Of a stretch of 64,000 nucleotides of DNA, positions 1 to 64,000 are shown one piece after another. The stretch spans positions 930,001 through 994,000 of the forward strand of contig NZ_JAFIDJ010000001.1 in the NCBI RefSeq assembly GCF_017051705.1, in the 5' to 3' direction. Source of the stretch: Algoriphagus lutimaris (GTDB lineage: Bacteria; Bacteroidota; Bacteroidia; Cytophagales; Cyclobacteriaceae). Position numbers and translations under genes: made by a program. Positions within the stretch are counted from its first letter, which is position 1, and each line of letters begins with the position of its first letter. Below the pieces are notes generated by a model. The model was not told the origin of the DNA and ran no database searches. It was given only the letters and a program-made list of their open reading frames with translations.

Positions 1-607
1 TTAAGTTCTTTTCAATTTCATATAAAAGGTCTTCTACGCGATCCAGATCTCCATCGGTATCATCCAGTTTTCGCAAGGTTTCTTTTTTACGGTTTTTGAA
101 TTTGGAGATCCCTGCTGCCTCTTCGAAAAGATCCCTTCTGGAGTTGTTTTTGTCATTCAACAACTCGTCAATCATCTTGAGTTCGATGATGGCGTAGGAG
201 TTGGAATTGATCCCTGTATCCATAAACAGGTTGGTGATATCCTTCAGGCGGCAGGTCACGCCGTTGATTTGGTATTCACTTTCCCCGGAGCGGTAGTAAC
301 GACGGGTAATCGTCACATGGGTATATTCGGTAGGAAGGAGGTTTTTGGTATTTTCAAAAGTGAGTGAAACTTCGGCCAAGTTAGAAGGCTTTCTGTTTTT
401 GGTGCCATTGAAAATAACATTTTCCATCTTGTCAGAGCGGAGCATTCGGGTTTTTTGTTCACCCAACACCCAACGGATGGCATCGACCACATTGGACTTT
501 CCACAGCCATTTGGTCCTACTACGCCAGTGATTCCTTTATCAAAATGAATCACCATTTTATCCCCAAAACTCTTAAATCCCTTGATCTCCAGCTTACTGA
601 GCAGCAT
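1..607 (-). CDS. smc: Chromosome segregation ATPase SMC, N-terminal part (cut by window edge)
   Basis: This reverse-strand frame is open from the ATG at 607 to the left edge, so only about the first 202 residues are present. It starts MLLSKLEIKGFKSFGDK, the usual SMC opening, followed by the Walker A region GPNGCGKSNVVDAIRWVLGE near residues 33-52 and the Q-loop region with FEEAAGISKF near residues 151-160. SMC is the ATPase of the condensin-like complex (with ScpA and ScpB) that compacts and segregates the chromosome. The coiled coil, hinge and C-terminal Walker B half lie outside the window. The gene has a long gene-free repeat region upstream. Identification is very safe; full length cannot be checked. 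Confidence 0.95.
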   Translation of the reverse strand, partial: MLLSKLEIKGFKSFGDKMVIHFDKGITGVVGPNGCGKSNVVDAIRWVLGEQKTRMLRSDKMENVIFNGTKNRKPSNLAEVSLTFENTKNLLPTEYTHVTITRRYYRSGESEYQINGVTCRLKDITNLFMDTGINSNSYAIIELKMIDELLNDKNNSRRDLFEEAAGISKFKNRKKETLRKLDDTDGDLDRVEDLLYEIEKNL

Positions 608-790
608 CCTTTTTTATTAATCTGAAATAAGGAACAAAATAAGATCATTTGGCAGATTGTCCAAGGATTTGAGGAATCTTGAAGGATGTTTTTATTGCAG
701 TAGGTGGGTTCGATGAACAGTAGGCAGTCTCAGGTGACAGTGGTCAGTTCCAGTTGGTGGTGAGAAGTTAGAAATCGTAATTTTTTTCAT

Positions 791-943
791 CATTGCCTGC
801 CAAGAGTCAGGCAAGCGAGGGAGGCACGACCGAAGCAATCTCGACGTATGAAACATCCTTGGAATAAATACATGGTGTTTATCAGGAAATCTCATTGTAA
901 GATACCGGGATTGCCACGCTCCTTCGTCGCTCGCAATGACGGT
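791..943. repeat. REP-like dispersed repeat with inverted arms
   Basis: Two related arms face each other. The left arm (791-843) read on the reverse strand gives AGATTGCTTCGGTCGTGCC and ends in GGCAGGCAATG. The right arm (907-941) reads GGGATTGCCACGCTCC then TTCGTCGCTCGCAATGACG. Both follow the pattern 'GATTGC...CGTCG/CCTCGC...GCAATGA' typical of short intergenic repeats in Cytophagales and Flavobacteriia. The left arm carries an extra small hairpin, CCTGCCAAGAGTCAGG. The family link is from memory and was not searched. Confidence 0.5.
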
Positions 944-1000
944 GCGTGGCCAATTATATCAATAAAAAGAATTCGACTGAAATTAAAACGTCATTGCTAC

Positions 1001-1414
1001 TAAATCATACATCAAAATCATATATCCTAAATCAATCCGTCTTTGTCCTCCAGCGAGATCTTATCAATCCCATAGGCTTTGTTGCGCTGAAGGGAAAAGG
1101 TTTTTGATCTTTTAAACCATGGGTTCCGCTAATCGCTTCGCCCATGTAGGCCCCGTTGGGGTCCTCTCGCAATCAACGGTAGTCTGCCTTTGGTAGGCAA
1201 GCTGTGAATTAAAACATATTTCCTACAAAATCCCCCTTGCCCCCTTTGTATTTTGAATCTGCTTCCATTTTTGATCCTTCTTCAAGGGGGAGTTGTTCGG
1301 CATTTCAAAAATTGACCAGTAGATCTGTTTCAGCTTTATGGTTTAAGCCTTCTGCTTTTACTCACCACTGCGACTGCTCACTGCGACTGAATACTGACCA
1401 CTGGTTCAGTTTCA
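1001..1414. repeat. Long direct repeat, copy 1
   Basis: First copy of a roughly 420 bp unit. It begins TAAATCATACATCAAAATCA and ends CTGGTTCAGTTTCA. It matches copy 2 (1567-1993) almost base for base over long stretches, for example the segment from AATCCGTCTT to GGGAAAAGG and the segment from GCAATCAACGGTAGTC to CTTCAAGGGGGAG. Differences are small substitutions and indels, the largest near 1127-1160 where the text around CCATGG diverges. Inside lies a C-rich to G-rich arm pair (1228-1247 and 1284-1292). No gene is carried. Confidence 0.8.
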
Positions 1415-1566
1415 GCTTTCTAATTGAAGCTTTCTGCTTTTACTGACCACTGGCTACTGAACACTATGATCCCTTTCAGCCTTCTGATTTTCATGTTGCT
1501 TCGGCCTCCCTTAGATTGAAAAGCTGACAACTGCTTACTCTCAAAAAGTACCATCGGCACGAAACC

Positions 1567-1993
1567 TAAATCATACATCAAAAATCATAAATCCTAAATC
1601 AATCCGTCTTCGTCCTCCAGCGAGATCTTATCAATCCCATAGGCTTTGTTGCGCTGAAGGGAAAAGGTTTTTTGATCTATTATACCATGGGATCCGCTAA
1701 TCGCTTCATCCATGGCTAATAAGCTTAGACCCCGCTGGGGTCCTCTCGCAATCAACGGTAGTCTGCCTTTGGTAGGCAAGCTGTGAATGAAAACATATTT
1801 CCTACAAAATCCCCCTTGCCCCCTTTGTATTTTGAATCTGCTTCCATTTTTGATCCTTCTTCAAGGGGGAGTTGTTCGGTGTTTCAAAAATTGACCTGTA
1901 GATCTGTTTCAGCTTTATGGTTTAAGCCTTCTGCTTTTACTGACTACTGCGACTGCTCACTGCGACTGAATACTGACCACTGGTTCAGTTTCA
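1567..1993. repeat. Long direct repeat, copy 2
   Basis: Second copy of the unit at 1001-1414, in the same orientation, with about 150 bp of non-repeated DNA between the copies. On the reverse strand the copy has a 61-codon frame (1594-1779) containing KTFSLQRNKAYGIDKISLED. Copy 1 also encodes this stretch but with its frame disturbed upstream, so it may be a remnant of a coding sequence rather than a gene. The C-rich arm (1809-1827) and G-rich arm (1862-1872) are conserved. Confidence 0.8.
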
Positions 1994-2061
1994 ACCTTCT
2001 GATTTCCTAAGTCACTGCCTGCTAAAAACTGTCAACTCCAAAAAATATATTATCTTCCCTT

Positions 2062-2553
2062 ATGGATTTAGGAAACATCATCTATCTCGTTGCGGTCATA
2101 ATATATTTTATCTACCAGATCAGCAAAAACAAAAAATCAGGAGAGCCAACGGAGGAACAAGGAACATCTAAGGAAAGTCCCAAAGCTCCAACGACTTTTG
2201 AGGAATTGATGCGAGAAATCCGGGAAGCGCAAAACCCAAATCGTCCAAAACCTGCTCCTCAACCGAAAGCCCAACAAGTGGAAGTTGAGGAAATCAAGCC
2301 AGAACCTGTTAAAAAGAAATGGTATGAAGAGGCTGATGATGAGATTTCCTATTACGATGGTGCTTATGAAAAAGCAAAAACTGCAGCAGAGAAGGCAATT
2401 CCAATTTCCCAATTAGAGTTTTCAGAAATTGGAAAGCAAGCTTATAAATTACCAGAACGAAAAGTAAATCGATATGCTCAACTGATGAAAGACCCGCAGT
2501 CTGTAAAAGATGCAGTGGTCCTTTCAGAGATTTTAAATAGAAAGCATTTTTAA
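2062..2553 (+). CDS. Hypothetical membrane-anchored protein
   Basis: The product is 163 aa and not recognised. Residues 3-20 form one hydrophobic segment (IIYLVAVIIYFIYQI), directly followed by lysines (SKNKK), which predicts an N-terminal anchor with the rest in the cytoplasm. Residues 25-90 are rich in Pro, Glu, Lys and Gln and look disordered. The C-terminal third (about 110-163) is charged and ends with SVKDAVVLSEILNRKHF, which resembles a short helical tail. The repeat region lies upstream and a weak terminator follows. It is probably a real gene because of its clean length and coding-like composition; function unknown. Confidence 0.75.
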   Translation: MDLGNIIYLVAVIIYFIYQISKNKKSGEPTEEQGTSKESPKAPTTFEELMREIREAQNPNRPKPAPQPKAQQVEVEEIKPEPVKKKWYEEADDEISYYDGAYEKAKTAAEKAIPISQLEFSEIGKQAYKLPERKVNRYAQLMKDPQSVKDAVVLSEILNRKHF

Positions 2554-2587
2554 GATTTTACCAATCAATGGATTGGGATGATAATAA

Positions 2588-2648
2588 GATTGAGATCCTA
2601 AAGGTTGACTTTAAGCTTATTGATCCAATCTTTAATTTTTTTTTATTT
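2588..2648 (+). terminator. Possible rho-independent terminator
   Basis: GATTGAGATC (2588-2597) can pair, with one bulged A, with GATCCAATC (2622-2630) across a long loop. A T-rich run follows immediately. The stem is imperfect and the loop is long, so this is a weak call for the end of the preceding gene. Confidence 0.35.
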
Positions 2649-2710
2649 CCAACGATCCAAAAAACATCTTGCTATCGTAAGTGTTTATATCTAAACAAAA
2701 TCAGAAAACT

Positions 2711-3220
2711 ATGGATCAATTATCAACCAATCAATCTGGTAAACTTACCAAATCAAGAAGAGAATTTATTGAGAAGTCTGGCTTGACAGCTGCCCTTACT
2801 ATGTTTGGGATCGGGTTTTTTACCTCCTGCTCAAATTCTGACGATATGGAGCCAACAGGGAACACAGGTACTCCAACGAACCCGGGTACTGGAAGTGGAA
2901 CTGGGATATCGGTGTCTGGTAATAAGATTACAGTTGATTTAACTATTCAAAAGGACTTGAATGCCGATGGAGGTTGGCTATTGATTACCAATGGGAAAAC
3001 GTTGGTTTCTAAAGTGGGGAATGAGTTTTTCGCTCTTACTTCTGTTTGTACTCATTCAGGCTGTGATACCAATTGGAGTTTTACCAACTCTATCTACAAT
3101 TGTGCTTGCCATGGATCCAAGTTTGATACACAAGGAAATGTGATTTCAGGTCCCGCTACTCAACCTTTAAAAGTTTATGAGACGGCAGTTTCCGGTAATA
3201 TATTGACCATTACCAAGTAA
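2711..3220 (+). CDS. Rieske [2Fe-2S] protein, Tat-type lipoprotein
   Basis: The product is about 169 aa from the ATG at 2711; a GTG ten codons upstream is possible but would place extra residues before the signal. The N-terminus has a twin-arginine motif, SRREF (residues 15-19), a hydrophobic stretch and a lipobox ending FTSC (Cys40), so the protein should be exported folded and lipid-anchored. A Gly/Thr/Pro-rich linker (about 45-68) leads to the Rieske fold with box 1 CTHSGC (Cys113, His115) and box 2 CACHGSKF (Cys131, His134); Cys118 and Cys133 would form the usual disulfide. It likely transfers electrons at the outer face of the cytoplasmic membrane. No cytochrome b or oxygenase partner is adjacent, so the partner is unknown. 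Its stop lies one base from the convergent gene's stop. Confidence 0.92.
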   Translation: MDQLSTNQSGKLTKSRREFIEKSGLTAALTMFGIGFFTSCSNSDDMEPTGNTGTPTNPGTGSGTGISVSGNKITVDLTIQKDLNADGGWLLITNGKTLVSKVGNEFFALTSVCTHSGCDTNWSFTNSIYNCACHGSKFDTQGNVISGPATQPLKVYETAVSGNILTITK

Positions 3221-3221
3221 A

Positions 3222-4808
3222 CTACGGGGTATTAAATTGAAATTTTCTGATCCATAGATTTCCGATTTCCTCTTCAGATTCTAACTGATAGTTTTTTATT
3301 TTCAGCCAACTTTCCAGAAGATCCACATCAGCTTGCTCTTTAGGGTAAGCATGTTTGTAATACCCATAAATCAAGACCTCGATTTCCTTTGGAAGTTTCT
3401 TGTTCAGCTCCTGTAAAGACTCTATTGGAAAGAGCCGCTCTTGACTTACTTTATTTTCTGGCAACAAAATTTCACGGGAAAAATAGATAAAGTTATTTGT
3501 AATTATAATTCTCTCTTCATCAGCACCTTGTGTTAATTCATTTAGAGTGTTAGTTAAGTTTTGGTATTGTTTTAATTGTTTTTGATAATAAATTGAAAAT
3601 AAAGCAGGTAAGGCCAAGACTATTCCCAATAGCGCAAATTGGAACGATCTTTTTTTAATCCATATCACAGGTATCAACGCAACTAAAAACAGCACTTGTT
3701 TAGCATCTTCCTGAATGGCAGAAATAATAATCCCTAAGCCAATCAAACTGATCAACGTAATTTTCCATTTTTTAGAGTTTTGCCAAGAATTCCAACCCAA
3801 AGTAATGAGACAGGCAAGGATAGGAATAAGGATGATCAGATGCCTCGGATTGAGATAAATAGGGTTATAAAATTCCAGCGTTGAACTCATCAGCCAGAAC
3901 CCCAAGAGAAGACAAAGAAAAGCAAGTGCAAACTCAAGTTCAACAGATATTCGGAACTTCAATCCTTGATAGATGCCTGGAATCGCAAATATCAACCAAG
4001 GCCAATAAGCACGTTCTACAAAAGTAATAATCGGGGTAATGGTTAAGCGCTCTACAATTGCCCCTATACCTTTATCGGCATAGGTGTATTCAGAAATATA
4101 ATGTCCCGCATTGATAGATGTAATTCTATAGAAGGGATCTCCAAATTGAATCCAAAAATAAGTGAGGTAAAGGCTAGCCAAAACTAGTCCGGAAGCAACC
4201 AAACTGATATAGAAAGAGGAAGGAAGGAATTTGTTTTTTAGATCGAAGAGGAATAAAAGGATCACAAAAGGAGCCAAGAAAATAATGGTTTCTTTCGTCA
4301 AAAATCCTACAAAAAGAGCTAGAACAAGAATTAATCCTGCTAGGACAGGTTGTTGTTTCCTATAGATAGCCGCAACTGGTATGATCGTGACCCACAGTAC
4401 CAAAGAAGAATCAGGGTACACTTTTGTGATAAAGTGCATGAAATAAACTTGCGTACAAAACCAAATTGTGAGGAGCCAAGTCCAGGTTTTATCAGGTAAA
4501 ACCTTGTATAAAATGAAAAGAGTGATCAGGTAGCTAAGCAGAGAATAACCAGAGATGATATGGGGATCCAGTCCAAAGAAGTATCTCAACAACCCAGCAG
4601 GGATATATGCTCCCCATCGACTGGAAAAATGGTAAGAATTGACCTCCATAGTTCCTTCCCAAAAGCTTTTGCCTGCTAAGATGTAGTAGACATCATCGCT
4701 GAAGGTAATCCCATCAAATCCTACCCACCAAAATCCAATCAAGAACAACAACCCCACAATTAGCGGTAGGTTTTGTTGTCGATTAGTAAGTAAGGTGACT
4801 GTTCTCAT
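3222..4808 (-). CDS. GT-C type membrane glycosyltransferase (GT39/ArnT-like)
   Basis: The product is 528 aa with about ten hydrophobic segments over the first 400 residues and a soluble C-terminal portion of roughly 110 aa. The first outer loop after segment 1 carries FSDDVYYILAG, the acidic-pair position typical of GT-C enzymes that use polyprenyl-phosphate sugars (PMT, ArnT and relatives). Further loops contain YPDSS and the NPRHL region. The likely role is transfer of a sugar from undecaprenyl phosphate to an envelope acceptor on the periplasmic side; donor and acceptor cannot be inferred. It stands alone, convergent with the Rieske gene. Confidence 0.75.
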   Translation of the reverse strand: MRTVTLLTNRQQNLPLIVGLLFLIGFWWVGFDGITFSDDVYYILAGKSFWEGTMEVNSYHFSSRWGAYIPAGLLRYFFGLDPHIISGYSLLSYLITLFILYKVLPDKTWTWLLTIWFCTQVYFMHFITKVYPDSSLVLWVTIIPVAAIYRKQQPVLAGLILVLALFVGFLTKETIIFLAPFVILLFLFDLKNKFLPSSFYISLVASGLVLASLYLTYFWIQFGDPFYRITSINAGHYISEYTYADKGIGAIVERLTITPIITFVERAYWPWLIFAIPGIYQGLKFRISVELEFALAFLCLLLGFWLMSSTLEFYNPIYLNPRHLIILIPILACLITLGWNSWQNSKKWKITLISLIGLGIIISAIQEDAKQVLFLVALIPVIWIKKRSFQFALLGIVLALPALFSIYYQKQLKQYQNLTNTLNELTQGADEERIIITNNFIYFSREILLPENKVSQERLFPIESLQELNKKLPKEIEVLIYGYYKHAYPKEQADVDLLESWLKIKNYQLESEEEIGNLWIRKFQFNTP

Positions 4809-4954
4809 GGAGGGCTAAAAATAGGGAATTTTGTATACCAAAGCTCCTAGGTATTGAAGTATTGGAATTTATCCTTTTATAGACTGTTTGATAGATAGAG
4901 ATTTAAAATTCAATAATTATAGTGGTCTGCTAGTTTTTAATTTTTGGGCAGAAT

Positions 4955-4980
4955 TAACTCCCTCTTAGCAAGGGGGAGTT
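4955..4980. repeat. C-rich/G-rich hairpin repeat
   Basis: AACTCCCTCTT pairs with AAGGGGGAGTT (one mismatch) around a short AGC loop. It matches the core of the element at 5139-5171 and the arms inside the long direct repeats at 1228-1292 and 1809-1872. No T-run follows, so it is unlikely to be an ordinary terminator. Confidence 0.6.
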
Positions 4981-5138
4981 AGTTAAGAATTCCAAAATCA
5001 ATTTTAGGAAATATTTAAATGTTTAACTTATAAGACTTTATGTCTAAAGACCTTGAATAGAATTCAAAATACTTTTTTAAAATTCGGATTTAGTAAACTC
5101 TTTGAATGAATCCTTTCTTATTGTTTGTGTAGGAACGA

Positions 5139-5171
5139 CTCCCCCTTAGCAAGGGGGCTAGGGGGATTGTT
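5139..5171. repeat. C-rich/G-rich hairpin repeat, longer form
   Basis: CCCCCTT (5141-5147) and AAGGGGG (5151-5157) form a perfect 7 bp stem with loop AGC, followed by CTAGGGGGATTGTTTT. The order 'CTCCCCCTT-loop-AAGGGGGCTAGGGGGATT' is the reverse complement, with a longer interior, of the segment 1228-1292. It is a dispersed repeat found four times in this window. Confidence 0.65.
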
Positions 5172-5246
5172 TTCTTTCGACAATAACCGTCAAAAACTTT
5201 TTCACTTAGCGTGCTTTCTTTAGCTTTAAATCTAATTCTTGGAACA

Positions 5247-6158
5247 ATGGCTCAAGCGGGAAAAATAGAACAACAAAAAATCTTACGAGTATTTAAACTC
5301 ATCAACCTCCTTCAAGGGAATATTGGGAAACCAGTTCACCGACTAGCAGAGTTACTGGAGACGGATGAACGCACCATCTATCGATATTTTAAATTGTTGG
5401 AAGCATTGGGCTTTGAGGTTGTCAAAGAGTTCAGCAAATATAAAATCCAACAAAGACCAGGCATTGATCAAACTCTAAACTACGGCACCTTCTCCCAAGA
5501 GGAGAGTCAATGGCTGAAATCCATGATAGAAAGTCAAGGGAAAGGAAACTTGTTACATGATTCAATCCTACAAAAACTTCAAGTGCGGTCTGAAGTAAAA
5601 AAAGGATCCGAACAGCTATTTAAAGCGAATTTGGGACGTTTTGTAGATGAATTGGGTAAAGGGATACAACGTAAAACACAGGTATGGCTCAAGGACTATT
5701 ATTCCTTAAGTAGCGATACGACCAGTGATCGATTGGTGGAGCCAGTTGCTTTTTCTTCTACCTATGAAAGCATCCATGCCTTTGAGCCGGAAAGTAAAAC
5801 CATGAAGGTGTTTAAAATCGAACGAATAGGAGAAGTGGTGATATCTACCATGCCCTGGAAATTCGAAAGCAAACATCAGGTACCAGGCGCACAATTATTT
5901 GGTTTTTCTGGGAAAAGTAGGTTTAAGGTCAAATTGAAACTCTCCAAAAAGGCCTATCAGTTAATGATGGAGGAACATCCAAATGCTAGACCTTTTATGG
6001 ATGTAAAGAATAGGAATCAATATTACTTTGAAGGTGAAGTGCCCCAGTTGCCTGGTTTAGCAAGATTTATATTGGGATTACCCGGTGAAATTAAAGTAGA
6101 AGAAGGAGAGGAGTTGAAGGCTTATTTAAAGGAGCAATTGGAGCGAGCTCCCTATTAA
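5247..6158 (+). CDS. WYL-domain transcriptional regulator
   Basis: The start is taken at the ATG 5247, giving 303 aa; an in-frame GTG at 5211 would only add a hydrophobic dozen residues. The N-terminal winged helix (about residues 8-65) contains RVFKLINLL, RLAELLETDERTIYRYFKLLE and GFEVVKE, the usual DeoR/WYL-type HTH that reads DNA. A long middle part follows, and the C-terminal half (about 140-300) fits the WYL and WCX modules that bind ligands, often nucleotides or nucleic acid. Such regulators control DNA-damage, defence or metabolic genes, but nothing nearby identifies a target. It is transcribed away from the GT-C gene and followed by a decayed frame. Confidence 0.85.
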   Translation: MAQAGKIEQQKILRVFKLINLLQGNIGKPVHRLAELLETDERTIYRYFKLLEALGFEVVKEFSKYKIQQRPGIDQTLNYGTFSQEESQWLKSMIESQGKGNLLHDSILQKLQVRSEVKKGSEQLFKANLGRFVDELGKGIQRKTQVWLKDYYSLSSDTTSDRLVEPVAFSSTYESIHAFEPESKTMKVFKIERIGEVVISTMPWKFESKHQVPGAQLFGFSGKSRFKVKLKLSKKAYQLMMEEHPNARPFMDVKNRNQYYFEGEVPQLPGLARFILGLPGEIKVEEGEELKAYLKEQLERAPY

Positions 6159-6162
6159 ATAA

Positions 6163-6426
6163 TACCTCAAAAACCATTTTCCCCCGCAAGGTCAAGCAAT
6201 ATTCCAGCTACATTGGGAGGTTGGATGGGAAAACTACAATGAGGGAACAGCTTTGAGAGTTTATTAATAGGCTAAAAGGCAATTGAATAGTCAAGCAGAG
6301 TGGAGTAAAAAACTCAAAGTCCTCGAATCCGCTTGGACTGACAAAAAGAATAGATATTATATCGCCGAAGGCCTATTTCAGCAACCGAATGAAGCTGTAT
6401 TTCGCTCAGGTTATTTAAAAAACAAA
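6163..6426 (+). pseudogene. Decayed coding fragment, family unknown
   Basis: Frame +1 reads like protein across this stretch but is broken by two adjacent stops (TAA TAG at 6265-6270) and has no ATG. Before the stops it gives QAIFQLHWEVGWENYNEG and TALRVY; after them, in the same frame, EWSKKLKVLESAWTDKK then NRYYIAEGLFQQ. The composition (Trp, Tyr, balanced charges) is coding-like and the two parts are in register, which suggests the end of a gene lost by mutation. The frame runs into the terminator at 6426. The family was not recognised, and a chance open frame is not excluded. Confidence 0.35.
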
Positions 6427-6464
6427 AGCCCTGAATCATCACAATTGATTCAGGGCTTTTTTCA
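6426..6464. terminator. Bidirectional rho-independent terminator
   Basis: AAGCCCTGAATCA (6426-6438) pairs perfectly with TGATTCAGGGCTT (6446-6458) around a 7-base loop. A T-run follows on the forward strand and the reverse strand reads TTTTGTTTTTT after the stem. It ends the reverse-strand peptidase operon (stop at 6476) and blocks forward reading from the WYL side. Confidence 0.9.
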
Positions 6465-6475
6465 ATATCTAAGTC

Positions 6476-8581
6476 TTAAAGTGACTTTGTAATCTTATTT
6501 ATTTTCTTACTCAAATTAGAAATTGCTTTTGCATAACGTCTATCCCATTCTTCTAATTTTTCTGTCCGGTTGATGGCTACTTCATATTGGATACCTGGCA
6601 AGATCCAAGAAGCATAACCTGAGAAAGGATCATTACATACATATAAGGATTTGTACCATTCTCCATAGTACATCCCTTTCGGGTCAATCCAGCTTTTTTC
6701 TAAGCCAATCAACTTTTCATTGATTTTCTTCAACTTTTTATCAGAAACAGATCCTTTGGCCAATGCAGCATTCAAGGCTTTTTGATAAGATGTAGAACTT
6801 ACTTCAAGTTGTGCCAAAGCGGCATTTGCCTGATCAAATTCTTGAAAATCTGGAGCGATGGTTTGCACATTTTTCACAGCATTTTCGAAATGCCCTTTAA
6901 GATCCTGTGCATATCGAGGTACATCATAAGGAATCACATCTCCATTGGCTAGTCTTAAAGCTACCAGACCAAATACCTGAGCAACAGTACCCCCCATTTT
7001 AAAGCTAGGATCCACGAATTTGCTGTAGTAGTGGAAATTATCATAGTTGGAATGGTAGGGAGTCATTCCTCCAGTTCCACCACCTAGACTTGGTACGCCC
7101 ACATGCATGTAAAAGGCAATATGGTCAGAACCACCACCCAAATTACCCATTCTAGGCTCTTTATTTTTTCCTGCCCAAACTTCATAAACTGTTTTGGAAG
7201 AATCTGGATAAGCTACATCTTTCGCTGCATCCATGATGATTTTCTTTAAGGTAGGAGCAGCGGAGGCACCAAAGTTTCTTCCATTCACTCCACCGTCAAA
7301 ATTCATATAGGCTACTGCATTTGCCTTTAGCTCATCTCTCATATGTTCCACCCATTCGGTAGAACCAATCACTCCTTGCTCTTCTGCATCCCAATGACCG
7401 ATCATAATGGATCTTTCTGGAGCTTTTCCTTCTTTCACCAATTTGCCTATGGCCTCAGCTAAGGTAAGTAGCATAGCAGTACCTGAATTCGGATCAGTAG
7501 CTCCAAAGCTCCAAGCATCAAAATGGGCACCTAAGATGATCCATTCATCAGGATATTTAGAACCTTTGAATGTTCCCACCACATTATTCGCTCGGATAAA
7601 ATCAACTGGTTGATCCACCATTACACGAACTTTCAAATCAGAACCACCTTCGATCTTATAATCAAAAGGTAAACCACCCTGCCAAGCTTCAGGAACAGCC
7701 TGACCTTTCATTCTGGACAAGATTTCTTTGGCAGCACCATATCCTATAGGTGTTACTGGGATGGTATGAAAATCAACCTCTTTTGGATCTAATCTTTTTA
7801 CTTTTTTATCGCCGTCTAAAGGCAAGGCTGGCTCATTGGGAGTCAATGGATCTCCAGTCCAGTCCAAGGTCAACATGGATCCTCTTTGGATGGTAGTTTC
7901 ATTGTAATAAGGACCATCTGGATAAACCTCTCCTCTTACAAAACCATTGTCTTTAGGATCAGTGTAGACCACTAGCCCAATAGCTCCGGCTTCTTCTGCA
8001 TATTTGGCTTTATATCCCCGGAAGTTGCCCCCGTATCTAGCGATCACCACTTTTCCTGTCAAGTCAACACCCATTTCTTTGAGCTTCGCAAAGTCTTCTC
8101 TTGTACCATAGTTGACATACACCACTTCGGCTGTAACATCACCGGAACCAGAGAACGCGTTGAAACCTAAGTACAATCTCTTATCTGCTGAAAAAGGATC
8201 TTCATCTAAAATAGCTTCCTGTTGAGAAAGTGTCATTTTCACAGGAGATACAATTTCCAAATGAGATTCTCCCGGGTGATTGGGAAGGTATACATCATAA
8301 GGATACAATTTCGTATCCATACCTGCTTCAGTCATTACCTTGGCCATGTACTGCTGAACCAGTTCGTTTTCTGGTGTCCCTGCAATGTGCGGATTTTTAG
8401 TAATTTCTTTTAAGTGTACTTTGAAACTGCTAAAATCCACAGCATCCAGGTACTCTTTTTCAATGGCCTTTTGCTTCTCCAAATGACTTTGAAAAAAACC
8501 ATCTTGGGCTTGAGCTGAAAGCGCCAAAGCCAAGCTTCCTAAAACCAAGGATTTCTTGGGGTTGAATTTAAATTTACTCAT
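6476..8581 (-). CDS. Secreted M28 metallopeptidase (glutamate carboxypeptidase II-like)
   Basis: The product is 701 aa with a signal peptide (residues 1-26, ending AQAQD). A PA domain sits at about 140-245. The M28 catalytic domain follows, with di-zinc ligands readable as His353 (GAHFDAW), Asp363 (TDPNSG), Glu400/Glu401 (WDAEE; base and ligand), Asp429 (NFDG) and His487 (GGGSDH). The last 150 residues match the helical transferrin-receptor-type dimerisation domain. This is the full GCPII/plasma glutamate carboxypeptidase layout, so it should cleave peptides or acidic dipeptides in the periplasm or outside. The start overlaps the end of the upstream NlpC/P60 gene by 8 bases, implying co-transcription and translational coupling. 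Confidence 0.93.
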   Translation of the reverse strand: MSKFKFNPKKSLVLGSLALALSAQAQDGFFQSHLEKQKAIEKEYLDAVDFSSFKVHLKEITKNPHIAGTPENELVQQYMAKVMTEAGMDTKLYPYDVYLPNHPGESHLEIVSPVKMTLSQQEAILDEDPFSADKRLYLGFNAFSGSGDVTAEVVYVNYGTREDFAKLKEMGVDLTGKVVIARYGGNFRGYKAKYAEEAGAIGLVVYTDPKDNGFVRGEVYPDGPYYNETTIQRGSMLTLDWTGDPLTPNEPALPLDGDKKVKRLDPKEVDFHTIPVTPIGYGAAKEILSRMKGQAVPEAWQGGLPFDYKIEGGSDLKVRVMVDQPVDFIRANNVVGTFKGSKYPDEWIILGAHFDAWSFGATDPNSGTAMLLTLAEAIGKLVKEGKAPERSIMIGHWDAEEQGVIGSTEWVEHMRDELKANAVAYMNFDGGVNGRNFGASAAPTLKKIIMDAAKDVAYPDSSKTVYEVWAGKNKEPRMGNLGGGSDHIAFYMHVGVPSLGGGTGGMTPYHSNYDNFHYYSKFVDPSFKMGGTVAQVFGLVALRLANGDVIPYDVPRYAQDLKGHFENAVKNVQTIAPDFQEFDQANAALAQLEVSSTSYQKALNAALAKGSVSDKKLKKINEKLIGLEKSWIDPKGMYYGEWYKSLYVCNDPFSGYASWILPGIQYEVAINRTEKLEEWDRRYAKAISNLSKKINKITKSL

Positions 8582-9737
8582 TGGTTAAAAGTTCTGAGAC
8601 GGAAATAACCCCGTCAGATTTTTGGTTGATAATTCGTTTAGTTCTTAAATATCGATTGAGTTCGTACTCATCGAAATTGGGGCTATTTGGGTCAAAACTT
8701 GAGATTCTTACTCTACCTCTGGAGTGGATAAATTCATTGTTTCCAATCCACATACCTACATGGACCACTCGCTCTTTTTTATCTTCAGAGGCTTTCTCTC
8801 CAAAGAAAAGGAGGTCACCTACTTCTAAATTTTCCCAGTTTTTATCGGTATCTACTTCTTCTCCTTCATGAACTTGTTGAGAAGCATCTCTTGGAATTAC
8901 CTGTCCGTTGAGGTAATAAATGGTTTTGGTAAATCCGCTACAGTCTACTCCTTTGATGGAAGTACCTCCCCATAAATAGGGCACGCCCAGCATTTGCTTG
9001 GCTGTAGAGATCAATTGGTCCGGATTGGTACTTCTAGTAGCCAACCAATCTTCCAGCAACAGACTTTCTTTAGACGGAATATAACCAATTCTACCATCCG
9101 GTAAGCTAACTTCCAGGTAATTATGATTTTCTCCTTCCAAGTTCAAAATATCTCCAGCTACTACATCCGAAACCATTTCCTCTTGTGCAGGACTGGTCCA
9201 AACATGGCCAGTTAATTTGGTATAAACTACTTTCGGTTGAACATGCCATTCTTCCAACTCTTCAGGACTCATCAATTGAATTCCGGCCCGATCCACCCAT
9301 GATAAGTAGCCATCTGGAGTTTGAACCAAAAACCATCCTTCTGACTCTTTCAATACATTCAAAGGGGTGCCCATTAATGCTTGGGTAGCCAATTCTGCTG
9401 AATGCTTTGGGTTACTTCTGATATTGGCAACTGAAATGGTCACCAATGCTTTGGTATTATTTCCTAAAGCTTCTTCTGGTAATTGTTTGACTGCATTTAC
9501 ATATTTAATTTCCTGCTTGTTTAATTCAGCAAGAAAGTTTCCCAAACCTTCTATTTGATCCGTTTCACCTTTCAAAGAATCATTTTCAAATTGAATGTCC
9601 CAGAGTGCAACTCTTTTGTCCGGAGCTAATTCTGAGCGGTAAGTTTCAATTAAATTCTGTACTTCTTTGTCATGATTTTCTTGACAGGCAAAAGCAAGGG
9701 AGAGTAGGGGAATTAGTAAAGAATAATTTTTCTTCAT
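8574..9737 (-). CDS. NlpC/P60 cysteine peptidase lipoprotein with SH3 domains
   Basis: The product is 387 aa. The N-terminus MKKNYSLLIPLLSLAFAC gives a lipobox with Cys18. Two bacterial SH3-like modules follow (about 95-155 and 165-225), and the NlpC/P60 domain spans about 235-365 with the catalytic Cys266 in VDCSGF, His326 in HVGMWIG and a further His338 in FIHS. Enzymes of this architecture (YkfC/YgjC type) cleave gamma-D-Glu-diamino-acid bonds in cell-wall peptides, often for muropeptide recycling. The gene precedes the M28 peptidase and overlaps it by 8 bases, which supports a shared role in peptide breakdown. Confidence 0.92.
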   Translation of the reverse strand: MKKNYSLLIPLLSLAFACQENHDKEVQNLIETYRSELAPDKRVALWDIQFENDSLKGETDQIEGLGNFLAELNKQEIKYVNAVKQLPEEALGNNTKALVTISVANIRSNPKHSAELATQALMGTPLNVLKESEGWFLVQTPDGYLSWVDRAGIQLMSPEELEEWHVQPKVVYTKLTGHVWTSPAQEEMVSDVVAGDILNLEGENHNYLEVSLPDGRIGYIPSKESLLLEDWLATRSTNPDQLISTAKQMLGVPYLWGGTSIKGVDCSGFTKTIYYLNGQVIPRDASQQVHEGEEVDTDKNWENLEVGDLLFFGEKASEDKKERVVHVGMWIGNNEFIHSRGRVRISSFDPNSPNFDEYELNRYLRTKRIINQKSDGVISVSELLTNE

Positions 9738-9754
9738 GTGGGAATATAAAGCAA

Positions 9755-9791
9755 AAAAAAACTACAAGAAACCCCAACCTGACAGTTGGGG
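9755..9791 (-). terminator. Rho-independent terminator of the amidohydrolase operon
   Basis: On the reverse strand CCCCAAC and GTTGGGG (9772-9778 and 9785-9791) form a 7 bp stem with a 6-base loop, followed by TTTCTTGTAG and then a run of nine T. It lies just after the last amidohydrolase gene and before the NlpC/P60 gene. Confidence 0.85.
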
Positions 9792-9822
9792 CTTAATGTA
9801 GTTTTATTGGAAACAATAGATC

Positions 9823-11124
9823 TTAATTAGCCTTTAGTCCAGGAGAACGATCCAAAAACTCTTGGTACAACCTGATATGTCTATTGGACAATGGAATTTT
9901 ATATCCATTGATGAATACATGCATAATTTGGGCTTTCGTCTCAAATGGATCCTCGGTAGAAACGATCAAGTTGGCTACTTTACCAGCTTCCACAGAACCA
10001 TACATATCTGATAAACCAAAGATTTCAGCTGGATTAATGGTTACTGCTTTCCAAGCTTCCTCTTTACCCATTCCATAAGCAGCAGCAAATGCAGCATGGA
10101 AAGGAAGATTTCTTACGTTTTCTTCTTCGTTGGTTCTAATTGCTACTTTCACACCAGCCTTCGCCATTTTGCCTGGATTGGTATATGCAGCATCATAACG
10201 ATCCGACTGACGGGTAGGAAGTTCCTGTACAGGGCCTGCCAAAACTGGAATCCCTGCCTCGGCAATTTCACCCGCAACTCTCCATCCTTCAGCTACACCT
10301 GAGAAGATGAATTTTGCATCTTTACCTTCAATCCACTTCAACGCATTTTGGATGTCACCAGCAGCATTAACTTCGATCATCATCGGTAATTCACCAGAAA
10401 TTACTTTTGCCATCTGGTCCATTTCTGGATAGTATTCTAAAGTAGCGCCTGCACTTTTAAGCTGATGATAGGTTTGGGCTTTTTCCCAAACCTCATTTGC
10501 TTCTTTTAGTGCTTTTTCATTATCCTTTTTGATGTCCTCATCAGATCTTCTATCAAATCTTCCTCTTCTAGCAGAAGAAGGGAAGTTCATCACTACAGCT
10601 TTGAAACCAGCATACATTTGATCCGGAGTATATCCTACTAAATTGATCAATGCAGCGGTACCAGGAAACAGACCCCCAGATGGGATGGTCAGGGTGGTAG
10701 TAACACCAGAAACTCGGGTAACCGGGATGGCTTCAGAATTAGGGTTGACTGCCGTCAAGGCCTGCATATTAGGAGATACATTCCCGACTTCAGAATAATC
10801 ATTGGTTTCTGCTACTGAGCTTACTTCCACCAAACCAAGTCTGGTGCCACTGTCAATCATACCTGGATAGATAAACATTCCAGTACAATCGATCACTTCA
10901 GCTCCATCTGCGGAGATATTTGTGCCCACCTGGGCAATTTTTCCATCTTCTACCAATACCGAAGTATTGGACAATGTGCCTTTGGTGATGGTCACCACGG
11001 TTGCATTCTGCAACAAGAACTTTCCTGAGCGAGGTTTTACAAATTCCCCATCAATTTGAGCCATTGCCATTAGTGGCAAGAAGGCCATCAGGAAGGCGAA
11101 AAAGGCTTTAGTCATTCTTTTCAT
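9823..11124 (-). CDS. Amidohydrolase-family protein lacking the metal-binding motif (paralog 3 of operon)
   Basis: The start is placed at the ATG 11124 (MKRMTKAFF), with AGAAGAC just upstream and a proper signal peptide ending AMAQ; an open frame further upstream would overlap the preceding gene by 83 bases. The product is 433 aa with the composite amidohydrolase beta-sandwich (GKFLLQNATVVTITKGTL) and barrel. At the place of the D-x-H-x-H motif it reads GMIDSGTRLG (residues 88-97), and the later histidines and aspartate are replaced too (MIEVNAAGD, FIFSGVAEG, RTNEEE). It should therefore not bind metals normally. It may be a structural partner of the active middle paralog. It keeps the C-terminal HVFINGYKI strand. 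Confidence 0.88.
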   Translation of the reverse strand: MKRMTKAFFAFLMAFLPLMAMAQIDGEFVKPRSGKFLLQNATVVTITKGTLSNTSVLVEDGKIAQVGTNISADGAEVIDCTGMFIYPGMIDSGTRLGLVEVSSVAETNDYSEVGNVSPNMQALTAVNPNSEAIPVTRVSGVTTTLTIPSGGLFPGTAALINLVGYTPDQMYAGFKAVVMNFPSSARRGRFDRRSDEDIKKDNEKALKEANEVWEKAQTYHQLKSAGATLEYYPEMDQMAKVISGELPMMIEVNAAGDIQNALKWIEGKDAKFIFSGVAEGWRVAGEIAEAGIPVLAGPVQELPTRQSDRYDAAYTNPGKMAKAGVKVAIRTNEEENVRNLPFHAAFAAAYGMGKEEAWKAVTINPAEIFGLSDMYGSVEAGKVANLIVSTEDPFETKAQIMHVFINGYKIPLSNRHIRLYQEFLDRSPGLKAN

Positions 11125-11146
11125 GTCTTCTATTGATTTTGGAGAA

Positions 11147-12532
11147 TTAATAATTGGTGTTAAATAAAGTTTTAGAAATGTCAGAGAAATACAATTCGGT
11201 TCCCTGCATACACTGATGATCTTCTTCAATCATAAAGATGGGCTCTACCATTTCAGTAGGACTTACTCTAAGGCGTTGATCGTCTTCATCTGTTTCGATA
11301 TCAAAGTATTTTACTCCATCTACGTAGGTTTGTTGAGGTTTTGCATATACTGATAAAGGATGGCCTTCAAAAATGACCAAATCAGCCTGCTTACCTACTT
11401 CAATGGAACCTACTTTATCAGCTATTCCCAATTGTCTCGCAGGGTTGATGGTGATCATTGAAAGCGCTTGCTCATCAGTCATTCCTCCATAACGTTGGGT
11501 TTTTGCTGCCTCATGGTATAGGTGACGGATTAATTCAGCTGAATCAGAGTTAATGGAGGTAATGGCTCCATTCTCAGTTAAGATAGCCGCGTTGAAAGCA
11601 GTAGAATAATACACTTCAAACTTGTAAGCCCACCAATCTGCAAATACAGAAGCTCCCATGGTGTATTCTGCAATTTCAGGAGCTACTTTAAAGCCTTCAT
11701 TGGTATGCTGGAAAACCAGTTTGTCAATGCCAAAATCTCTAGCCACGTTAATCAACATGTAGATTTCATCAGCTCGGTAGGAGTGACAGTGAATGATGAT
11801 TTTTCCTTCCAAAATATCTACCAAAGTCTGAAGACGCTCATCGTATTCTGGAGCTACCTCTGTATTTCCTTTTTGAGAGGAGGCTTGATTGTAATCTTCC
11901 CAAGCTTTCTTGTATTGAAGTGCTTCGTTAAATCCATTTCTTAGAATGGCTTCCACACCCATTCTTGTTCTTGGCTGGGTTCCTTTTCCTCTACCATGGA
12001 CTCTGGTTGGGTTTTCACCTAAAGCAAATTTGATGGTTCTTGGAGCATCTTGCATGATGATATCAGCAGGATCTTCAGATCCCCAACGATGCTTTAAAGT
12101 AACATTTTGTCCACCCACCACATTGGCGGAACCATGCATTGCGTGGGAGATGGTTACACCACCTGCCAAAGCTCTGTAAATTCCTACTTCAAATGGGTTG
12201 ACTACGTCTCTCATTCTTACCTCTGCCACAATAGGAGCAGTGGCTTCATTGACTACATCTAATGCTACGTGAGAGTGTGCGTCAATGATACCTGGCATCA
12301 GGTATTTTCCAGTGGCATCCACTGTCTCCACTCCGGAAGGAGCAGAAAGGTTTTGACCAACTTGCTTGATGATTCCGTCTTGAACCAAAACATCGGAATT
12401 TTCTAGAGTTCCTTCAGTTACGGTCAATACGGTTGCATTTTTTATCAGAACGCTACCTTTTTTGGTTTGAGCTGAAGCATAAGTAATACTCAGTCCCAAC
12501 AAAGCAGCAAGAAAATAATTGAATTTTTTCAT
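11147..12532 (-). CDS. Secreted amidohydrolase with intact metal ligands (paralog 2 of operon)
   Basis: The product is 461 aa with a signal peptide ending YASAQ. It has the amidohydrolase superfamily layout. The HxH pair is His86/His88 (GIIDAHSHVA), further ligands fit His248 or His250 (IIIHCHS) and His276 (VFQHTNEG), and the catalytic aspartate fits Asp330 (INSDSAE). The relatives are imidazolonepropionase-like or prolidase-like hydrolases that split cyclic amides or dipeptides; the substrate is not inferable. It is the second gene of three, 4 bases after paralog 1 and 22 bases before paralog 3. Confidence 0.93.
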   Translation of the reverse strand: MKKFNYFLAALLGLSITYASAQTKKGSVLIKNATVLTVTEGTLENSDVLVQDGIIKQVGQNLSAPSGVETVDATGKYLMPGIIDAHSHVALDVVNEATAPIVAEVRMRDVVNPFEVGIYRALAGGVTISHAMHGSANVVGGQNVTLKHRWGSEDPADIIMQDAPRTIKFALGENPTRVHGRGKGTQPRTRMGVEAILRNGFNEALQYKKAWEDYNQASSQKGNTEVAPEYDERLQTLVDILEGKIIIHCHSYRADEIYMLINVARDFGIDKLVFQHTNEGFKVAPEIAEYTMGASVFADWWAYKFEVYYSTAFNAAILTENGAITSINSDSAELIRHLYHEAAKTQRYGGMTDEQALSMITINPARQLGIADKVGSIEVGKQADLVIFEGHPLSVYAKPQQTYVDGVKYFDIETDEDDQRLRVSPTEMVEPIFMIEEDHQCMQGTELYFSDISKTLFNTNY

Positions 12533-12536
12533 GTCT

Positions 12537-14231
12537 TTACTTGATTGCGATTAAGGTTGGGTTAAGTGTTGCTTTAAAGGGGAATGAACCGAATTGAGCT
12601 ACCGACATGGTACCATCGTAACTTTCTCCTTCTACTTCTCCAGATACGTTAATGGTAATATCATTTCCTCCCGCATCAATATTGAAAGAGAATGTCAAGT
12701 TCTTTCCATTGACATTAATATCTTCTAAATCAGTATTTATTTTACCAGCTCCGGCAGGGTTGTCCAAGGAGATGGAACCTGAATAATTGGAGCCATCCTG
12801 TACAATTTCAAAAGTGCCTCCAGAGCTTCCAGCTGGTGATTCAGTTTCATAATTCCAGTTGCCAGCTACTTTAGCAGCACCTTCAGAATCTTCGTTGCCA
12901 GCTTTTTTCTTAGGTTTGGTATCAAACTCAAAAATATATCCATCAACCACCACATGTTTGATTTGGCTGTCCTTGGCAAATAGTTGATCAGTGGTAATCA
13001 CCAAGTTGGCCATTTTACCTTTTTCTATGGTGCCTGCCACTCTGCTCATTCCCAATACACTTGCTGCATTGGTGGTTAATGCTGCAAGAGCACCTTCCTC
13101 ACTTAGTCCATGCTCAATCATAGAGCTAAGAACCTTCATCACCTCACCAGACTTGGTGCCTTTGGTAGTGAATGCAAATGGCACTCCTGCTTTTTCTAAT
13201 AATCCAGCCTGTTTGATCGCATTGTCATAAGCTTCCTGGACTCTGGAATATTGAGCTTTGGTAGCCTCATCTACTTCCTCTTTTTGAGCTTTGATCGCTT
13301 TATCATCAGGAATTTCCAAACTGATTAATACAGGTACGTTTGCTGCTTTAATCACATCGATCACATTGGCATAATCATTTAAGCCAGTTAAAATCAATTG
13401 GAAGCCCAATTCCTTCTGTAAGCTAATAGCTCTTCTAACTTCCAATTCAGACGGGGCAGTATACATCACTGGGATTTGTCCATTGATTACTTCCATCATC
13501 GCTTGGTAGGTAGGATTGAATTCAGGCCTCACTACCCCAGAAGTCGTCTGGTATTGATTGCTTCTTCCTTGCGTTAATTTCGTGTTTTGATAGATGTCTC
13601 TGAATTTGGCCATAACACCTACAGCAGTGCCTGGATACATTCCTCTTGCCCCTCTAAAACTAGAAACCAAGGCAGTATTCGTTTTCAATACATTGGTAGA
13701 GTATTCAGATCCAAAAACTACCACAGCAGCTTTTCCAGCTATCATTCCACCATCAGGTAAAATTTGAGCGATCGTAAAACCAGCTTTTCTGAAGTCTTCT
13801 ACACTTTTGTCGTCAGCAGCATACTGATCCACAGCAGATCTCCATGGAGTTATACCAGCAATTTCATCAGGAGGGTTGGCCGAGACAAAATCTTTGGGTC
13901 TTTCTGGATCCTTAGGTGCAGTGATTCCTGCGTCACTTCCTCCATCTATAAATCCAGGGTAAATGAATAGTGAATCTCCCGCGATAACCTGTGCTTCTGA
14001 TGGTAAGTTCAAGTTGGATCCTACTCCTTGAATAACTCCGTCCTTAATCAGAACCGTAGCTTTCGTTCCAGATGCGCCAGGTGCTGTGATTACTGTTGCG
14101 TTTGTAATTGCATAGGTGCTGGTGACGGGTTTTTTACCAGTAGGATCACTTTGTGCATAAAGAGAGTTGGTAGAAAACCATCCAGCGACCAATAAACCTA
14201 GAACACCCGCTTTAAGTAGTGTTTTTTTCAT
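12537..14231 (-). CDS. Amidohydrolase-family protein lacking the metal-binding motif, with C-terminal beta domain (paralog 1 of operon)
   Basis: First gene of the three, 564 aa, signal peptide ending SLYAQ. The amidohydrolase part covers about 35-440 but the HxH site reads GFIDGGSDAG (residues 93-102), and the later ligand positions read MYTAPSE, ILTGLND and FTTKGTKSG, so the metal centre is absent. After a charged linker (KPKKKAGNEDSEG) comes a domain of about 100 residues rich in Gly, Asn and beta strands, starting GNWNYETESP, that the other two paralogs lack. Secretion and operon position suggest a partner of the active enzyme. Catalysis by another mechanism cannot be excluded. Confidence 0.9.
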   Translation of the reverse strand: MKKTLLKAGVLGLLVAGWFSTNSLYAQSDPTGKKPVTSTYAITNATVITAPGASGTKATVLIKDGVIQGVGSNLNLPSEAQVIAGDSLFIYPGFIDGGSDAGITAPKDPERPKDFVSANPPDEIAGITPWRSAVDQYAADDKSVEDFRKAGFTIAQILPDGGMIAGKAAVVVFGSEYSTNVLKTNTALVSSFRGARGMYPGTAVGVMAKFRDIYQNTKLTQGRSNQYQTTSGVVRPEFNPTYQAMMEVINGQIPVMYTAPSELEVRRAISLQKELGFQLILTGLNDYANVIDVIKAANVPVLISLEIPDDKAIKAQKEEVDEATKAQYSRVQEAYDNAIKQAGLLEKAGVPFAFTTKGTKSGEVMKVLSSMIEHGLSEEGALAALTTNAASVLGMSRVAGTIEKGKMANLVITTDQLFAKDSQIKHVVVDGYIFEFDTKPKKKAGNEDSEGAAKVAGNWNYETESPAGSSGGTFEIVQDGSNYSGSISLDNPAGAGKINTDLEDINVNGKNLTFSFNIDAGGNDITINVSGEVEGESYDGTMSVAQFGSFPFKATLNPTLIAIK

Positions 14232-14408
14232 ATTGATTGATGGTTAAACATATCTAGCAAGCTAACAAAAGGCTTCACAGAATCCTTTGTTAATTATTTT
14301 TTATGGCTATTTTTTTGATTAATGGCTATTCGAGGCGTTTGAAATACTATTTATTAAACTCCAAATACAATTGCAGTTTGAAAAAAATATTTGAATGGTG
14401 AATCCTTA

Positions 14409-14437
14409 TTGTAATTAGTTTGAGAATATTATCTTTA
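14409..14437 (+). promoter_or_regulatory. Predicted Bacteroidota-type promoter of the polysaccharide cluster
   Basis: TTG at 14409-14411 is followed, after 18 bases, by TATCTTTA at 14430-14437, which differs from TAnnTTTG only at the last base. The ATG of the response regulator is 24 bases further. Spacing and position fit the Bacteroidota housekeeping sigma factor. Confidence 0.45.
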
Positions 14438-14460
14438 ACCACCAGTTCACCCTGATTATT

Positions 14461-14820
14461 ATGAAAAAAATCCTGATTATTGAGGATGATTTATTGATTT
14501 CTAGCTTAGTGGAGTTTAGGTTGAAAAAAGATGGGTATATCACTCATCTTGTTCAAGACGGTAATGAGGGTACCAAAGCTATTGAGAGTTTTGATCCCGA
14601 TTTAATCATTACCGATGTAATGATGCCTTTTAAAAGTGGTATTGAAATCATTCACTACGCTAGAAAAAATAAACCAGACACTCCCATCATTGTATTAAGT
14701 TCATTAGGGGAAGAGGAAAAGATTGTATTGGAAGCATTTAATCTCGGTGTTGCCGATTTTATTCCCAAGCCATTTAATCCCAATGAATTAGCAATTCGGG
14801 TAAAACGTATTATCAGGTAA
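14461..14820 (+). CDS. Receiver-only response regulator
   Basis: The product is 119 aa and consists of a single receiver domain with no output domain. The acid pocket is Glu8/Asp9/Asp10 (IIEDD), the phosphorylation site is Asp52 (LIITDVMMP), the switch serine is Ser80/Ser81 (VLSS), and the conserved lysine is Lys103 (IPKPF). No histidine kinase is adjacent. It is the first gene of a five-gene block; the next start follows three bases after its stop. In this setting it probably controls activity of the downstream glycan synthase by protein contact, perhaps through the HEAT-repeat protein, rather than transcription. That role is inference. Confidence 0.93.
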   Translation: MKKILIIEDDLLISSLVEFRLKKDGYITHLVQDGNEGTKAIESFDPDLIITDVMMPFKSGIEIIHYARKNKPDTPIIVLSSLGEEEKIVLEAFNLGVADFIPKPFNPNELAIRVKRIIR

Positions 14821-14823
14821 TAT

Positions 14824-16413
14824 ATGGGAAAACGGTCTACGCTAGTTTATTTTATTGTAGTATTATTTACGATTAATCTTGGAGAATCTTTCGCCCAAGA
14901 CAGTTTGCCCTATAGGGATTCTACTAGCTTTTTTAAATTTTTAGAGCAGCAAGAGGAAATTCCTGCCTTGGTATACAGGTTTAAATTGGAACTGAAGGAA
15001 GGGTCGGAAGCCTTATTAGCAGATTCGACTTTCCAATTCAGTCAACTGGATAATTCTACATGGATATCCAAAACCTATCCTAATTTTTCATCTTGGTATG
15101 CTGCAGGGGCAGAATACCTTGCGTCTGACCCACCCTTACTTCAACCGGAATTTTTGGTATATGAAGAAGTTTCGGATTACCAAGCTACGCTAGATTATGT
15201 AAGTAACCTTTTGAGGAATCAAGATATTTTTATTCCTGAATCCAGTCTTGAAGTAGGTGATGAATTAGTGATGCTGGCCAATTTGGTTCCTTATGAGCCC
15301 ATGGTAAAATATAGGTTTCATTTTTTCTCTGATTACAAATTGGTGATCGTGGTCAGTTTAATTGTATTCTTTTTAATTATGGCCATCGGAATGATCCTAT
15401 TCATGGTGGTAATCAAAACCAGACATTCCAAAATCGAAGCCTTAAAAGAAAAATATGAAGCTCAAATCATCGGCCCTTTGTCCGAAGTGCTTTTTGAGAA
15501 GTCGGAAGAGGAGATTAATTTAATGACAGATGCTGATATCTATGCAATTTTTCCAGAAAAGGATTTTAAGAAAAAACTGTTTAAAGAAGTATTGATTGAT
15601 AAAATCATCTCTTTAAATAAAAAGATGAAAGGGGATTTTAAGGATAAGCTAAAATCACTGTATAAAAAATTTAAACTGGATACCATCTCTTACAATAATC
15701 TTAAAAGTAAACGGTGGGATGTGGTGACTAGAGGATTGGTTGAAATTAATGAAATGGACGTGGTCGAAGCCTTACCAGTGGTGAGGGATTTGACCAATGC
15801 TTCCAATTTTTACATCCGATCTCAATCGATCGCAACGCTTTTAAATTTGTCAGAAAAGGTTGACCTCTCCACGATAAAAAAACAGTCCTACCCACTATCA
15901 AGATGGCAGCAAATGAATTATTTGCGGATAATCAAATACCTGCAAATTCAGAAATCCTTGAATATCGACACCCTTTTTTATGGTGAGAATCAAACGATTC
16001 GATTATTTGGATACAAGCTGGTAAGAATGCTTGGTAGGGTAGACTTGATAGGACAGTTAGCTGAAATTGCCCCAAATGTGGATGATGTGGAAAAAATAGA
16101 GATTTTAAAAACCTACAAAATCATAGGGATTCACACAGAGGCTACGTTTGTAAATCAATGTCTTAGGTCAGAAAATCCTGAACTCGTCGTAGCCGCAGCA
16201 AAAGCTTCCGGGGTAATTGGGGATCAAGTGTCCGCCCATATATTAATTGAGTTATTGAATGATCAACCCAGTTTCCAATTAAAGATGTTATTCTTAGATA
16301 ATCTGATGAAGTTGGATCAAACCATGTATCAGGAATATATCTCCAAATCAAATGACTTGGAATTGAATCAAATACATGCTCACCTTATAGACCCTCTTTT
16401 ACAGCATGTATAG
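14824..16413 (+). CDS. Membrane protein with cytoplasmic HEAT-like repeats
   Basis: The product is 529 aa. Residues 1-25 are a signal peptide (SFAQD). A periplasmic segment of about 145 residues follows, then one transmembrane helix at about 172-197 (KLVIVVSLIVFFLIMAIGMI), a charged coiled region (KTRHSKIEALKEKYEAQ) and a cytoplasmic part of helical pairs resembling HEAT repeats (about 290-520; for example VVEALPVVRDLTN and VVAAAKASGVIGDQVSAHIL). It joins periplasm to cytoplasm and overlaps the glycosyltransferase start by 8 bases. Likely a scaffold that links the response regulator to the synthase; this is inference from order and topology. Confidence 0.85.
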   Translation: MGKRSTLVYFIVVLFTINLGESFAQDSLPYRDSTSFFKFLEQQEEIPALVYRFKLELKEGSEALLADSTFQFSQLDNSTWISKTYPNFSSWYAAGAEYLASDPPLLQPEFLVYEEVSDYQATLDYVSNLLRNQDIFIPESSLEVGDELVMLANLVPYEPMVKYRFHFFSDYKLVIVVSLIVFFLIMAIGMILFMVVIKTRHSKIEALKEKYEAQIIGPLSEVLFEKSEEEINLMTDADIYAIFPEKDFKKKLFKEVLIDKIISLNKKMKGDFKDKLKSLYKKFKLDTISYNNLKSKRWDVVTRGLVEINEMDVVEALPVVRDLTNASNFYIRSQSIATLLNLSEKVDLSTIKKQSYPLSRWQQMNYLRIIKYLQIQKSLNIDTLFYGENQTIRLFGYKLVRMLGRVDLIGQLAEIAPNVDDVEKIEILKTYKIIGIHTEATFVNQCLRSENPELVVAAAKASGVIGDQVSAHILIELLNDQPSFQLKMLFLDNLMKLDQTMYQEYISKSNDLELNQIHAHLIDPLLQHV

Positions 16414-17866
16414 TTTCCTATTTTATTTTCTGTTAGAAGTACTTGGGATTTTTTTCCTAGTAGTCAGTTTTTCGGTAATCATTATATACCTGACTACCAT
16501 GTTTTTGAGTGCCTTAGAGTTAAGAGATCATTTACGAAGAAATCGATTTGCTGATTATCAGGACATCATTACTTCCCCCATAGCTCCAGGAGTTTCCATT
16601 GTGGCACCTGCCTTTAATGAAGGACAAAATATAGTTCAGAATGCTAAGAGTTTGATTTCCTTGCACTATGGTAAATTTGAAGTAATCATCATCAACGATG
16701 GTTCGAAAGACGATACCCTTCAAAAGTTGATTGATGCCTTTGAGTTGGTTAAAACCAATTATGCTTACAATTACCAAATTGAATGCAAACCAGTAAGAGG
16801 TGTTTATAAGTCAAGAAATGAATCCTTTAGCAAACTGTTGGTCATTGATAAGGAAAATGGAGGGAAGGCTGATGCATTAAATGCAGGGATTAACGTGGCT
16901 TCAATGGAAATCATCTCTTGTATTGATGTGGACTGTATTCTTTCCCATGAATCAATTACTAGGATGGTCAGACCTTTTATGGAGGAAACCAACAGAAAAG
17001 TAATTGCTGTAGGAGGAGCCATCGGTATTGCAAATAACTGTGACGTACAAGATGGGACCGTAACCAAATATCGGATTCCAAATACCCTGCTAGGAAGATT
17101 TCAGGTGATAGAATATTTCAGGGCATTTTTGATGGGAAGGATGGCATGGACAAGAATCAATGGACTTATGCTTATTTCCGGTGCTTTTGGATTTTTCAAA
17201 AAAGACTTGGTACTAGCCGTGGGTGGATATTTTCCTAAAACTGTTGGAGAAGATATGGAATTAGTGGTAAGAATACGTCGCTACATGGAAGAGCGGAAAA
17301 TCCCATATAAAGTAGGGTTTGTTCCTGATCCGTTGTGTTGGACGGAAGTACCCGAAGATGAGTCTGTTTTGTCCCGACAGAGAAACCGATGGATTCGAGG
17401 TACTATCGAAACCTTACAACTTCATAAGGTGGTGAAACTTAACCCAAGGTATGGAGTATTAGGATTACTTTCTTATCCCTATTGGAGTGCATTTGAGAAA
17501 TTCGCCCCCATTGTGGAGCTCTTGGGAGTTCTATACACCTTAACCTTGATCGTAATTGGGGATTTTAGTGCTTTTTATTTTATCGCACTGTTTTCCATGC
17601 TATATCTACTCTCCTTGTTGGTTTCCTCTTTTAGCATATTATATGAGCAAATTGCATTTCATAATTACAAGGATAAAAAAGACCTCAATAAATTAATATT
17701 CACAGTATTAATTGAACCATTTATCATTCATCCAAAGGTGGTTTTGTGGGGTTTGAGAGGCCATATTGACTTTATTAAAGGTAAAGGAGGGTGGGGCCAG
17801 ATGATCCGGACCGGATTTAAGAAATCTGAAGACCGAAAGAATTTTGAACCAGAAACGAATGCCTAA
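16406..17866 (+). CDS. Processive family-2 glycosyltransferase (PgaC/cellulose-synthase-like)
   Basis: The product is 486 aa. An N-terminal membrane segment (about 5-35) is followed by a GT-A domain with NDGS (97-100), KADALNAG (154-161), the DVD motif (174-176), GED (281-283) and QRNRW (325-329), the set that marks processive beta-glycan synthases. Two or more membrane helices follow (about 365-430). No PilZ domain is present, so c-di-GMP control like BcsA is not expected. It most resembles poly-N-acetylglucosamine or hyaluronan-type synthases, but the sugar cannot be read from the sequence. Its placement between the HEAT protein and a YaiO-like barrel supports synthesis and export of an extracellular polymer. 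Confidence 0.92.
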   Translation: MYSFLFYFLLEVLGIFFLVVSFSVIIIYLTTMFLSALELRDHLRRNRFADYQDIITSPIAPGVSIVAPAFNEGQNIVQNAKSLISLHYGKFEVIIINDGSKDDTLQKLIDAFELVKTNYAYNYQIECKPVRGVYKSRNESFSKLLVIDKENGGKADALNAGINVASMEIISCIDVDCILSHESITRMVRPFMEETNRKVIAVGGAIGIANNCDVQDGTVTKYRIPNTLLGRFQVIEYFRAFLMGRMAWTRINGLMLISGAFGFFKKDLVLAVGGYFPKTVGEDMELVVRIRRYMEERKIPYKVGFVPDPLCWTEVPEDESVLSRQRNRWIRGTIETLQLHKVVKLNPRYGVLGLLSYPYWSAFEKFAPIVELLGVLYTLTLIVIGDFSAFYFIALFSMLYLLSLLVSSFSILYEQIAFHNYKDKKDLNKLIFTVLIEPFIIHPKVVLWGLRGHIDFIKGKGGWGQMIRTGFKKSEDRKNFEPETNA

Positions 17867-17869
17867 TCC

Positions 17870-19096
17870 ATGAAAAAAAATGTATTCCTACTTCTTATTG
17901 CATTTTTAGGTTTCGGTTCTCTAATGGCACAGGATTCATTTGATCCTGATGAGTTACTGAAAGAAGCGAGAACGCTCATATTTGACAAGAAATATCAGGA
18001 GGGAAGAAAAATTGCATTTAGGGCTTTGGATAAATATCCAGATTATGCAGATATTTTGATTCTCGTGGGAAGAAGTTATGCCTGGGAGGGAAAGAATGAT
18101 TCTGCATCTATTTACCTGGAACGTGCGATAATTGCGTCTCCTACTTATTCAGATGGGTATTCTGCCTATTTGGATAATTTGATGTGGGCAGGAGACTATG
18201 ATCAAGCCGATGAAGTGCTTACTAAAGCAAAATCAAACTTCAATGAACAATTACCGGATGATTTGAGGTATAAAGAGTCTCGTTTGTATTATTTCAGAGA
18301 GTCTTATGATGAAGCCTATGCCATTGCAGAGGAGCTTTTTGAAAAGGACTATAATCAAGAAGGATTATTGGGTTATATGAATAACCTACAACGCCTAAGA
18401 AGAACCAATGCTGTCGGAGTCACTTATGATTACGATAACTTCAATGGTGCTATTTCCCCGTGGAATACCTTTTCATTTTATGGAAGAACAAGAACTAAGC
18501 TGACGGGGTCTTTAATTGCAAGGGTAACACAATCTTCAAGATTTGATTCTCAAGGAACCTTATACGAGTTGGATGCTTATCCCTCTTTGGGAGAAAAGGC
18601 TTATGCCTATATTAATATTGGAGGTTCTGGAGCAAGTTTCTTTCCTAAGTTCCGATTCGGAACTTCCATCTATTTCAATTTGAATAAAGCTTGGGAATTA
18701 GAAGGAGGGTATCGTTATCTTGGCTTCTCAGAAGCCACCCATATTATCACGGGATCACTGGGTAAATATGTAGGAAATTGGTGGTTGAATTTACGTGCCA
18801 ACGTAATTCCTTATGACGGAAAAGTAAGTACATCAGCTAATTTTCAAGCCAGATACTATTTCAAAACTGCTGAAGACTTTTTCAGCATTCAATTGAGTTC
18901 TGGAGTATCACCAGATGAAGAGAATAGAGATCAAAGCCAATTATTAAATTCCTATCGTGCCAGACTGGGGTATCAGCAATTGATTAGCCCTCGTTTTTTG
19001 ATCTCTGCTTTTACTGGATACAGCAAGGATGAGATCAGTTCGGATAACTTTCGAAATGACCTCAACTTCACCTTAGGTTTGGAATATAGATTTTAA
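17870..19096 (+). CDS. YaiO-family outer-membrane beta-barrel with TPR-like N-terminus
   Basis: The product is 408 aa with a signal peptide ending SLMAQ. Residues about 28-165 are helical TPR-like repeats (LIFDKKYQEGRKIAFRAL, SIYLERAIIASPTYSDGY). From about 175 to the end, alternating aromatic strands finish with LNFTLGLEYRF, the C-terminal aromatic typical of outer-membrane barrels. This is the layout of the YaiO family (TIGR04390), comparable to the TPR-plus-barrel PgaA or BcsC exporters. The likely role is passage of the polymer through the outer membrane. It starts 3 bases after the synthase stop. Confidence 0.88.
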   Translation: MKKNVFLLLIAFLGFGSLMAQDSFDPDELLKEARTLIFDKKYQEGRKIAFRALDKYPDYADILILVGRSYAWEGKNDSASIYLERAIIASPTYSDGYSAYLDNLMWAGDYDQADEVLTKAKSNFNEQLPDDLRYKESRLYYFRESYDEAYAIAEELFEKDYNQEGLLGYMNNLQRLRRTNAVGVTYDYDNFNGAISPWNTFSFYGRTRTKLTGSLIARVTQSSRFDSQGTLYELDAYPSLGEKAYAYINIGGSGASFFPKFRFGTSIYFNLNKAWELEGGYRYLGFSEATHIITGSLGKYVGNWWLNLRANVIPYDGKVSTSANFQARYYFKTAEDFFSIQLSSGVSPDEENRDQSQLLNSYRARLGYQQLISPRFLISAFTGYSKDEISSDNFRNDLNFTLGLEYRF

Positions 19097-19107
19097 GGAA
19101 CTCTTAT

Positions 19108-20289
19108 ATGATCTCAGAAGAATTAAAAATCTATCTAAAACGCACCCTGCCTATTATTGGCATTTTTGTGTTGTTTCCATTGATTAGTTATGGAATTTGG
19201 GAATTCTACCCAAAAAGAAATCTGAATTTACTAATCATTGACAAAACCGTTTTAGGGCCTGGATTAGTTGAACATAGCAGTTTGTTTTGGGTACTAAACC
19301 ATCAGAAGTATACTAAAAGGGATCAGACTTTTTATGATAGGAAAGTAGATTACTTGGGTTATTATCCTGCTGGAGAGAAACCTAAACCAGAGATCAAAGA
19401 TCTTTCCAAGTATTCATCTCAAATGATTCAGGATAAAGTATCTAATCTGGATTTGATTTTCATTACTGATACATATGGAGTAATGGAGGCGACAGAAAAA
19501 GTAGATAACAATTCAATCACTTTAGTTCCAAAGAAGATCTATGGAGGATTAGATGAAAAAGATATTGAGTTGATACGAGAGGCAAAAGATCAGGAGAAAA
19601 CCATTGTAGCTGAATTCAATACCATGGCAAGTCCTACTTCCAAGGAGAATAGAACCGAATTTGAAAACTTAATGGGGCTTCAATGGACTGGTTGGATCGG
19701 GAGATATTTTGATGAAATGGACACCTTGTTGAATACAGAGCTTCCCAATTGGATGAAGTTTCAATACAAAAAACAGCATGATGGGAATTGGTTGCCCTCT
19801 GGACCCGGATTGATATTCATTCATGAAGACGGAAGGATAGAGGGGCTAACCTTTAAGGAAGATTTTCAGAATAAAATACCTCTTATTCGCTCCCAAAAGA
19901 TTAATCCATTAAGTGAATTACTCCCTGAAGTAGTTCCCTATCCGGATTGGTTTGATGTGGTTTTGATTGAGCGGGATTATAAAGTCATTTCCTATTACGA
20001 TATCAACCCCACATCTGAAGGGTTGGAAAAATTGAGAAGTATGGGGTTGCCAAGATTTTTTCCTGCAGCTGTAGTCAAAGACAATGGTAAAGGAAAGTTG
20101 TATTATCTGGCAGGTGATTATTCAGATTTACGTGTGGATTTAGGTTCCTCCCAGTTTACTGGTCTTCCATTTTTTTGGAAAGGTCTGCACTTGGTAACTG
20201 ATTATACCGATAGAGAGAGCTTCTTCTGGAATTATTATTATCCTCTAACTTCGAAAATTCTGGAGGATGCCTATAGCTCCAAAAATTAA
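19108..20289 (+). CDS. Membrane-anchored protein of unknown function in the polysaccharide cluster
   Basis: The product is 393 aa. One hydrophobic helix lies at about 14-33 (IIGIFVLFPLISYGIWEFY); the rest is predicted periplasmic. The region after it has alternating strand/helix patterns (NLNLLIIDKTV, LDLIFITDTYGV, TIVAEFNTMASP) that recall Rossmann-like or class I glutamine-amidotransferase-like folds, but no catalytic Cys-His-Glu triad is visible and no glycosidase or deacetylase motif was recognised. As last gene of the cluster, 11 bases after the YaiO-like gene, it probably acts on or guides the glycan. Its stop overlaps that of the convergent gene by 4 bases. Confidence 0.8.
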   Translation: MISEELKIYLKRTLPIIGIFVLFPLISYGIWEFYPKRNLNLLIIDKTVLGPGLVEHSSLFWVLNHQKYTKRDQTFYDRKVDYLGYYPAGEKPKPEIKDLSKYSSQMIQDKVSNLDLIFITDTYGVMEATEKVDNNSITLVPKKIYGGLDEKDIELIREAKDQEKTIVAEFNTMASPTSKENRTEFENLMGLQWTGWIGRYFDEMDTLLNTELPNWMKFQYKKQHDGNWLPSGPGLIFIHEDGRIEGLTFKEDFQNKIPLIRSQKINPLSELLPEVVPYPDWFDVVLIERDYKVISYYDINPTSEGLEKLRSMGLPRFFPAAVVKDNGKGKLYYLAGDYSDLRVDLGSSQFTGLPFFWKGLHLVTDYTDRESFFWNYYYPLTSKILEDAYSSKN

Positions 20290-22301
20290 TTCTCCGGAAA
20301 ATCTTCAGGTAACAACTTATTAGTCTGAATCAGGTAATTATTCCGGTTTTTGAACTCTTCAAACTCTCCGGTCATCCTGTTGAGATTTTGGGTATCCACG
20401 ATCGGATCAATATTCAATCTATCTGATATAAGGAATAATTGTCCGTCTGACAAGAAGTATTCTCCATGAATATAATCGAGTAGTTGATTTTTATTTCTCA
20501 TCAAAGGCATGGCGATGTTGGACTGAAATGTTCTGGCGGTATCTAATACTTGACCTTGCCAGATCAACTCTTCCGGAAGGTTTAAATCTACTTGTTTCTC
20601 CAGGAAGGATAAGATCGATGGTGTGATTTCCCAATGTGAAACCACTCCTTTAAATGATTCTGGTCCTTTTAATTTTGGTGAATAGATAATTAATGGAACA
20701 TGGAAGCGATCCAAACGAGTAGACATGGGAATTTCAGGAAGTCTGTGGTCACCCGTGATGATGAAAATGGTATTTTCAAACTCTGGCCTTTTTCTATATT
20801 CATTGAAGAAATCGCGAACTGCGTCATCCGCATAGAGCAAAGTCATATAAATATTCTCATAGGATAAATAGTCATTGACTTTGGAATCGCTGAAACCCAG
20901 TTCATTCGAAAGATAATTCCGTAGTTTAGGTTGATAGATTTCGGGATTGGGAACGATATAAGGGTCATGAGAGGTTTGAGTCTGAAAAATCCTTAACTGA
21001 GGAGAATCATCAGATTCTGGTAGTTTACTCAATCCATTAGAGAACATGGCTTTATCAGGGTAACCCCAAGAAAAACCAGATTCAGAAGGCGTTTTTTCAT
21101 ATTCAGGACCATAGCTCTGTTGATCCACAATTAAATCCACCTCTTGATAATCCAAGAAACTCCCTTCGTTATCGAAGTTTTGGTCTGCTCCAATAAAGAA
21201 ATTCAATTCATATCCATTTTCTTTCAAAATACTAAGAATGGTTTCGTGTTTAGGATAGTTGGGAGAGAACTCCAAAAATCCATTTTTCCCAAAAGGCAAA
21301 CCAGCCATGGTGCCAGGAAGTATACCAAATGTTCTACCGGTGGATGAAATTGCATTTTCCCATACTAAACTGGATACCGCCAAAGAATCCAAGAAAGGAG
21401 TGAAGCTCCCTAAATAGGCATCTCTACCGGAATAGGCTCTTCCTAAACTTTCAAATAAAATGAAGACGATATCTGGTTTGGACTCTAAGCTATCGAAAAA
21501 AGGACTTAATACATCAGGATATTCTGCTCGATGCACAAAAGGATAGATGTCATCAAAATAATCCTTTTGCACAATCAGATCATTGCCGGAAGGTCTCAGG
21601 TAAAAATCAAAGTAATAATTATCATCAAACATGAAGTAATTGAATGATGCTTGGGATAAAAAATGAGTTTTATTTACCTGAACATTGCTTTTATTCTCAT
21701 TGGCTGAGCTGTTATCTGTAATAGGGAAGAATACATAGAAGAAAATAAACACATAGGTAACGCCACTGACTACCAAATAAGTTTTAAGTGATAGCTTGAT
21801 GAATCGGTAACCTAAAGAAAGAATCAATCCAAGTACAACGGCTCCAAATACCCCTAAGAAAACCGTAAGAAAGTTTAATTGTCCTGAAGCTTGCACTGTA
21901 GCTAGTAAGTCTTCTAGACTATATGCGTAAACATCACTTCCTAGAGGGAGTAGAGTTTTTAGGAAATAAGATATGAGTGCTACATGGATGATGATGGTTA
22001 ACACAAAAATCAATAGCGTTAAGCCCCTTCCAAGTTTAGGTGAAAATAAACTTACTACTAGATGAACCATAAGCAGCAAACCCATAAAATAGAGATACCA
22101 TCCTACATCCTCCAGTAAGCTTTCTATGATTACATCAGATATGGTAAAATTTAATAAGTGATTACTAAAGACTAGTTTTAATTCTAAAATCCTGATAATC
22201 AGCATTATAAATAAAAACATAATTCCCATTCCCCAGAAGAATCTTAAGATGGTTTGGATTTTCAGGGGTAAATTGGACCTGATTTCGGCTTTTTGGGCCA
22301 T
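20286..22301 (-). CDS. LtaS-like sulfatase-fold membrane enzyme
   Basis: The start is taken at the ATG 22301 (MAQKAEIRS), 671 aa; a TTG 15 codons upstream is less likely. Five membrane helices occupy about 19-195. The extracytoplasmic alkaline-phosphatase-type domain has Glu284 (LFESLG), a nucleophile candidate at Thr321 or Thr324 (SSTGRTFG), His445 (QTSHDPY), the WGYPDKAMF motif (about 413-421) and Asp518/His519 (ITGDHR). This matches lipoteichoic-acid-synthase or phosphoglycerol/phosphoethanolamine transferases. In a Gram-negative it probably adds a phospho-group to a membrane glycan or lipid. It converges on the polysaccharide cluster. Confidence 0.88.
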   Translation of the reverse strand: MAQKAEIRSNLPLKIQTILRFFWGMGIMFLFIMLIIRILELKLVFSNHLLNFTISDVIIESLLEDVGWYLYFMGLLLMVHLVVSLFSPKLGRGLTLLIFVLTIIIHVALISYFLKTLLPLGSDVYAYSLEDLLATVQASGQLNFLTVFLGVFGAVVLGLILSLGYRFIKLSLKTYLVVSGVTYVFIFFYVFFPITDNSSANENKSNVQVNKTHFLSQASFNYFMFDDNYYFDFYLRPSGNDLIVQKDYFDDIYPFVHRAEYPDVLSPFFDSLESKPDIVFILFESLGRAYSGRDAYLGSFTPFLDSLAVSSLVWENAISSTGRTFGILPGTMAGLPFGKNGFLEFSPNYPKHETILSILKENGYELNFFIGADQNFDNEGSFLDYQEVDLIVDQQSYGPEYEKTPSESGFSWGYPDKAMFSNGLSKLPESDDSPQLRIFQTQTSHDPYIVPNPEIYQPKLRNYLSNELGFSDSKVNDYLSYENIYMTLLYADDAVRDFFNEYRKRPEFENTIFIITGDHRLPEIPMSTRLDRFHVPLIIYSPKLKGPESFKGVVSHWEITPSILSFLEKQVDLNLPEELIWQGQVLDTARTFQSNIAMPLMRNKNQLLDYIHGEYFLSDGQLFLISDRLNIDPIVDTQNLNRMTGEFEEFKNRNNYLIQTNKLLPEDFPEN

Positions 22302-22379
22302 AATTGATCTATAACTTTTTGAGTGAAGACTGAAAAGATAGGGCAAAATCGGGTATCTTCAACCTGACAAATCAATTAT

Positions 22380-22922
22380 ATGAGTAAAACAGATCTTCTA
22401 TTTGAACTTTACAGCAATTTGAGCACAACTGGTGCGTTGACTTTTAGTTCAAAATCGTTAGTAAATAAAATGCTTTCATATTCTGATCTTTCAGATGCAA
22501 AACTAATTGTTGAAATGGGAGGTGGGGATGGAAGCATTACACAAGGAATTGTGGACCGATTGGCTCCTGATGCTGAATTGTTGGTATTTGAAATCAGTAC
22601 TTCTTTTTGCGATGCTATGAAAAAGCAATTTCCTCAGGAAAATGTGAAAATCATTAACGATTCTGCAGAGAATATTCATCTATATTTAGATGGAAAAAAG
22701 GTGGATTATATTTTTTCATCCTTGCCCTTTAGTTTTATTTCACCAGAAATCCGAGATGAAATCTTAAGGCAAAGTAGAAGTGCGCTAAACAGCAGTGGAT
22801 ATTTCATTCAGATATGCTATTCCTATTTATTGAAAAGCCTATTCAAAAAGCATTTCAATTCTGTGAAATCAAGTTTTACTTTAAAGAATCTGCCACCGGC
22901 TTTTGTGATGATCTGTAATTAA
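22380..22922 (+). CDS. SAM-dependent methyltransferase, PmtA-like
   Basis: The product is 180 aa. Motif I reads VEMGGGDGSITQ (about 41-52), the acidic strand LLVFEIS follows, and the SSLPFSFI motif (about 112-119) plus the ending NLPPAFVMICN resemble rhizobial phospholipid N-methyltransferases (PmtA) and related KsgA-like folds. It may methylate phosphatidylethanolamine or another envelope amine. It begins a run of forward genes, divergent from the LtaS-like gene, with the DUF3253 gene 5 bases downstream. Substrate assignment is tentative. Confidence 0.8.
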   Translation: MSKTDLLFELYSNLSTTGALTFSSKSLVNKMLSYSDLSDAKLIVEMGGGDGSITQGIVDRLAPDAELLVFEISTSFCDAMKKQFPQENVKIINDSAENIHLYLDGKKVDYIFSSLPFSFISPEIRDEILRQSRSALNSSGYFIQICYSYLLKSLFKKHFNSVKSSFTLKNLPPAFVMICN

Positions 22923-22927
22923 TAGAA

Positions 22928-23179
22928 ATGGATATCCTGAAGACAGCCCTTATGGAAATGTGCAGGAAAAAGAAAAAGTCCTTCTTTTATCCAGATTTGA
23001 TCATTCAAGAAATGTACCCGGAAGACTGGACACATTTCTATCCTGAGTTAGCGTTACTTATAGCATCTTTACTTCAGGGAAGCACAATTGAACTAGAAGG
23101 TCAACCATCCGAGGACTTATTTAAGGACATTGTTAACCGAACAATTAAAATAAGATGTTTGGGTAAACCTAAATCCTAA
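22928..23179 (+). CDS. DUF3253 family protein
   Basis: The product is an 83 aa soluble protein. It has the DUF3253 pattern: an N-terminal helix, SFFYPDLIIQEMYPEDW, a second helix (LALLIASLLQGSTIEL) and an ending like RTIKIRCLG, which looks like a small winged-helix fold. The molecular function of the family is not known. It sits 5 bases after the methyltransferase and 32 before msrA, so it is probably co-transcribed. Confidence 0.78.
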   Translation: MDILKTALMEMCRKKKKSFFYPDLIIQEMYPEDWTHFYPELALLIASLLQGSTIELEGQPSEDLFKDIVNRTIKIRCLGKPKS

Positions 23180-23211
23180 ATCATCTGTTCTAATTCAAAC
23201 ATAAATGAATC

Positions 23212-23790
23212 ATGGATAAGGATTTGAAATTGCCAGAAACAGAAGTATCCATTCCCGAAGGTTTGGAATTAATTACATTAGGCGCAGGTTGCTTTTGGTG
23301 TACAGAAGCAGTTTTTCAGAGATTAGAAGGAGTAAAGTCTGTAGTTTCTGGATATTCAAATGGTCTTATAGCTCAACCTACTTATGATCAAATCTGTACA
23401 GGTACAACAGGACATGCAGAAGTGGTACAGGTTTATTTTGATCCTAAAATCATCAGCCTACATAAGATTTTAGAGGTGTTTTTTGCCACCCATGATCCAA
23501 CTACACTAAATAGACAAGGAGCTGATTCTGGTCCTCAATACCGCTCTGCCATTTATTATATTAATGAAACTCAAAAGTCTATAGCAATGGATCTCAAATC
23601 ACAATTGAATGAGTCAAATGTGTTTGAAAACCCTATCGTGACTGAAATAGCTCCATTGTTAAGCTTTTATCCAGCAGAAAATTATCATCAGGATTTTTAT
23701 AATCGAAATGGGCATCAGCCCTATTGCCAATTTGTGATCAAACCTAAAGTGAACAAACTGGAAAAATTCTTTAAGGAAAGTTTGAAATAA
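23212..23790 (+). CDS. msrA: Peptide-methionine (S)-S-oxide reductase
   Basis: The product is 192 aa. The MsrA signature GCFWC is at residues 26-30, with Cys27 as nucleophile, followed by VKSVVSGYSNG, TGHAEVVQV, FFATHDPTTLNRQG and AENYHQDF. The enzyme reduces the S-form of methionine sulfoxide in proteins, using thioredoxin. There is no signal peptide, so it is cytoplasmic. No MsrB domain or gene is attached. It belongs to the run of closely spaced genes starting at 22380. Confidence 0.96.
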   Translation: MDKDLKLPETEVSIPEGLELITLGAGCFWCTEAVFQRLEGVKSVVSGYSNGLIAQPTYDQICTGTTGHAEVVQVYFDPKIISLHKILEVFFATHDPTTLNRQGADSGPQYRSAIYYINETQKSIAMDLKSQLNESNVFENPIVTEIAPLLSFYPAENYHQDFYNRNGHQPYCQFVIKPKVNKLEKFFKESLK

Positions 23791-23806
23791 TTATTAAAGT
23801 GTAAAT

Positions 23807-25483
23807 ATGCTTACAATGAAGCGAACAAGAGCCCAGGAATCAAGATCCGCCATTGAAAAGATGTATATCACCATGAGGCATCTATTCACTAGAGGTAGTT
23901 ACAAGCCTATGGGGATTTCTGGTGAGAGTCTTGTCAATGCATTAATGGTGTTGAGCCCTGAAATCTATGGGACCATTACTGACACTGAAAAAATAGAATT
24001 GGATGGCCTGCTTTACGTGATGGAACGACTTCCTCGAGGTATTGAAGAGTGTCGCTATGTTCGCCTAATAAGCAGAGAAGGTTATGAAACTTCCCATTTG
24101 ACTCCAATTGTCCCTCCAAAAAGAAAGAGAAACTGCTATCGATTAGATGATCATGTAATGTATGTGGAGATGACCAGAGGGAGATCAGATATCTATGATA
24201 TTTTAACCCACCTGACTTTCTTGTACATTGAGTCGAAAAAAATTCTTAATAACAGTACGGATCCAAAAGGCAAAATCTCCCAAAACTGGATCATGTTAGA
24301 AGAATTGGTTAAAAAAGAAGATGCTGGTGAGCCATTTGAAAAAGAAGCCGCCAGTGCTTATTTGAGTCATTTAATAGGAAGGACGTTCGAAGAGACCATA
24401 AGTGCTGTGGATAAATTTGAAAAATCCTCCAACTCCAATAGTCTTTTTAGCATAGTCTACCACATGGGTAGACTTGCTTTAGAGGAACAGACTAAAAACT
24501 TGGATAGGGAAATTTCTTTTTCGGCCACTTTGAGAGAACGGGTAGGACACCATGTATATGGTGAACTTTGGGCAAGGAGAATAAAATTAGCCCTAGATGA
24601 GCATGAACTCCTCAAAAGACCTATTCATGTTATTTCGGCTAATCTTCATTCGGTACTGAACACCATTTATGGACACCAGCTATTAAGCCTAAAGAACTAT
24701 GAGGAAATAGAGAAAGTGGTGATGGATATTAGTGTAAATGCCAAATCCAATAAAGGTAAAGCCATTATTGATTATGCCAAAAAGCATGGTTTCATTGATT
24801 TACCAGATGAATCTGGGACCAACATTGGCGTTCAAATTATTGATACGGCATTACTGGAGAAGGATGAATTGATCCCCGGAGTCAAATTACCGAAAGAGGA
24901 GGAGAAAAAGCCTGTTTTTGTGGTCATGGATTATGCATTTGGAGAGCAGGCTTATGAATGTTTCGATGAACTCTTAAAACCGTTTAACAAAGGAAAAAAA
25001 TCTATTCCCTTAAACGTAGAGTCTACCAGTATCATGGGAAAAGCAGGAATTCTTTATGGGGGAAAAGGTGACCTAATGATTCCTAATTCACATATTTTTG
25101 AGGGCACAGCCGATAATTATCCTTTCAAAAATGAATTGAAGAAATCTGATTTTGAAGGCTATGGTCTGGGTGTTTACCAAGGGGCTATGATAACAGTGCT
25201 GGGTACTTCTCTTCAAAACAGGGATATTTTGACCTACTTCATGAAGTCTAGTTGGAGTGCAGTAGGACTAGAAATGGAAGGTGCCCATTATCAAAAAGCC
25301 ATACAATCTGCCTCTAAAATCAGGAGGAGTATCAAATCCAATGTGAAAGTGCTTTATGCTTACTATGCTTCTGATAATCCTTTGGAAACTGGAAGCACCT
25401 TGGCTTCGGGTGCTTTGGGAATGGAAGGGGTAAGGCCCACTTATCTGATTACCTATAAAATTTTAGAAAAACTTTTCGGCTAA
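23807..25483 (+). CDS. DUF6909-type protein with nucleoside-phosphorylase-like C-terminus
   Basis: The product is 558 aa; the start could also be Met4 (23816). The N-terminal 330 residues are mainly helical and unrecognised. The C-terminal part (about 360-558) has VFVVMDYAFGEQAYECF, SIMGKAGILYGGKGDLMIP, GVYQGAMITVLGTSLQN and, near residue 488, GLEMEGAHY. The last matches the D/EMEGAA motif where the glutamates of purine nucleoside phosphorylases and MTA/SAH nucleosidases contact ribose. It may bind or cleave a nucleoside-like ligand. I associate the whole protein with DUF6909, common in Bacteroidota; this is from memory. It follows msrA by 16 bases. Confidence 0.78.
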   Translation: MLTMKRTRAQESRSAIEKMYITMRHLFTRGSYKPMGISGESLVNALMVLSPEIYGTITDTEKIELDGLLYVMERLPRGIEECRYVRLISREGYETSHLTPIVPPKRKRNCYRLDDHVMYVEMTRGRSDIYDILTHLTFLYIESKKILNNSTDPKGKISQNWIMLEELVKKEDAGEPFEKEAASAYLSHLIGRTFEETISAVDKFEKSSNSNSLFSIVYHMGRLALEEQTKNLDREISFSATLRERVGHHVYGELWARRIKLALDEHELLKRPIHVISANLHSVLNTIYGHQLLSLKNYEEIEKVVMDISVNAKSNKGKAIIDYAKKHGFIDLPDESGTNIGVQIIDTALLEKDELIPGVKLPKEEEKKPVFVVMDYAFGEQAYECFDELLKPFNKGKKSIPLNVESTSIMGKAGILYGGKGDLMIPNSHIFEGTADNYPFKNELKKSDFEGYGLGVYQGAMITVLGTSLQNRDILTYFMKSSWSAVGLEMEGAHYQKAIQSASKIRRSIKSNVKVLYAYYASDNPLETGSTLASGALGMEGVRPTYLITYKILEKLFG

Positions 25484-25555
25484 TTCCAAACATAAAGTTA
25501 ACAGTCCCTTGCGATTTTCGTCTTGGATGTATCTCGTAAACTGATCGGATAAGCA

Positions 25556-25903
25556 ATGGGTAAACTCAGAATCTTTCTACTTCTTTTCACCGTTGTTTTT
25601 GTTTTTCAAAGTTGTCTTGAGGGCAATGAAAACAGAAAAGAGTTTTACTGGAACCAAACAGGGTGTGCGGATCCATGGCTGGCAATTAATCCAGAGGGTG
25701 GTTCCGAAAATCAGATTAGTAAAGACCTGGTCAATTATTTGCAAACTGAGGGAATTAAGAATGCCCGAGTACTCAAGTTTAAATCTGAGGATCCCATAGC
25801 TGTTTGCTTGGCATGTACCTGTACCACAGGAGTTCGTATTTATGTAGAAGTTCCCACCAAGTACAGTTCAAAAATGATTGATTTAGGTTTTGTAGAGGCA
25901 TAA
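25556..25903 (+). CDS. Small Cys-rich lipoprotein, function unknown
   Basis: The product is 115 aa. The N-terminus MGKLRIFLLLFTVVFVFQSC has a lipobox with Cys20. The mature part contains QTGCADPW, a KDLVNYLQTEGI helix and a cysteine cluster CLACTCTTG (about residues 83-91). The cluster could bind a metal or form disulfides. It is placed last in the methyltransferase-msrA run, 72 bases after the previous gene. Not recognised beyond being a Bacteroidota-type lipoprotein. Confidence 0.75.
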   Translation: MGKLRIFLLLFTVVFVFQSCLEGNENRKEFYWNQTGCADPWLAINPEGGSENQISKDLVNYLQTEGIKNARVLKFKSEDPIAVCLACTCTTGVRIYVEVPTKYSSKMIDLGFVEA

Positions 25904-25907
25904 AAAA

Positions 25908-25986
25908 AGGTTGTCTAATACGCTTTGAATTGTCATATTGAACTGAGTCGAGCTATGAGAAATCCAAGGTAGTAAATAGACAACCT
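25908..25986. terminator. Terminator-like stem with a dispersed repeat in its loop
   Basis: AGGTTGTCTA (25908-25917) is the perfect complement of TAGACAACCT (25977-25986), separated by 59 bases; A-runs precede and TCTTTT follows. The loop contains GTCATATTGAACTGAGTCG and AGCTATGAGAAATCCAAGG, a common Bacteroidota intergenic repeat of the form 'TCATAtTGAACt-aGTCGa-TATGA'. It lies between convergent genes (stops 25903 and 25997), so it would serve both. The repeat family is recalled, not searched. Confidence 0.6.
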
Positions 25987-25996
25987 CTTTTAGATT

Positions 25997-27451
25997 TTAT
26001 TGCAAGTTTGAATTAATAGGAGGAGGCCCAGCTGGAATCATACCTTTGTAGACATAATCTCCTAAATGTTCTTTAAAATCTGCTTTTACTGATTCCACCA
26101 ATTCTGGATTTTGGAATAAATCAACCATGGTCATCGATAAAGCTTTCGCAGCGTAGGCCATTCCTTTGTGTCCTATGGACATTCCTCCTGCAGCAACTAC
26201 CGCCCATGAATGCCATGGAGTTCCATTGGGAGCTGTTGTCGCTGACAATCGAATGGTCGGTACTACATAGCTTACATCCCCAACGTCTGTACTTCCTCCC
26301 ATGCTATGTTCTGCAGTTTCTTCCATCGGTTCAATTGTTGAAACCAATCCAATTTGAGGTTTTCCGGTAGCTTCTTGGATTTTCTTAGCAAATTCCTGCT
26401 CTTCTTCTGTATAAGAAATAGGCCCTAAAGTCTCCAGATTCTTTTGAAGTGCAGCGGATCCTGTTCTATTCACCAAAACCTCATGTACACCTGAAATTAA
26501 ACTTACCTTGTAATCTACATTTGCCATGATTGCGGCTCCTTCAGCCATTTTCTGCACTTGCTCATATACTGGCATCAATCCATCACGACTACTGTCTCTT
26601 ACCCTTACCCAAATTCTGCTGTAATCTGGAACCACATTGACTACCTGACCGGCATCCTGGATATGGTAATGAATTCGAACGGTAGGCTTAATATGTTCTC
26701 GGTAATAGTTTATTCCAGTGGTGTATAGTTCTAATGCATCGGAAGCACTTCTTCCGTTCCATGGATCGGCAGCAGCATGAGCCGATTGCCCGGTAAATTC
26801 AACTTGGAAATCTACTAAAGCCAATCCTTTTTGAACTGCTGTTTTTGTTTCAGCAGCGGGATGCCAGTCCATCACCACATCTACATCTTCAAATAGTCCT
26901 GCTCTGATCATCCATAATTTACCGAAGAATTTCTCTTCTGCAGGAGTACCATAGAATCTAACGGTACCCTGAATTTTTCCTTCTTCAATCAAATCTTTGA
27001 TAGCCGCAGCAGCTCCAAGCGAGGCAACTCCGAATAAGTTATGTCCACATCCATGCCCAGGAGCATCTTGATGTAACGGACTTTTATAGGGTACTTTATT
27101 TTGAGAAAGTCCTGGTAATGCATCAAATTCTCCTAGGATTCCAATAATAGGAGATCCGGAACCATATTCAGCTACAAATGCGGTTGGTATTTCTGCCACT
27201 CCTCTAGTGACTTTGAATCCTAAACTTTCTGCATAATCGGATAGAGCTCCTGCAGACTGGGTTTCTCTAAATGCGATTTCCTCAAAAGACCAGATTTTAT
27301 CACTTAAGTCTGTAAGATCTACGTACCGCTCATCCACAGACTGGATTACCTCTTGTTTTAAGGGATTTGGTTTTGATTTTTTCTGTCCAAAAGCAGCACC
27401 TCCTACCAATATGACTGGTATAAGTAAGAGGTTTATATAGTATTTTTTCAC
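25997..27451 (-). CDS. Exported M20 family amidohydrolase (AbgB-like)
   Basis: The product is 484 aa with a signal peptide ending AAFGQ. The M20 catalytic core shows GILGEFDALPG (about 104-114), APGHGCGHNLFG (His133, Cys135, His137), PAEEKFFGK and DWHPA, which match the metal site of aminobenzoyl-glutamate hydrolase subunit B and related aminoacyl amidases. An internal dimerisation lid (about 230-350) contains GQSAHAAADPWNGRSA. It likely removes an acyl or aryl group from an amino acid in the periplasm. It is the last of three reverse genes after the GGT gene (51 bases apart), suggesting a common role in gamma-glutamyl or acyl-amino-acid use. Confidence 0.92.
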   Translation of the reverse strand: MKKYYINLLLIPVILVGGAAFGQKKSKPNPLKQEVIQSVDERYVDLTDLSDKIWSFEEIAFRETQSAGALSDYAESLGFKVTRGVAEIPTAFVAEYGSGSPIIGILGEFDALPGLSQNKVPYKSPLHQDAPGHGCGHNLFGVASLGAAAAIKDLIEEGKIQGTVRFYGTPAEEKFFGKLWMIRAGLFEDVDVVMDWHPAAETKTAVQKGLALVDFQVEFTGQSAHAAADPWNGRSASDALELYTTGINYYREHIKPTVRIHYHIQDAGQVVNVVPDYSRIWVRVRDSSRDGLMPVYEQVQKMAEGAAIMANVDYKVSLISGVHEVLVNRTGSAALQKNLETLGPISYTEEEQEFAKKIQEATGKPQIGLVSTIEPMEETAEHSMGGSTDVGDVSYVVPTIRLSATTAPNGTPWHSWAVVAAGGMSIGHKGMAYAAKALSMTMVDLFQNPELVESVKADFKEHLGDYVYKGMIPAGPPPINSNLQ

Positions 27452-27502
27452 TGTTCTAAATTGATTGGTTGATAAAAATTGAAAGGCTATAATGGGCTTT
27501 GT

Positions 27503-29371
27503 TTACCAGGCGATGCCATAATCATCGCCGTAGTCACTGGATCCTCCCCAAAAACTACCATGTTTCCAGTCAAACCAGATGGCATTTAAGGGGCCTGAGG
27601 TTTTATTCCATAATTCCAGTTTATATCCTTTTTTTGAAAGCTCCTTACTAATCCAATCTGGGGTATCTTTTCTAAGCACCATGGCCCCAGGTCTTACCTG
27701 GTGATCTCCAAAAGAACTTTGCATTTGGTAAGAGTTGAAGTTAGCTGCTTCTGTTGCTTCTTGTACATCCATATCAAACTCTACGATGTTCAAGAATAAT
27801 TGTAAAAGATTTTGATCCTGAGAATCGCCGCCCTGCACCGCGAAGGCCAACATAGGTTTTCCATCTTTCAATGCCAAGCTTGGCGTTAACGTCACTCTAG
27901 GTCTCTTTCCTGGTTCAGGTAGGTTGTATGGATTTAGGTTTTCATCCAATACGAAACTCTGCATTCTTTGTGATAATCCAACCCCCGTATTGCCAGCTAC
28001 AACAGCAGGAACCCATCCACCACTTGGAGTAACGGATACTACCCAACCTTCTGCATCAGCAGTTTCCACTGAAGTCGTTCCACTTTGAAAATCTGCTAAA
28101 AACTGTTCATCCAAAGTACTGTTGAATTGAGAGGGTTCAAGTGCTGCAATGGAAGCTTTGTTTTTATTCAAAATGTCCAAATAGGGATTGGTTTCCCCTT
28201 GAAATGGATAAGGGTCTCCCGCAGTAATGCTCGGATCATTTACATCTCCGATAAGCTTTGCTCTTTCTTTGGCATATTCTTTAGATAATAAACCTTCCAT
28301 AGGAGAATCTACAAATGCTGGGTCACCGTAATAGAAATCTCTGTCTGCAAACGCTAAATTCATCGCTTGGTAGACCGTATGAATATAATTAGCCGAGTTA
28401 TACCCCATTGACTTCAAGTCAAAGTTTTCTAGGATGTTCAAGGATTGAAGCAACGCCGGGCCTTGAGTCCATTCCTGCAACTTATAAACATCAATTCCTT
28501 TGTAATTTACATGCAAAGGTTCTTCAATCTTTACAGTCCAGTTAGCCAAATCTTCCTCAGTAAAAAGTCCTCCTTGTTCTCTAGTCCCTCTTACAATTTC
28601 TTTAGCAATATCTCCTTTATAAAATCGGTCGTAAGCAGCATAAATAGCTTCTTTTCTAGATTTACCTGCTGCTAAAGCTTCTTTTTCTGCTTCAACCAAT
28701 TTGGATAGGGTCTGGTACAAATCTTCTTGGACAAAAATCTCTCCTGGGGAAGGAGCTTCTCTTTCTTCCCCAAGGTGAGGTAAGAAAATCTTTTTAGAAT
28801 AAGGCCATCCTTTGATTCTAGCCTTTTGCGCTTCCATCGCATTGGCTGTTTGTGCCTCGATTGGGTAACCTTTGGCTAATTCCATGGATGGTTTTAAGAT
28901 TTGTTCCAAGCTCATGGTTCCATACTCAGCCAACATAGTCATAATTCCACCTGGTGTTCCTGGAGTGGTTGCAGCCAAAGGACCATACTGAGGAGGATAA
29001 TCCATTCCTTGGGATTTATAAAAATCAACAGTCGCCCCAGTAGGAGCATATCCAAGTGCATTAATAGCAATAACTTTCTTTTCAATAGGATGGTAGATTA
29101 GCGCTTGAGTTTCTCCGCCCCAAGACAAAACATCCCACATTGTAGAAGTTGCCGCAATCATGGCGCAAGCTGCGTCCACGGCATTTCCTCCTTGTTGGAA
29201 TATGCTAGCTCCAGCGGTAGCTCCTAATGGCTTACCCGTAATGGCTACCCAGTTCTTTCCATGCAGAATCGGTTTATTGTTAGGTGTAGTGCCGGCTCCT
29301 AATCCGGGAAGGCCCTGTCCTCTCACATTCAATGAAGTGAAAATCAGAGCAATCAAGTATAACTTTTTCAT
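27503..29371 (-). CDS. ggt: Gamma-glutamyltransferase
   Basis: The product is 622 aa with a signal peptide ending NVRGQ. The N-terminal large-subunit half has GGNAVDAACAMIAA and TTPGTPGG. The autoprocessing nucleophile is in SGTTSVETADAEG (Thr432/Thr433), with the usual spacing to the downstream Asp. LSQRMQSFVLDENLNPYN and the PRVTLTPSLAL and FAVQGGDSQDQN blocks follow. It is the periplasmic enzyme family that cleaves glutathione and other gamma-glutamyl compounds. The start is 24 bases after the preceding gene's stop. The typical SVVD of E. coli GGT is altered to ETAD, and ATPase-independent activity should remain, but substrate preference is open. Confidence 0.93.
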   Translation of the reverse strand: MKKLYLIALIFTSLNVRGQGLPGLGAGTTPNNKPILHGKNWVAITGKPLGATAGASIFQQGGNAVDAACAMIAATSTMWDVLSWGGETQALIYHPIEKKVIAINALGYAPTGATVDFYKSQGMDYPPQYGPLAATTPGTPGGIMTMLAEYGTMSLEQILKPSMELAKGYPIEAQTANAMEAQKARIKGWPYSKKIFLPHLGEEREAPSPGEIFVQEDLYQTLSKLVEAEKEALAAGKSRKEAIYAAYDRFYKGDIAKEIVRGTREQGGLFTEEDLANWTVKIEEPLHVNYKGIDVYKLQEWTQGPALLQSLNILENFDLKSMGYNSANYIHTVYQAMNLAFADRDFYYGDPAFVDSPMEGLLSKEYAKERAKLIGDVNDPSITAGDPYPFQGETNPYLDILNKNKASIAALEPSQFNSTLDEQFLADFQSGTTSVETADAEGWVVSVTPSGGWVPAVVAGNTGVGLSQRMQSFVLDENLNPYNLPEPGKRPRVTLTPSLALKDGKPMLAFAVQGGDSQDQNLLQLFLNIVEFDMDVQEATEAANFNSYQMQSSFGDHQVRPGAMVLRKDTPDWISKELSKKGYKLELWNKTSGPLNAIWFDWKHGSFWGGSSDYGDDYGIAW

Positions 29372-29395
29372 GAAATTTGATATATGTATGTTGAT

Positions 29396-30472
29396 TTAAT
29401 TGGTATCTGTATCTTCTAACAATTGAGTCATAATAGGTCTAAATCCAGGGAATTTAGAATTGTAATAGGTGAATAATTGAAATAATCCACTGGGTTCTTT
29501 CAAGTCAATGCCGTTTTCGTTGGTATAATTAGCCATCTCATCTGCTAAATCTCCAAACAAGGCAAATATTTTTTTACGTCCTTTTGGGACTTCTATTACA
29601 TCCTCGCCTTTCAGGAAATAGTACACATTTCTTTTGATGATTTGATCATTTCTATTTCCAACCATCAAAGCTGAATTATAATTAGATTCTTTGAAAACTG
29701 CCATCGTTCTTCTCATGAGCGGTAATTCTCCATCCACTAAAACTTCAAAAAAGCCAGCAATTGGAGCACCTTCATCTTTGAAATCCATTCCATTGACAAA
29801 ATATCGGGGTACTTTATAAGTAGAATCCACCCAGACGAAATTTTGGATCCGGAGTCCAGGCATGACTGATACAAGATTGTTCTCAGGCTCCATCAATTCA
29901 AACATGTTGGATACTATATTATAGCGTACTCTAAACCCTTCCAATACCTGTTGATCCCTGTAGAGCAGGAGGGAAGCGCTATTCCATTTCAAGTCTAAAT
30001 AATTATTGCCTTCCAGTTTTTTGGGTTCAGGAGGAATTCCATACACCATATTCCCTCCAATCATATTGGGCCGGTCATTAAACAGGTTGGTGATATTGTT
30101 GGCTCGAATCGTTTTTTGCAAAGCAGCACCTGAACCTTCAGCTCCAAATTTGACCATGTAAAGATCTCCTAAATCCAGATCCTTAGTCAGGTTAACGTTC
30201 TGCTCAAACTTGTTATAGCCTGGTAGATTTAAAGCTAAGGTGTATTTATCTCCCACTATCTGGTCAATCATAAAATTCCCACCTTTACTTGAAATTTCCC
30301 CAAAGGCTGTCCCACGCAGCGTCACACTTACGCCATCTAAAAACTCTTTGGTATCAGCATCCATTATTCTTCCTTTTATATGAAAAGTCTGACCAGTCAC
30401 AAGGATGACATGGAAGAAAGACATGAGTACAAATAAGAGCTTAGGTAATAGCTTTATTAGGAAGGTATTCAT
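29396..30472 (-). CDS. Exported carboxypeptidase-regulatory-like domain protein
   Basis: The start is chosen at ATG 30472 (MNTFLIKLLPKLLF), which gives a clean signal peptide ending VTGQ and 358 aa; an upstream start at 30511 would add 13 residues before it. Residues about 36-110 form a CarboxypepD_reg/CNA-B-type beta-sandwich (IKGRIMDADTKEFLDGV, LPGYNKFEQNV), as found before TonB receptors. The rest, about 110-358, is unrecognised with several beta-rich parts (GNRNDQIIKRNVYYFLKG). It is the first gene of the operon leading to ggt and the M20 gene. Probably surface or periplasmic; function unknown. Confidence 0.82.
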   Translation of the reverse strand: MNTFLIKLLPKLLFVLMSFFHVILVTGQTFHIKGRIMDADTKEFLDGVSVTLRGTAFGEISSKGGNFMIDQIVGDKYTLALNLPGYNKFEQNVNLTKDLDLGDLYMVKFGAEGSGAALQKTIRANNITNLFNDRPNMIGGNMVYGIPPEPKKLEGNNYLDLKWNSASLLLYRDQQVLEGFRVRYNIVSNMFELMEPENNLVSVMPGLRIQNFVWVDSTYKVPRYFVNGMDFKDEGAPIAGFFEVLVDGELPLMRRTMAVFKESNYNSALMVGNRNDQIIKRNVYYFLKGEDVIEVPKGRKKIFALFGDLADEMANYTNENGIDLKEPSGLFQLFTYYNSKFPGFRPIMTQLLEDTDTN

Positions 30473-30591
30473 GATTTGGGTTTTTAGGGATTTATTAGAA
30501 ATATAACTCAAATTGATGTAATGATTTCAGTTTTTCACTGGATACAATTTATATTTTAAGAATTCAAGAAGAATGTAAAGTAAAAAGCCTA

Positions 30592-30625
30592 TTTTGCCTA
30601 TATGCCTAATATTGGCTTATATTTA
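30592..30625 (+). promoter_or_regulatory. Predicted promoter of the DEAD-box helicase gene
   Basis: TTTTG at 30592-30596 and TATATTTA at 30618-30625 are separated by 21 bases. The second box differs from TAnnTTTG only at its last base. The predicted transcript would start near 30632, about 50 bases before the TTG start codon, which is enough room for the cold-shock-type leaders seen on some helicase genes, though no such structure was recognised. Confidence 0.45.
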
Positions 30626-30681
30626 CACAAATTAAACTGATTGTTTACCAGTTTTTTACACTTTGAAAATCACACCAACCA

Positions 30682-32067
30682 TTGGATTTCTCTTCTTTTA
30701 ATTTTGAACCTTCCTTGCAGGAAGGCCTAGATGCCATGGGTTTTGAAAACCCCACACCGATTCAAGAAAAAGCAATACCTGTTATTTTAGAAAATAAAGA
30801 CCTGATCGCTTGTGCGCAAACAGGAACAGGGAAAACTGCAGCTTTTATATTACCGGTACTTAATAAAATTTCTAAATCCGGTTCAGATAAGCTTAATACG
30901 CTTGTATTAGCTCCCACCCGAGAATTAGCGATTCAAATCGATCAACAAATTCAAGGCTTTTCCTATTTCCTTGGTATAAGCTCTATTCCTATTTATGGTG
31001 GGGGAGATGGGATTGTTTGGGAGCAGCAAAAGAAAGCCCTAGAGACAGGAGCAGAGATAGTAGTGGCTACTCCTGGAAGGTTAATTGCTCTCCTTGCAGG
31101 TGGCAAGATGGACTTAAGTTCACTGCAACATCTTATTTTAGACGAGGCAGACCGCATGATGGATATGGGCTTTTCGGATGATATCTTAAAAATAGTCAAT
31201 TATCTTCCTAAGGATCGGCAGACAATTCTTTTCTCTGCAACCATGCCTTCCAAAATCCGCCAATTCAGTATGAAAATATTGAATCAACCTGAAGAAATTT
31301 CTATTGCATTAGGTAAAACTGCGGAGGGAGTTTCCCAATCCATGTATTCTGTTTACGATTCACAAAAAGAAGAACTCGTCAAACATATACTTTCCCAAAA
31401 AGCCTTTGAAGCTGTGATTATTTTTGCTTCTACCAAAGAAAAAGTAAAGGGGCTGTATAAAGCTTTACGAAAGCATTTTGATGTAGAAGCATTTCATTCT
31501 GACTTAGAGCAAGTAGACCGGGAGAAAATAATGTCTGCTTTTAAAAATAAAGCAGTGAAGATTTTAATTGGAACAGATATTATTTCCAGAGGCATAGATG
31601 TAGTTGGAATAGAATTAGTCATCAACTTTGATACGCCAAGTGATCCCGAGGATTATGTTCACAGAGTAGGAAGAACTGCCAGAGCGGATAAAGAAGGAGA
31701 GGCCATCACCTTTGTTAACCCAAAGGATCAGCAAAAATTTGCTAGGATTGAGAAATTGATTGGAATGTCCATTACTCAAAATCCATTACCTGAAGGTTTT
31801 GATAAAGGTCCAGAATATAGTGGTGAATCTTTTAAATCCAATAGGAAGTTTGATAAACCAAATAGTCCCACATTTAAGAAAAACTCTGGCCACAAAAAGA
31901 AATTTCCACCCCGTCAAAAGCCTAAAAAGGAGTCTACACATGGTAAGTTACCATCTGGGCAGAAAGTGGAATCTCCAAAAGCTAATGAAGCTTCTGGAAC
32001 CAAACCTTCCCATGAAAAATCGAATAATGGTAAATTTGGTAATAGAAGAAATGTAATTGACCCTTAA
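30682..32067 (+). CDS. DEAD-box RNA helicase (RhlE-like), TTG start
   Basis: The product is 461 aa. The start is a TTG: an in-frame stop lies at 30664-30666, the first ATG is codon 19, and the Q-motif (SSFNFEPS...PTPIQ) needs residues before that ATG. Motifs: Walker A AQTGTGKT (45-52), PTRELA (about 78-83), TPGR, DEAD (154-157), SAT (about 190), then the second RecA domain with DIISRGIDV and HRVGRTAR. After residue about 365 comes a basic, low-complexity tail rich in Lys, Ser, Pro and Gly, which likely adds RNA binding. It is an RhlE-type enzyme that unwinds structured RNA in ribosome assembly or decay. Confidence 0.95.
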   Translation: MDFSSFNFEPSLQEGLDAMGFENPTPIQEKAIPVILENKDLIACAQTGTGKTAAFILPVLNKISKSGSDKLNTLVLAPTRELAIQIDQQIQGFSYFLGISSIPIYGGGDGIVWEQQKKALETGAEIVVATPGRLIALLAGGKMDLSSLQHLILDEADRMMDMGFSDDILKIVNYLPKDRQTILFSATMPSKIRQFSMKILNQPEEISIALGKTAEGVSQSMYSVYDSQKEELVKHILSQKAFEAVIIFASTKEKVKGLYKALRKHFDVEAFHSDLEQVDREKIMSAFKNKAVKILIGTDIISRGIDVVGIELVINFDTPSDPEDYVHRVGRTARADKEGEAITFVNPKDQQKFARIEKLIGMSITQNPLPEGFDKGPEYSGESFKSNRKFDKPNSPTFKKNSGHKKKFPPRQKPKKESTHGKLPSGQKVESPKANEASGTKPSHEKSNNGKFGNRRNVIDP

Positions 32068-32092
32068 GTTCTTGAATTCAGATTGTATTTCT

Positions 32093-32130
32093 AAAGTACT
32101 TCAGGTAAATTGAAGTACTTTTTATTTTTA
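32093..32130 (+). terminator. Rho-independent terminator after the helicase gene
   Basis: AAAGTACTTCA (32093-32103) pairs perfectly with TGAAGTACTTT (32111-32121) around a 7-base loop, followed by TTATTTTTA. It separates the helicase from the muramidase gene 12 bases further. Confidence 0.88.
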
Positions 32131-32141
32131 AAGGCATCATC

Positions 32142-32963
32142 ATGCAATCTGTTAAATACAAGTCTAGGGGACCTACTGTTTCATTTTTACAAGAGATACT
32201 AGGAAAACTGGGATTTCAACTTCCTAACACTGGATATTTCGGCTTAGAAACTGATCAAGCTGTAAAAGAGTTTCAGTCTAAAAACAACTTGGTGGTAGAC
32301 GGTAAGGTTGGTGTTAAAACTTGGACTTTGTTACTAGCCAAAGCCAATCCAAATCATGCTTTTGGGAATAAGTTTTTAGGAGAGCAAGACCTAATGCAGT
32401 TTGCTCAGCAATATGGATTGGAACTATCCTGTGTCAAGGCCGTGAATGAAGTAGAAAGTAGTGGGAGAGGCTTCCTGATCAATGGGATGGCAAAAATACT
32501 TTTCGAAGGCCATGTGTTTTGGAGACAATTAGAGGCAAGAGGGATAGACCCTTCGGAGCTTTCCAATATTGGTAATCAGGACATTTTGTATAAAAAATGG
32601 ACAAAAAAATTCTATTTATCTGGTACACGGGAATATGATCGTTTAGAAAAAGCAATCAACTTAGGGCCAGACCCCAGAATAAAATCAGCTGCTTTATCTT
32701 CTGCTTCCTGGGGTAGTTTCCAAATCATGGGATATCATGCCACAAAGCTTGGGTATCCTAGTGTAGAGGTTTTTGTGGATGAAATGCAAATACATGAACG
32801 GAATCATTTAGAGGCTTTTGGGCGATATCTTAAGACCTATGGTTGCCTACAGTTTCTAAAAGAAAAAAACTGGGCTGGGTTTGCTAATTGTTATAATGGA
32901 TCAGGATTTGCAGAAAATAAATACGATGTAAAATTGGCAGCTGCCTATGAAAAATATTCTTAA
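32142..32963 (+). CDS. Peptidoglycan-binding N-acetylmuramidase
   Basis: The product is 273 aa. Residues 1-68 are a PG_binding_1 module (GPTVSFLQEILGKLGF, GYFGLETDQAVKEFQ, VDGKVGVKTW). Residues about 80-270 match the N-acetylmuramidase domain (DUF3380): AVNEVESSGRGF with the putative catalytic Glu, GMAKILFEGHVFW, SSASWGSFQIMG and ANCYNGSGFAENKYD. Enzymes like this are phage or tailocin endolysins and also chromosomal autolysins that cut the MurNAc-GlcNAc bond. There is no signal peptide, so it would need holin or lysis, or another export route. No phage genes are near. A DinB gene follows 15 bases later. Confidence 0.9.
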   Translation: MQSVKYKSRGPTVSFLQEILGKLGFQLPNTGYFGLETDQAVKEFQSKNNLVVDGKVGVKTWTLLLAKANPNHAFGNKFLGEQDLMQFAQQYGLELSCVKAVNEVESSGRGFLINGMAKILFEGHVFWRQLEARGIDPSELSNIGNQDILYKKWTKKFYLSGTREYDRLEKAINLGPDPRIKSAALSSASWGSFQIMGYHATKLGYPSVEVFVDEMQIHERNHLEAFGRYLKTYGCLQFLKEKNWAGFANCYNGSGFAENKYDVKLAAAYEKYS

Positions 32964-32978
32964 CCAAAATCCAATTAA

Positions 32979-33425
32979 ATGTTATTGAATGAATTAATTA
33001 AACTTTTTGAACGGGATATAGATAGACTTTACAAGGAAATAGATGCTTATTCTGATGAAAAAGTCCTTTGGGAAATTGAGAATCAAATAAGTAATTCAGC
33101 TGGAAATCTTTGTCTTCATTTGTTGGGGAACCTTCAGGCTTTTGTTGGGCATGAGTTGGGAGGTTTCGACTACTCGAGAGATCGTGAGTTTGAATTTGCA
33201 GGAAAGGATGTTCCTAAGTCACAATTATTAAGCGAAATCACCAAATTAAAGCGAATTATGGTGAGTAGCTTAGAAGGAATGGATGAAGCCTTGATTGATA
33301 AAAATTATCCTATTGAGGTTTTTGGTAGACCTATGACAAACGAATACTTTTTAATCCATTTGTATGGACATTTTAATTACCATTTAGGGCAGATAAATTA
33401 CCATAGAAGGATCTTACAACCCTAA
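32979..33425 (+). CDS. DinB-family four-helix protein
   Basis: The product is 148 aa with four predicted helices. The candidate metal-binding histidines are His47 (LCLHLLGNL), and the pair in YGHFNYHLGQINYH (about 130-142), the DinB/YfiT pattern. Related proteins act as metal-dependent thiol-transferases or damage-linked proteins of unclear role. It shares a probable transcript with the muramidase and is followed by a strong terminator. Confidence 0.85.
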   Translation: MLLNELIKLFERDIDRLYKEIDAYSDEKVLWEIENQISNSAGNLCLHLLGNLQAFVGHELGGFDYSRDREFEFAGKDVPKSQLLSEITKLKRIMVSSLEGMDEALIDKNYPIEVFGRPMTNEYFLIHLYGHFNYHLGQINYHRRILQP

Positions 33426-33459
33426 AAAAAGGCCCCAAACGTTCATTCGGGGCCTTTTT
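33426..33459. terminator. Bidirectional rho-independent terminator
   Basis: AAAAAGGCCCC (33426-33436) is the complement of GGGGCCTTTTT (33449-33459), loop 12 bases. It lies between the convergent DinB and serine-synthesis genes and has a T-run on either strand. Confidence 0.92.
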
Positions 33460-33481
33460 GATTGATAGTGGTTATTATTTT

Positions 33482-35374
33482 TTAATACAAGGTTCTAAAT
33501 CTGATCGTACCTGGAATTGTTTTCAATGCATCTATAGCATCCGGAGAATAAGCCTTATCAATGTCGGTAATCACATATCCTATCTTCTCGTTGGTCTTTA
33601 AGTATTGCCCTACAATATTGATTTCATAATTAGCCAACACTTGATTGATTTTTGCCAATACACCAGGTTCGTTCATGTGGATATGAATAAGCCTGTGTGC
33701 ATCCTGCAAAAATGGGAGTTGAATATTTGGGAAATTCACAGAGTTATAGGTATTGCCTGTATTGATGTATTCCATGATTTTTCCAGGAACAAATCGTGCG
33801 ATATTTTCCTGAGCTTCCAGCGTACTTCCTCCAATATGTGGCGTTAAAATGGTGTTTGGCAAACCAATTAATTCAGAAACGAATGGTTCTGAGTTGTTTT
33901 TAGGTTCTTCAGGGAAAACATCTACTGCACAACCTGCCAAATGACCGGAAAGAATGGCTTCTTTCAAAGCAGCTATTTCTACCACATGACCTCTACTAAG
34001 GTTCACAAGAATCGCTCCTTTTTTCATTTTAGCGATTTTCTCCTTATTAATGATGTTTTTATTGCTTTTACGCCCATCTACATGCAGGGAAATCATATCA
34101 CAAGTACTCAGCAATTCATCCAAAGAGTCTAATTTTGTTGCGTTTCCTAGTGCTAATCTTTCAATTACATCATAATAGAACACATTCATTCCCATACTTT
34201 CGGCAAGGACAGAAAGCTGGGCTCCAATGTTACCATAGCCAACAATTCCCAATTTTTTTCCTCTTATTTCAAAACTACCACTGGCAGATTTATCCCATTT
34301 TCCTTGATGCATGGCAACGGATTTATCTGCAAAATTCCGCATTAGAAATATAATTTCTGCAATGGCCATTTCTACTACGGATCTGGTATTGCTAAATGGG
34401 GCATTGAATACAGCAATCCCCTTTTCCTGACAAGTTTCCAAATCAATTTGATTAGTGCCAATACAAAAAGCACCAATGGCGATCAATCGATTAGCATTCT
34501 CCAAGACCTTCTTGGTGATGTTGGTTTTGGATCGAATACCGATGATCGATACATTCTTGATTTTCTCACAAAGCTCATCTTCGCTCAATGCAGAACTGAT
34601 GACTTCTACATCGTAGCCTTCTTCTATTAACAACTCTACCCCGATTGGGTGGACATTCTCTAAAAGAAGGACTTTGATCCTACTTTTTGGGTATGAAAAC
34701 TTCGTGTTCAATTTATTGATATATAGTATTTCATCTAAACTTGGTGCAATATGATCTGCTTGGCTAGTTACTTTTGGTCGGGATACATTTTCGGTAAAAG
34801 CATAAAACTTATTTGCTAATCCAGAAGCTTTGATTTCATAATCAGTATAGCCATCACCAATCACATAAATATCTCCTTCTAAATTAATTCTTTTGATGGT
34901 TTCTGCCTTTCCTTTATTAGATGAAAGAGGATTTTCTCGATTGAAATCAACGATATTTCCTGCATCGTCGTAGACAAATTCATTGGCAAATACATTCTCC
35001 TTTTTGATGCCATAATCCCCTACAATAGGAATAATGAAATCCTTGAATCCATTGGAAATAATAAAGATATCTTCTGCATTTTCCTGAAGAAACTCTTTAT
35101 TCCTTTCAAAAGACTTAGATACTTTTTTCTTTAAAGCATCAATTAAGTCATCTATTTGGGATTGTGTCGCATTTAAAATTTCAAGACGCTGAATTAAACT
35201 ATCACGAAAAGTCAAGGAACCATCCATTCCTTTGTCAGTGATGTCTTTAATTGCTTGGAGTTTACGATCTCTTTCTGGATCATTTTCCAAGCTTATTTCA
35301 CCTAGAATGTCCAATGCTTCCACCTGTGTGAAAGTACTGTCAAAATCAATGATAAATTTTTTGGTTTGAGGCAT
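33482..35374 (-). CDS. serA: Fused phosphoserine phosphatase-like HAD and phosphoglycerate dehydrogenase
   Basis: The product is 630 aa. Residues 1-225 are a HAD phosphatase of the SerB type: DFDST (10-14; Asp10 nucleophile, Asp12), SNG (107-109), Lys154/Lys156 in NKGK, and GDGYTD (173-178). Residues about 232-545 are D-3-phosphoglycerate dehydrogenase: GIRSKTNIT, GAFCIGTNQID, the NAD site VGYGNIGAQ, LSRGHVVE and the catalytic HIGGST. An ACT domain closes the protein (about 555-630; HIHMNEPGVLAKINQVL). One chain thus holds the first and last steps of serine synthesis, with SerC supplied elsewhere. The ACT domain suggests serine feedback. Fusion of this kind is known in Cytophagales as far as I recall. 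Confidence 0.94.
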   Translation of the reverse strand: MPQTKKFIIDFDSTFTQVEALDILGEISLENDPERDRKLQAIKDITDKGMDGSLTFRDSLIQRLEILNATQSQIDDLIDALKKKVSKSFERNKEFLQENAEDIFIISNGFKDFIIPIVGDYGIKKENVFANEFVYDDAGNIVDFNRENPLSSNKGKAETIKRINLEGDIYVIGDGYTDYEIKASGLANKFYAFTENVSRPKVTSQADHIAPSLDEILYINKLNTKFSYPKSRIKVLLLENVHPIGVELLIEEGYDVEVISSALSEDELCEKIKNVSIIGIRSKTNITKKVLENANRLIAIGAFCIGTNQIDLETCQEKGIAVFNAPFSNTRSVVEMAIAEIIFLMRNFADKSVAMHQGKWDKSASGSFEIRGKKLGIVGYGNIGAQLSVLAESMGMNVFYYDVIERLALGNATKLDSLDELLSTCDMISLHVDGRKSNKNIINKEKIAKMKKGAILVNLSRGHVVEIAALKEAILSGHLAGCAVDVFPEEPKNNSEPFVSELIGLPNTILTPHIGGSTLEAQENIARFVPGKIMEYINTGNTYNSVNFPNIQLPFLQDAHRLIHIHMNEPGVLAKINQVLANYEINIVGQYLKTNEKIGYVITDIDKAYSPDAIDALKTIPGTIRFRTLY

Positions 35375-35570
35375 GAGCAGGGTCGATTTTTGAATCAGGC
35401 AGTAAAATTACAGTATTGTTAAAATTTTAGAAGCTTTATTGGAAAAATTGTTTCTATAAGTTTCACTTATAAATAGTATGGCAATAATTTTTAAAAGCAA
35501 AAGGCTATTTGGAGAGGGTTCAAATGATTGAAATCATCATTTAATTCTTTTTCGCTAGCATTGAATCCTT

Positions 35571-35578
35571 TATTTTTG
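35571..35578 (+). promoter_or_regulatory. Candidate minus-7 box of the DUF4920 gene
   Basis: TATTTTTG matches TAnnTTTG exactly and lies 22 bases before the ATG at 35601. The upstream element is weak: a T-run ends 18 bases before it. A small palindrome, ATGATT-GA-AATCAT, lies further up at 35524-35537. Confidence 0.4.
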
Positions 35579-35600
35579 ATCAGATTAAATACTTGATGTT

Positions 35601-36101
35601 ATGAAAATACCTTTAACCATTATTGCATTTTTAGCTTTATGTATTGGTTTTTCTTGTTCCTCTCCAAAAACTGATCGATCTGATTTGAATCCACAGGATA
35701 CTGTAGCAGGAACCTATGGATCGGAAGTAATAGAAAGTAATATTATCAGTACTTCTGAAATGGTTCAAATCGTACAACATGAAGGAACATTTGAAGGGAA
35801 AATTTCAGGAGAAATTACGGAGGTATGCAGTCAAAAGGGCTGTTGGCTTAAAATGGATTTGCCCAATGGGAACAGTATGAGAGTGACCTTCAAGAATTAT
35901 GAGTTTTTTGTACCTAAAAATTCTCAAGGATTTCCCATGATCTTGGAGGGAGTGGCGACGCTTACAAAAACAAGTGTGAAGACCTTACAGCATTACGCAA
36001 AAGATGCAGGCAAGTCGGAAGAAGAAATAGCAAAAATTACTGAGCCTAAAATGGAGATTTCCTTTGAGGCTGTGGGAGTAAAAATTAAAGATAAAGCCTA
36101 A
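35601..36101 (+). CDS. DUF4920 lipoprotein
   Basis: The product is 166 aa with a lipobox CIGFSC (Cys19). The domain has the DUF4920 pattern: TYGSEVIESNIISTSEM, GKISGEITEVCSQKGCWLKM with a paired CxxxxC, VTFKNYEFFVPK and MILEGVATLTKTSVKTL. The two cysteines could form a disulfide or bind metal. The function of the family is not established. The next gene begins two bases after its stop. Confidence 0.88.
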   Translation: MKIPLTIIAFLALCIGFSCSSPKTDRSDLNPQDTVAGTYGSEVIESNIISTSEMVQIVQHEGTFEGKISGEITEVCSQKGCWLKMDLPNGNSMRVTFKNYEFFVPKNSQGFPMILEGVATLTKTSVKTLQHYAKDAGKSEEEIAKITEPKMEISFEAVGVKIKDKA

Positions 36102-36102
36102 G

Positions 36103-36306
36103 ATGGCAATAGCATTAGACAATCTAAGAGTAGGTAGGGTATATAAGATGGTCAATTTAGGAGAAGTACGAAAGCTCGAGATTATTGATCGATTAAGTGA
36201 CCAAAATTTCAAAGTAAAGGATCTGGATACTTTGGAATACTATACCATATTTGAATTGCTCCAGTGGGGCAAAGGAAAAGATTATGACCTGGATGAGCTC
36301 CGGTAA
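36103..36306 (+). CDS. Small conserved hypothetical protein
   Basis: A 67 aa acidic soluble protein. It starts one base after the DUF4920 stop and is likely translated with it. The sequence is a beta-rich module (DNLRVGRVYKMVNLGE, FKVKDLDTLEYYTIFELLQWGKG) that looks like a small SH3-like or Tudor-like barrel. No known family recognised. Tight spacing and coding-like composition make it likely real. Confidence 0.7.
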   Translation: MAIALDNLRVGRVYKMVNLGEVRKLEIIDRLSDQNFKVKDLDTLEYYTIFELLQWGKGKDYDLDELR

Positions 36307-36387
36307 TTCATCTCCCAAATTTCAATATGTGATTTTCAACACAGATTTTTTTTAAACGAAGGGATACCTTTATCCAAAACTATTATA

Positions 36388-36762
36388 ATGAGTAATAAAA
36401 GTGGTTTCCAGGCAATGCTTGGAGCAAAATGTCCTCAATGTAGAACTGGAAATATTTTCCCTGTTTCCCCATTTAGTTTCAGGAAGCTTTCAGCCATTCA
36501 TAATACTTGTCCACATTGTCAAGCCAATCTCAATCCTGAACCGGATTTCTACTATGGAGCAATGTATATAAGTTATGCATTTTCAGTAGCATTGGTTATT
36601 ACCGCGCTTACTGCAATCAATGTACTTGTTGAAGAACCAGAGCTTTGGATGTATCTCGCTACGGTGGTGGTAGGAAACCTGCTATTATTTCCAGCCATGC
36701 TCCGGTATTCAAAAGTATTATATCTCTATGGCTTAGGGAAACTGAAATACAAAGGTGATTAA
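36388..36762 (+). CDS. DUF983 membrane protein with zinc ribbon
   Basis: The product is 124 aa. A zinc ribbon at the N-terminus has CPQC (15-18) and CPHC (about 41-44), followed by two or three membrane helices (about 57-75, 85-108) and the closing LYLYGLGKLKYK. This is the DUF983 layout, found near cytochrome oxidase assembly genes in other phyla but of unknown role here. Its stop overlaps that of the convergent transporter gene by 4 bases. Confidence 0.88.
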   Translation: MSNKSGFQAMLGAKCPQCRTGNIFPVSPFSFRKLSAIHNTCPHCQANLNPEPDFYYGAMYISYAFSVALVITALTAINVLVEEPELWMYLATVVVGNLLLFPAMLRYSKVLYLYGLGKLKYKGD

Positions 36763-38294
36763 TCTCCTAAATATTTTTTTGGATTAAGCACCAATAGAAA
36801 AAGGCTTACCGTAACGATTAACAGGAAAAACAGTGCAGGAACTCCAGCGATAACAGACAAAATCCTGACACCATCGATGCCTGAAAATAAAATCATGATC
36901 CAGGCTAGGAATGCGATCAGTGTTCCCCATATAATCTTCAAATTGGTATCTGACTGGAATGGATCTTTATTGATTTTCTTCATGCTCAGACTTGCCAAAG
37001 CATCCGTACTGGAATCAGCTGCCGTAACGTAGGAAATGAAAATAGCTAAAATAAACAGGTAGGAAAACAGCTTGAAATAGCCTAAGTCCTCAAAAACCTG
37101 ATAGATAATGGATTCTGGTCCTGAAGTTTGAAATAGGTTTTGATAAAATTCAGGTTTGAGAATAGCAAGATCTAAAGTTGTTCCTCCAAAAACTCCCATC
37201 CATATCAAACAAAATAACACTGGAAGGAACCAGTTGAAAATTAGAAATTCCCGAATAGTTCGTCCATACGCGATTTTACCTAGAAAAATAGCTGTAACTG
37301 GCGCCCAAGCCATCCACATAGCAAAATTAAAAACAGACCAATCGTAGGTCCAAGAAGATCCTGCTCCATTCCACTGTAAACTCAAATCGAAAAAATTCTT
37401 TCCATATTCGATAAAGCCCATTTTTAATGAACTCAAAATCTTTCCTCCTTCTCCGAGAAAAACGAAGAGCAGTGCAATTAGAATAAAGAAGAAGAGATTG
37501 ATTAAGGAAAGATTTTTGATCCCTCTTTCAATCCCTGTAGAAGAGGAAATCACAAATGTCAATAGTATTACCAGAGTAATAACTCCAGACAAAATCCCCA
37601 TATTCCAATCAGGAAATAGTTTGAGAAAGCCGCCTGATAAACTTAAGATACCTGCCCCTAATGCTCCCGCCATTCCAGCAACTAAAGAAAACAAGCTAAT
37701 TCCATCAATAATATTTTCCCAGCGCTTGTTAAGGTTCGAACCTAACAAAGGTCTCGCAGCCAAGCTAATGGAGGGTTTATTTTTATTCTGATAAAAAAAT
37801 AAACTAAAGGTCAGAGCTGGGACAACGTAGATAGCATAGGGTGTAAATCCCCAGTGAAAGAATAATGCACCTAGAGAAAAATCTGCTGCTGCGACAGACT
37901 TGCCTTCGAGATTTTTGAATTCGGGAGGAAACAAAAAATGGGATAGTGGTTCTGCACTTCCCCAAAATAGAATCCCAACGGCAATGGTGGTACATAAAAC
38001 GATGGCAAACCAGCTCAATCTAGGTAATCGCGGCTGGGCATGCTCTCCGCCTATCCTTCTATTCCCTATGGGTAAAAAGAAGGTGACCAAGACAATGATC
38101 GTCATTGCAAAGGATACCCAGCTGAATCCTAAACTAAAATTAGACAATAATGCTTGTTGAATCTGTTCAACAAAATTGATAAAGGAATCAGGAAATAGGA
38201 TGCTGAATAATACTGCTAGGATTAATAATATGAATGAAGGCCAAAATACCCAAAAACGGATGTTGAATTGAAAAAATTGTTTCACCTTCCTCAT
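36759..38294 (-). CDS. BCCT family transporter
   Basis: The product is 511 aa with about twelve membrane helices. It carries the BCCT signature in MWMAWAPVTAIFLGKIAYGRT followed by IREF, as well as GILFWGSAEPLSHF, FFHWGFTPYAIY and AADSSTDALASL, all diagnostic for betaine/carnitine/choline transporters. The usual substrate is a trimethylammonium osmolyte, taken up with sodium or protons. There is no extended regulatory C-terminal tail like BetP, so osmotic gating by the tail is unlikely. It is divergent from the TetR operon. Confidence 0.93.
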   Translation of the reverse strand: MRKVKQFFQFNIRFWVFWPSFILLILAVLFSILFPDSFINFVEQIQQALLSNFSLGFSWVSFAMTIIVLVTFFLPIGNRRIGGEHAQPRLPRLSWFAIVLCTTIAVGILFWGSAEPLSHFLFPPEFKNLEGKSVAAADFSLGALFFHWGFTPYAIYVVPALTFSLFFYQNKNKPSISLAARPLLGSNLNKRWENIIDGISLFSLVAGMAGALGAGILSLSGGFLKLFPDWNMGILSGVITLVILLTFVISSSTGIERGIKNLSLINLFFFILIALLFVFLGEGGKILSSLKMGFIEYGKNFFDLSLQWNGAGSSWTYDWSVFNFAMWMAWAPVTAIFLGKIAYGRTIREFLIFNWFLPVLFCLIWMGVFGGTTLDLAILKPEFYQNLFQTSGPESIIYQVFEDLGYFKLFSYLFILAIFISYVTAADSSTDALASLSMKKINKDPFQSDTNLKIIWGTLIAFLAWIMILFSGIDGVRILSVIAGVPALFFLLIVTVSLFLLVLNPKKYLGD

Positions 38295-38420
38295 AGACTC
38301 TTAAGGTAGTAGATTTTGAATAGAAATGGTTTTACAAAAGTGGATAATCCCAGAAAAGATTTAGGGGAATTTATAAAAGTTCTAAATTTATTTTTCAATT
38401 AAAAATTGAAATAAAACACC

Positions 38421-38447
38421 ATAAAACATTGTATTTAAATGTTTTAT
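38421..38447. promoter_or_regulatory. Candidate TetR operator, 10 bp inverted repeat
   Basis: ATAAAACATT (38421-38430) and AATGTTTTAT (38438-38447) are perfect complements across a 7-base spacer, giving a 27 bp palindrome 114 bases before the TetR start. The half-site word ATGTTTTA recurs at 38504-38511. TetR proteins usually bind such palindromes next to their own operon; the link is inference. Confidence 0.5.
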
Positions 38448-38477
38448 ATATTTTTAAAATACTCCATCAAAAAAATA

Positions 38478-38509
38478 TTGTGAATATTACTAACAAAAAC
38501 GTATGTTTT
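38478..38509 (+). promoter_or_regulatory. Predicted promoter with overlapping palindrome
   Basis: TTG at 38478-38480 and TATGTTTT at 38502-38509 are 21 bases apart, resembling TTG-N19-21-TAnnTTTG. AAAAC-GTAT-GTTTT (38496-38509) forms a palindrome that covers the downstream box and shares the ATGTTTTA word with the repeat at 38421-38447. A repressor bound here would block transcription of the TetR-ABC-HlyD-TolC operon. Confidence 0.4.
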
Positions 38510-38560
38510 ACTAAACAATAATTACTGATCATCCGTTATTTCAATCTATTAACAAGGAAA

Positions 38561-39238
38561 ATGGAAAACATTTTACGAAAATTAAAAGTTGAGGTAAACG
38601 AAAATTTATTCGTGAAGGACCCATATAGCTCGGAGTTAGGTAATGCCATTTTACAAGTAGGTTCCAAACTTATGTTAGAGCTAGGTATGGAGGATTTTAC
38701 ATTTAAAAAATTAGCTACAGAAATTGGGGTTTCAGAACCGGCAATCTACCGGTATTTTGAAAACAAGCATAATTTTTTATTGTACCTAACTGCTTGGCAT
38801 TGGGCATGGACAGAACATAATTTAGTATATGTAACAGCCAACTTGAAGAATCCGGAAGAACGCCTAGAAATAGCCATAAAACTATTGGTTGAGGGGCCCA
38901 TGTTTGTGGAAAATGAGTTTTTGAACCCTATTGAAATTCGAAAAATTGTTACCAACGAATCTCTGAAAGGTTATTTAACTAAAAGCGTGGATTCAGAACA
39001 TGAAAATGGAATTTATGCTCAATTGTATACCCTAGGGGAAAGAATCGCACAAATTATTAGAGAAATAAACCCTGCCTACAAATTTCCTATAACTTTGGTT
39101 AATATAGTTATGGAAGCTAGCCTACTTCAATCTTTCCATGCAAAACATCTTCCAGGAATGACAGAATCAAATTTAGATAAAGAAGGAAGATTTCAATTCT
39201 TTCATCATTTGGTAGCAAAAACCATTATTCATGAATAG
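38561..39238 (+). CDS. TetR/AcrR family transcriptional regulator
   Basis: The product is 225 aa. The N-terminal HTH is at about 30-75 (MEDFTFKKLATEIGVSEPA then IYRYFENKHNFLLYL), the normal TetR DNA-recognition unit. The C-terminal helical domain is unrecognised and would carry the ligand site. It starts an operon with an ABC exporter, HlyD and TolC: the next gene overlaps its end by 8 bases. It probably represses this export operon, with the palindromes at 38421-38447 and 38496-38509 as likely targets. Confidence 0.9.
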   Translation: MENILRKLKVEVNENLFVKDPYSSELGNAILQVGSKLMLELGMEDFTFKKLATEIGVSEPAIYRYFENKHNFLLYLTAWHWAWTEHNLVYVTANLKNPEERLEIAIKLLVEGPMFVENEFLNPIEIRKIVTNESLKGYLTKSVDSEHENGIYAQLYTLGERIAQIIREINPAYKFPITLVNIVMEASLLQSFHAKHLPGMTESNLDKEGRFQFFHHLVAKTIIHE

Positions 39239-40934
39239 CACAGGATCTATGACTCCCCTGAAGAGGTTTTTTAGTCTTCTTCAAGAAGAAAAGAATCAGG
39301 TCTACGGGATCTACTTTTACGCCATTTTAAATGGGATAGTGGCTTTATCGCTTCCTTTAGGAATTCAAGCTATTTTGAATTTCATATTAGGAGGAAGGAT
39401 CACCACTTCATGGGTACTATTGGTAATTGTAGTAGCCATTGGAGTTGCTTTTGGCGGGTTTTTACAAATCTCTCAACTACAAATAACGGAAAAACTTCAA
39501 CAAAGAATTTTTTCCAAATCTGGGCTTTCATTGGCTTATAGATTACCAAGGGTAAAGACTGAAGTACTTCATGGAGAATATGGCCCGGAAATAGTCAATC
39601 GATTTTTTGATACTGTAAACCTTCAAAAGGGAATATCAAAACTGTTGGTTGAATTTACTACGGCAGTGTTGCAAATGATTTTTGGACTCTTACTCTTGTC
39701 CTTTTATCATCCCACTTTTATTCTCTTTGGAGTCATTTTAATTGGAATTCTAGTATTGATTTTCTATTTCACCAGCCCGAAAGGCATGGCGACAGCACTA
39801 AAGGAATCTTCCTATAAATATCAAACAGCTTTTTGGCTTCAAGAAATAGGAAGAACACTCAATACCTTCAAATTAACTGGTAATACCAGACTCCCGATTT
39901 TGAGGGCAGATAAGTTGATTCAAAAGTACGTTGATTTTAGAACGAAGCATTTTTCGGTATTGATTCTTCAATATAAAATCATGATCGGCTTCAAAGTCCT
40001 TATTATAGCCAGTTTATTAGTAGCGGGGAGTCTTTTGTTGATTAATGAACAAATCAGTATCGGACAATTTGTTGCAGCTGAAGTCATCATCATTTTAGTA
40101 GTCAACTCTGTAGAAAAAGTGATTCTTTCTCTTGAGACAGTTTATGACACCTTGGTAGCTGTAGAAAAGTTAGGAGTGGTGATGGATCTTGACTTAGAGA
40201 GAAGTGAAGGCACAGATAAATTAGTAGTATCAAAACCAGAGGGTTTGAAGTTTGGAATGGAGCATGTAGTATTTCAACCTTATGATGCCATTAAGCCCAT
40301 TATTAATGATATTTCTTTGACCATTAACCCAGGAAAGAAAATCGCAATTACCGGTAGAAGTGGAAGTGGGAAAAGTGCGCTATTAGCTTTATTAAATGGC
40401 TTGTATGAAGAATATCAAGGAACGGTTATGATTAATGACCTTTCAATGGATATGATTCAATTGGATAAATTCAGGGCAATGATTGGTGATTGTCTTCAAT
40501 TTGGAGAGTTGTTCCATGGGACTATTAAAGAAAATATCTTGGTCGGAAGGGATGTAGACCCAATACAATTTGAAGAAATCATCGAATTAGTAGGTCTTAA
40601 AGAATACCTCTATCAATTACCGGACGACCTAAATACCGAATTGCTACCGGAAGGAAGAGGTCTATCAAGGTCTGTGGCCCAAAGTATTTTGATCGCAAGA
40701 AGTTTGGTAGGGAGTCCTAAGGCAATTATTATGGAAAATGCCCTTCGACATGTTAATCCTGAAATCAAACCAAAAATTGTAGATTATTTAATGTCAGGAA
40801 GTTGGACTCTATTAATGGTGACTGAGGATCCTTATATTTTACAGAAATTGGATGAAATAATTATTTTGGATTCCGGCAAAATCCTAAAACAGGGATCCTA
40901 TGAAGATTATATACAATACACGAGAAATAATTAA
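39231..40934 (+). CDS. ABC exporter half-transporter with degenerate ATPase motifs
   Basis: The product is 567 aa: an exporter-type membrane domain of five or six helices (about 25-300) and a nucleotide-binding domain (about 340-560). Walker A is intact (GRSGSGKS, 375-382), as is the Q-loop (Gln423). Other motifs are not: the signature reads LSRSV (478-482) instead of LSGGQ, Walker B reads IIMEN (499-503) so the Asp-Glu pair is Glu-Asn, the D-loop is RHVN, and the H-loop is TEDP with no histidine. It lacks a C39 peptidase domain. It may bind but hardly hydrolyse ATP, or need a second subunit. HlyD and TolC genes follow. Confidence 0.9.
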   Translation: MNSTGSMTPLKRFFSLLQEEKNQVYGIYFYAILNGIVALSLPLGIQAILNFILGGRITTSWVLLVIVVAIGVAFGGFLQISQLQITEKLQQRIFSKSGLSLAYRLPRVKTEVLHGEYGPEIVNRFFDTVNLQKGISKLLVEFTTAVLQMIFGLLLLSFYHPTFILFGVILIGILVLIFYFTSPKGMATALKESSYKYQTAFWLQEIGRTLNTFKLTGNTRLPILRADKLIQKYVDFRTKHFSVLILQYKIMIGFKVLIIASLLVAGSLLLINEQISIGQFVAAEVIIILVVNSVEKVILSLETVYDTLVAVEKLGVVMDLDLERSEGTDKLVVSKPEGLKFGMEHVVFQPYDAIKPIINDISLTINPGKKIAITGRSGSGKSALLALLNGLYEEYQGTVMINDLSMDMIQLDKFRAMIGDCLQFGELFHGTIKENILVGRDVDPIQFEEIIELVGLKEYLYQLPDDLNTELLPEGRGLSRSVAQSILIARSLVGSPKAIIMENALRHVNPEIKPKIVDYLMSGSWTLLMVTEDPYILQKLDEIIILDSGKILKQGSYEDYIQYTRNN

Positions 40935-40940
40935 ACTATT

Positions 40941-42302
40941 ATGCTGAATATTTCCAGCAGTAAAATCAAAGATCGGATTCCTTTTAGCGGTGCTAAAAGT
41001 TTGATTATGACTTTACCAGAAAAGCAAAGTCAAAAGAGAATACGCTTACTAGCGTGGTTGATTGCTGTCGTATTTATATCTCTATTTCTTCCCTGGACTC
41101 AAAGTATTCGATCCAAAGGATATGTAACAGCTTTAAGACCAGAACAGCGGGCACAAACCATTCATTCAATCATAGCGGGTAGAATTGAAAAATGGTACGT
41201 GACGGAAGGGGCTTTTGTAAATAAAGGGGATACCATTCTGAGAATTTCTGAGATAAAAGACGAGTATTTTGATTCAATGCTTTTACCGAGAACTCAAATG
41301 CAAGTAGACGCGAAAACCCTTTCTGCAGAGGCTTACAAGGAAAAGGTTGGAGCGCTCCAAGCACAACTACAAGCATTGCAAGAAAATAATGTTCTGAAAA
41401 TTCAACAAGCAGAGAATAAGTACAAAATGGCTGAATTGAAAGTTCAGTCAGACAGTATCAAGTTCCAGCAAGCGAAGGTTAATTTTGATATTGGAAAGCA
41501 ACAGTTGGATAGGGCGGAGCAACTATATGCAGAGGGATTGCGATCTTTAACTGATTTAGAATCAAGAAGGTTGAAGTTCCAAGATGTACAGGCAAAATTA
41601 TTATCGGTAGAAAACGACTATTTAATTAGTCAAAATGAGATGATATCAGCTAAAATTGAGCTGAATACCATTGATAATGAATTTAGAGATAAAATAGCAA
41701 AAACTCGATCTGAGATTTACACAGCCATGTCCTCACAATATGATGCTGAGGCTACAACCACCAAGTTGGAGAACCAATATTCCAATTATGAGGCAAGAAC
41801 TGGGTTTCGTTATATTCTAGCCCCACAGAATGGTTACCTGGCGAAAGCAATTCAGGTCGGAATAGGTGAAACAATAAAGGAAGGAGAACAAATCCTGAAT
41901 ATTATTCCTTCGGATGCAGATTTAGCAGTGGAGATGTACGTCCAACCTGTAGATTTACCATTAGTAAGGGTTGGCAATAAAGTAAGGTTTATTTTTGATG
42001 GCTGGCCTGCGATCGTATTCTCTGGATGGCCAAGAATATCAAACGGTACTTTTGGAGGTGTTGTAGTAGCGATTGATCAATATGCAGGAACAAACAATCA
42101 ATACAGAGTATTAGTCGCTCAGGATCCTGAAGAAGAAGCATGGCCAGAAATGTTAAGAATAGGATCTGGTGCTGATGGAATTGCTCTCCTAAACGATGTT
42201 CCAGTTTGGTATGAACTCTGGAGACAATTGAACGGATTCCCTGCGGATTATTATACGAGAGATCAAAAAGAAGCTGTTGCTTCAGAAGGAAAGAAAAAAT
42301 GA
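40941..42302 (+). CDS. HlyD-family periplasmic adaptor
   Basis: The product is 453 aa with one N-terminal membrane helix (about 33-52, LLAWLIAVVFISLFLPW). Then come the first biotinyl-lipoyl half (TIHSIIAGRIEKWYVTEGAFVNKGD), a long coiled-coil hairpin (about 120-260, KEKVGALQAQLQALQ), the second lipoyl half (YILAPQNGYLAKAIQVGIGE) and a beta-barrel (about 330-420). It joins the inner-membrane exporter to TolC. It lies 6 bases after the ABC gene and overlaps the TolC start by 4 (ATGA), so the three are one translational unit. Confidence 0.92.
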   Translation: MLNISSSKIKDRIPFSGAKSLIMTLPEKQSQKRIRLLAWLIAVVFISLFLPWTQSIRSKGYVTALRPEQRAQTIHSIIAGRIEKWYVTEGAFVNKGDTILRISEIKDEYFDSMLLPRTQMQVDAKTLSAEAYKEKVGALQAQLQALQENNVLKIQQAENKYKMAELKVQSDSIKFQQAKVNFDIGKQQLDRAEQLYAEGLRSLTDLESRRLKFQDVQAKLLSVENDYLISQNEMISAKIELNTIDNEFRDKIAKTRSEIYTAMSSQYDAEATTTKLENQYSNYEARTGFRYILAPQNGYLAKAIQVGIGETIKEGEQILNIIPSDADLAVEMYVQPVDLPLVRVGNKVRFIFDGWPAIVFSGWPRISNGTFGGVVVAIDQYAGTNNQYRVLVAQDPEEEAWPEMLRIGSGADGIALLNDVPVWYELWRQLNGFPADYYTRDQKEAVASEGKKK

Positions 42303-43693
42303 TGAGAATTATACTTTTCACCTTCCTTTTCAGTACCTGCTTTTTCCGTGCTTATTCACAGACCACGGATACCTTAAATTATGACTCCTTTTTAGCTTGG
42401 GTAATAGAATATCACCCAATAGCTACGCAAGCTGAACTTCAATTACTCATGGGGGATATGGAGGTTAGATCTGCAAGAGGAGGATTCGATCCTTTGGTAT
42501 ATGGAAATTTAGATAAGAAGTCCTACAGTGAAACCTTATACTACAATAAGCAAGAAGCTGGAATCAGTATTCCCACTTGGGCTGGAATTGAATTAAATGG
42601 TTCTTTTGAAAGAAACAATGGGAAATATTTAAACCCTGAGTTTAATGTACCTTCAGATGGATTATTTGCAGCAGGGGCTTCAGTTAATCTAGGTCAGGGT
42701 TTAATTTTGGATCAAAGGAGGGCTACATTAAGACAAGCCCAGATTTATCAGGAATCCACAGAGTCACAAAAGCAAAAATTACTGAACAACCTATACCTTC
42801 AAGCAACTGATATGTATTGGAGGTGGTCCTTGGCTCATACGAACCTAGAAGTATTAAAGGAGGGTGTCGAACTTGCTGAATTTCGATATGAAGCAGTAAA
42901 ATCAAGTTTTAAGTATGGAGATCTGCCAGCAATTGATACAGTTGAAGCATTTTCTCAAGTTCTAAATAGGCAATATAAATTGCAGGAAGCTGAAAACACG
43001 TTGTTTTCTGTTACCCAGGAGCTGAACACGTATTTATGGGATGATGAAGGCAATCCCATAAATTTAAATGAAGGGATTGTACCTGAACCTTTGGAGACAA
43101 ATAGTTTAGGAATTTTGAATGTGGAAGAACTTCGGACTTTTGTCGCCAATCACCCCGAATTGCAATTAGTAGACTTCGAGTTGGCCAGTTTAGATGTAGA
43201 AAAAAGGTTAAAAGCTCAACAGATTATTCCAGTAGTCAAATTGAAATATAATTTCCTCACCGAAAATCTAAATGATTTTGAAGGAGCAGGATTTTTTGAA
43301 AATAATTATAAATGGGGGCTTTCCGTTTATACGCCTTTACTTTGGAGAAAGTCTAGAGGAGCAGTAGGTTTGGCTAAGGCAAAAATTTACTCCAAAGAAA
43401 ATTCTAGGGATTTAAAAGAAATTCAACTCAGGACCAAATTAGAAAGTGAAATAAATAATTTTTCTAATTTGAATAGACAAATTACCACCTACCAACAAAA
43501 TGTAATCAATTTGGAAACCTTACTACAAGGTGAAATGAGACGTTTTGAAATAGGAGAGAGTAGTTTGTTTTTAGTGAATGCCAGAGAAGTATCTGTATTT
43601 AATTCTATTTTGACTTTGAATGAATTAATCAGTAAAAGAAAAATAGCCTATGCAAAAACAAGATATGCTGCTGGCTTAGGATTTGAATTGTAA
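42299..43693 (+). CDS. TolC-family outer-membrane efflux protein
   Basis: The product is 464 aa with a signal peptide ending RAYSQT. It has two helical repeats with coiled-coil stretches (about 120-225 and 330-445) and barrel strands (LDKKSYSETLYYN, VKLKYNFLTENL). The usual TolC proline kinks and the repeated pattern of a paired alpha-helical barrel are visible. It is the outer-membrane duct of the tripartite system coded by the two genes upstream. The start codon overlaps the HlyD stop. Confidence 0.92.
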   Translation: MMRIILFTFLFSTCFFRAYSQTTDTLNYDSFLAWVIEYHPIATQAELQLLMGDMEVRSARGGFDPLVYGNLDKKSYSETLYYNKQEAGISIPTWAGIELNGSFERNNGKYLNPEFNVPSDGLFAAGASVNLGQGLILDQRRATLRQAQIYQESTESQKQKLLNNLYLQATDMYWRWSLAHTNLEVLKEGVELAEFRYEAVKSSFKYGDLPAIDTVEAFSQVLNRQYKLQEAENTLFSVTQELNTYLWDDEGNPINLNEGIVPEPLETNSLGILNVEELRTFVANHPELQLVDFELASLDVEKRLKAQQIIPVVKLKYNFLTENLNDFEGAGFFENNYKWGLSVYTPLLWRKSRGAVGLAKAKIYSKENSRDLKEIQLRTKLESEINNFSNLNRQITTYQQNVINLETLLQGEMRRFEIGESSLFLVNAREVSVFNSILTLNELISKRKIAYAKTRYAAGLGFEL

Positions 43694-43714
43694 TTATTTG
43701 ATAATTAATAATAT

Positions 43715-43999
43715 ATGGCAGCTTTTGTATTGGTGGAAGTAGATATTCACGATCCTGAAAAATATGAAGAATATAAAAAATTGACTCCGGAATCAGTCAA
43801 AGATTTTGGAGGAAAATTCATAATTAGAGGTAATCCAATTCATGTATTAGAAGGTAAGTGGAATCATGACCGTTTTGTAATGTTGGAGTTTAAAGACAAG
43901 GAAACTGCAGAAAAATGGTACTATTCTGAGAAGTATACAAAAGCTAGAAAAATTAGAGAAAACGCAGCCTCAGCAAACTTTTTTATTGTAGAATCGTAA
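43715..43999 (+). CDS. DUF1330 family protein
   Basis: The product is a 94 aa soluble protein of the DUF1330 dimeric alpha+beta-barrel type: FVLVEVDIHDPEKYEEYK, GGKFIIRGNPIHVLEGKW, VMLEFKDKETAEKWYYS and ANFFIVES. Function unknown. It follows the TolC gene by 21 bases and probably belongs to that operon, which would be an unusual setting for the family. Confidence 0.88.
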   Translation: MAAFVLVEVDIHDPEKYEEYKKLTPESVKDFGGKFIIRGNPIHVLEGKWNHDRFVMLEFKDKETAEKWYYSEKYTKARKIRENAASANFFIVES

Positions 44000-44131
44000 T
44001 GTTTGGCATTTTTATTGGTATGAAATACATATTACTATTCATTATCTAAAATTTATACAATTTTAAACCAAATTTTAGGTGATTAATTATGTTACTAATT
44101 ATGTTTTTACCCACTACCAATTCTTAAAAAT

Positions 44132-44779
44132 ATGAAAAATTCAATGTGGTCTAAACTAGGCCTAATGAGTCTTGCCGGCTCCATGTTCGTGAGTGCTTGT
44201 ACTTCTGTAGAAGAACCCGCACTAGTTCAACCAGCTTCCCAAACGGAAGTATTGACATCTCCAGAAACTCTAACGGATGGAAATGCTAGAAAAAGAGTAG
44301 AAAGAAATTACTTTGAAAGATTTACCAATCAACTCTTTGCCGTACCTATAAATGAAGATCCTAGTTTGCCATTTCCCGCCTATTTTCCAGGTTCTGGGGA
44401 AGGCAATTCCAGCCATATGGGTAAAGCATACACGTTTTTGAATCAATATGCCTTTTTTGGTCCAGATGGTTTGCAAACAATTGGTGCCCCTGTCACTCAA
44501 TATTTTGCTGAAGAATTGGAAAACATGGGGATTTTTGTTGACAATGACGAAGTAAGTTCCATTACTACTGATGGAAAAGGAAACTCCGTATGGTTTAAAA
44601 ACATCAATAATGTTGTAACTCCAGTTAGTGATGAAAGAAGTGAATTTATAGCTGAAGTAGAGATTATCGGCGGAACAGGTAAATTCGAAGGTGCTACTGG
44701 GGAAGGTACTGTAGTAGGAAATTTCAACCCTCAGACTGGTGCAGGTTCAAGTACCATTCAAGGTAGAATAGAATTTTAA
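44132..44779 (+). CDS. Lipoprotein with allene-oxide-cyclase/dirigent-like barrel
   Basis: The product is 215 aa. The lipobox is MFVSAC (Cys23), followed by a Thr/Ser-rich linker. The C-terminal part carries IIGGTGKFEGATGEGT and GAGSSTIQGRIEF, which resembles the repeated GGTGxFxGAxG pattern of allene oxide cyclase-like and dirigent-like beta barrels. Such lipoproteins occur in Bacteroidota without known role. It stands alone, separated from the DUF1330 gene by 132 bases, and ends at a strong terminator. Confidence 0.8.
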   Translation: MKNSMWSKLGLMSLAGSMFVSACTSVEEPALVQPASQTEVLTSPETLTDGNARKRVERNYFERFTNQLFAVPINEDPSLPFPAYFPGSGEGNSSHMGKAYTFLNQYAFFGPDGLQTIGAPVTQYFAEELENMGIFVDNDEVSSITTDGKGNSVWFKNINNVVTPVSDERSEFIAEVEIIGGTGKFEGATGEGTVVGNFNPQTGAGSSTIQGRIEF

Positions 44780-44796
44780 TCACCCTTAGTTTAGTT

Positions 44797-44826
44797 AAAA
44801 GGGCGGCCATGTGGCCGCCCTTTTTG
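44797..44826. terminator. Bidirectional rho-independent terminator
   Basis: AAAAGGGCGGCC (44797-44808) pairs with GGCCGCCCTTTT (44813-44824), loop ATGT. It is GC-rich with T-runs on either strand, and lies between the lipoprotein gene and convergent uxaA. Confidence 0.95.
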
Positions 44827-44827
44827 C

Positions 44828-46462
44828 TTATAAGGAAACTCCTCTTTTCCAAGGGATGAAATCGTAGTTTTTCTTTTGTTCTGCTTTTGTTTTGATCTTA
44901 CCTGAAGCTACTTCAATAATTAAATCCAACAGCTTCTCGGCACAGCTTTCGATAGTTTCCGCTCCAGAAATTATTCCACCAGTATTAAAATCAATGATAT
45001 CCGGCATTCTAGCGGTCAGTTTATCATTGGTAGCCACTTTGATTACTGGACAAACTGGATTTCCTGTTGGGGTTCCCAAACCCGTTGAGAATAGGATAAT
45101 GTTGGCTCCACTTCCAGCCAACCCAGTAGTGCTTTCAACATCATTGCCTGGTGTACATAATAGATTCAAACCAGGGACTTTGACATATTCTGTATAATCC
45201 AATACATCAGAAACTGGTGCTGTTCCACCTTTTTTAGCGGCTCCACAAGATTTGATGGCATCAGTCAGCAAACCATCTTTGATGTTTCCAGGACTTGGGT
45301 TCATATCAAATCCACTGCCGACGCGTTCGGCAGCATTGGCATATTCATCCATTAATCTGATGAATTTTTTTGCAACAGTAGGATTTACACATCGATCGAT
45401 GATAGGTTGTTCAGCACCACATAACTCCGGAAATTCTGATAAAATTGCCGAACCTCCTGAAGCCACCACCAAATCTGAAACACGTCCTAAGGTAGGGTTG
45501 GCAGAAATTCCAGAAAAACCGTCTGAACCCCCACATTCTAATCCAATAACCAATTTTGAAATGGGGGCAGGAGTTCTCTCGATTTTGTTGGCCTCTATCA
45601 AGCCTTTAAATGTTTCATTGACTGCTTTTTGAAGCAATTGGTCCGTAGTGCCTTCGGTTTGTTGTTCGCAAACCACCAATGGCTTCTGAGACCCTTTTTG
45701 AATTTTGTTCAATCTATCCTGAAGGATAGCAACTTGTGCATGTTGACATCCTAAACTCAAAATCGTAGCACCCGCTACATTTGGGTGATTAATATATCCA
45801 GCCAGTAAAGCACAAAGTGTGTCAGAATCTCCTCTAGTACCACCACAACCACCATCATGAGTTAAAAATCGAATGCCATCAATCTGTTCAAAAACCCTAG
45901 AATTTGTATCAATTTTTGACTCCGAAAGCGATTCCGTAATTTTTTCATTTTGATAAGCTGCAACCAGGTTCCTTACTTGGTTTTCATAGGGATTTGTAAC
46001 AGCAAAACCTAAGGCTTTTTCAAAGGCATCTTGCAATAATTTCACATTGGTATTCTCACAAAAAACCATCGGCAGAACGAGCCAGTAATTAGCTGTACCT
46101 ACTTGACCATCAGATCTTTGGTATCCTAAAAATGTCTTTTCTTTGATTTTTTCTGTTGTTGGCTTATTCCAATTATAAGTAGTTCCTTGTTCCCTAAATT
46201 CACGAATTTTATGTTTAATATTATCTAAGGTAATCGCTTCTCCTACCTGAATTGATTTTGTAGATTCACCTACAATGGTTCCATACATTAAAACCTCTTC
46301 ACCCGAATCAAATTCTTTTAATGCAAATTTATGTTTTGCAGCTACTTCGCTGATTATGTTTCCCTTATACCCGTTTAGATCAAATGTGTCACCTATTTTC
46401 AAGTCAGTTAATGCTACGCCGACATTATCCACAGGGTCTAAACAAAGTGCTTTGTTTATCAT
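44828..46462 (-). CDS. uxaA: Altronate dehydratase (UxaA family)
   Basis: The product is 544 aa. Residues 1-95 are the SAF domain (KALCLDPVDNVGVALTDLK, GDTFDLNGYKG). The dehydratase part follows with KTFLGYQRSDGQVGTANYW, THDGGCGGTRGDSDTL, LGLECGGSDGFSGISANP and DFNTGGIISG, the UxaA/GarD pattern with iron-binding Cys and His. Altronate is dehydrated to 2-keto-3-deoxygluconate. The divergent neighbours kdgK and eda use that product. No uxaB or uxaC is within the window. A mannonate or galactarate substrate cannot be fully excluded. Confidence 0.9.
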   Translation of the reverse strand: MINKALCLDPVDNVGVALTDLKIGDTFDLNGYKGNIISEVAAKHKFALKEFDSGEEVLMYGTIVGESTKSIQVGEAITLDNIKHKIREFREQGTTYNWNKPTTEKIKEKTFLGYQRSDGQVGTANYWLVLPMVFCENTNVKLLQDAFEKALGFAVTNPYENQVRNLVAAYQNEKITESLSESKIDTNSRVFEQIDGIRFLTHDGGCGGTRGDSDTLCALLAGYINHPNVAGATILSLGCQHAQVAILQDRLNKIQKGSQKPLVVCEQQTEGTTDQLLQKAVNETFKGLIEANKIERTPAPISKLVIGLECGGSDGFSGISANPTLGRVSDLVVASGGSAILSEFPELCGAEQPIIDRCVNPTVAKKFIRLMDEYANAAERVGSGFDMNPSPGNIKDGLLTDAIKSCGAAKKGGTAPVSDVLDYTEYVKVPGLNLLCTPGNDVESTTGLAGSGANIILFSTGLGTPTGNPVCPVIKVATNDKLTARMPDIIDFNTGGIISGAETIESCAEKLLDLIIEVASGKIKTKAEQKKNYDFIPWKRGVSL

Positions 46463-46468
46463 ATTTTT

Positions 46469-46499
46469 ATTTCATTAACTTAGTTTCCAACAATGAAAT
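46469..46499. promoter_or_regulatory. Candidate operator between uxaA and kdgK
   Basis: ATTTCATT (46469-46476) and AATGAAAT (46492-46499) are perfect 8 bp complements with a 15-base spacer, near the middle of the 57-base divergent intergenic region. The site is suitable for a dimeric regulator that controls both transcripts. No regulator gene is adjacent. Confidence 0.45.
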
Positions 46500-46519
46500 T
46501 ATAGAAAATTAATTCTTCA

Positions 46520-47512
46520 ATGAAAAAAATTGTTTCTCTAGGCGAAGTGATGCTTCGTCTTTCGCCGCCATCAAGTCAGCGGTTTTTTCAGGCTCATCAA
46601 CTTGACTTGGAATTTGGAGGTTCAGAGGCAAATGTTGGAGCAGCATTAGCATTTTGGGGACATCACGTCATTCATCTAACTACATTTCCAGATCATGAAA
46701 TAGGGTTGGCTGCAGCTGCTAGTTTAAGGCGTTGTGGGATTGATACTTCATTTATCCAATTTACCGAAGGAAGGATCGGAGTTTACTTTTTGGAACAAGG
46801 AGCCATGCAGCGAAGCTCAAAAATAATCTATGATCGAGCGGACTCTGTCTTTACTAAAGTCGATTCAAGCAAATTTGATTGGGATAACATTCTGAAAGAT
46901 GCGGATGCTTTGCATTGGTCAGGAATTACTCCTGCTTTATCCCAAGAATGTGCGGATTTTGCTTTACGTGCTTTAGAAGAGGCAAGCAAGCGAAACATCA
47001 CGGTTTTTGGAGATTTAAACTATAGAAGCAATCTCTGGAATTATGGTAAAAAGCCTCATGAAATTATGCCAGAATTGATGACTTTTACCAATGTGATGAT
47101 TGCAGGAACCCGTGACTTTAATAATTGTCTCGATGAAAATTATGAAAAATTTGGGGAAGCAAAATCTGAATTATTCAAAAAATTTAAAAACCTTAAATAC
47201 ATTGCCAACACCAAAAGAGAGTCTTTGAGTTCTTCGCACAATAAAATGTCAGCTAAAATTTATTCACACGATCAAACCTTTCCTTCCAAGGAATATGATT
47301 TGCCTCAAATCGTGGATAGAGTAGGTACAGGTGATGCATTTGCAGGAGGGTTAATTCATGGATTATTGACCCATGACCCATTACAAGCCATAGAATTTGG
47401 TATGGCTGCTGGCGCATTAAAACACAGTGTTCCAGGTGATGTACTTTTATGTTCAGAAGACGAAATACAGGAATTAGTAATTGGAGAGTCCATTGGAAAA
47501 ATTAAACGATGA
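46520..47512 (+). CDS. kdgK: 2-dehydro-3-deoxygluconokinase (PfkB family)
   Basis: The product is 330 aa of the ribokinase/PfkB fold: LGEVMLRLSPP, the glycine-rich FGGSEANVGAALA (about 31-43), GVYFLEQGA and the C-terminal DRVGTGDAFAGGLIHGL, with the catalytic Asp in GTGDAF. Together with the aldolase gene that starts 2 bases after its stop, it would turn 2-keto-3-deoxygluconate into 2-keto-3-deoxy-6-phosphogluconate. Operon context makes KdgK the best assignment in the family. Confidence 0.9.
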   Translation: MKKIVSLGEVMLRLSPPSSQRFFQAHQLDLEFGGSEANVGAALAFWGHHVIHLTTFPDHEIGLAAAASLRRCGIDTSFIQFTEGRIGVYFLEQGAMQRSSKIIYDRADSVFTKVDSSKFDWDNILKDADALHWSGITPALSQECADFALRALEEASKRNITVFGDLNYRSNLWNYGKKPHEIMPELMTFTNVMIAGTRDFNNCLDENYEKFGEAKSELFKKFKNLKYIANTKRESLSSSHNKMSAKIYSHDQTFPSKEYDLPQIVDRVGTGDAFAGGLIHGLLTHDPLQAIEFGMAAGALKHSVPGDVLLCSEDEIQELVIGESIGKIKR

Positions 47513-47513
47513 T

Positions 47514-48173
47514 ATGAGAAACCCGAGTCCTTTTATTAAAAAAATGTATGCAGCAGGTGTCATGCCGATATTTTTCACACCTGATGAAACAAAATGCCTT
47601 AAAATGCTGGAAGTAGCCTATGAAGGTGGAATCAGAGTAATCGAAATGGTGGATCGTGGGGCAGAAGCAAAAACAATTTTCCCTGCTATTAAAAAAGCGG
47701 CTGATCAAATGCCTGGTTTGAGCTTAGGCGTAGGAACCATCTATGAGCCAAAACAGGCAGAAGTTTTTTTAGATTTGGGGGCTGAATTTATTGTTGCTCC
47801 AGTGATGAACCCCAAACTAGGGGAGTTTTGCAGGAATTTGGATATCCCGTGGATTCCAGGATGTGGCACAGTTTCCGAAGTGTACTTTGCTCAGGAACTT
47901 GGAGCAGAGTTGGTGAAAATATATCCTGCTAATATACTAGGAACTGATTTTGTGAAGGCAGTTCATGCAGTTTTGCCTAAAATTGAATTGATACCCACAG
48001 GAGGCGTAGAGCCTACTGCAGAAAGCTTAAAGTCCTGGTTTGATGCAGGAGTTTGTTGTGTAGGAATGGGATCACAATTATTTAGAAAGGATTTAATTCA
48101 AAAAGGAGATTTTGAACAAATCAAAAAAATGATTCAGTTTACCACAGGATTAATCGAAACCATCAGGTCATAG
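47514..48173 (+). CDS. eda: 2-dehydro-3-deoxyphosphogluconate aldolase
   Basis: The start is the ATG 47514, one base after the kdgK stop codon; a TTG start at 47481 would overlap kdgK. The product is 219 aa of KDPG-aldolase type: RVIEMVDRG with the conserved Glu, LGVGTIYEPKQAE, VMNPKLGEFCRNLDIPWIPG, the Schiff-base lysine in LVKIYPANILG and IPTGGVEP. It splits KDPG to pyruvate and glyceraldehyde-3-phosphate. It follows kdgK directly and is closed by a terminator. Confidence 0.95.
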   Translation: MRNPSPFIKKMYAAGVMPIFFTPDETKCLKMLEVAYEGGIRVIEMVDRGAEAKTIFPAIKKAADQMPGLSLGVGTIYEPKQAEVFLDLGAEFIVAPVMNPKLGEFCRNLDIPWIPGCGTVSEVYFAQELGAELVKIYPANILGTDFVKAVHAVLPKIELIPTGGVEPTAESLKSWFDAGVCCVGMGSQLFRKDLIQKGDFEQIKKMIQFTTGLIETIRS

Positions 48174-48201
48174 AAAAGGGGATTTAAAATCCCCTTTTTT
48201 T
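48174..48201. terminator. Bidirectional rho-independent terminator
   Basis: AAAAGGGGATTT and AAATCCCCTTTT (48174-48185, 48187-48198) form a stem, with the innermost A/T bases acting as loop, and T-runs on either strand. It separates eda from the convergent peroxiredoxin gene. Confidence 0.88.
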
Positions 48202-48202
48202 A

Positions 48203-48838
48203 TTATAAATCCGGTTGAGGTGTCATTCTCAAATATGGTTTAATCACTTTGTGTCCTTTAGGGAATTTTGCAGGAATGTCCTCATTTTTGATCGCCGGAG
48301 CAATCACTACATCTTCTCCTTGCTTCCAGTTGGCCGGTGTGGCAACAGAATAGTTTGCTGTCAATTGAAGAGAATCGATCACTCTCAATAATTCATTAAA
48401 ATTTCTTCCTGTACTTGCTGGATAGGTGATGATCAATTTGATTTTTTTATCATTTCCAATCACAAAAACAGACCTCACTGTGAAATTTTCATTTGAATTG
48501 GGATGTATCATATCGTAGAGGTTTGAAATCTTTCTGTCTTCGTCCGCGATGATTGGAAAATTGACTTCAGTGTTTTGGGTTTCATTGATATCAGAAATCC
48601 ATCCTTTATGACTTTCTAAACCATCGACACTCAAGGCCATTACTTTTGTATTTCTCTTTTCAAACTCTTTTTTAAGCTTTGCTACAGTGCCTAATTCAGT
48701 TGTACATACTGGAGTATAATCGGCTGGGTGAGAAAATAAAACACCCCATCCATCTCCCAAATACTCGTAAAAATTGATTGTTCCTTCAGATGTTTCAGCA
48801 GTAAAATTTGGTGCTACATCTCCTAGTCGTAATGCCAT
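48203..48838 (-). CDS. 1-Cys peroxiredoxin (Prx6 type)
   Basis: The product is 211 aa. The peroxidatic motif is PADYTPVCTTELG with Cys45, and no later cysteine is present, so it is a 1-Cys enzyme. The C-terminal domain (NWKQGEDVVIAPAI, KPYLRMTPQPDL) is that of Prx6/AhpC-like proteins. It reduces hydrogen peroxide and organic peroxides in the cytoplasm; the resolving partner is external. An inverted repeat lies upstream at 48881-48904. Confidence 0.95.
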   Translation of the reverse strand: MALRLGDVAPNFTAETSEGTINFYEYLGDGWGVLFSHPADYTPVCTTELGTVAKLKKEFEKRNTKVMALSVDGLESHKGWISDINETQNTEVNFPIIADEDRKISNLYDMIHPNSNENFTVRSVFVIGNDKKIKLIITYPASTGRNFNELLRVIDSLQLTANYSVATPANWKQGEDVVIAPAIKNEDIPAKFPKGHKVIKPYLRMTPQPDL

Positions 48839-48880
48839 TTTGAAAATAATTTAAGCTATTGAAAATTGATATATTTTTAA

Positions 48881-48904
48881 AACGTCACTCAGAATAGTTA
48901 CGTT
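48881..48904. promoter_or_regulatory. Inverted repeat upstream of the peroxiredoxin gene
   Basis: AACGTCAC (48881-48888) and GTTACGTT (48897-48904) are complementary at 7 of 8 positions with an 8-base spacer, 43 bases upstream of the start. It could be an oxidative-stress operator, but no regulator is known for it. Confidence 0.35.
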
Positions 48905-49107
48905 CACCTAATTCAACTTTTCTTTATTAAACATTTTTAATGCATCCACTTTGTTCTTTCAATACGTAAATAAGGTGAGTTTTGAAGTAAGACATTTCTG
49001 ATACAAACAGTTCTGGATCGTTAAGAATTGATAATTAGAACATATCTTTCGGGTGCTTGTTTAACTTATGTATAAGTTTGATTGGCTAAAAGATTTAATT
49101 TGATTTG

Positions 49108-49716
49108 ATGAAAAAAGGAATAATAATATTTCAAAAGAATTTAATACCTGGTAGAGTAAAGTCCCGAATTGCAGAAATGGTAGGGGATCAAAAAGCATTA
49201 GAAATTTACCAAGTATTGGTGAATTATACTCACCAACAAGTAGAGCATTTGGAATGTAAAAAGTTGTTGTATTTTTCAGATTATGTGGAAAACAGCTTCG
49301 AAAATGATAAGGAATACCAGGTTTTTATCCAGTCTTCCGGTGATTTAGGTCAAAAAATGGGAGATGCTTTTAAAGATCAATTTGAAAATGGTTTTGATCA
49401 GTTATTAATTATTGGAACGGATTGTGCTGAAATTACTTTGGAAGTAATAGAAAAAGCCTTTGAAAAGCTAGAAAACTCCGAAGTCGTGATTGGTCCTGCA
49501 AAAGATGGGGGGTATTATCTTTTAGGAATGAAACGCTTTATCTCAGGACTATTTTATGATATTCCCTGGAGTAGTGCAGAGGTTTTCAATCAAACTTGTA
49601 GCTACCTTATTACTCACCAAATCTCTTTTGATTTATTGCCTACACTTTCTGATGTAGATTATTTAGAGGATTGGGTAAAAGTAAAAGAGAGACTGATGCA
49701 CCCTCAATCAAAATAA
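49108..49716 (+). CDS. TIGR04282-family glycosyltransferase-like protein (DUF2064)
   Basis: The ATG at 49108 is used; a TTG directly before it adds one residue. The product is 202 aa: IIIFQKNLIPGRVKSRIAE, FIQSSGDLGQKMGDAF, LLIIGTDCAEIT, VVIGPAKDGGYYLLG. This is the TIGR04282 pattern, named 'arsenosugar biosynthesis' from gene neighbourhoods, a nucleotide-sugar-like GT-A fold. It heads a four-gene operon that also includes the companion TIGR04283. No arsM or radical-SAM arsS gene is present, so the arsenic name is doubtful here. Confidence 0.9.
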   Translation: MKKGIIIFQKNLIPGRVKSRIAEMVGDQKALEIYQVLVNYTHQQVEHLECKKLLYFSDYVENSFENDKEYQVFIQSSGDLGQKMGDAFKDQFENGFDQLLIIGTDCAEITLEVIEKAFEKLENSEVVIGPAKDGGYYLLGMKRFISGLFYDIPWSSAEVFNQTCSYLITHQISFDLLPTLSDVDYLEDWVKVKERLMHPQSK

Positions 49717-49743
49717 CTAGTTAATCCCTTTGAGTTCTTAAGA

Positions 49744-50367
49744 ATGATCTTCAAACACCCAATTTCCAAAGCTCCCTTAGTTTTCATTATATTCCTATTT
49801 CTTTCATCATCCGCATGGGGTCAAGAATCGACTGTCAGTCAAAACTATGATATTGTTGTCGCTGGTTTTCGAATAGGGGGTATGACTGCCCAAAAGATTC
49901 AAAGTCCTAAAGAGACAAAGTTTGAAATCAATAGTCTGGTAGATTTCTGGTTTTTTGGAAGAGTTCATGTTGATTTTTTACAAAAAGCAGAATACTTGAA
50001 TGGTCAACTTCATGAAGCCTCAACTGTTTCCAATTCAAATCGAGGTAATTTCCAAACAAATGTAAGCTGGAATAATGATCATTACGTGGTAGATGCCAAT
50101 ACTTATAAATATGAGAATAATGAACCGGTCAACCAACCGATTTATTCCAGTCCTGCCAGGCTATATTTTGAGGAACCCAAGCATGGAGACATTCTCCTAT
50201 CAGAGAATTTTGGTTTAGTAACCACTGTGGTTGAGGATGAACCAGGAGTATATTCAATTGAGGTAAATGGGAACACCAATACTTTTTATTATGAAGAAGG
50301 TGTATTACAAAAAGTGGTTTTAGAAAACTCCATCAAAAATTATGTGATTAGAAGGTCTGATGATTGA
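49744..50367 (+). CDS. DUF6134 exported protein
   Basis: The product is 207 aa with a signal peptide ending SAWGQ. The rest is beta-rich (YDIVVAGFRIGGMTAQK, FEINSLVDFWFFGRVHVDF, YSIEVNGNTNTFYYEEGVLQ) and fits the DUF6134 pattern of a clam-like lipid-binding beta sheet seen in Bacteroidota. Function unknown. Its end overlaps the following glycosyltransferase by 8 bases, so the two are coupled. Confidence 0.8.
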   Translation: MIFKHPISKAPLVFIIFLFLSSSAWGQESTVSQNYDIVVAGFRIGGMTAQKIQSPKETKFEINSLVDFWFFGRVHVDFLQKAEYLNGQLHEASTVSNSNRGNFQTNVSWNNDHYVVDANTYKYENNEPVNQPIYSSPARLYFEEPKHGDILLSENFGLVTTVVEDEPGVYSIEVNGNTNTFYYEEGVLQKVVLENSIKNYVIRRSDD

Positions 50368-51070
50368 TGAGGAAACCATTTCTGTTATTATCCCTACTTA
50401 CAATGAGGCGGGTAACTTAAAAGAATTAATTCCATTAATCAGGAGGGAAGAGGATCCAAAGATTTTAGAAATTATTGTGGTGGATGCTCAGAGTTCTGAC
50501 GAAACACAACAAGTGGCTGAAAATTTAGGAGTTAAGATTTTTAAATCAAAGAGGCGTTCAAGAGCACATCAAATGAATTTGGGAGCGAAGCATGCAAAAG
50601 GCTCTATTTTTTATTTTGTACATGCTGACACCCGACCGTTCAAAGGATTTGCGAAAGATATCTATGAAAATTATTTAAGGGGTAAACTTGCTGGTTGTTA
50701 CCGATATAGTTTTGATAGCACTCATATCTCACTAAAGATTAATGCATGGTTTACACGTTTTAATGGAATTTTTGCTGGAGGTGGAGATCAAACCCTTTAT
50801 ATTACAAGCAGTCTTTTTGAGGAATTGGAAGGATTTAATGAAAAATACACCATTATGGAAGATTTTGACCTTAATAGAAGGATCAGAAAAATCTCCGGTT
50901 TCCACGTTATCCCAAAAGAAGTAATCGTTTCTGCGAGGAAATATGAGGAAAATGGATGGTTAAGAGTTCAGCTTGCAAATTTGGCTGCATTCATACTTTT
51001 TTTATTGAATTCAAATCCAGAATCAATCAAAAGTCTATATTGTACTTTATTAAAACAACAGAAGACTTAG
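50360..51070 (+). CDS. TIGR04283-family glycosyltransferase
   Basis: The product is 236 aa of GT2 fold: SVIIPTYNEAGNLKELI, VVDAQSSDETQ, the family motif SRAHQMNLGAKHAKG, FVHADTRPF and IMEDFDLNRRIR. A hydrophobic C-terminal stretch (LANLAAFILFLLN) suggests membrane association. It is the usual partner of TIGR04282 proteins. The natural product is not known; together with DUF6134 it could modify an exported or lipid-linked glycan. Confidence 0.9.
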   Translation: MIDEETISVIIPTYNEAGNLKELIPLIRREEDPKILEIIVVDAQSSDETQQVAENLGVKIFKSKRRSRAHQMNLGAKHAKGSIFYFVHADTRPFKGFAKDIYENYLRGKLAGCYRYSFDSTHISLKINAWFTRFNGIFAGGGDQTLYITSSLFEELEGFNEKYTIMEDFDLNRRIRKISGFHVIPKEVIVSARKYEENGWLRVQLANLAAFILFLLNSNPESIKSLYCTLLKQQKT

Positions 51071-51083
51071 TAATTAAATCGGA

Positions 51084-52145
51084 ATGAGCAAAGCAACCAT
51101 TAATGGCATTCAACAAGTAGGTATTGGAGTAAAGGATGCTAATGAAGCATGGAAGTGGTATAGGAAAATTTTTAAAATGGATGTTCCGATTTTCCAAGAC
51201 AGTGCCGAGGCAGCATTAATGACTCGATACACAGCAGGGAAAGTTGAAAAAAGACATGCCATACTTGCTATGAATATGCAAGGAGGAGGTGGTTTTGAAA
51301 TTTGGCAATTTACATCCAGGACTCCTACTGGTCCAGCAAAGAAAGTTTCATGGGGTGATTTGGGAATTCTTGCAGTAAAAATCAGATGTAAAGACATCCA
51401 AGAGACCTATGATTTTATGAAGTCTGAAGGAGTCAACTTACTTGGAACACCATCCAAAAACCCAATCGGCGTTCGGCATTTTTATTTGAAAGACCCTTAT
51501 GATAATGTTTTTGAGATAGAAGAAAACCAATCTTGGTTCAGCAAAAATAAAGACTTAACCGGAGGCGTTTCCGGAGTAGTAATTGGAGTAACTAACATTG
51601 AAAAATCCCTTCCATTATATCAGAGTATTTACCAGCATTCTGAGGTCTTAATTAATGAAACCAAAGAATGGGAAGACTTTGCTCCTTTAATAGAGGAACA
51701 AGAATCTTTTTCAAGAGTGATTTTAAGAAGCTCTGAGAATAGAACAGGGGCTTTTGGAAAATTACTATGCCAAACCACTGTTGAATTGATTTCTGTCAAT
51801 AATTCAGCTCGAGAAAAGATTTATGAGGGAAGATTATGGGGTGATTTAGGTTTTATTCATGTTTGTTTTGATGTCAATGGAATGAAAACCCTCCGAACTA
51901 ACCTAACTGATTCAGGATTTCCATTTACGGTAGATAGTAATAATGGGTTTGACATGGGAAAAGCAGCTGGGCATTTTGCATACATAGAAGATCCTGACGG
52001 AACATTGGTAGAGATGGTAGAAACCCATAAGATCCCAATTATGGAAAAATGGGGATGGTACCTTGATCTGAAAAAAAGAAAACAAGGGAAAACACTTCCT
52101 AATTTTATTGTGAAAATGCTTTCCCTCAATAGAGTCAAATCCTAA
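51084..52145 (+). CDS. VOC-superfamily protein with two glyoxalase-like domains
   Basis: The product is 353 aa with two VOC modules: residues about 8-150 (QQVGIGVKDANEAWKWYRKI, GVRHFYLKDPYDNVFEIEE) and about 158-330 (GVVIGVTNIEKSLPLYQ, HFAYIEDPDGTLVEMVE). The metal-type positions include His in VRHFYL and Glu in FEIEE. Such proteins are dioxygenases, isomerases or resistance proteins; nothing in the sequence selects one. It is the last gene of the operon and its stop directly abuts that of the convergent gapA. Confidence 0.85.
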   Translation: MSKATINGIQQVGIGVKDANEAWKWYRKIFKMDVPIFQDSAEAALMTRYTAGKVEKRHAILAMNMQGGGGFEIWQFTSRTPTGPAKKVSWGDLGILAVKIRCKDIQETYDFMKSEGVNLLGTPSKNPIGVRHFYLKDPYDNVFEIEENQSWFSKNKDLTGGVSGVVIGVTNIEKSLPLYQSIYQHSEVLINETKEWEDFAPLIEEQESFSRVILRSSENRTGAFGKLLCQTTVELISVNNSAREKIYEGRLWGDLGFIHVCFDVNGMKTLRTNLTDSGFPFTVDSNNGFDMGKAAGHFAYIEDPDGTLVEMVETHKIPIMEKWGWYLDLKKRKQGKTLPNFIVKMLSLNRVKS

Positions 52146-53156
52146 CTAGGATTTAGTAATTTTCATCAATAGGTCGAGCAATCTGTTAGCATAGCCGGCT
52201 TCATTGTCATACCAGCCTACTACTTTGACCATAGATCCCTTGGCAGAGGTTAATTCCGAGTCAATGATACAGGAATGAGGGTTTCCTATGATGTCCATAG
52301 ATACGATGGGGCTATCTTCTACTTCTAAATAGCCATTTAAATAGGAATTACTTGCTACTTTGAAAGCTTGATTGACTTGAGCCACTGTTACCTCTTGTTG
52401 CAGTTCCACGATGAGATCAGTCAGAGAACCATCGGGAACAGGAACCCGCATGGCAGAGGCTTCTACTTTTCCTGCAAGCTTGGGAAGCACAATATCTAAA
52501 GCTTTACCCGCATTAGTGGTAGTAGGTATAATAGAATAAGCTGCTGCTCTAGCCCGTCTTAAATCACGGTGTGGTGCGTCGTGTAGATTTTGATCGTTGG
52601 TGTAGGAGTGGACGGTGGAAGCAAAGCCTTTTACCAATCCAAATTGTTCATCTAAAACTTTGACCATAGGAGCAAGGCAGTTGGTGGTGCAAGAGGCATT
52701 TGAAATGATGCGTTCTTCTCCTGTTAGAATCTCATCATTCACTCCCAATACGACCATTTTGATACTTGGGTCTTGTGAAGGAGCTGAGATAATTACTTTT
52801 TTTGCACCTGCTTTTAAATGTTTTTCCGCTCCTGACCGATCAGTGAATCTTCCCGTACATTCTAAAACCAGATCAATTTCCAATTCTTTCCATGGTAATT
52901 TTTCTGGATCAGATTGTCCAAACAGTTGGATAGTTTTGCCATTTACCACTAATTTGTTTTGATCCAAAGAGATTGAAGCCTCTGTTTTACCATGGACTGA
53001 GTCGTACTTCAACAAATGTGCGATCGCTTGGGGATCTGCTAAATCGTTAATTGCGACTAAATTAAGAGATTTGTTTTCTAGGATTAATTTGGCAGTGTAT
53101 CTACCTATTCTGCCAAAACCGTTGATGGCTATTTTTTTTCCAGGAGTTTGGTTCAT
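52146..53156 (-). CDS. gapA: Type I glyceraldehyde-3-phosphate dehydrogenase
   Basis: The product is 336 aa. The NAD site is INGFGRIGRYTAKL, the catalytic Cys in SNASCTTNCLAP, the phosphate-binding region HSYTNDQNLHDAPH (with RRARAAA) and SAMRVPVPDGSLTDL, ending GWYDNEAGYANRLLDLL. It converts glyceraldehyde-3-phosphate to 1,3-bisphosphoglycerate in glycolysis; the aspartate in INDLAD suggests NAD use. It stands alone, convergent with the VOC gene. Confidence 0.95.
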   Translation of the reverse strand: MNQTPGKKIAINGFGRIGRYTAKLILENKSLNLVAINDLADPQAIAHLLKYDSVHGKTEASISLDQNKLVVNGKTIQLFGQSDPEKLPWKELEIDLVLECTGRFTDRSGAEKHLKAGAKKVIISAPSQDPSIKMVVLGVNDEILTGEERIISNASCTTNCLAPMVKVLDEQFGLVKGFASTVHSYTNDQNLHDAPHRDLRRARAAAYSIIPTTTNAGKALDIVLPKLAGKVEASAMRVPVPDGSLTDLIVELQQEVTVAQVNQAFKVASNSYLNGYLEVEDSPIVSMDIIGNPHSCIIDSELTSAKGSMVKVVGWYDNEAGYANRLLDLLMKITKS

Positions 53157-53275
53157 GGATCTGATTTGAAATTAAACCTAAAATTAGTCAAAAGACTGTA
53201 ATCCCCTCGAAGAAAAATTTTATTCCTTTTAACTCAGGATTTTAGCAAAAAACCAAAGAAATTTTGGAGGGGGAA

Positions 53276-53306
53276 TTGGGATTATAAAATGAACCTTCTA
53301 TATTTG
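53276..53306 (+). promoter_or_regulatory. Consensus promoter of the tRNA-Glu pair
   Basis: TTG (53276-53278), 20-base spacer, TATATTTG (53299-53306). The downstream box is a perfect TAnnTTTG. The first tRNA begins 41 bases later. This is the best Bacteroidota-type promoter in the window. Confidence 0.65.
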
Positions 53307-53347
53307 CAAAACCATTTCGGAAAGCAGGTATTTCAGCAATCAAAAAT

Positions 53348-53419
53348 GGTCCGTTCGTCTAGGGGTTAGGACGCATCCCTTTCACGGATGAAACACGGGT
53401 TCGATTCCCGTACGGACTA
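53348..53419 (+). tRNA. tRNA-Glu (anticodon TTC), copy 1
   Basis: 72 bases with a complete cloverleaf: acceptor GGTCCGT/ACGGACT, D arm, anticodon stem CATCC/GGATG with loop CTTTCAC (anticodon TTC), T arm CGGGTTCGATTCCCG, discriminator A. CCA is not encoded. Identical to the copy 54 bases downstream. Confidence 0.98.
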
Positions 53420-53473
53420 CAAATAGTTGAATATCAATAAGTTATCAACTGTTTTTGAAATACCTTGCTGAAT

Positions 53474-53545
53474 GGTCCGTTCGTCTAGGGGTTAGGACGC
53501 ATCCCTTTCACGGATGAAACACGGGTTCGATTCCCGTACGGACTA
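53474..53545 (+). tRNA. tRNA-Glu (anticodon TTC), copy 2
   Basis: Identical to copy 1 at all 72 positions, with the same TTC anticodon. Both are probably made from one transcript initiated at 53276-53306 and ended at 53621-53653. Confidence 0.98.
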
Positions 53546-53548
53546 CTA

Positions 53549-53578
53549 AGACCAAAAGCTCAATCCCCGTATGGTCTA
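53549..53578 (+). other. Remnant resembling the 3' end of tRNA-Glu
   Basis: TCAATCCCCGTATGGTCTA (53560-53578) matches 15 of 19 positions of the tRNA-Glu 3' end. AGACCA (53549-53554) and TGGTCT (53572-53577) form a 6 bp stem around it. It may be the residue of a third copy or a processing hairpin. Confidence 0.4.
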
Positions 53579-53620
53579 AATCCATTTTTGTTTTATGGTT
53601 GTTAGTGGTTAAAGTGAACC

Positions 53621-53653
53621 AAAATCCCGGTCTATGATCGGGATTTTTGTTTT
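53621..53653 (+). terminator. Rho-independent terminator of the tRNA transcript
   Basis: AAAATCCCG (53621-53629) pairs with CGGGATTTT (53639-53647) around a 9-base loop, followed by TGTTTTT. It lies 76 bases after the second tRNA. Confidence 0.8.
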
Positions 53654-53741
53654 TATAAGGATCATTTTTTGAACGGAGATGTGAGCTCATTGATTTTCAT
53701 TATTTTGTGGCATTGTTCAAATTTTAATGCCTCAACCCAAG

Positions 53742-56700
53742 ATGAAAAATACCTATGCCAAATACCTATTGGCGGCTGCTATTCCTGGTTTTTTTGCATG
53801 TCAAAGAGAAAAAGTAGACTTGCGCGAAAAAACACTTACGAAAGAAGAAATAGCGAACATGGCCCAAGTGGCTGAAACACAAATTAGTCCCACCCTTGCC
53901 GAAGGGCTTGAACTCAAACTTTGGGCTGTAGATTCCCTGGTATATGACCCTATTTCAATTCAAGTTACGGATGATGGTAGTTTGTACTACACACGAACAA
54001 ACCGTCAGAAGAACTCTGAATTTGATATTAGAGGGCATCAAGATTGGGAAATCGAATCTATCAGTTTACAAACTATTGAGGAAAAGAGATCCTTTTTGCA
54101 AAAGACTTTGTCTCCTGAGATGTCTGATAAGAACACATGGCTTGCTGATGTCAATGGTGACGGTTCCCATGACTGGCGAGACATGACGGTAGAGCGTGAG
54201 GAGCTTTATAGGTTGGAAGATAAGGATGGAGATGGATTTGCAGATTATTCTCAATTGATGGTTCAGGATTTCAATGATGTGACTACAGACGTTGCAGGTG
54301 CTTTATTGAAATTAGAAGACAATTTATTTATTGGTGTAGGACCTGATTTATGGAGACTTTCCGATACCAATAATGATGGGATTATGGATGAGAAGGAGTC
54401 TATTTCACATGGATACGGAATCCATATCGGGTTTGGAGGCCATGGGATGTCAGGGCTTGAATTAGGTCCTGACGGAAGAATTTATTGGGGAATCGGTGAT
54501 ATTGGATTTAATGGGAAAGGTCCAGATGGGAAAGAGTGGAAATACCCCAACAGAGGGGTGATTGCTAGAGCCAATCCTGATGGAAGTGATTTTGAAATCT
54601 TCGCCATGGGAGTGAGAAACACCCATGAATTTACATTTGATCAATACAATAACCTGATCTCCGTGGACAATGATGGTGATCATGGTGGAGAAAGTGAACG
54701 CTTGGTTTACTTGGTAAATGGTTCAGATACTGGCTGGAGAACCAACTGGCAATTTGGAAAGTACCGGGATTCTGAAAACAATACCTATAAGGTATGGATG
54801 GATGAAAAGTTGTATTTACCAAGACACGAAGGCCAAGCAGCTTATATCACTCCACCGATTCAAAATTATGTCAACGGACCAACCGGAATGGTATTTAACC
54901 CAGGTACTGCTTTGGCGCATAAATGGAAGAACACATTTTTTGTAGCTTCTTTTGTTGGAAATCCAACGGCCTCGGGAATACACGCTTTTAAACTGGAGCC
55001 TGATGGAGCCTCTTTTAAAATGTCCCAAACTGAAAAAGTGATGGGGGGAGTATTGGCCACTGGACTTGATTTTGGTCCGGATGGATCCTTATACTTTGCG
55101 GATTGGATACAGGGTTGGAATACCAAGAATTATGGTAGAGTTTGGAAACTGGATGACCCATCCGGAAAAAATTGGGAAGCTAGAAAGATCACTGCCCAAG
55201 TAATCAACACTGATTTTAAAACGCTTACCGATGAAGCCTTAGGAGAATATTTGGGTGATGAGGATATGAGAATTAGGAGAAAAGCCCAGTTTGAATTAGC
55301 TAAAAGAGGGGAGAAAGGCTTCCAGATATTTGAAGCAGCTATCAATCAGAAAAACAATCAGCTTGCCAGAATCCATGCCATTGTAGGTATCAGCCAACTG
55401 GCTAGAATGGATAAAATGGATTATGCGGAGTCTCTAGTTGCTTTATTGCAAGATTCAGACCCCGAAATCAGAGCCCAAGCTGCAAAATGGATAGGAGATA
55501 TTAAATTTAAAGAGGCAGGAAATGCCTTGATGCCTTTGTTAAGCGATTCAGAAATCAGAGTTCGATTCTTTGCTTCAGAGGCATTGGGAAGAATAGCATA
55601 TGAACCTGCGATTGAGGGTTTGATCAATGTATTAAAGGAAAATAATGATGAGGATGCTTTTTTAAGGCATGCAGCGAGCTTGGCATTGGCTAGAATCAAT
55701 AAAAAAGAACCATTGATCGCCTTGGCCTCTAATCCATCTCCTGCGGTTCGTTTAGGTGCTGTTTTGGCATTGAGAAGAATGGCTGAGCCAGGCATAACTG
55801 CATTCCTTTCCGATTCCGATGAGTACATCGTAACTGAAGTTGCCAGAGCCATTAATGATGATTTTTCTATTGAGCCAGCTCTTCCTGCCTTAGGCGATTT
55901 ATTAGTGACTACTTCCTTTCAAAATGAGCCATTGATCAGAAGAGTCATAGGAGCAAACCTTCGTGTGGGAACTGAGAAGTCTCTGGAAAATTTAAAAACT
56001 TACATCTCTAAGCCTAGAATTAATCCGGTTTTGAAAGCAGAAGCTATCGCAACTATTGGTACATGGGCCAAACCATCCGTTTTGGATAGAGTAGATGGAA
56101 GAAACCGTGGAGCAGTTGAAAGAGATTTAGCACCTATTCAAGCTTCTGTAAGTAACTCATTAATAAGGTTGCTTTCTGACCAAAGTGATCTTATTAGAGT
56201 AGAGGCAGTAAGGTCTATTGGTAAATTGAAAATTTCGGAGGCTGAACCTAAACTAATATCTATTCTAAAAAATGACCCGATAGATCCTGTTCGTGTTGAA
56301 GCTATTCTAGCATTAGCCAAAGTGAGCCCAGAAAATATTTCTGGTCCAATCGAATTGGCAATGAATGATAAATCTAAAGCAGTAAGGGTGGTAGGATTGG
56401 ACTTATTGACCAAAACCGATATCTCTGATGATTTAATGGAAAATCTATTGAAAGATGTGATTCAAAATAGAACCATAGAAGAAAGACAAGCTGCGTTGCT
56501 AAGTTTAGGAAATCTTCCAAACTCTGCTAATCTAGAAATTTGGAATTCCTTATTGGATGATCTGAAAGCCAATAAACTTCCTAATGAAGTGATGATTGAA
56601 TTGGAGGAAGCTATCGCAGAAACAGGATCAAAAGAGCTCAAATCAAAGTATGATCAAATCCAACAAGAAAGAACCGGAGGTGATCTTGTCGCTCTATATA

Positions 56701-57143
56701 GTGGAGCTCTTGAAGGGGGGAGTGTTCGATCAGGCCGAAGAATTTTCTTCCAAAATCAAACGGCTCAGTGTATCCGATGTCATGGATATGATGACATGGG
56801 AGGAACTGCAGGGCCACATTTAAATGGGATCGCAAATAGACTCTCTAGAACACAAATCCTAGAAGCTTTGATTGAACCAAGCAAGCGACTTGCCCCTGGA
56901 TATGGATTCGTTCAACTTACTTTGAAGGATGGTAGCGCAGTCAATGGAACCTTGATGGAGGAAACTGAGGAGGGATTGGTAATTAAAGAAGCCTCAAAAC
57001 CAGAGCGATTAATTCCCAATTCTGAAATTTCTGAGCGAAAAAATTCTCCTTCCAGTATGCCGGATATGAAAGCAATTTTGAGCAAAAGAGAAATCCGGGA
57101 TTTAGTAAGCTTCGTGAGTACGATGACAAAAGAGTGGGAGTAA
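53742..57143 (+). CDS. Large lipoprotein: propeller domain, HEAT repeats and cytochrome c (PVC-type CxxCH protein)
   Basis: The start at ATG 53742 gives MKNTYAKYLLAAAIPGFFAC, a lipobox with Cys20; ATG 53727 is also possible. The product is about 1133 aa. A six-bladed glucose/sorbosone-dehydrogenase-like propeller spans about 45-470 (PISIQVTDDGSLYYT, FAMGVRNTHEFTFD, GLDFGPDGSLYFADW) with acidic calcium-like motifs DVNGDGSHD and DKDGDGFAD. HEAT repeats cover about 500-960 (ALVALLQDSDPEIRAQAAKW). The C-terminus carries one haem c motif, CIRCH near residue 1010. It is likely a surface- or periplasm-anchored sugar or alcohol dehydrogenase passing electrons to haem. The substrate is unknown. Confidence 0.93.
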   Translation: MKNTYAKYLLAAAIPGFFACQREKVDLREKTLTKEEIANMAQVAETQISPTLAEGLELKLWAVDSLVYDPISIQVTDDGSLYYTRTNRQKNSEFDIRGHQDWEIESISLQTIEEKRSFLQKTLSPEMSDKNTWLADVNGDGSHDWRDMTVEREELYRLEDKDGDGFADYSQLMVQDFNDVTTDVAGALLKLEDNLFIGVGPDLWRLSDTNNDGIMDEKESISHGYGIHIGFGGHGMSGLELGPDGRIYWGIGDIGFNGKGPDGKEWKYPNRGVIARANPDGSDFEIFAMGVRNTHEFTFDQYNNLISVDNDGDHGGESERLVYLVNGSDTGWRTNWQFGKYRDSENNTYKVWMDEKLYLPRHEGQAAYITPPIQNYVNGPTGMVFNPGTALAHKWKNTFFVASFVGNPTASGIHAFKLEPDGASFKMSQTEKVMGGVLATGLDFGPDGSLYFADWIQGWNTKNYGRVWKLDDPSGKNWEARKITAQVINTDFKTLTDEALGEYLGDEDMRIRRKAQFELAKRGEKGFQIFEAAINQKNNQLARIHAIVGISQLARMDKMDYAESLVALLQDSDPEIRAQAAKWIGDIKFKEAGNALMPLLSDSEIRVRFFASEALGRIAYEPAIEGLINVLKENNDEDAFLRHAASLALARINKKEPLIALASNPSPAVRLGAVLALRRMAEPGITAFLSDSDEYIVTEVARAINDDFSIEPALPALGDLLVTTSFQNEPLIRRVIGANLRVGTEKSLENLKTYISKPRINPVLKAEAIATIGTWAKPSVLDRVDGRNRGAVERDLAPIQASVSNSLIRLLSDQSDLIRVEAVRSIGKLKISEAEPKLISILKNDPIDPVRVEAILALAKVSPENISGPIELAMNDKSKAVRVVGLDLLTKTDISDDLMENLLKDVIQNRTIEERQAALLSLGNLPNSANLEIWNSLLDDLKANKLPNEVMIELEEAIAETGSKELKSKYDQIQQERTGGDLVALYSGALEGGSVRSGRRIFFQNQTAQCIRCHGYDDMGGTAGPHLNGIANRLSRTQILEALIEPSKRLAPGYGFVQLTLKDGSAVNGTLMEETEEGLVIKEASKPERLIPNSEISERKNSPSSMPDMKAILSKREIRDLVSFVSTMTKEWE

Positions 57144-57165
57144 TCCGCTCGATTGAATTTATAGT

Positions 57166-57206
57166 AAAAGAAAAGGAGGCAGAATCTGCCTCCTTTTCTT
57201 TTTAGT
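57166..57206. terminator. Strong rho-independent terminator
   Basis: AAAAGAAAAGGAGGCAGA (57166-57183) pairs perfectly with TCTGCCTCCTTTTCTTTT (57185-57202). The base between them and the innermost bases act as loop. A T-run and TAG follow. It ends the haem lipoprotein gene. Confidence 0.93.
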
Positions 57207-57369
57207 CGCCTAATTGTCACTGTTTATTTCTGATCTAGAAGTACGTTTCACATTTCAACTTTGCTCGATATGACATTAGGAACGCTTCACAATCAGAGCT
57301 TGGAGTAATAGTCGAAAAGGCTCTTCATATTGATTTTGAACCAACTCCTTTAGTTAATTTGTGTCTTTA

Positions 57370-60336
57370 TTAATTCAAGAATTCATCAAATGTCAAGCTC
57401 ACGAAATACATGGTTCCAATGGTTGGATTTCCCCAAGCTTGCGTATATCCATTACTAAACAAGTTGGAACCACCTACTTTTAGGATCGATTTGATGCTTT
57501 TCAATTTATAGCTTACTTGAGCATCCAAAGCGCCATATGCTGGCACCACAGATAGTTGTTGGCTTGAAACAGGAGCATTTACAAATGAAGATTGCCAAGC
57601 AAACTCACCTTGCCATCTATAAGTGATAGCAAATCCCAAATTGTCAACTACCTCTCTGTTTCCAAAATTAAGCACATATCTATACTCTGGAGTGTTAAAG
57701 CTTGGTTGGAAGCCAGTCTCCGCTAATTCCTCTAAATTAGATAGGGTATTGTAAGAAACGTTACCTCCAATGGTGTAGCCTTTTGGCAGTTTATAATCCA
57801 AACTGGCTGCCCATCCCCAAGACTCAATAATCTCGGTCCTATTTACTGGAAGCCCATAAACATTTCTCGAATTAGGAATCGCTCCGATCAGGTTCAATCC
57901 AGTAAGAGCATTGGGTCCTGCCAAGCCTGCATCTGTTTTATCTTGGACCAGCACTTGCAACCCATTGAAGTTTTCGAATCGATTGAAATATGCATAGGCA
58001 TCCACTAATAAGTTATTCCCCCAAATTCCTTTATAGCCCACTTCAAAAGACTTGACTCTTTCAGGTTTGAATTCTTTGATTTCATAAGGCTGGAGTTGGT
58101 TAATATTGGCAGTAGAAGCAAATAAACCAATTGCTTGAATTATTGCTGCAGGGGCATCGGCTGGATCGATGATTCCTTGTTCTATAAGACCTTGAACATA
58201 TTCTATAGCCTGAGATTGAATTGCTGGATCTTGGGCAGATTGTTGTACCGCAGCACCAAACTTGGTCACGTTCGCCAAGGTATACCCAGGATTGTTATTG
58301 AGATTATAACGGTCCGCAAATAAGGGCAGGCCACCAATCAATCTTGCCTGAGGAGTATTTAAATCTATATACTGATCTTGGTTCGTTGGGATACGAAAAC
58401 CTGTTTGATAGGAAGCTCTAAAATTATGGTTTCCTACCGTATAAACTCCCGAAATTCTTGGAGACCATTGCCCCGCGAAATTTTCGTTTTTATCGTATCT
58501 GGCAGAAGCAGTCAATTTGAAATGGTCATTGAAGAATCTTTTGGATCCTTGAATGTATCCACCATATTCATTGATGTTGAATTCATCCCCGTTTTCATCC
58601 AATGCGAAAATGGTTCCATTGGAGTTTAAGCTGTAAATTCTATAGTTGGCACCTACTACGAATTCGGCAAACTTGATTTGTTCAGAGAAGTTGTAGGAAC
58701 CTTCAAAATGGTAAAGATTACTACTGTCTACAAATCTTGCCCCAACACCATTTTGGTCGCCTGGAATTGGCTTCGAGGAAACTTGTCTCAATGCATTTTG
58801 GAATTCTGAAGTACCTGGAATATATCTCCCTTGATCAGCAAAAGCTCTAGCAGCCAAATGAGCTTGATCGGCAGGGAGACCAGCACCTACTGCCTGAGCA
58901 TAAGCACCAACGTATTCTGGAAACCATTGGGTACTGGCTTTCCAAGCTTCATTGATTCCTTGTGCGGCCGTACCAACTGCAAAGGCATCACCAGAGCGTT
59001 CTTGGGTAGTATAAGCTCTCAAATACCAGTTAGAAGCTCTTAATTCAGCTTTGTATTGTCCGATGGTAAAGTCTTTTAGGGAATATCTATCTGCTCCGGT
59101 ATAAACTGTAGTTCCGAAGCCTAGGTTTCCTTGTAACACTGCTTCAATATTATCATTGATTCGATAATGCAGTGCAGCATTCATCTTGATGGATTTGGTG
59201 CCATAATCAGCTAAATCGCGCTCTAAATAGCCTGTTCTGGACACAAATGTATTTGGAATTAAAGGTAACGCAGCATCTGGAAGTACACCGGCTGCTACCA
59301 TTGCTTGAGCAATGGACTGCATATTTACATTAGTTTCATCTCCATATATATTGACTCCATTGTAAGCTGGATTATTTCCAGGGTTCCCTGTTTCAATGGT
59401 AGACCCATTTAATAAGGATTGATCTCTAAAGTCATTTGCCTGCCAATCGTCTGCAGTCAAATATTCAAAGTTCACTTTGAAGGCAAACTTATCACTAATG
59501 GCTTTTGCATAACGTGCGCTGAAATTATAAAAACCTGTGGTAGGATTGGATCTGTTGCCTTCATCCATAATACCAGTCTTCAGGTTTGCAGAAAGTCCCT
59601 GGTATAAGAATGGGCTTTTAGAATTCATCAACAATATTCCATTGATCGCATTAGGACCATAAAGTGCTGATGATGCACCTGGAAGTAATTCTACGCTTTC
59701 CAGATCCAATTCAGAAATACCTACAATGTTCCCCACAGAGAAATTCAAACCAGGTGCTTGGTTATCCATTCCATCGATCAATTGTACGGTTCTTACATTT
59801 CCGTTGGCATTAAAACCACGGGTATTGAAAGATTTGAATAGGAGGGACTGTGTACTCATTTCCACTCCCTTCATGTTATTGATGGCATCGTAAAAGCTTG
59901 CTTGCGGCGCATCTCGAATCGCAATGATATCCATTTTCTCAACAGATACAGGAGATTGCAACACACTTTCTTCCATTCTGGAAGCAGAAACTATTACTTC
60001 CTGACCAAGGATGGATGTTTCTGTCATTTGGATGTCTAAATTACTAACACCACCCGTAACTTCTACTTCCTGAGTATTATAACCTACCATAGAAAATACA
60101 AGAGTAAATGGAGGCTCTTGGTCTACGCTTAGGGAAAAATTACCAGAAAGGTCAGATATAGTTCCAATCACTTTTCCTTTCACAAGAATGTTAACTCCTA
60201 CTAACGTTTCTTGCGTATCAGCATCAGTTACCACACCAGAAACCATCGTTTGGGCAAAAACCCTGAAAGTACTTATGGAAACTAAAAGGAACAGCGTTAA
60301 AACTACCCTCTTCAAATTTGGAGTAGAATTTCTCAT
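57370..60336 (-). CDS. TonB-dependent receptor with N-terminal carboxypeptidase-regulatory domain
   Basis: The product is 988 aa with a signal peptide ending RVFAQ. A CarboxypepD_reg-like domain lies at about 30-115 (VSGVVTDADTQETLVGV, FSMVGYNTQEVEV), the plug at about 120-240 (NNMKGVEMSTQSLLFKSFN, VQLIDGMDNQAPGLNF, SVELLPGASSALYGPNAIN) and a 22-strand barrel to the C-terminus ending MYFVSLTFDEFLN. No SusD gene is adjacent and there is no N-terminal anti-sigma contact domain, so it is a general receptor rather than a Sus pair. The substrate cannot be inferred. A palindrome of FNR type lies about 250 bases upstream. Confidence 0.95.
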   Translation of the reverse strand: MRNSTPNLKRVVLTLFLLVSISTFRVFAQTMVSGVVTDADTQETLVGVNILVKGKVIGTISDLSGNFSLSVDQEPPFTLVFSMVGYNTQEVEVTGGVSNLDIQMTETSILGQEVIVSASRMEESVLQSPVSVEKMDIIAIRDAPQASFYDAINNMKGVEMSTQSLLFKSFNTRGFNANGNVRTVQLIDGMDNQAPGLNFSVGNIVGISELDLESVELLPGASSALYGPNAINGILLMNSKSPFLYQGLSANLKTGIMDEGNRSNPTTGFYNFSARYAKAISDKFAFKVNFEYLTADDWQANDFRDQSLLNGSTIETGNPGNNPAYNGVNIYGDETNVNMQSIAQAMVAAGVLPDAALPLIPNTFVSRTGYLERDLADYGTKSIKMNAALHYRINDNIEAVLQGNLGFGTTVYTGADRYSLKDFTIGQYKAELRASNWYLRAYTTQERSGDAFAVGTAAQGINEAWKASTQWFPEYVGAYAQAVGAGLPADQAHLAARAFADQGRYIPGTSEFQNALRQVSSKPIPGDQNGVGARFVDSSNLYHFEGSYNFSEQIKFAEFVVGANYRIYSLNSNGTIFALDENGDEFNINEYGGYIQGSKRFFNDHFKLTASARYDKNENFAGQWSPRISGVYTVGNHNFRASYQTGFRIPTNQDQYIDLNTPQARLIGGLPLFADRYNLNNNPGYTLANVTKFGAAVQQSAQDPAIQSQAIEYVQGLIEQGIIDPADAPAAIIQAIGLFASTANINQLQPYEIKEFKPERVKSFEVGYKGIWGNNLLVDAYAYFNRFENFNGLQVLVQDKTDAGLAGPNALTGLNLIGAIPNSRNVYGLPVNRTEIIESWGWAASLDYKLPKGYTIGGNVSYNTLSNLEELAETGFQPSFNTPEYRYVLNFGNREVVDNLGFAITYRWQGEFAWQSSFVNAPVSSQQLSVVPAYGALDAQVSYKLKSIKSILKVGGSNLFSNGYTQAWGNPTIGTMYFVSLTFDEFLN

Positions 60337-60582
60337 ATAGAATATTGGGTTTTAATTAAATAAGGGGATTAAGGTTTAATTTCATCTGAAATTTGGCCCA
60401 AATAGCAAATAAAAATTGAATTTGTATACTTATTTAATTGAATAGATTATTAGAAAAAAAGTAGCATTAGAGGAAACTGAGCACATTTTTAAAGAAAATT
60501 TAAAAAAAAATGGAAGATCATTACCAATCTTATTTGCGAAAATTCATTTTGTTAAAAAAAACAAAAAATATTATTTTTTTTA

Positions 60583-60596
60583 TTGATCTACATCAA
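60583..60596. promoter_or_regulatory. FNR/CRP-type palindrome TTGAT-N4-ATCAA
   Basis: TTGATCTACATCAA is an exact match to the FNR consensus TTGATNNNNATCAA. It lies 247 bases upstream of the TonB receptor start and 6 bases from the gldC terminator. No FNR gene is in the window. A chance match is possible in AT-rich DNA. Confidence 0.4.
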
Positions 60597-60626
60597 CAAA
60601 AAAAGCCCGTTTATTAAGCGGGCTTT
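60595..60626 (-). terminator. Rho-independent terminator after gldC
   Basis: On the reverse strand AAAGCCCG and CGGGCTTT (60619-60626, 60602-60609) form an 8 bp stem with a TTAATAAA-like loop, followed by a T-run ending in TTGTTGATG. It closes the truB-ribF-scoA-scoB-gldC transcript. Confidence 0.85.
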
Positions 60627-60649
60627 AATTTATTTACTTGAAACTCTAT

Positions 60650-60991
60650 CTACTTTGTATTTTTATTTTCCTCATTTACATGCCTAACCAACCGGTCACA
60701 CAAATCTTTAATTTCTTCGGACATGTATTCATCACCGGTACTATTAAGAATCGTTTGCCCCATACCTCCTAGAATATCAATATAAAATCTCTTCATTTCT
60801 ACCACGGACATATCTTCAGTCCAGAGATCAATTCGTAGGGTACTTTGATTGAGGTTGTCCCAAATATTTAAACTAATACTTTTCGTAGATTCCAGCCCTT
60901 CATTTTCTTTATCAGAAGCATCCCATGTAATGGCTTTTGGAAGACTTTTCTCGTCTAATTCAATTTGAAATTTAATATCTGATTTTTTCAT
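60650..60991 (-). CDS. gldC: Gliding motility protein GldC
   Basis: The product is 113 aa: FQIELDEKSLPKAITWDASD, STKSISLNIWDNLNQSTLRI, MKRFYIDILGGMGQTIL and DRLVRHVNE, the GldC pattern. GldC is a cytoplasmic protein linked to Bacteroidota gliding and type IX secretion in Flavobacterium, with an accessory role. It is the last gene of the reverse operon, 63 bases after scoB. Presence of gldC does not prove that this strain glides. Confidence 0.92.
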   Translation of the reverse strand: MKKSDIKFQIELDEKSLPKAITWDASDKENEGLESTKSISLNIWDNLNQSTLRIDLWTEDMSVVEMKRFYIDILGGMGQTILNSTGDEYMSEEIKDLCDRLVRHVNEENKNTK

Positions 60992-61054
60992 TCTTGGAAA
61001 TTTTTCTGGTAAACCCTTGGATCTTCCAGAGAGTTCAATTGCTTAAATATTTAT

Positions 61055-61711
61055 TCAAAATACCATTTCTGGTACTTCTCCATTAATTATTAATTTACCT
61101 GAGGTTTTCGACTTGATATCTTCCACACTAACCCCTGGAGCTCGTTCTTTCAGAATAAATCCTCCAGCAGGATGTACTTCCAAGACCGCTAAATCTGTGA
61201 CTATTTTCTTCACACAGTGTACTCCTGTAATGGGAAGGGTACATTTAGGAAGTAATTTGGACTCTCCACTTTTTGAACAGTGCTGCATCGCCACAATAAT
61301 ATTTTCGGCAGAAGCCACTAAATCCATAGCACCTCCCATTCCTTTTACCATTTTACCGGGAATTTTCCAGTTGGCAATGTCTCCATTTTCAGAAACCTCC
61401 ATTGCTCCCAGAATTGTCAAATGCACATGTCCCCCTCGAATCATTGCAAAGGATTCTGCTGAATCAAACAGTACTGATCCTTTTAGCATACTAATGGTTT
61501 GCTTTCCTGCGTTGATTAAATCCGGGTCCACATCTTCTTCTTTTGGAAAGGGTCCGATCCCCAACAGACCATTTTCAGATTGGAGTACAACTTCCATATC
61601 GTCGGGAATGTAATTGGCTACTAGGGTAGGAATACCAATTCCTAAATTTATATACTGCCCATTTTTCACCTCTTTGGCAATCCGTTGAGCTATTTGATCT
61701 TTACTTAACAT
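61055..61711 (-). CDS. scoB: 3-oxoacid CoA-transferase, subunit B
   Basis: The product is 218 aa: YINLGIGIPTLVANYIPD, the catalytic Glu in SENGLLGIGP, KGSVLFDSAESFAMIRGGH and MVKGMGGAMDLVASA. It is the beta subunit of succinyl-CoA:3-ketoacid CoA-transferase, which moves CoA between succinyl-CoA and acetoacetate. It starts 11 bases after scoA. Confidence 0.96.
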   Translation of the reverse strand: MLSKDQIAQRIAKEVKNGQYINLGIGIPTLVANYIPDDMEVVLQSENGLLGIGPFPKEEDVDPDLINAGKQTISMLKGSVLFDSAESFAMIRGGHVHLTILGAMEVSENGDIANWKIPGKMVKGMGGAMDLVASAENIIVAMQHCSKSGESKLLPKCTLPITGVHCVKKIVTDLAVLEVHPAGGFILKERAPGVSVEDIKSKTSGKLIINGEVPEMVF

Positions 61712-61722
61712 GGATTTTGGGT

Positions 61723-62418
61723 TTAGTTGGAAACAGTTCTTTTCTCTATTCGCTTTTCATAATTCTTGCCCTGGAATATGCGTTGAACATAGATCCCAGG
61801 ACAATGAATCTCATTAGGGTCTAATTCGCCTACTCCTACCAACACTTCTACCTCAGCAATACAGATCTTTCCCGCTGGAGCCATGATGGGATTAAAGTTT
61901 CTGGCCGTCCCTTTAAAAATGAGGTTCCCGGCAGTATCTCCCTTCCAAGCTTTGATAATGGAAAAATCAGCTTTTAGTGCGCGTTCCATAAGATATACCT
62001 TGCCATCGAATTCTCTGGTTTCTTTCCCTTCAGCCACTTCCGTCCCTACTCCTGCAGGTGTAAAAAAAGCTGGAATTCCTGCTCCTCCTGCTCGGACTCT
62101 CTCTGCCAAGGTACCTTGAGGAATAAGATCTACTTCTAATTCTCCCTGAAGTAATTGACGTTCAAATTCAGCATTTTCACCTACATAGCTGGAAATCATT
62201 TTTTTTACCATATGCTTTTTGAGGAGGAGTCCTATTCCAAAATCATCCACTCCAGCGTTATTGGAAACAATGGTTAAATTATTTATATCCAGATCCAAAA
62301 GTGCAGATATACAATTTTCTGGAATTCCGGAAAGTCCAAAACCTCCCATCATCAGCATAGCACCGGAAGGAATATCAGCTACTGCTGCCTTGGCGTCTTT
62401 CACTGTTTTATTGATCAT
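61723..62418 (-). CDS. scoA: 3-oxoacid CoA-transferase, subunit A
   Basis: The product is 231 aa: AMLMMGGFGLSGIPENCI, LTIVSNNAGVDDFGIG, YVGENAEFERQLLQGELEV and DLIPQGTLAERVRAGGAGI. Alpha subunit of the same transferase, probably used in ketone-body or branched-chain breakdown. It follows ribF by 10 bases. Confidence 0.96.
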   Translation of the reverse strand: MINKTVKDAKAAVADIPSGAMLMMGGFGLSGIPENCISALLDLDINNLTIVSNNAGVDDFGIGLLLKKHMVKKMISSYVGENAEFERQLLQGELEVDLIPQGTLAERVRAGGAGIPAFFTPAGVGTEVAEGKETREFDGKVYLMERALKADFSIIKAWKGDTAGNLIFKGTARNFNPIMAPAGKICIAEVEVLVGVGELDPNEIHCPGIYVQRIFQGKNYEKRIEKRTVSN

Positions 62419-62428
62419 AACTTTGGGT

Positions 62429-63352
62429 TTATAGTAAAGACTTGGCCAATTTCTGATCCATGGCCAGTTGATTTTTCAATTCTTCAAGATTGTCAAATTT
62501 CCGCTCTTCCCGTAAAAACTCCTTCAAATAAATCGTGATCTGCTTATCATAAAGATCCCCAATAAAATCAAATAAATGCGCTTCTACGGTTTTTTTGGTA
62601 CCACCTACTGTGGGTCTATTTCCAATGTTCAACATCGCTTTGAACAAGGAACCATTCACCAATGCTTCCACCGCATACACCCCATCTTTGGGAATCAATT
62701 TATAGTCATTCGGGATATGGATATTTGCTGTAGGAAAGCCAATGGATCTACCTATTTGTTGCCCTTTAATAACGATCCCATTTAATTCATACGGACGACC
62801 AAGGGAACTGGTCGCTCTTTTTACATTTCCGGTTTCTAAAGCAGTTCGAATTTTTGTGCTAGAAACCCCAATTTCATCCACATCTTGACGAGAAATTTCC
62901 TCTAGTTCAAAACCAAATTCCTGATGATGCTCTTTTAAATACTCAAAACTTCCTTCCCTGTTTTTGCCAAAACGATGATCATATCCTATGACCAGCTTTT
63001 TGGTATGGATTTTCTCCATCAATACTTTATCTATAAACTCCCTTGAGCTTAATTGGGAAAATTCCTTGGTAAATGGAATGGTAATTAAGTGGTCGATCCC
63101 AAAATATCTTAATAATTTGGTCTTCTCCTCAAAGGTGCTCAACAACCTCAAATTATGTTCATCGGGATAGAGCACCAATCTTGGATGTGGCCAAAAAGTA
63201 ATTAAAACGGTTTCTCCCTGTATATTCCGGGCGATTTCTCGGATTCGCTTTAAAATCTTTTGATGTCCTAAATGTACTCCATCGAAGGTCCCACTTGTTA
63301 CTACCGGATTGGGAATATGAGGGATATCACTTAGTCCTTCGTAGATTTTCAT
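62429..63352 (-). CDS. ribF: Bifunctional riboflavin kinase/FMN adenylyltransferase
   Basis: The product is 307 aa. The N-terminal nucleotidyltransferase part has SGTFDGVHLGHQKIL, LITFWPHPRLVL, VIGYDHRFGKNREG and VSSTKIR. The C-terminal riboflavin-kinase part has GIVIKGQQIGRSIGFPTANI, KAMLNIGNRPTVGG and VEAHLFDFIGDLYDK. It makes FMN and FAD. It starts 15 bases after truB, an order common in bacteria. Confidence 0.96.
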   Translation of the reverse strand: MKIYEGLSDIPHIPNPVVTSGTFDGVHLGHQKILKRIREIARNIQGETVLITFWPHPRLVLYPDEHNLRLLSTFEEKTKLLRYFGIDHLITIPFTKEFSQLSSREFIDKVLMEKIHTKKLVIGYDHRFGKNREGSFEYLKEHHQEFGFELEEISRQDVDEIGVSSTKIRTALETGNVKRATSSLGRPYELNGIVIKGQQIGRSIGFPTANIHIPNDYKLIPKDGVYAVEALVNGSLFKAMLNIGNRPTVGGTKKTVEAHLFDFIGDLYDKQITIYLKEFLREERKFDNLEELKNQLAMDQKLAKSLL

Positions 63353-63367
63353 CGTTTTATTGTTGAA

Positions 63368-64000
63368 TTATTCAGCTAGATGCCGAGACTTGATTTCTTC
63401 AATCAAAGCAGGAAGTTCCTTTGCTTCCGATAATTTGAAATCCCCAATTCTAGTCCTACATAAGGCACTCATATAAGCACCAACTTGTAAGATCTCTCCA
63501 AGATCACGTGCAAGACTTCTGATGTAGGTACCTTTTGAGCATGAAATCCGAAAATCTATTTCTCCAGCCTCAAACCTAGTAATCTCAAATTCACGAACCT
63601 GCACCAAACGGGGTTCCATTTTGACGTCTATTCCTTTCCTAGCAGATTCATATACTCGTTTTCCATCTACTTTGATTGCGGAATGCATGGGAGGTATCTG
63701 AAGAATATCTCCTGACAATTGTTTGACTGCTGACTCCACTTCTTCTAAAGTAATATGAGCAGGATCTGCTACAGGAATGACAGGTTTCTCAAGATCAAAG
63801 GATTCTGTGGTAGAACCAAGTACAAAGGTTCCCGTGTACTCCTTTTCCTGCCCCATAAAACCTTCAATCTGTTTGGTCATTTTACCAGCGCAAACGATTA
63901 AAAGACCAGTGGCTAAAGGATCCAAAGTCCCAGCATGTCCCACTTTTTTGATTTTGAGTGCATTTCTGACTTTTTTGACTACATCAAATGAAGTCCATTC
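63368..64000 (-). CDS. truB: tRNA pseudouridine-55 synthase TruB (cut by window edge)
   Basis: The reverse frame is open to the right edge, so the N-terminus is missing; 210 residues are present, beginning EWTSFDVVKKVRNAL. The catalytic Asp is in VGHAGTLDPLATG, with KEYTGTFVLGSTTESFD, PPMHSAIKVDGKRVYE and the C-terminal SCSKGTYIRSLARDLG. It makes pseudouridine 55 in the T loop of tRNAs. Upstream of ribF by 15 bases. Confidence 0.95.
   Translation of the reverse strand, partial: EWTSFDVVKKVRNALKIKKVGHAGTLDPLATGLLIVCAGKMTKQIEGFMGQEKEYTGTFVLGSTTESFDLEKPVIPVADPAHITLEEVESAVKQLSGDILQIPPMHSAIKVDGKRVYESARKGIDVKMEPRLVQVREFEITRFEAGEIDFRISCSKGTYIRSLARDLGEILQVGAYMSALCRTRIGDFKLSEAKELPALIEEIKSRHLAE

Follow-up and report, generated by a model that had tools for sequence, protein, structure and literature searches.

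For most of the well-studied exopolysaccharides made by synthase-dependent systems, c-di-GMP is the switch, and a c-di-GMP receptor is usual, though not universal, in the corresponding secretion systems. How, then, is a polysaccharide synthase controlled in a bacterium whose genome displays no match to GGDEF or PilZ domains? The question is raised by a gene cluster of Algoriphagus lutimaris, analysed here in a stretch of 64,000 nucleotides (the window; positions 930,001 to 994,000 of contig NZ_JAFIDJ010000001.1, with all coordinates below counted from its first letter). We propose, at a probability of about 0.6, that the cluster encodes an exopolysaccharide machine of the synthase-dependent kind, in which a phospho-receiver controls the synthase via a HEAT scaffold tethered to the membrane and an LtaS-type enzyme adds a decoration to the polymer.

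The gene cluster and its conservation

Five open reading frames, all on the forward strand and separated by gaps of 3, −8, 3, and 11 bases, were confirmed with the order and coordinates given by the original prediction, which had also recognized a receiver-only regulator, a HEAT protein in the inner membrane, and a processive GT2 synthase accompanied by a TPR/β-barrel exporter, assignments that are all supported below. The first gene (14461..14820, +; 119 aa) encodes a receiver-only response regulator without an output domain (PF00072, 87.8 bits, E 6.8e-25), retaining the acidic pair E8-D9, the acceptor D52, S80, and K103; D9, D52, and K103 are kept in all 38 aligned receivers, comprising the window protein and those from 37 of 58 stretches. 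The HEAT protein (14824..16413, +; 529 aa) comprises, in this order, a signal-like N-terminus, a low-confidence stretch, the only predicted transmembrane helix (residues 179-197), and the HEAT solenoid, presumably cytosolic. Its HEAT_2 match scores 24.7 bits, below the cut-off of 27.7, and the predicted structure displays a confident helical solenoid at this region; a Foldseek search of the model against the PDB, the database used for all structure searches, returned only generic HEAT/ARM scaffolds, uninformative on function.

The third gene (16406..17866, +; 486 aa; PF00535 and PF13641) encodes a GT2 polysaccharide synthase without PilZ domain, which, judged from its motifs, is a processive-type inner-membrane enzyme: D98, D174 and D176 (DxD), E282-D283, and QRxRW (325-329) are invariant in 39/39 aligned proteins, namely the window protein and those from 38 of 58 stretches. 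The fourth (17870..19096, +; 408 aa) combines TPR_19/TPR_14 and a YaiO outer-membrane β-barrel in one protein, matching PF19413 (197.8 bits, E 1.9e-58) and, over the whole model, TIGR04390 (210.1 bits, E 4.3e-62), and is likely the exporter.

The synteny of this module goes far beyond chance. GT2 is immediately preceded by the HEAT gene in 57 of the 59 loci of a first set and in 73 of a second set formed by the best 80 of 321 relatives, many of them MAG records; the search profiles had been refined by iteration over these very loci, a procedure biased toward recovering members, and related genomes render the counts non-independent. Up to six genes away, the first set and the best 80 of 321 relatives display, respectively, a receiver-containing gene in 48/59 and 66/80 loci, a YaiO barrel in 50/59 and 55/80, gene 5 in 21/59 and 8/80, and an LtaS-like gene (see below) in 19/59 and 18/80. 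HEAT and GT2 overlap or abut in 82 of 133 pairs, with a median gap of −1, the start being taken as the first possible one, which biases toward overlap, and the two form a single protein in a Sphaerochaeta locus (L169); the receiver-to-HEAT gap has a median of 6 bases (62 pairs). As a control, the host genome has four further GT2 genes, none of them with partner genes within flanks of 1.5 kb (0/4 with ORFs of at least 150 aa and again 0/4 with a limit of 70 aa). The five genes are a real, conserved, and widespread module, the HEAT-GT2 pair being present in at least ten named phyla; the synteny suggested for Bacteroidota is conserved there, but not confined to them. One locus labelled Beijerinckiaceae (L130) is placed among Chitinophagaceae, possibly through misbinning (all trees were built with FastTree).

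Among the loci kept, 42 of the 50 from Bacteroidota display a YaiO barrel match close to GT2 (44 of 50 in a looser count including TPR-only matches), against none of the eight from Bacillota by either rule; seven of these eight contain HEAT and seven a receiver, always multi-domain and never stand-alone. Since Bacillota keep HEAT and receiver without YaiO, the exporter tracks the outer membrane, whereas the control module does not. No Rfam match was found across 14000-23500. A Bacteroidota-type promoter pattern occurs three times in the window, where 3.18 occurrences would be expected, and is missing upstream of the receiver gene.

Gene 5 and the LtaS-like neighbour

Gene 5 (19108..20289, +; 393 aa), listed in the original prediction as an unknown anchored protein, is indeed predicted to be anchored, at its N-terminus, but displays a recognizable predicted GATase1-like α/β fold, as in the glycan-binding module CBM87. 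No Pfam or NCBIfam family scores above cut-off (best Pfam match, 17.7 bits, sub-cut-off), and the sequence search against the PDB gave nothing significant (best E 0.69); the same search returned no relatives for the long gene-5-like proteins of loci L157 and L169, nor for the L156 protein. The catalytic cysteine of GATase1 is absent, the window protein containing no Cys and the 22 aligned rows no conserved Cys column. The report on Agd3, an Aspergillus exopolysaccharide deacetylase, describes its CBM87 as a GATase1-like fold without the Cys-His-Glu triad, and 3RHT and 4JQS are among the nearest structures of both this module and the gene 5 model (PMC7229062); gene 5 differs in being stand-alone and membrane-anchored, and displays no sequence match to the Agd3 PDB chain. 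The invariant aromatic residues W61, Y82, Y123, W196, W215, and W281 are compatible with putative glycan binding, and the protein is likely a periplasmic glycan-binding or processing subunit. All 25 genomes with gene 5 also contain the GT2, found in 56 of 395 genomes overall; as the alignment was seeded from GT2-linked loci, the non-seed genomes (6/6) provide the fair test.

The unit is larger than the five genes originally delimited, a sixth having been missed. This gene (20286..22346, −; TTG start uncertain) is convergent with gene 5, their 3′ ends overlapping by 4 bases, and encodes an LtaS/OpgB-like transferase of the sulfatase superfamily (PF00884, E 5.5e-32). The best NCBIfam matches are phosphoglycerol transferase I (PRK12363) and LtaS, and the PDB relatives comprise 3lxq (VP1736), LtaS (2w5q/2w8d), and LtaP (4uop). 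The enzyme shares with LtaS, LtaP, and OpgB five predicted transmembrane helices followed by an extracytoplasmic domain, in which alignment to LtaS structures identifies the catalytic positions E299, T339, D533, and H534, whose roles we take to be those of LtaS; metal or nucleophile residues are altered in two of 18 aligned proteins (L080 and L085; the window protein and those from 17 of 20 stretches).

What sets the family of the cluster enzyme apart from LtaS, LtaP, and OpgB is its fusion or linkage to a polysaccharide synthase: proteins combining the domain with GT2 occur in 12 of 140 rows and imply at least four changes on the tree, and the gene adjoins GT2, unfused, in further loci. Genomes with an LtaS-like match above 600 bits always contain the GT2 (20/20; 4/4 among non-seed genomes, again the fair test, owing to the seeding), and those with matches below 600 bits are mostly without it (present in 3/18). 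Chance proximity was rejected, since fusions and co-occurrence speak against it. On sequence grounds the enzyme belongs to the system and likely performs phospho-decoration of the polymer; the fusion of an LtaS-type domain to GT2 predicts a phospho-decorated exopolysaccharide. L093, a locus from the host's family that occupies the matching chromosomal position, is devoid of gene 5 as well as of the LtaS-like gene; searches for the two found no match elsewhere in its genome (G105); not being universal, both are considered accessories. An ornithine-lipid-methyltransferase-like gene (22380-22922) beside the cluster adjoins it in the genus and in L093, and is located near it in L063 and L106.

The relatives of the sixth gene product, with PRK12363 and LtaS as top NCBIfam matches and VP1736, LtaS, and LtaP as top PDB relatives, also accord with a reading that we consider unlikely, in which GT2, the LtaS-like enzyme, and the GATase1-like protein would make and modify a periplasmic or membrane-bound glycan (OpgB-like on osmoregulated periplasmic glucans, or a glycolipid or teichoic-like anchor), YaiO being an outer-membrane partner and not an export pore. 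The absence of YaiO from the Bacillota versions would suit it too; however, the frequency of the YaiO barrel within six genes (50/59, and 55 of the best 80 of 321 relatives) and the invariance of motifs typical of processive synthases in 39/39 GT2 proteins argue against it.

Proposed phospho-receiver control of the synthase

Neither GGDEF (same search positive in 8/14 control genomes) nor PilZ (5/14) has a match in the host genome, which makes c-di-GMP control unlikely in this organism. Because GGDEF-family domains are carried by the receiver protein in some non-Bacteroidota versions, the original proposal that a phospho-receiver and a HEAT scaffold replace c-di-GMP is supported in the present genome but does not extend to the family at large.

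Stand-alone receivers near GT2 (n = 105) retain D52 in 101 cases and K103 in 103, the acceptor aspartate missing in four (L082, L115, L124, and L132). The window cluster contains no histidine kinase; in relatives, hybrid kinases often flank the module. A receiver protein of more than 450 aa is found nearby in 47 of 139 loci (the 59 and the best 80 of 321 relatives), and one such protein scanned per locus displays HATPase_c in 39/47 and HisKA in 38/47.

In the proposed mechanism, the stand-alone receiver would be phosphorylated by a histidine kinase, whose gene is outside the cluster here and adjoins it in many relatives, and would bind to the cytosolic HEAT solenoid; the transmembrane helix would tether HEAT beside GT2, so that HEAT with its docked receiver may switch or license polymerization. 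The glycan, polymerized and extruded by GT2, would be retained or steered in the periplasm by the anchored GATase1-like protein, would receive a glycerophosphate-type (or other phospholipid-derived) group from the LtaS/OpgB-like enzyme, and would pass the outer membrane through the YaiO TPR-barrel. The computed part of this picture comprises gene content, synteny, catalytic and phospho-sites, fusions, and co-occurrence, and we infer protein contacts, direction of control, polymer, and decoration; that receiver phosphorylation would switch the synthase is suggested by the adjacency of the genes, the fusion of HEAT to GT2 in one locus, and the kinases encoded nearby in relatives.

An improbable alternative retains the scaffold and removes the switch: HEAT would be a constitutive assembly platform of the synthase, and the receiver would serve another local circuit (e.g., localization, motility, or protein-protein switching) without gating synthesis. 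The HEAT-GT2 pairing is more constant (57/59) than the receiver (48/59), and HEAT is found fused to GT2, whereas the receiver is fused to neither in the locus tables; the kinase missing from the window cluster and the four receivers without D52 point the same way. Phospho-receiver control, on the other hand, better accommodates the median of 6 bases between receiver and HEAT (62 pairs), the receiver protein accompanying the module in 7/8 Bacillota loci, and the hybrid kinases often flanking it.

Known systems and implications

Several known systems resemble the cluster in part. The E. coli pgaABCD system for poly-β-1,6-GlcNAc likewise comprises a GT2 and a TPR/β-barrel exporter, PgaA being a weak match to the YaiO-family profile (31.5 bits, for the most part within the TPR region); in comparison, the cluster adds the receiver, HEAT, GATase1-like, and LtaS-like proteins, in a genome without GGDEF match, and is devoid of PgaB deacetylase/hydrolase and PgaD among the seven scanned window proteins (14461-22922); for its five genes, the original prediction had likewise noted no PilZ, deacetylase, or hydrolase. 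A divergent poly-GlcNAc (Pga/Ica-type) locus is very unlikely, for although PgaC/IcaA (TIGR03937) is the closest NCBIfam model of GT2 and the family profile scores E. coli PgaC at 130, YaiP at 59, and BcsA at 30 bits, the GT2 score of 137 bits is far below the cut-off of 422, PgaB and PgaD are missing, and PgaC, YaiP, and BcsA group together, on long branches, apart from the 140 rows.

The E. coli bcs system with BcsG, annotated as cellulose phosphoethanolamine transferase, also pairs a GT2 with a phospho-group decorating enzyme, but the cluster GT2 (486 aa) has no PilZ domain and scores 30.9 bits against a CelA cut-off of 699, no BcsB or BcsZ was found, and BcsG has no match to the LtaS-like profile at E 1, the decorating enzyme of the cluster being of the LtaS/OpgB type. 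A plain pga or bcs locus was rejected, parts being missing. The E. coli yaiO-yaiX-yaiP-yaiS locus shares a YaiO barrel (36 bits) and a GT2 (59 bits) by the family profiles; its YaiO (774-base gene) matches the barrel part only, and the locus further comprises a pseudogene of an acyltransferase and a gene for a putative deacetylase, with no HEAT protein or receiver annotated. Xanthomonas xagABCD, a candidate parallel to the cluster, is described as a GT2-dependent biofilm polysaccharide operon regulated through RpfG (HD-GYP) (PMC3609779). Among the open-licence matches listed, titles and abstract starts disclosed no prior description of the module, and no functional paper on the YaiO barrel family was found by title.

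More tentatively, and with less confidence than for the cluster itself, the module may represent a pan-bacterial synthase class gated by protein phosphorylation, in which a phospho-receiver would bind a membrane-tethered HEAT protein on the GT2 catalytic domain independently of c-di-GMP. The polymer of many Bacteroidota would be decorated on emergence by an LtaS-type transferase, even one forming a single protein with the synthase, so that a Gram-negative surface would carry a phospho-decorated exopolysaccharide resembling teichoic acid. The YaiO barrel family gains a likely role from this cluster, which offers a concrete candidate answer to how synthases are switched in bacteria without GGDEF and PilZ and, if the proposal is true, may explain the control of slime in biofilm formers lacking c-di-GMP.

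Composition and conservation of the cluster

The cluster comprises five forward-strand genes, encoding a regulator (14461-14820), a HEAT protein (14824-16413), a GT2 synthase (16406-17866), a YaiO protein (17870-19096) and the anchored gene 5 product with a predicted GATase1-like fold (19108-20289). The positions and spacings of these ORFs in the original prediction match the window sequence, and family searches of the window proteins bear out its domain assignments, including (i) a regulator consisting of a receiver domain only, (ii) a GT2 without PilZ, and (iii) a TPR and YaiO barrel protein as candidate exporter; the same searches assigned no family to gene 5. The five genes are real, but a partner next to gene 5 had been missed: a convergent LtaS/OpgB-like (hereafter LtaS-like) gene of the sulfatase superfamily (20286-22346, reverse strand; 4-base end overlap), encoding 686 residues (PF00884, 111.7 bits) with five predicted transmembrane helices.

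A GT2 relative (E up to 1e-60) occurs in 56 of 395 sampled genomes of the class (63 matches in total). The 59 stretches compared comprise 57 around GT2 matches, leaving out the window itself and the five weakest matches, and two reached via gene 5 (genomes G043 and G114). The predicted synteny is borne out for HEAT and GT2: HEAT lies immediately 5' of GT2 on the same strand in 57/59 stretches, and the neighbourhood is kept in 73 of the best 80 of 321 named relatives, the nearest of which is from Mongoliibacter sp. (Cyclobacteriaceae; 70% identity). Within six genes of GT2, the 59 stretches display a YaiO barrel in 50, a receiver in 48 (stand-alone in 45), gene 5 in 21 and an LtaS-like domain in 19, the corresponding counts among the best 80 named relatives being 55, 66 (52), 8 and 18. 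By phylum, HEAT is directly 5' of or fused to GT2, again among the best 80 of 321, in Bacteroidota (47/50), Pseudomonadota (9/10), Bacillota (7/8), Myxococcota (3/3), Gemmatimonadota (2/2), Acidobacteriota, Balneolota, Bdellovibrionota, Spirochaetota, Thermodesulfobacteriota and one unassigned relative (1/1 each), but not in the one Actinomycetota relative (0/1). The eight Bacillota loci of this set keep a receiver protein in seven, always inside larger proteins (stand-alone 0/8), and lack YaiO (0/8), as expected of an outer-membrane exporter in hosts that we take to be monoderm.

None of the partner genes stands within 1.5 kb of any of four further GT2 genes in the host genome, which served as a small control. 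The distribution is patchy, with four sampled genomes of the host family having no GT2 match (G019, G064, G078, G437). Gene order varies, including receiver-HEAT-GT2-YaiO-gene 5, receiver-YaiO-HEAT-GT2 and others, so that a functional association looks likelier than a block frozen in place. Locus L093 (5713-11359), from a different genus of the host family, has the chromosomal surroundings of the window and keeps receiver-HEAT-GT2-YaiO; gene 5 and the LtaS-like gene are absent, and the locus carries a second stand-alone receiver. Two further families neighbour the module: one directly 5' of HEAT at seven loci (L047, 5423-6775, and six others), between YaiO and HEAT in six, whose one scanned member is a CotH kinase, possibly another phospho-modification branch; and a family of about 735 residues behind the YaiO protein at nine loci (L097, 2973-5114, and eight others), whose one scanned member carries DUF4838, the YaiO protein being 937-1013 residues long at six of these loci.

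The HEAT protein and the receiver

In 133 pairs, the median HEAT to GT2 gap is -1, with 82 overlapping or abutting, and 128 HEAT proteins show at least one transmembrane helix at or before the HEAT domain start. The window protein has one such predicted helix (residues 179-197); in its predicted structure a confidently modelled solenoid begins near residue 171 (block pLDDT mostly 94-98), the first 165 residues being poorly modelled. A single Sphaerochaeta protein (L169) comprises HEAT and GT2, its HEAT part scoring only 20 bits, though Pfam HEAT_2 is also above cut-off there. A second, unrelated HEAT-rich protein of the window (53727-57143, forward) combines DUF7133, HEAT and cytochrome c.

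Receiver residues E8-D9, D52, S/T80 and K103 (window numbering) are kept in 38/38 aligned receivers; extending the count to 105 stand-alone receivers located near GT2 (98 loci) gives D52 in 101 and K103 in 103. D52 is missing at L082, L115, L124 and L132, and some versions may have lost phosphorylation control. A receiver protein above 450 residues lies within six genes at 47/139 loci; scanning one per locus (47 of 53 such proteins) disclosed HATPase_c in 39, HisKA in 38, Hpt in 18 and GGDEF in 5. The proposed replacement of c-di-GMP control is in keeping with the host genome (4.7 Mb), where a genome-wide domain search found neither GGDEF nor PilZ, but outside Bacteroidota some receivers are Hpt-REC-GGDEF-REC (L153, L161) or REC-GGDEF-REC (L149) proteins. 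No GGDEF motif was found in the GGDEF regions of these three; GGEEF is present in an adjoining protein at the two Stutzerimonas loci. Given both observations, c-di-GMP independence is supported for the host genome alone.

The synthase, its LtaS-like partner and the polymer

The nearest GT2 model is PgaC (137 bits versus a cut-off of 422). In the tree, the E. coli proteins PgaC, YaiP and BcsA stand on long branches apart from the 140 GT2 rows; judged by sequence, the synthase is well outside PgaC. Two tandem GT2 genes behind HEAT at Chitinophagaceae-like loci (L129, L130, L131, L135, L177) might point to a two-sugar polymer.

GT2-LtaS fusions were detected with the LtaS-like profile at L055 (LtaS part divided between two ORFs), L066, L075, L078, L082, L083 and L092, and among the best 80 of 321 named relatives at L107, L109, L110, L117 and L122, totalling 12/140 tree rows and requiring at least four changes on the FastTree tree. 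Elsewhere the LtaS-like domain comes after GT2, with a TPR tail (L061, L063, L080, L085), is fused behind HEAT (L084), or is a separate nearby gene (L045, L057, L091, the genus and the window). Its top PDB relatives are VP1736 (E 6.2e-31), LtaS and LtaP. Across 18 aligned sequences, the catalytic positions are kept as E299 in 16, T339 in 15 (S in 3), D533 in 16 and H534 in 18, with three of the four changed in L080 and L085. GT2 is present in 20/20 genomes with LtaS-like scores above 600 bits, 16 of them seeds of the profile and the four non-seeds (G163, G223, G385, G447) all carrying GT2, and in 3/18 below 600 bits. We read the enzyme as a putative transferase that would decorate the polymer with a group taken from a phospholipid. 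A small methyltransferase (22380-22922, forward), closest to ornithine-lipid/phospholipid N-methyltransferases, could be linked to its lipid donor; the methyltransferase gene is retained next to the cluster throughout the genus and at L093, and lies close by at L063 and L106. Farther along, a 630-residue protein (33482-35374, reverse) joins a HAD-like N-terminal part to a 2-hydroxyacid dehydrogenase with an ACT domain, and resembles a phosphoserine phosphatase linked to phosphoglycerate dehydrogenase.

Among the papers listed from the open-licence literature searched, none describes the module by its title or the opening of its abstract, though an earlier description may exist. The component families are already known. 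What seems undescribed within that literature is the way they are combined, together with the control module and the fusion of LtaS to GT2; the cluster is read as a form of synthase-dependent polysaccharide system.
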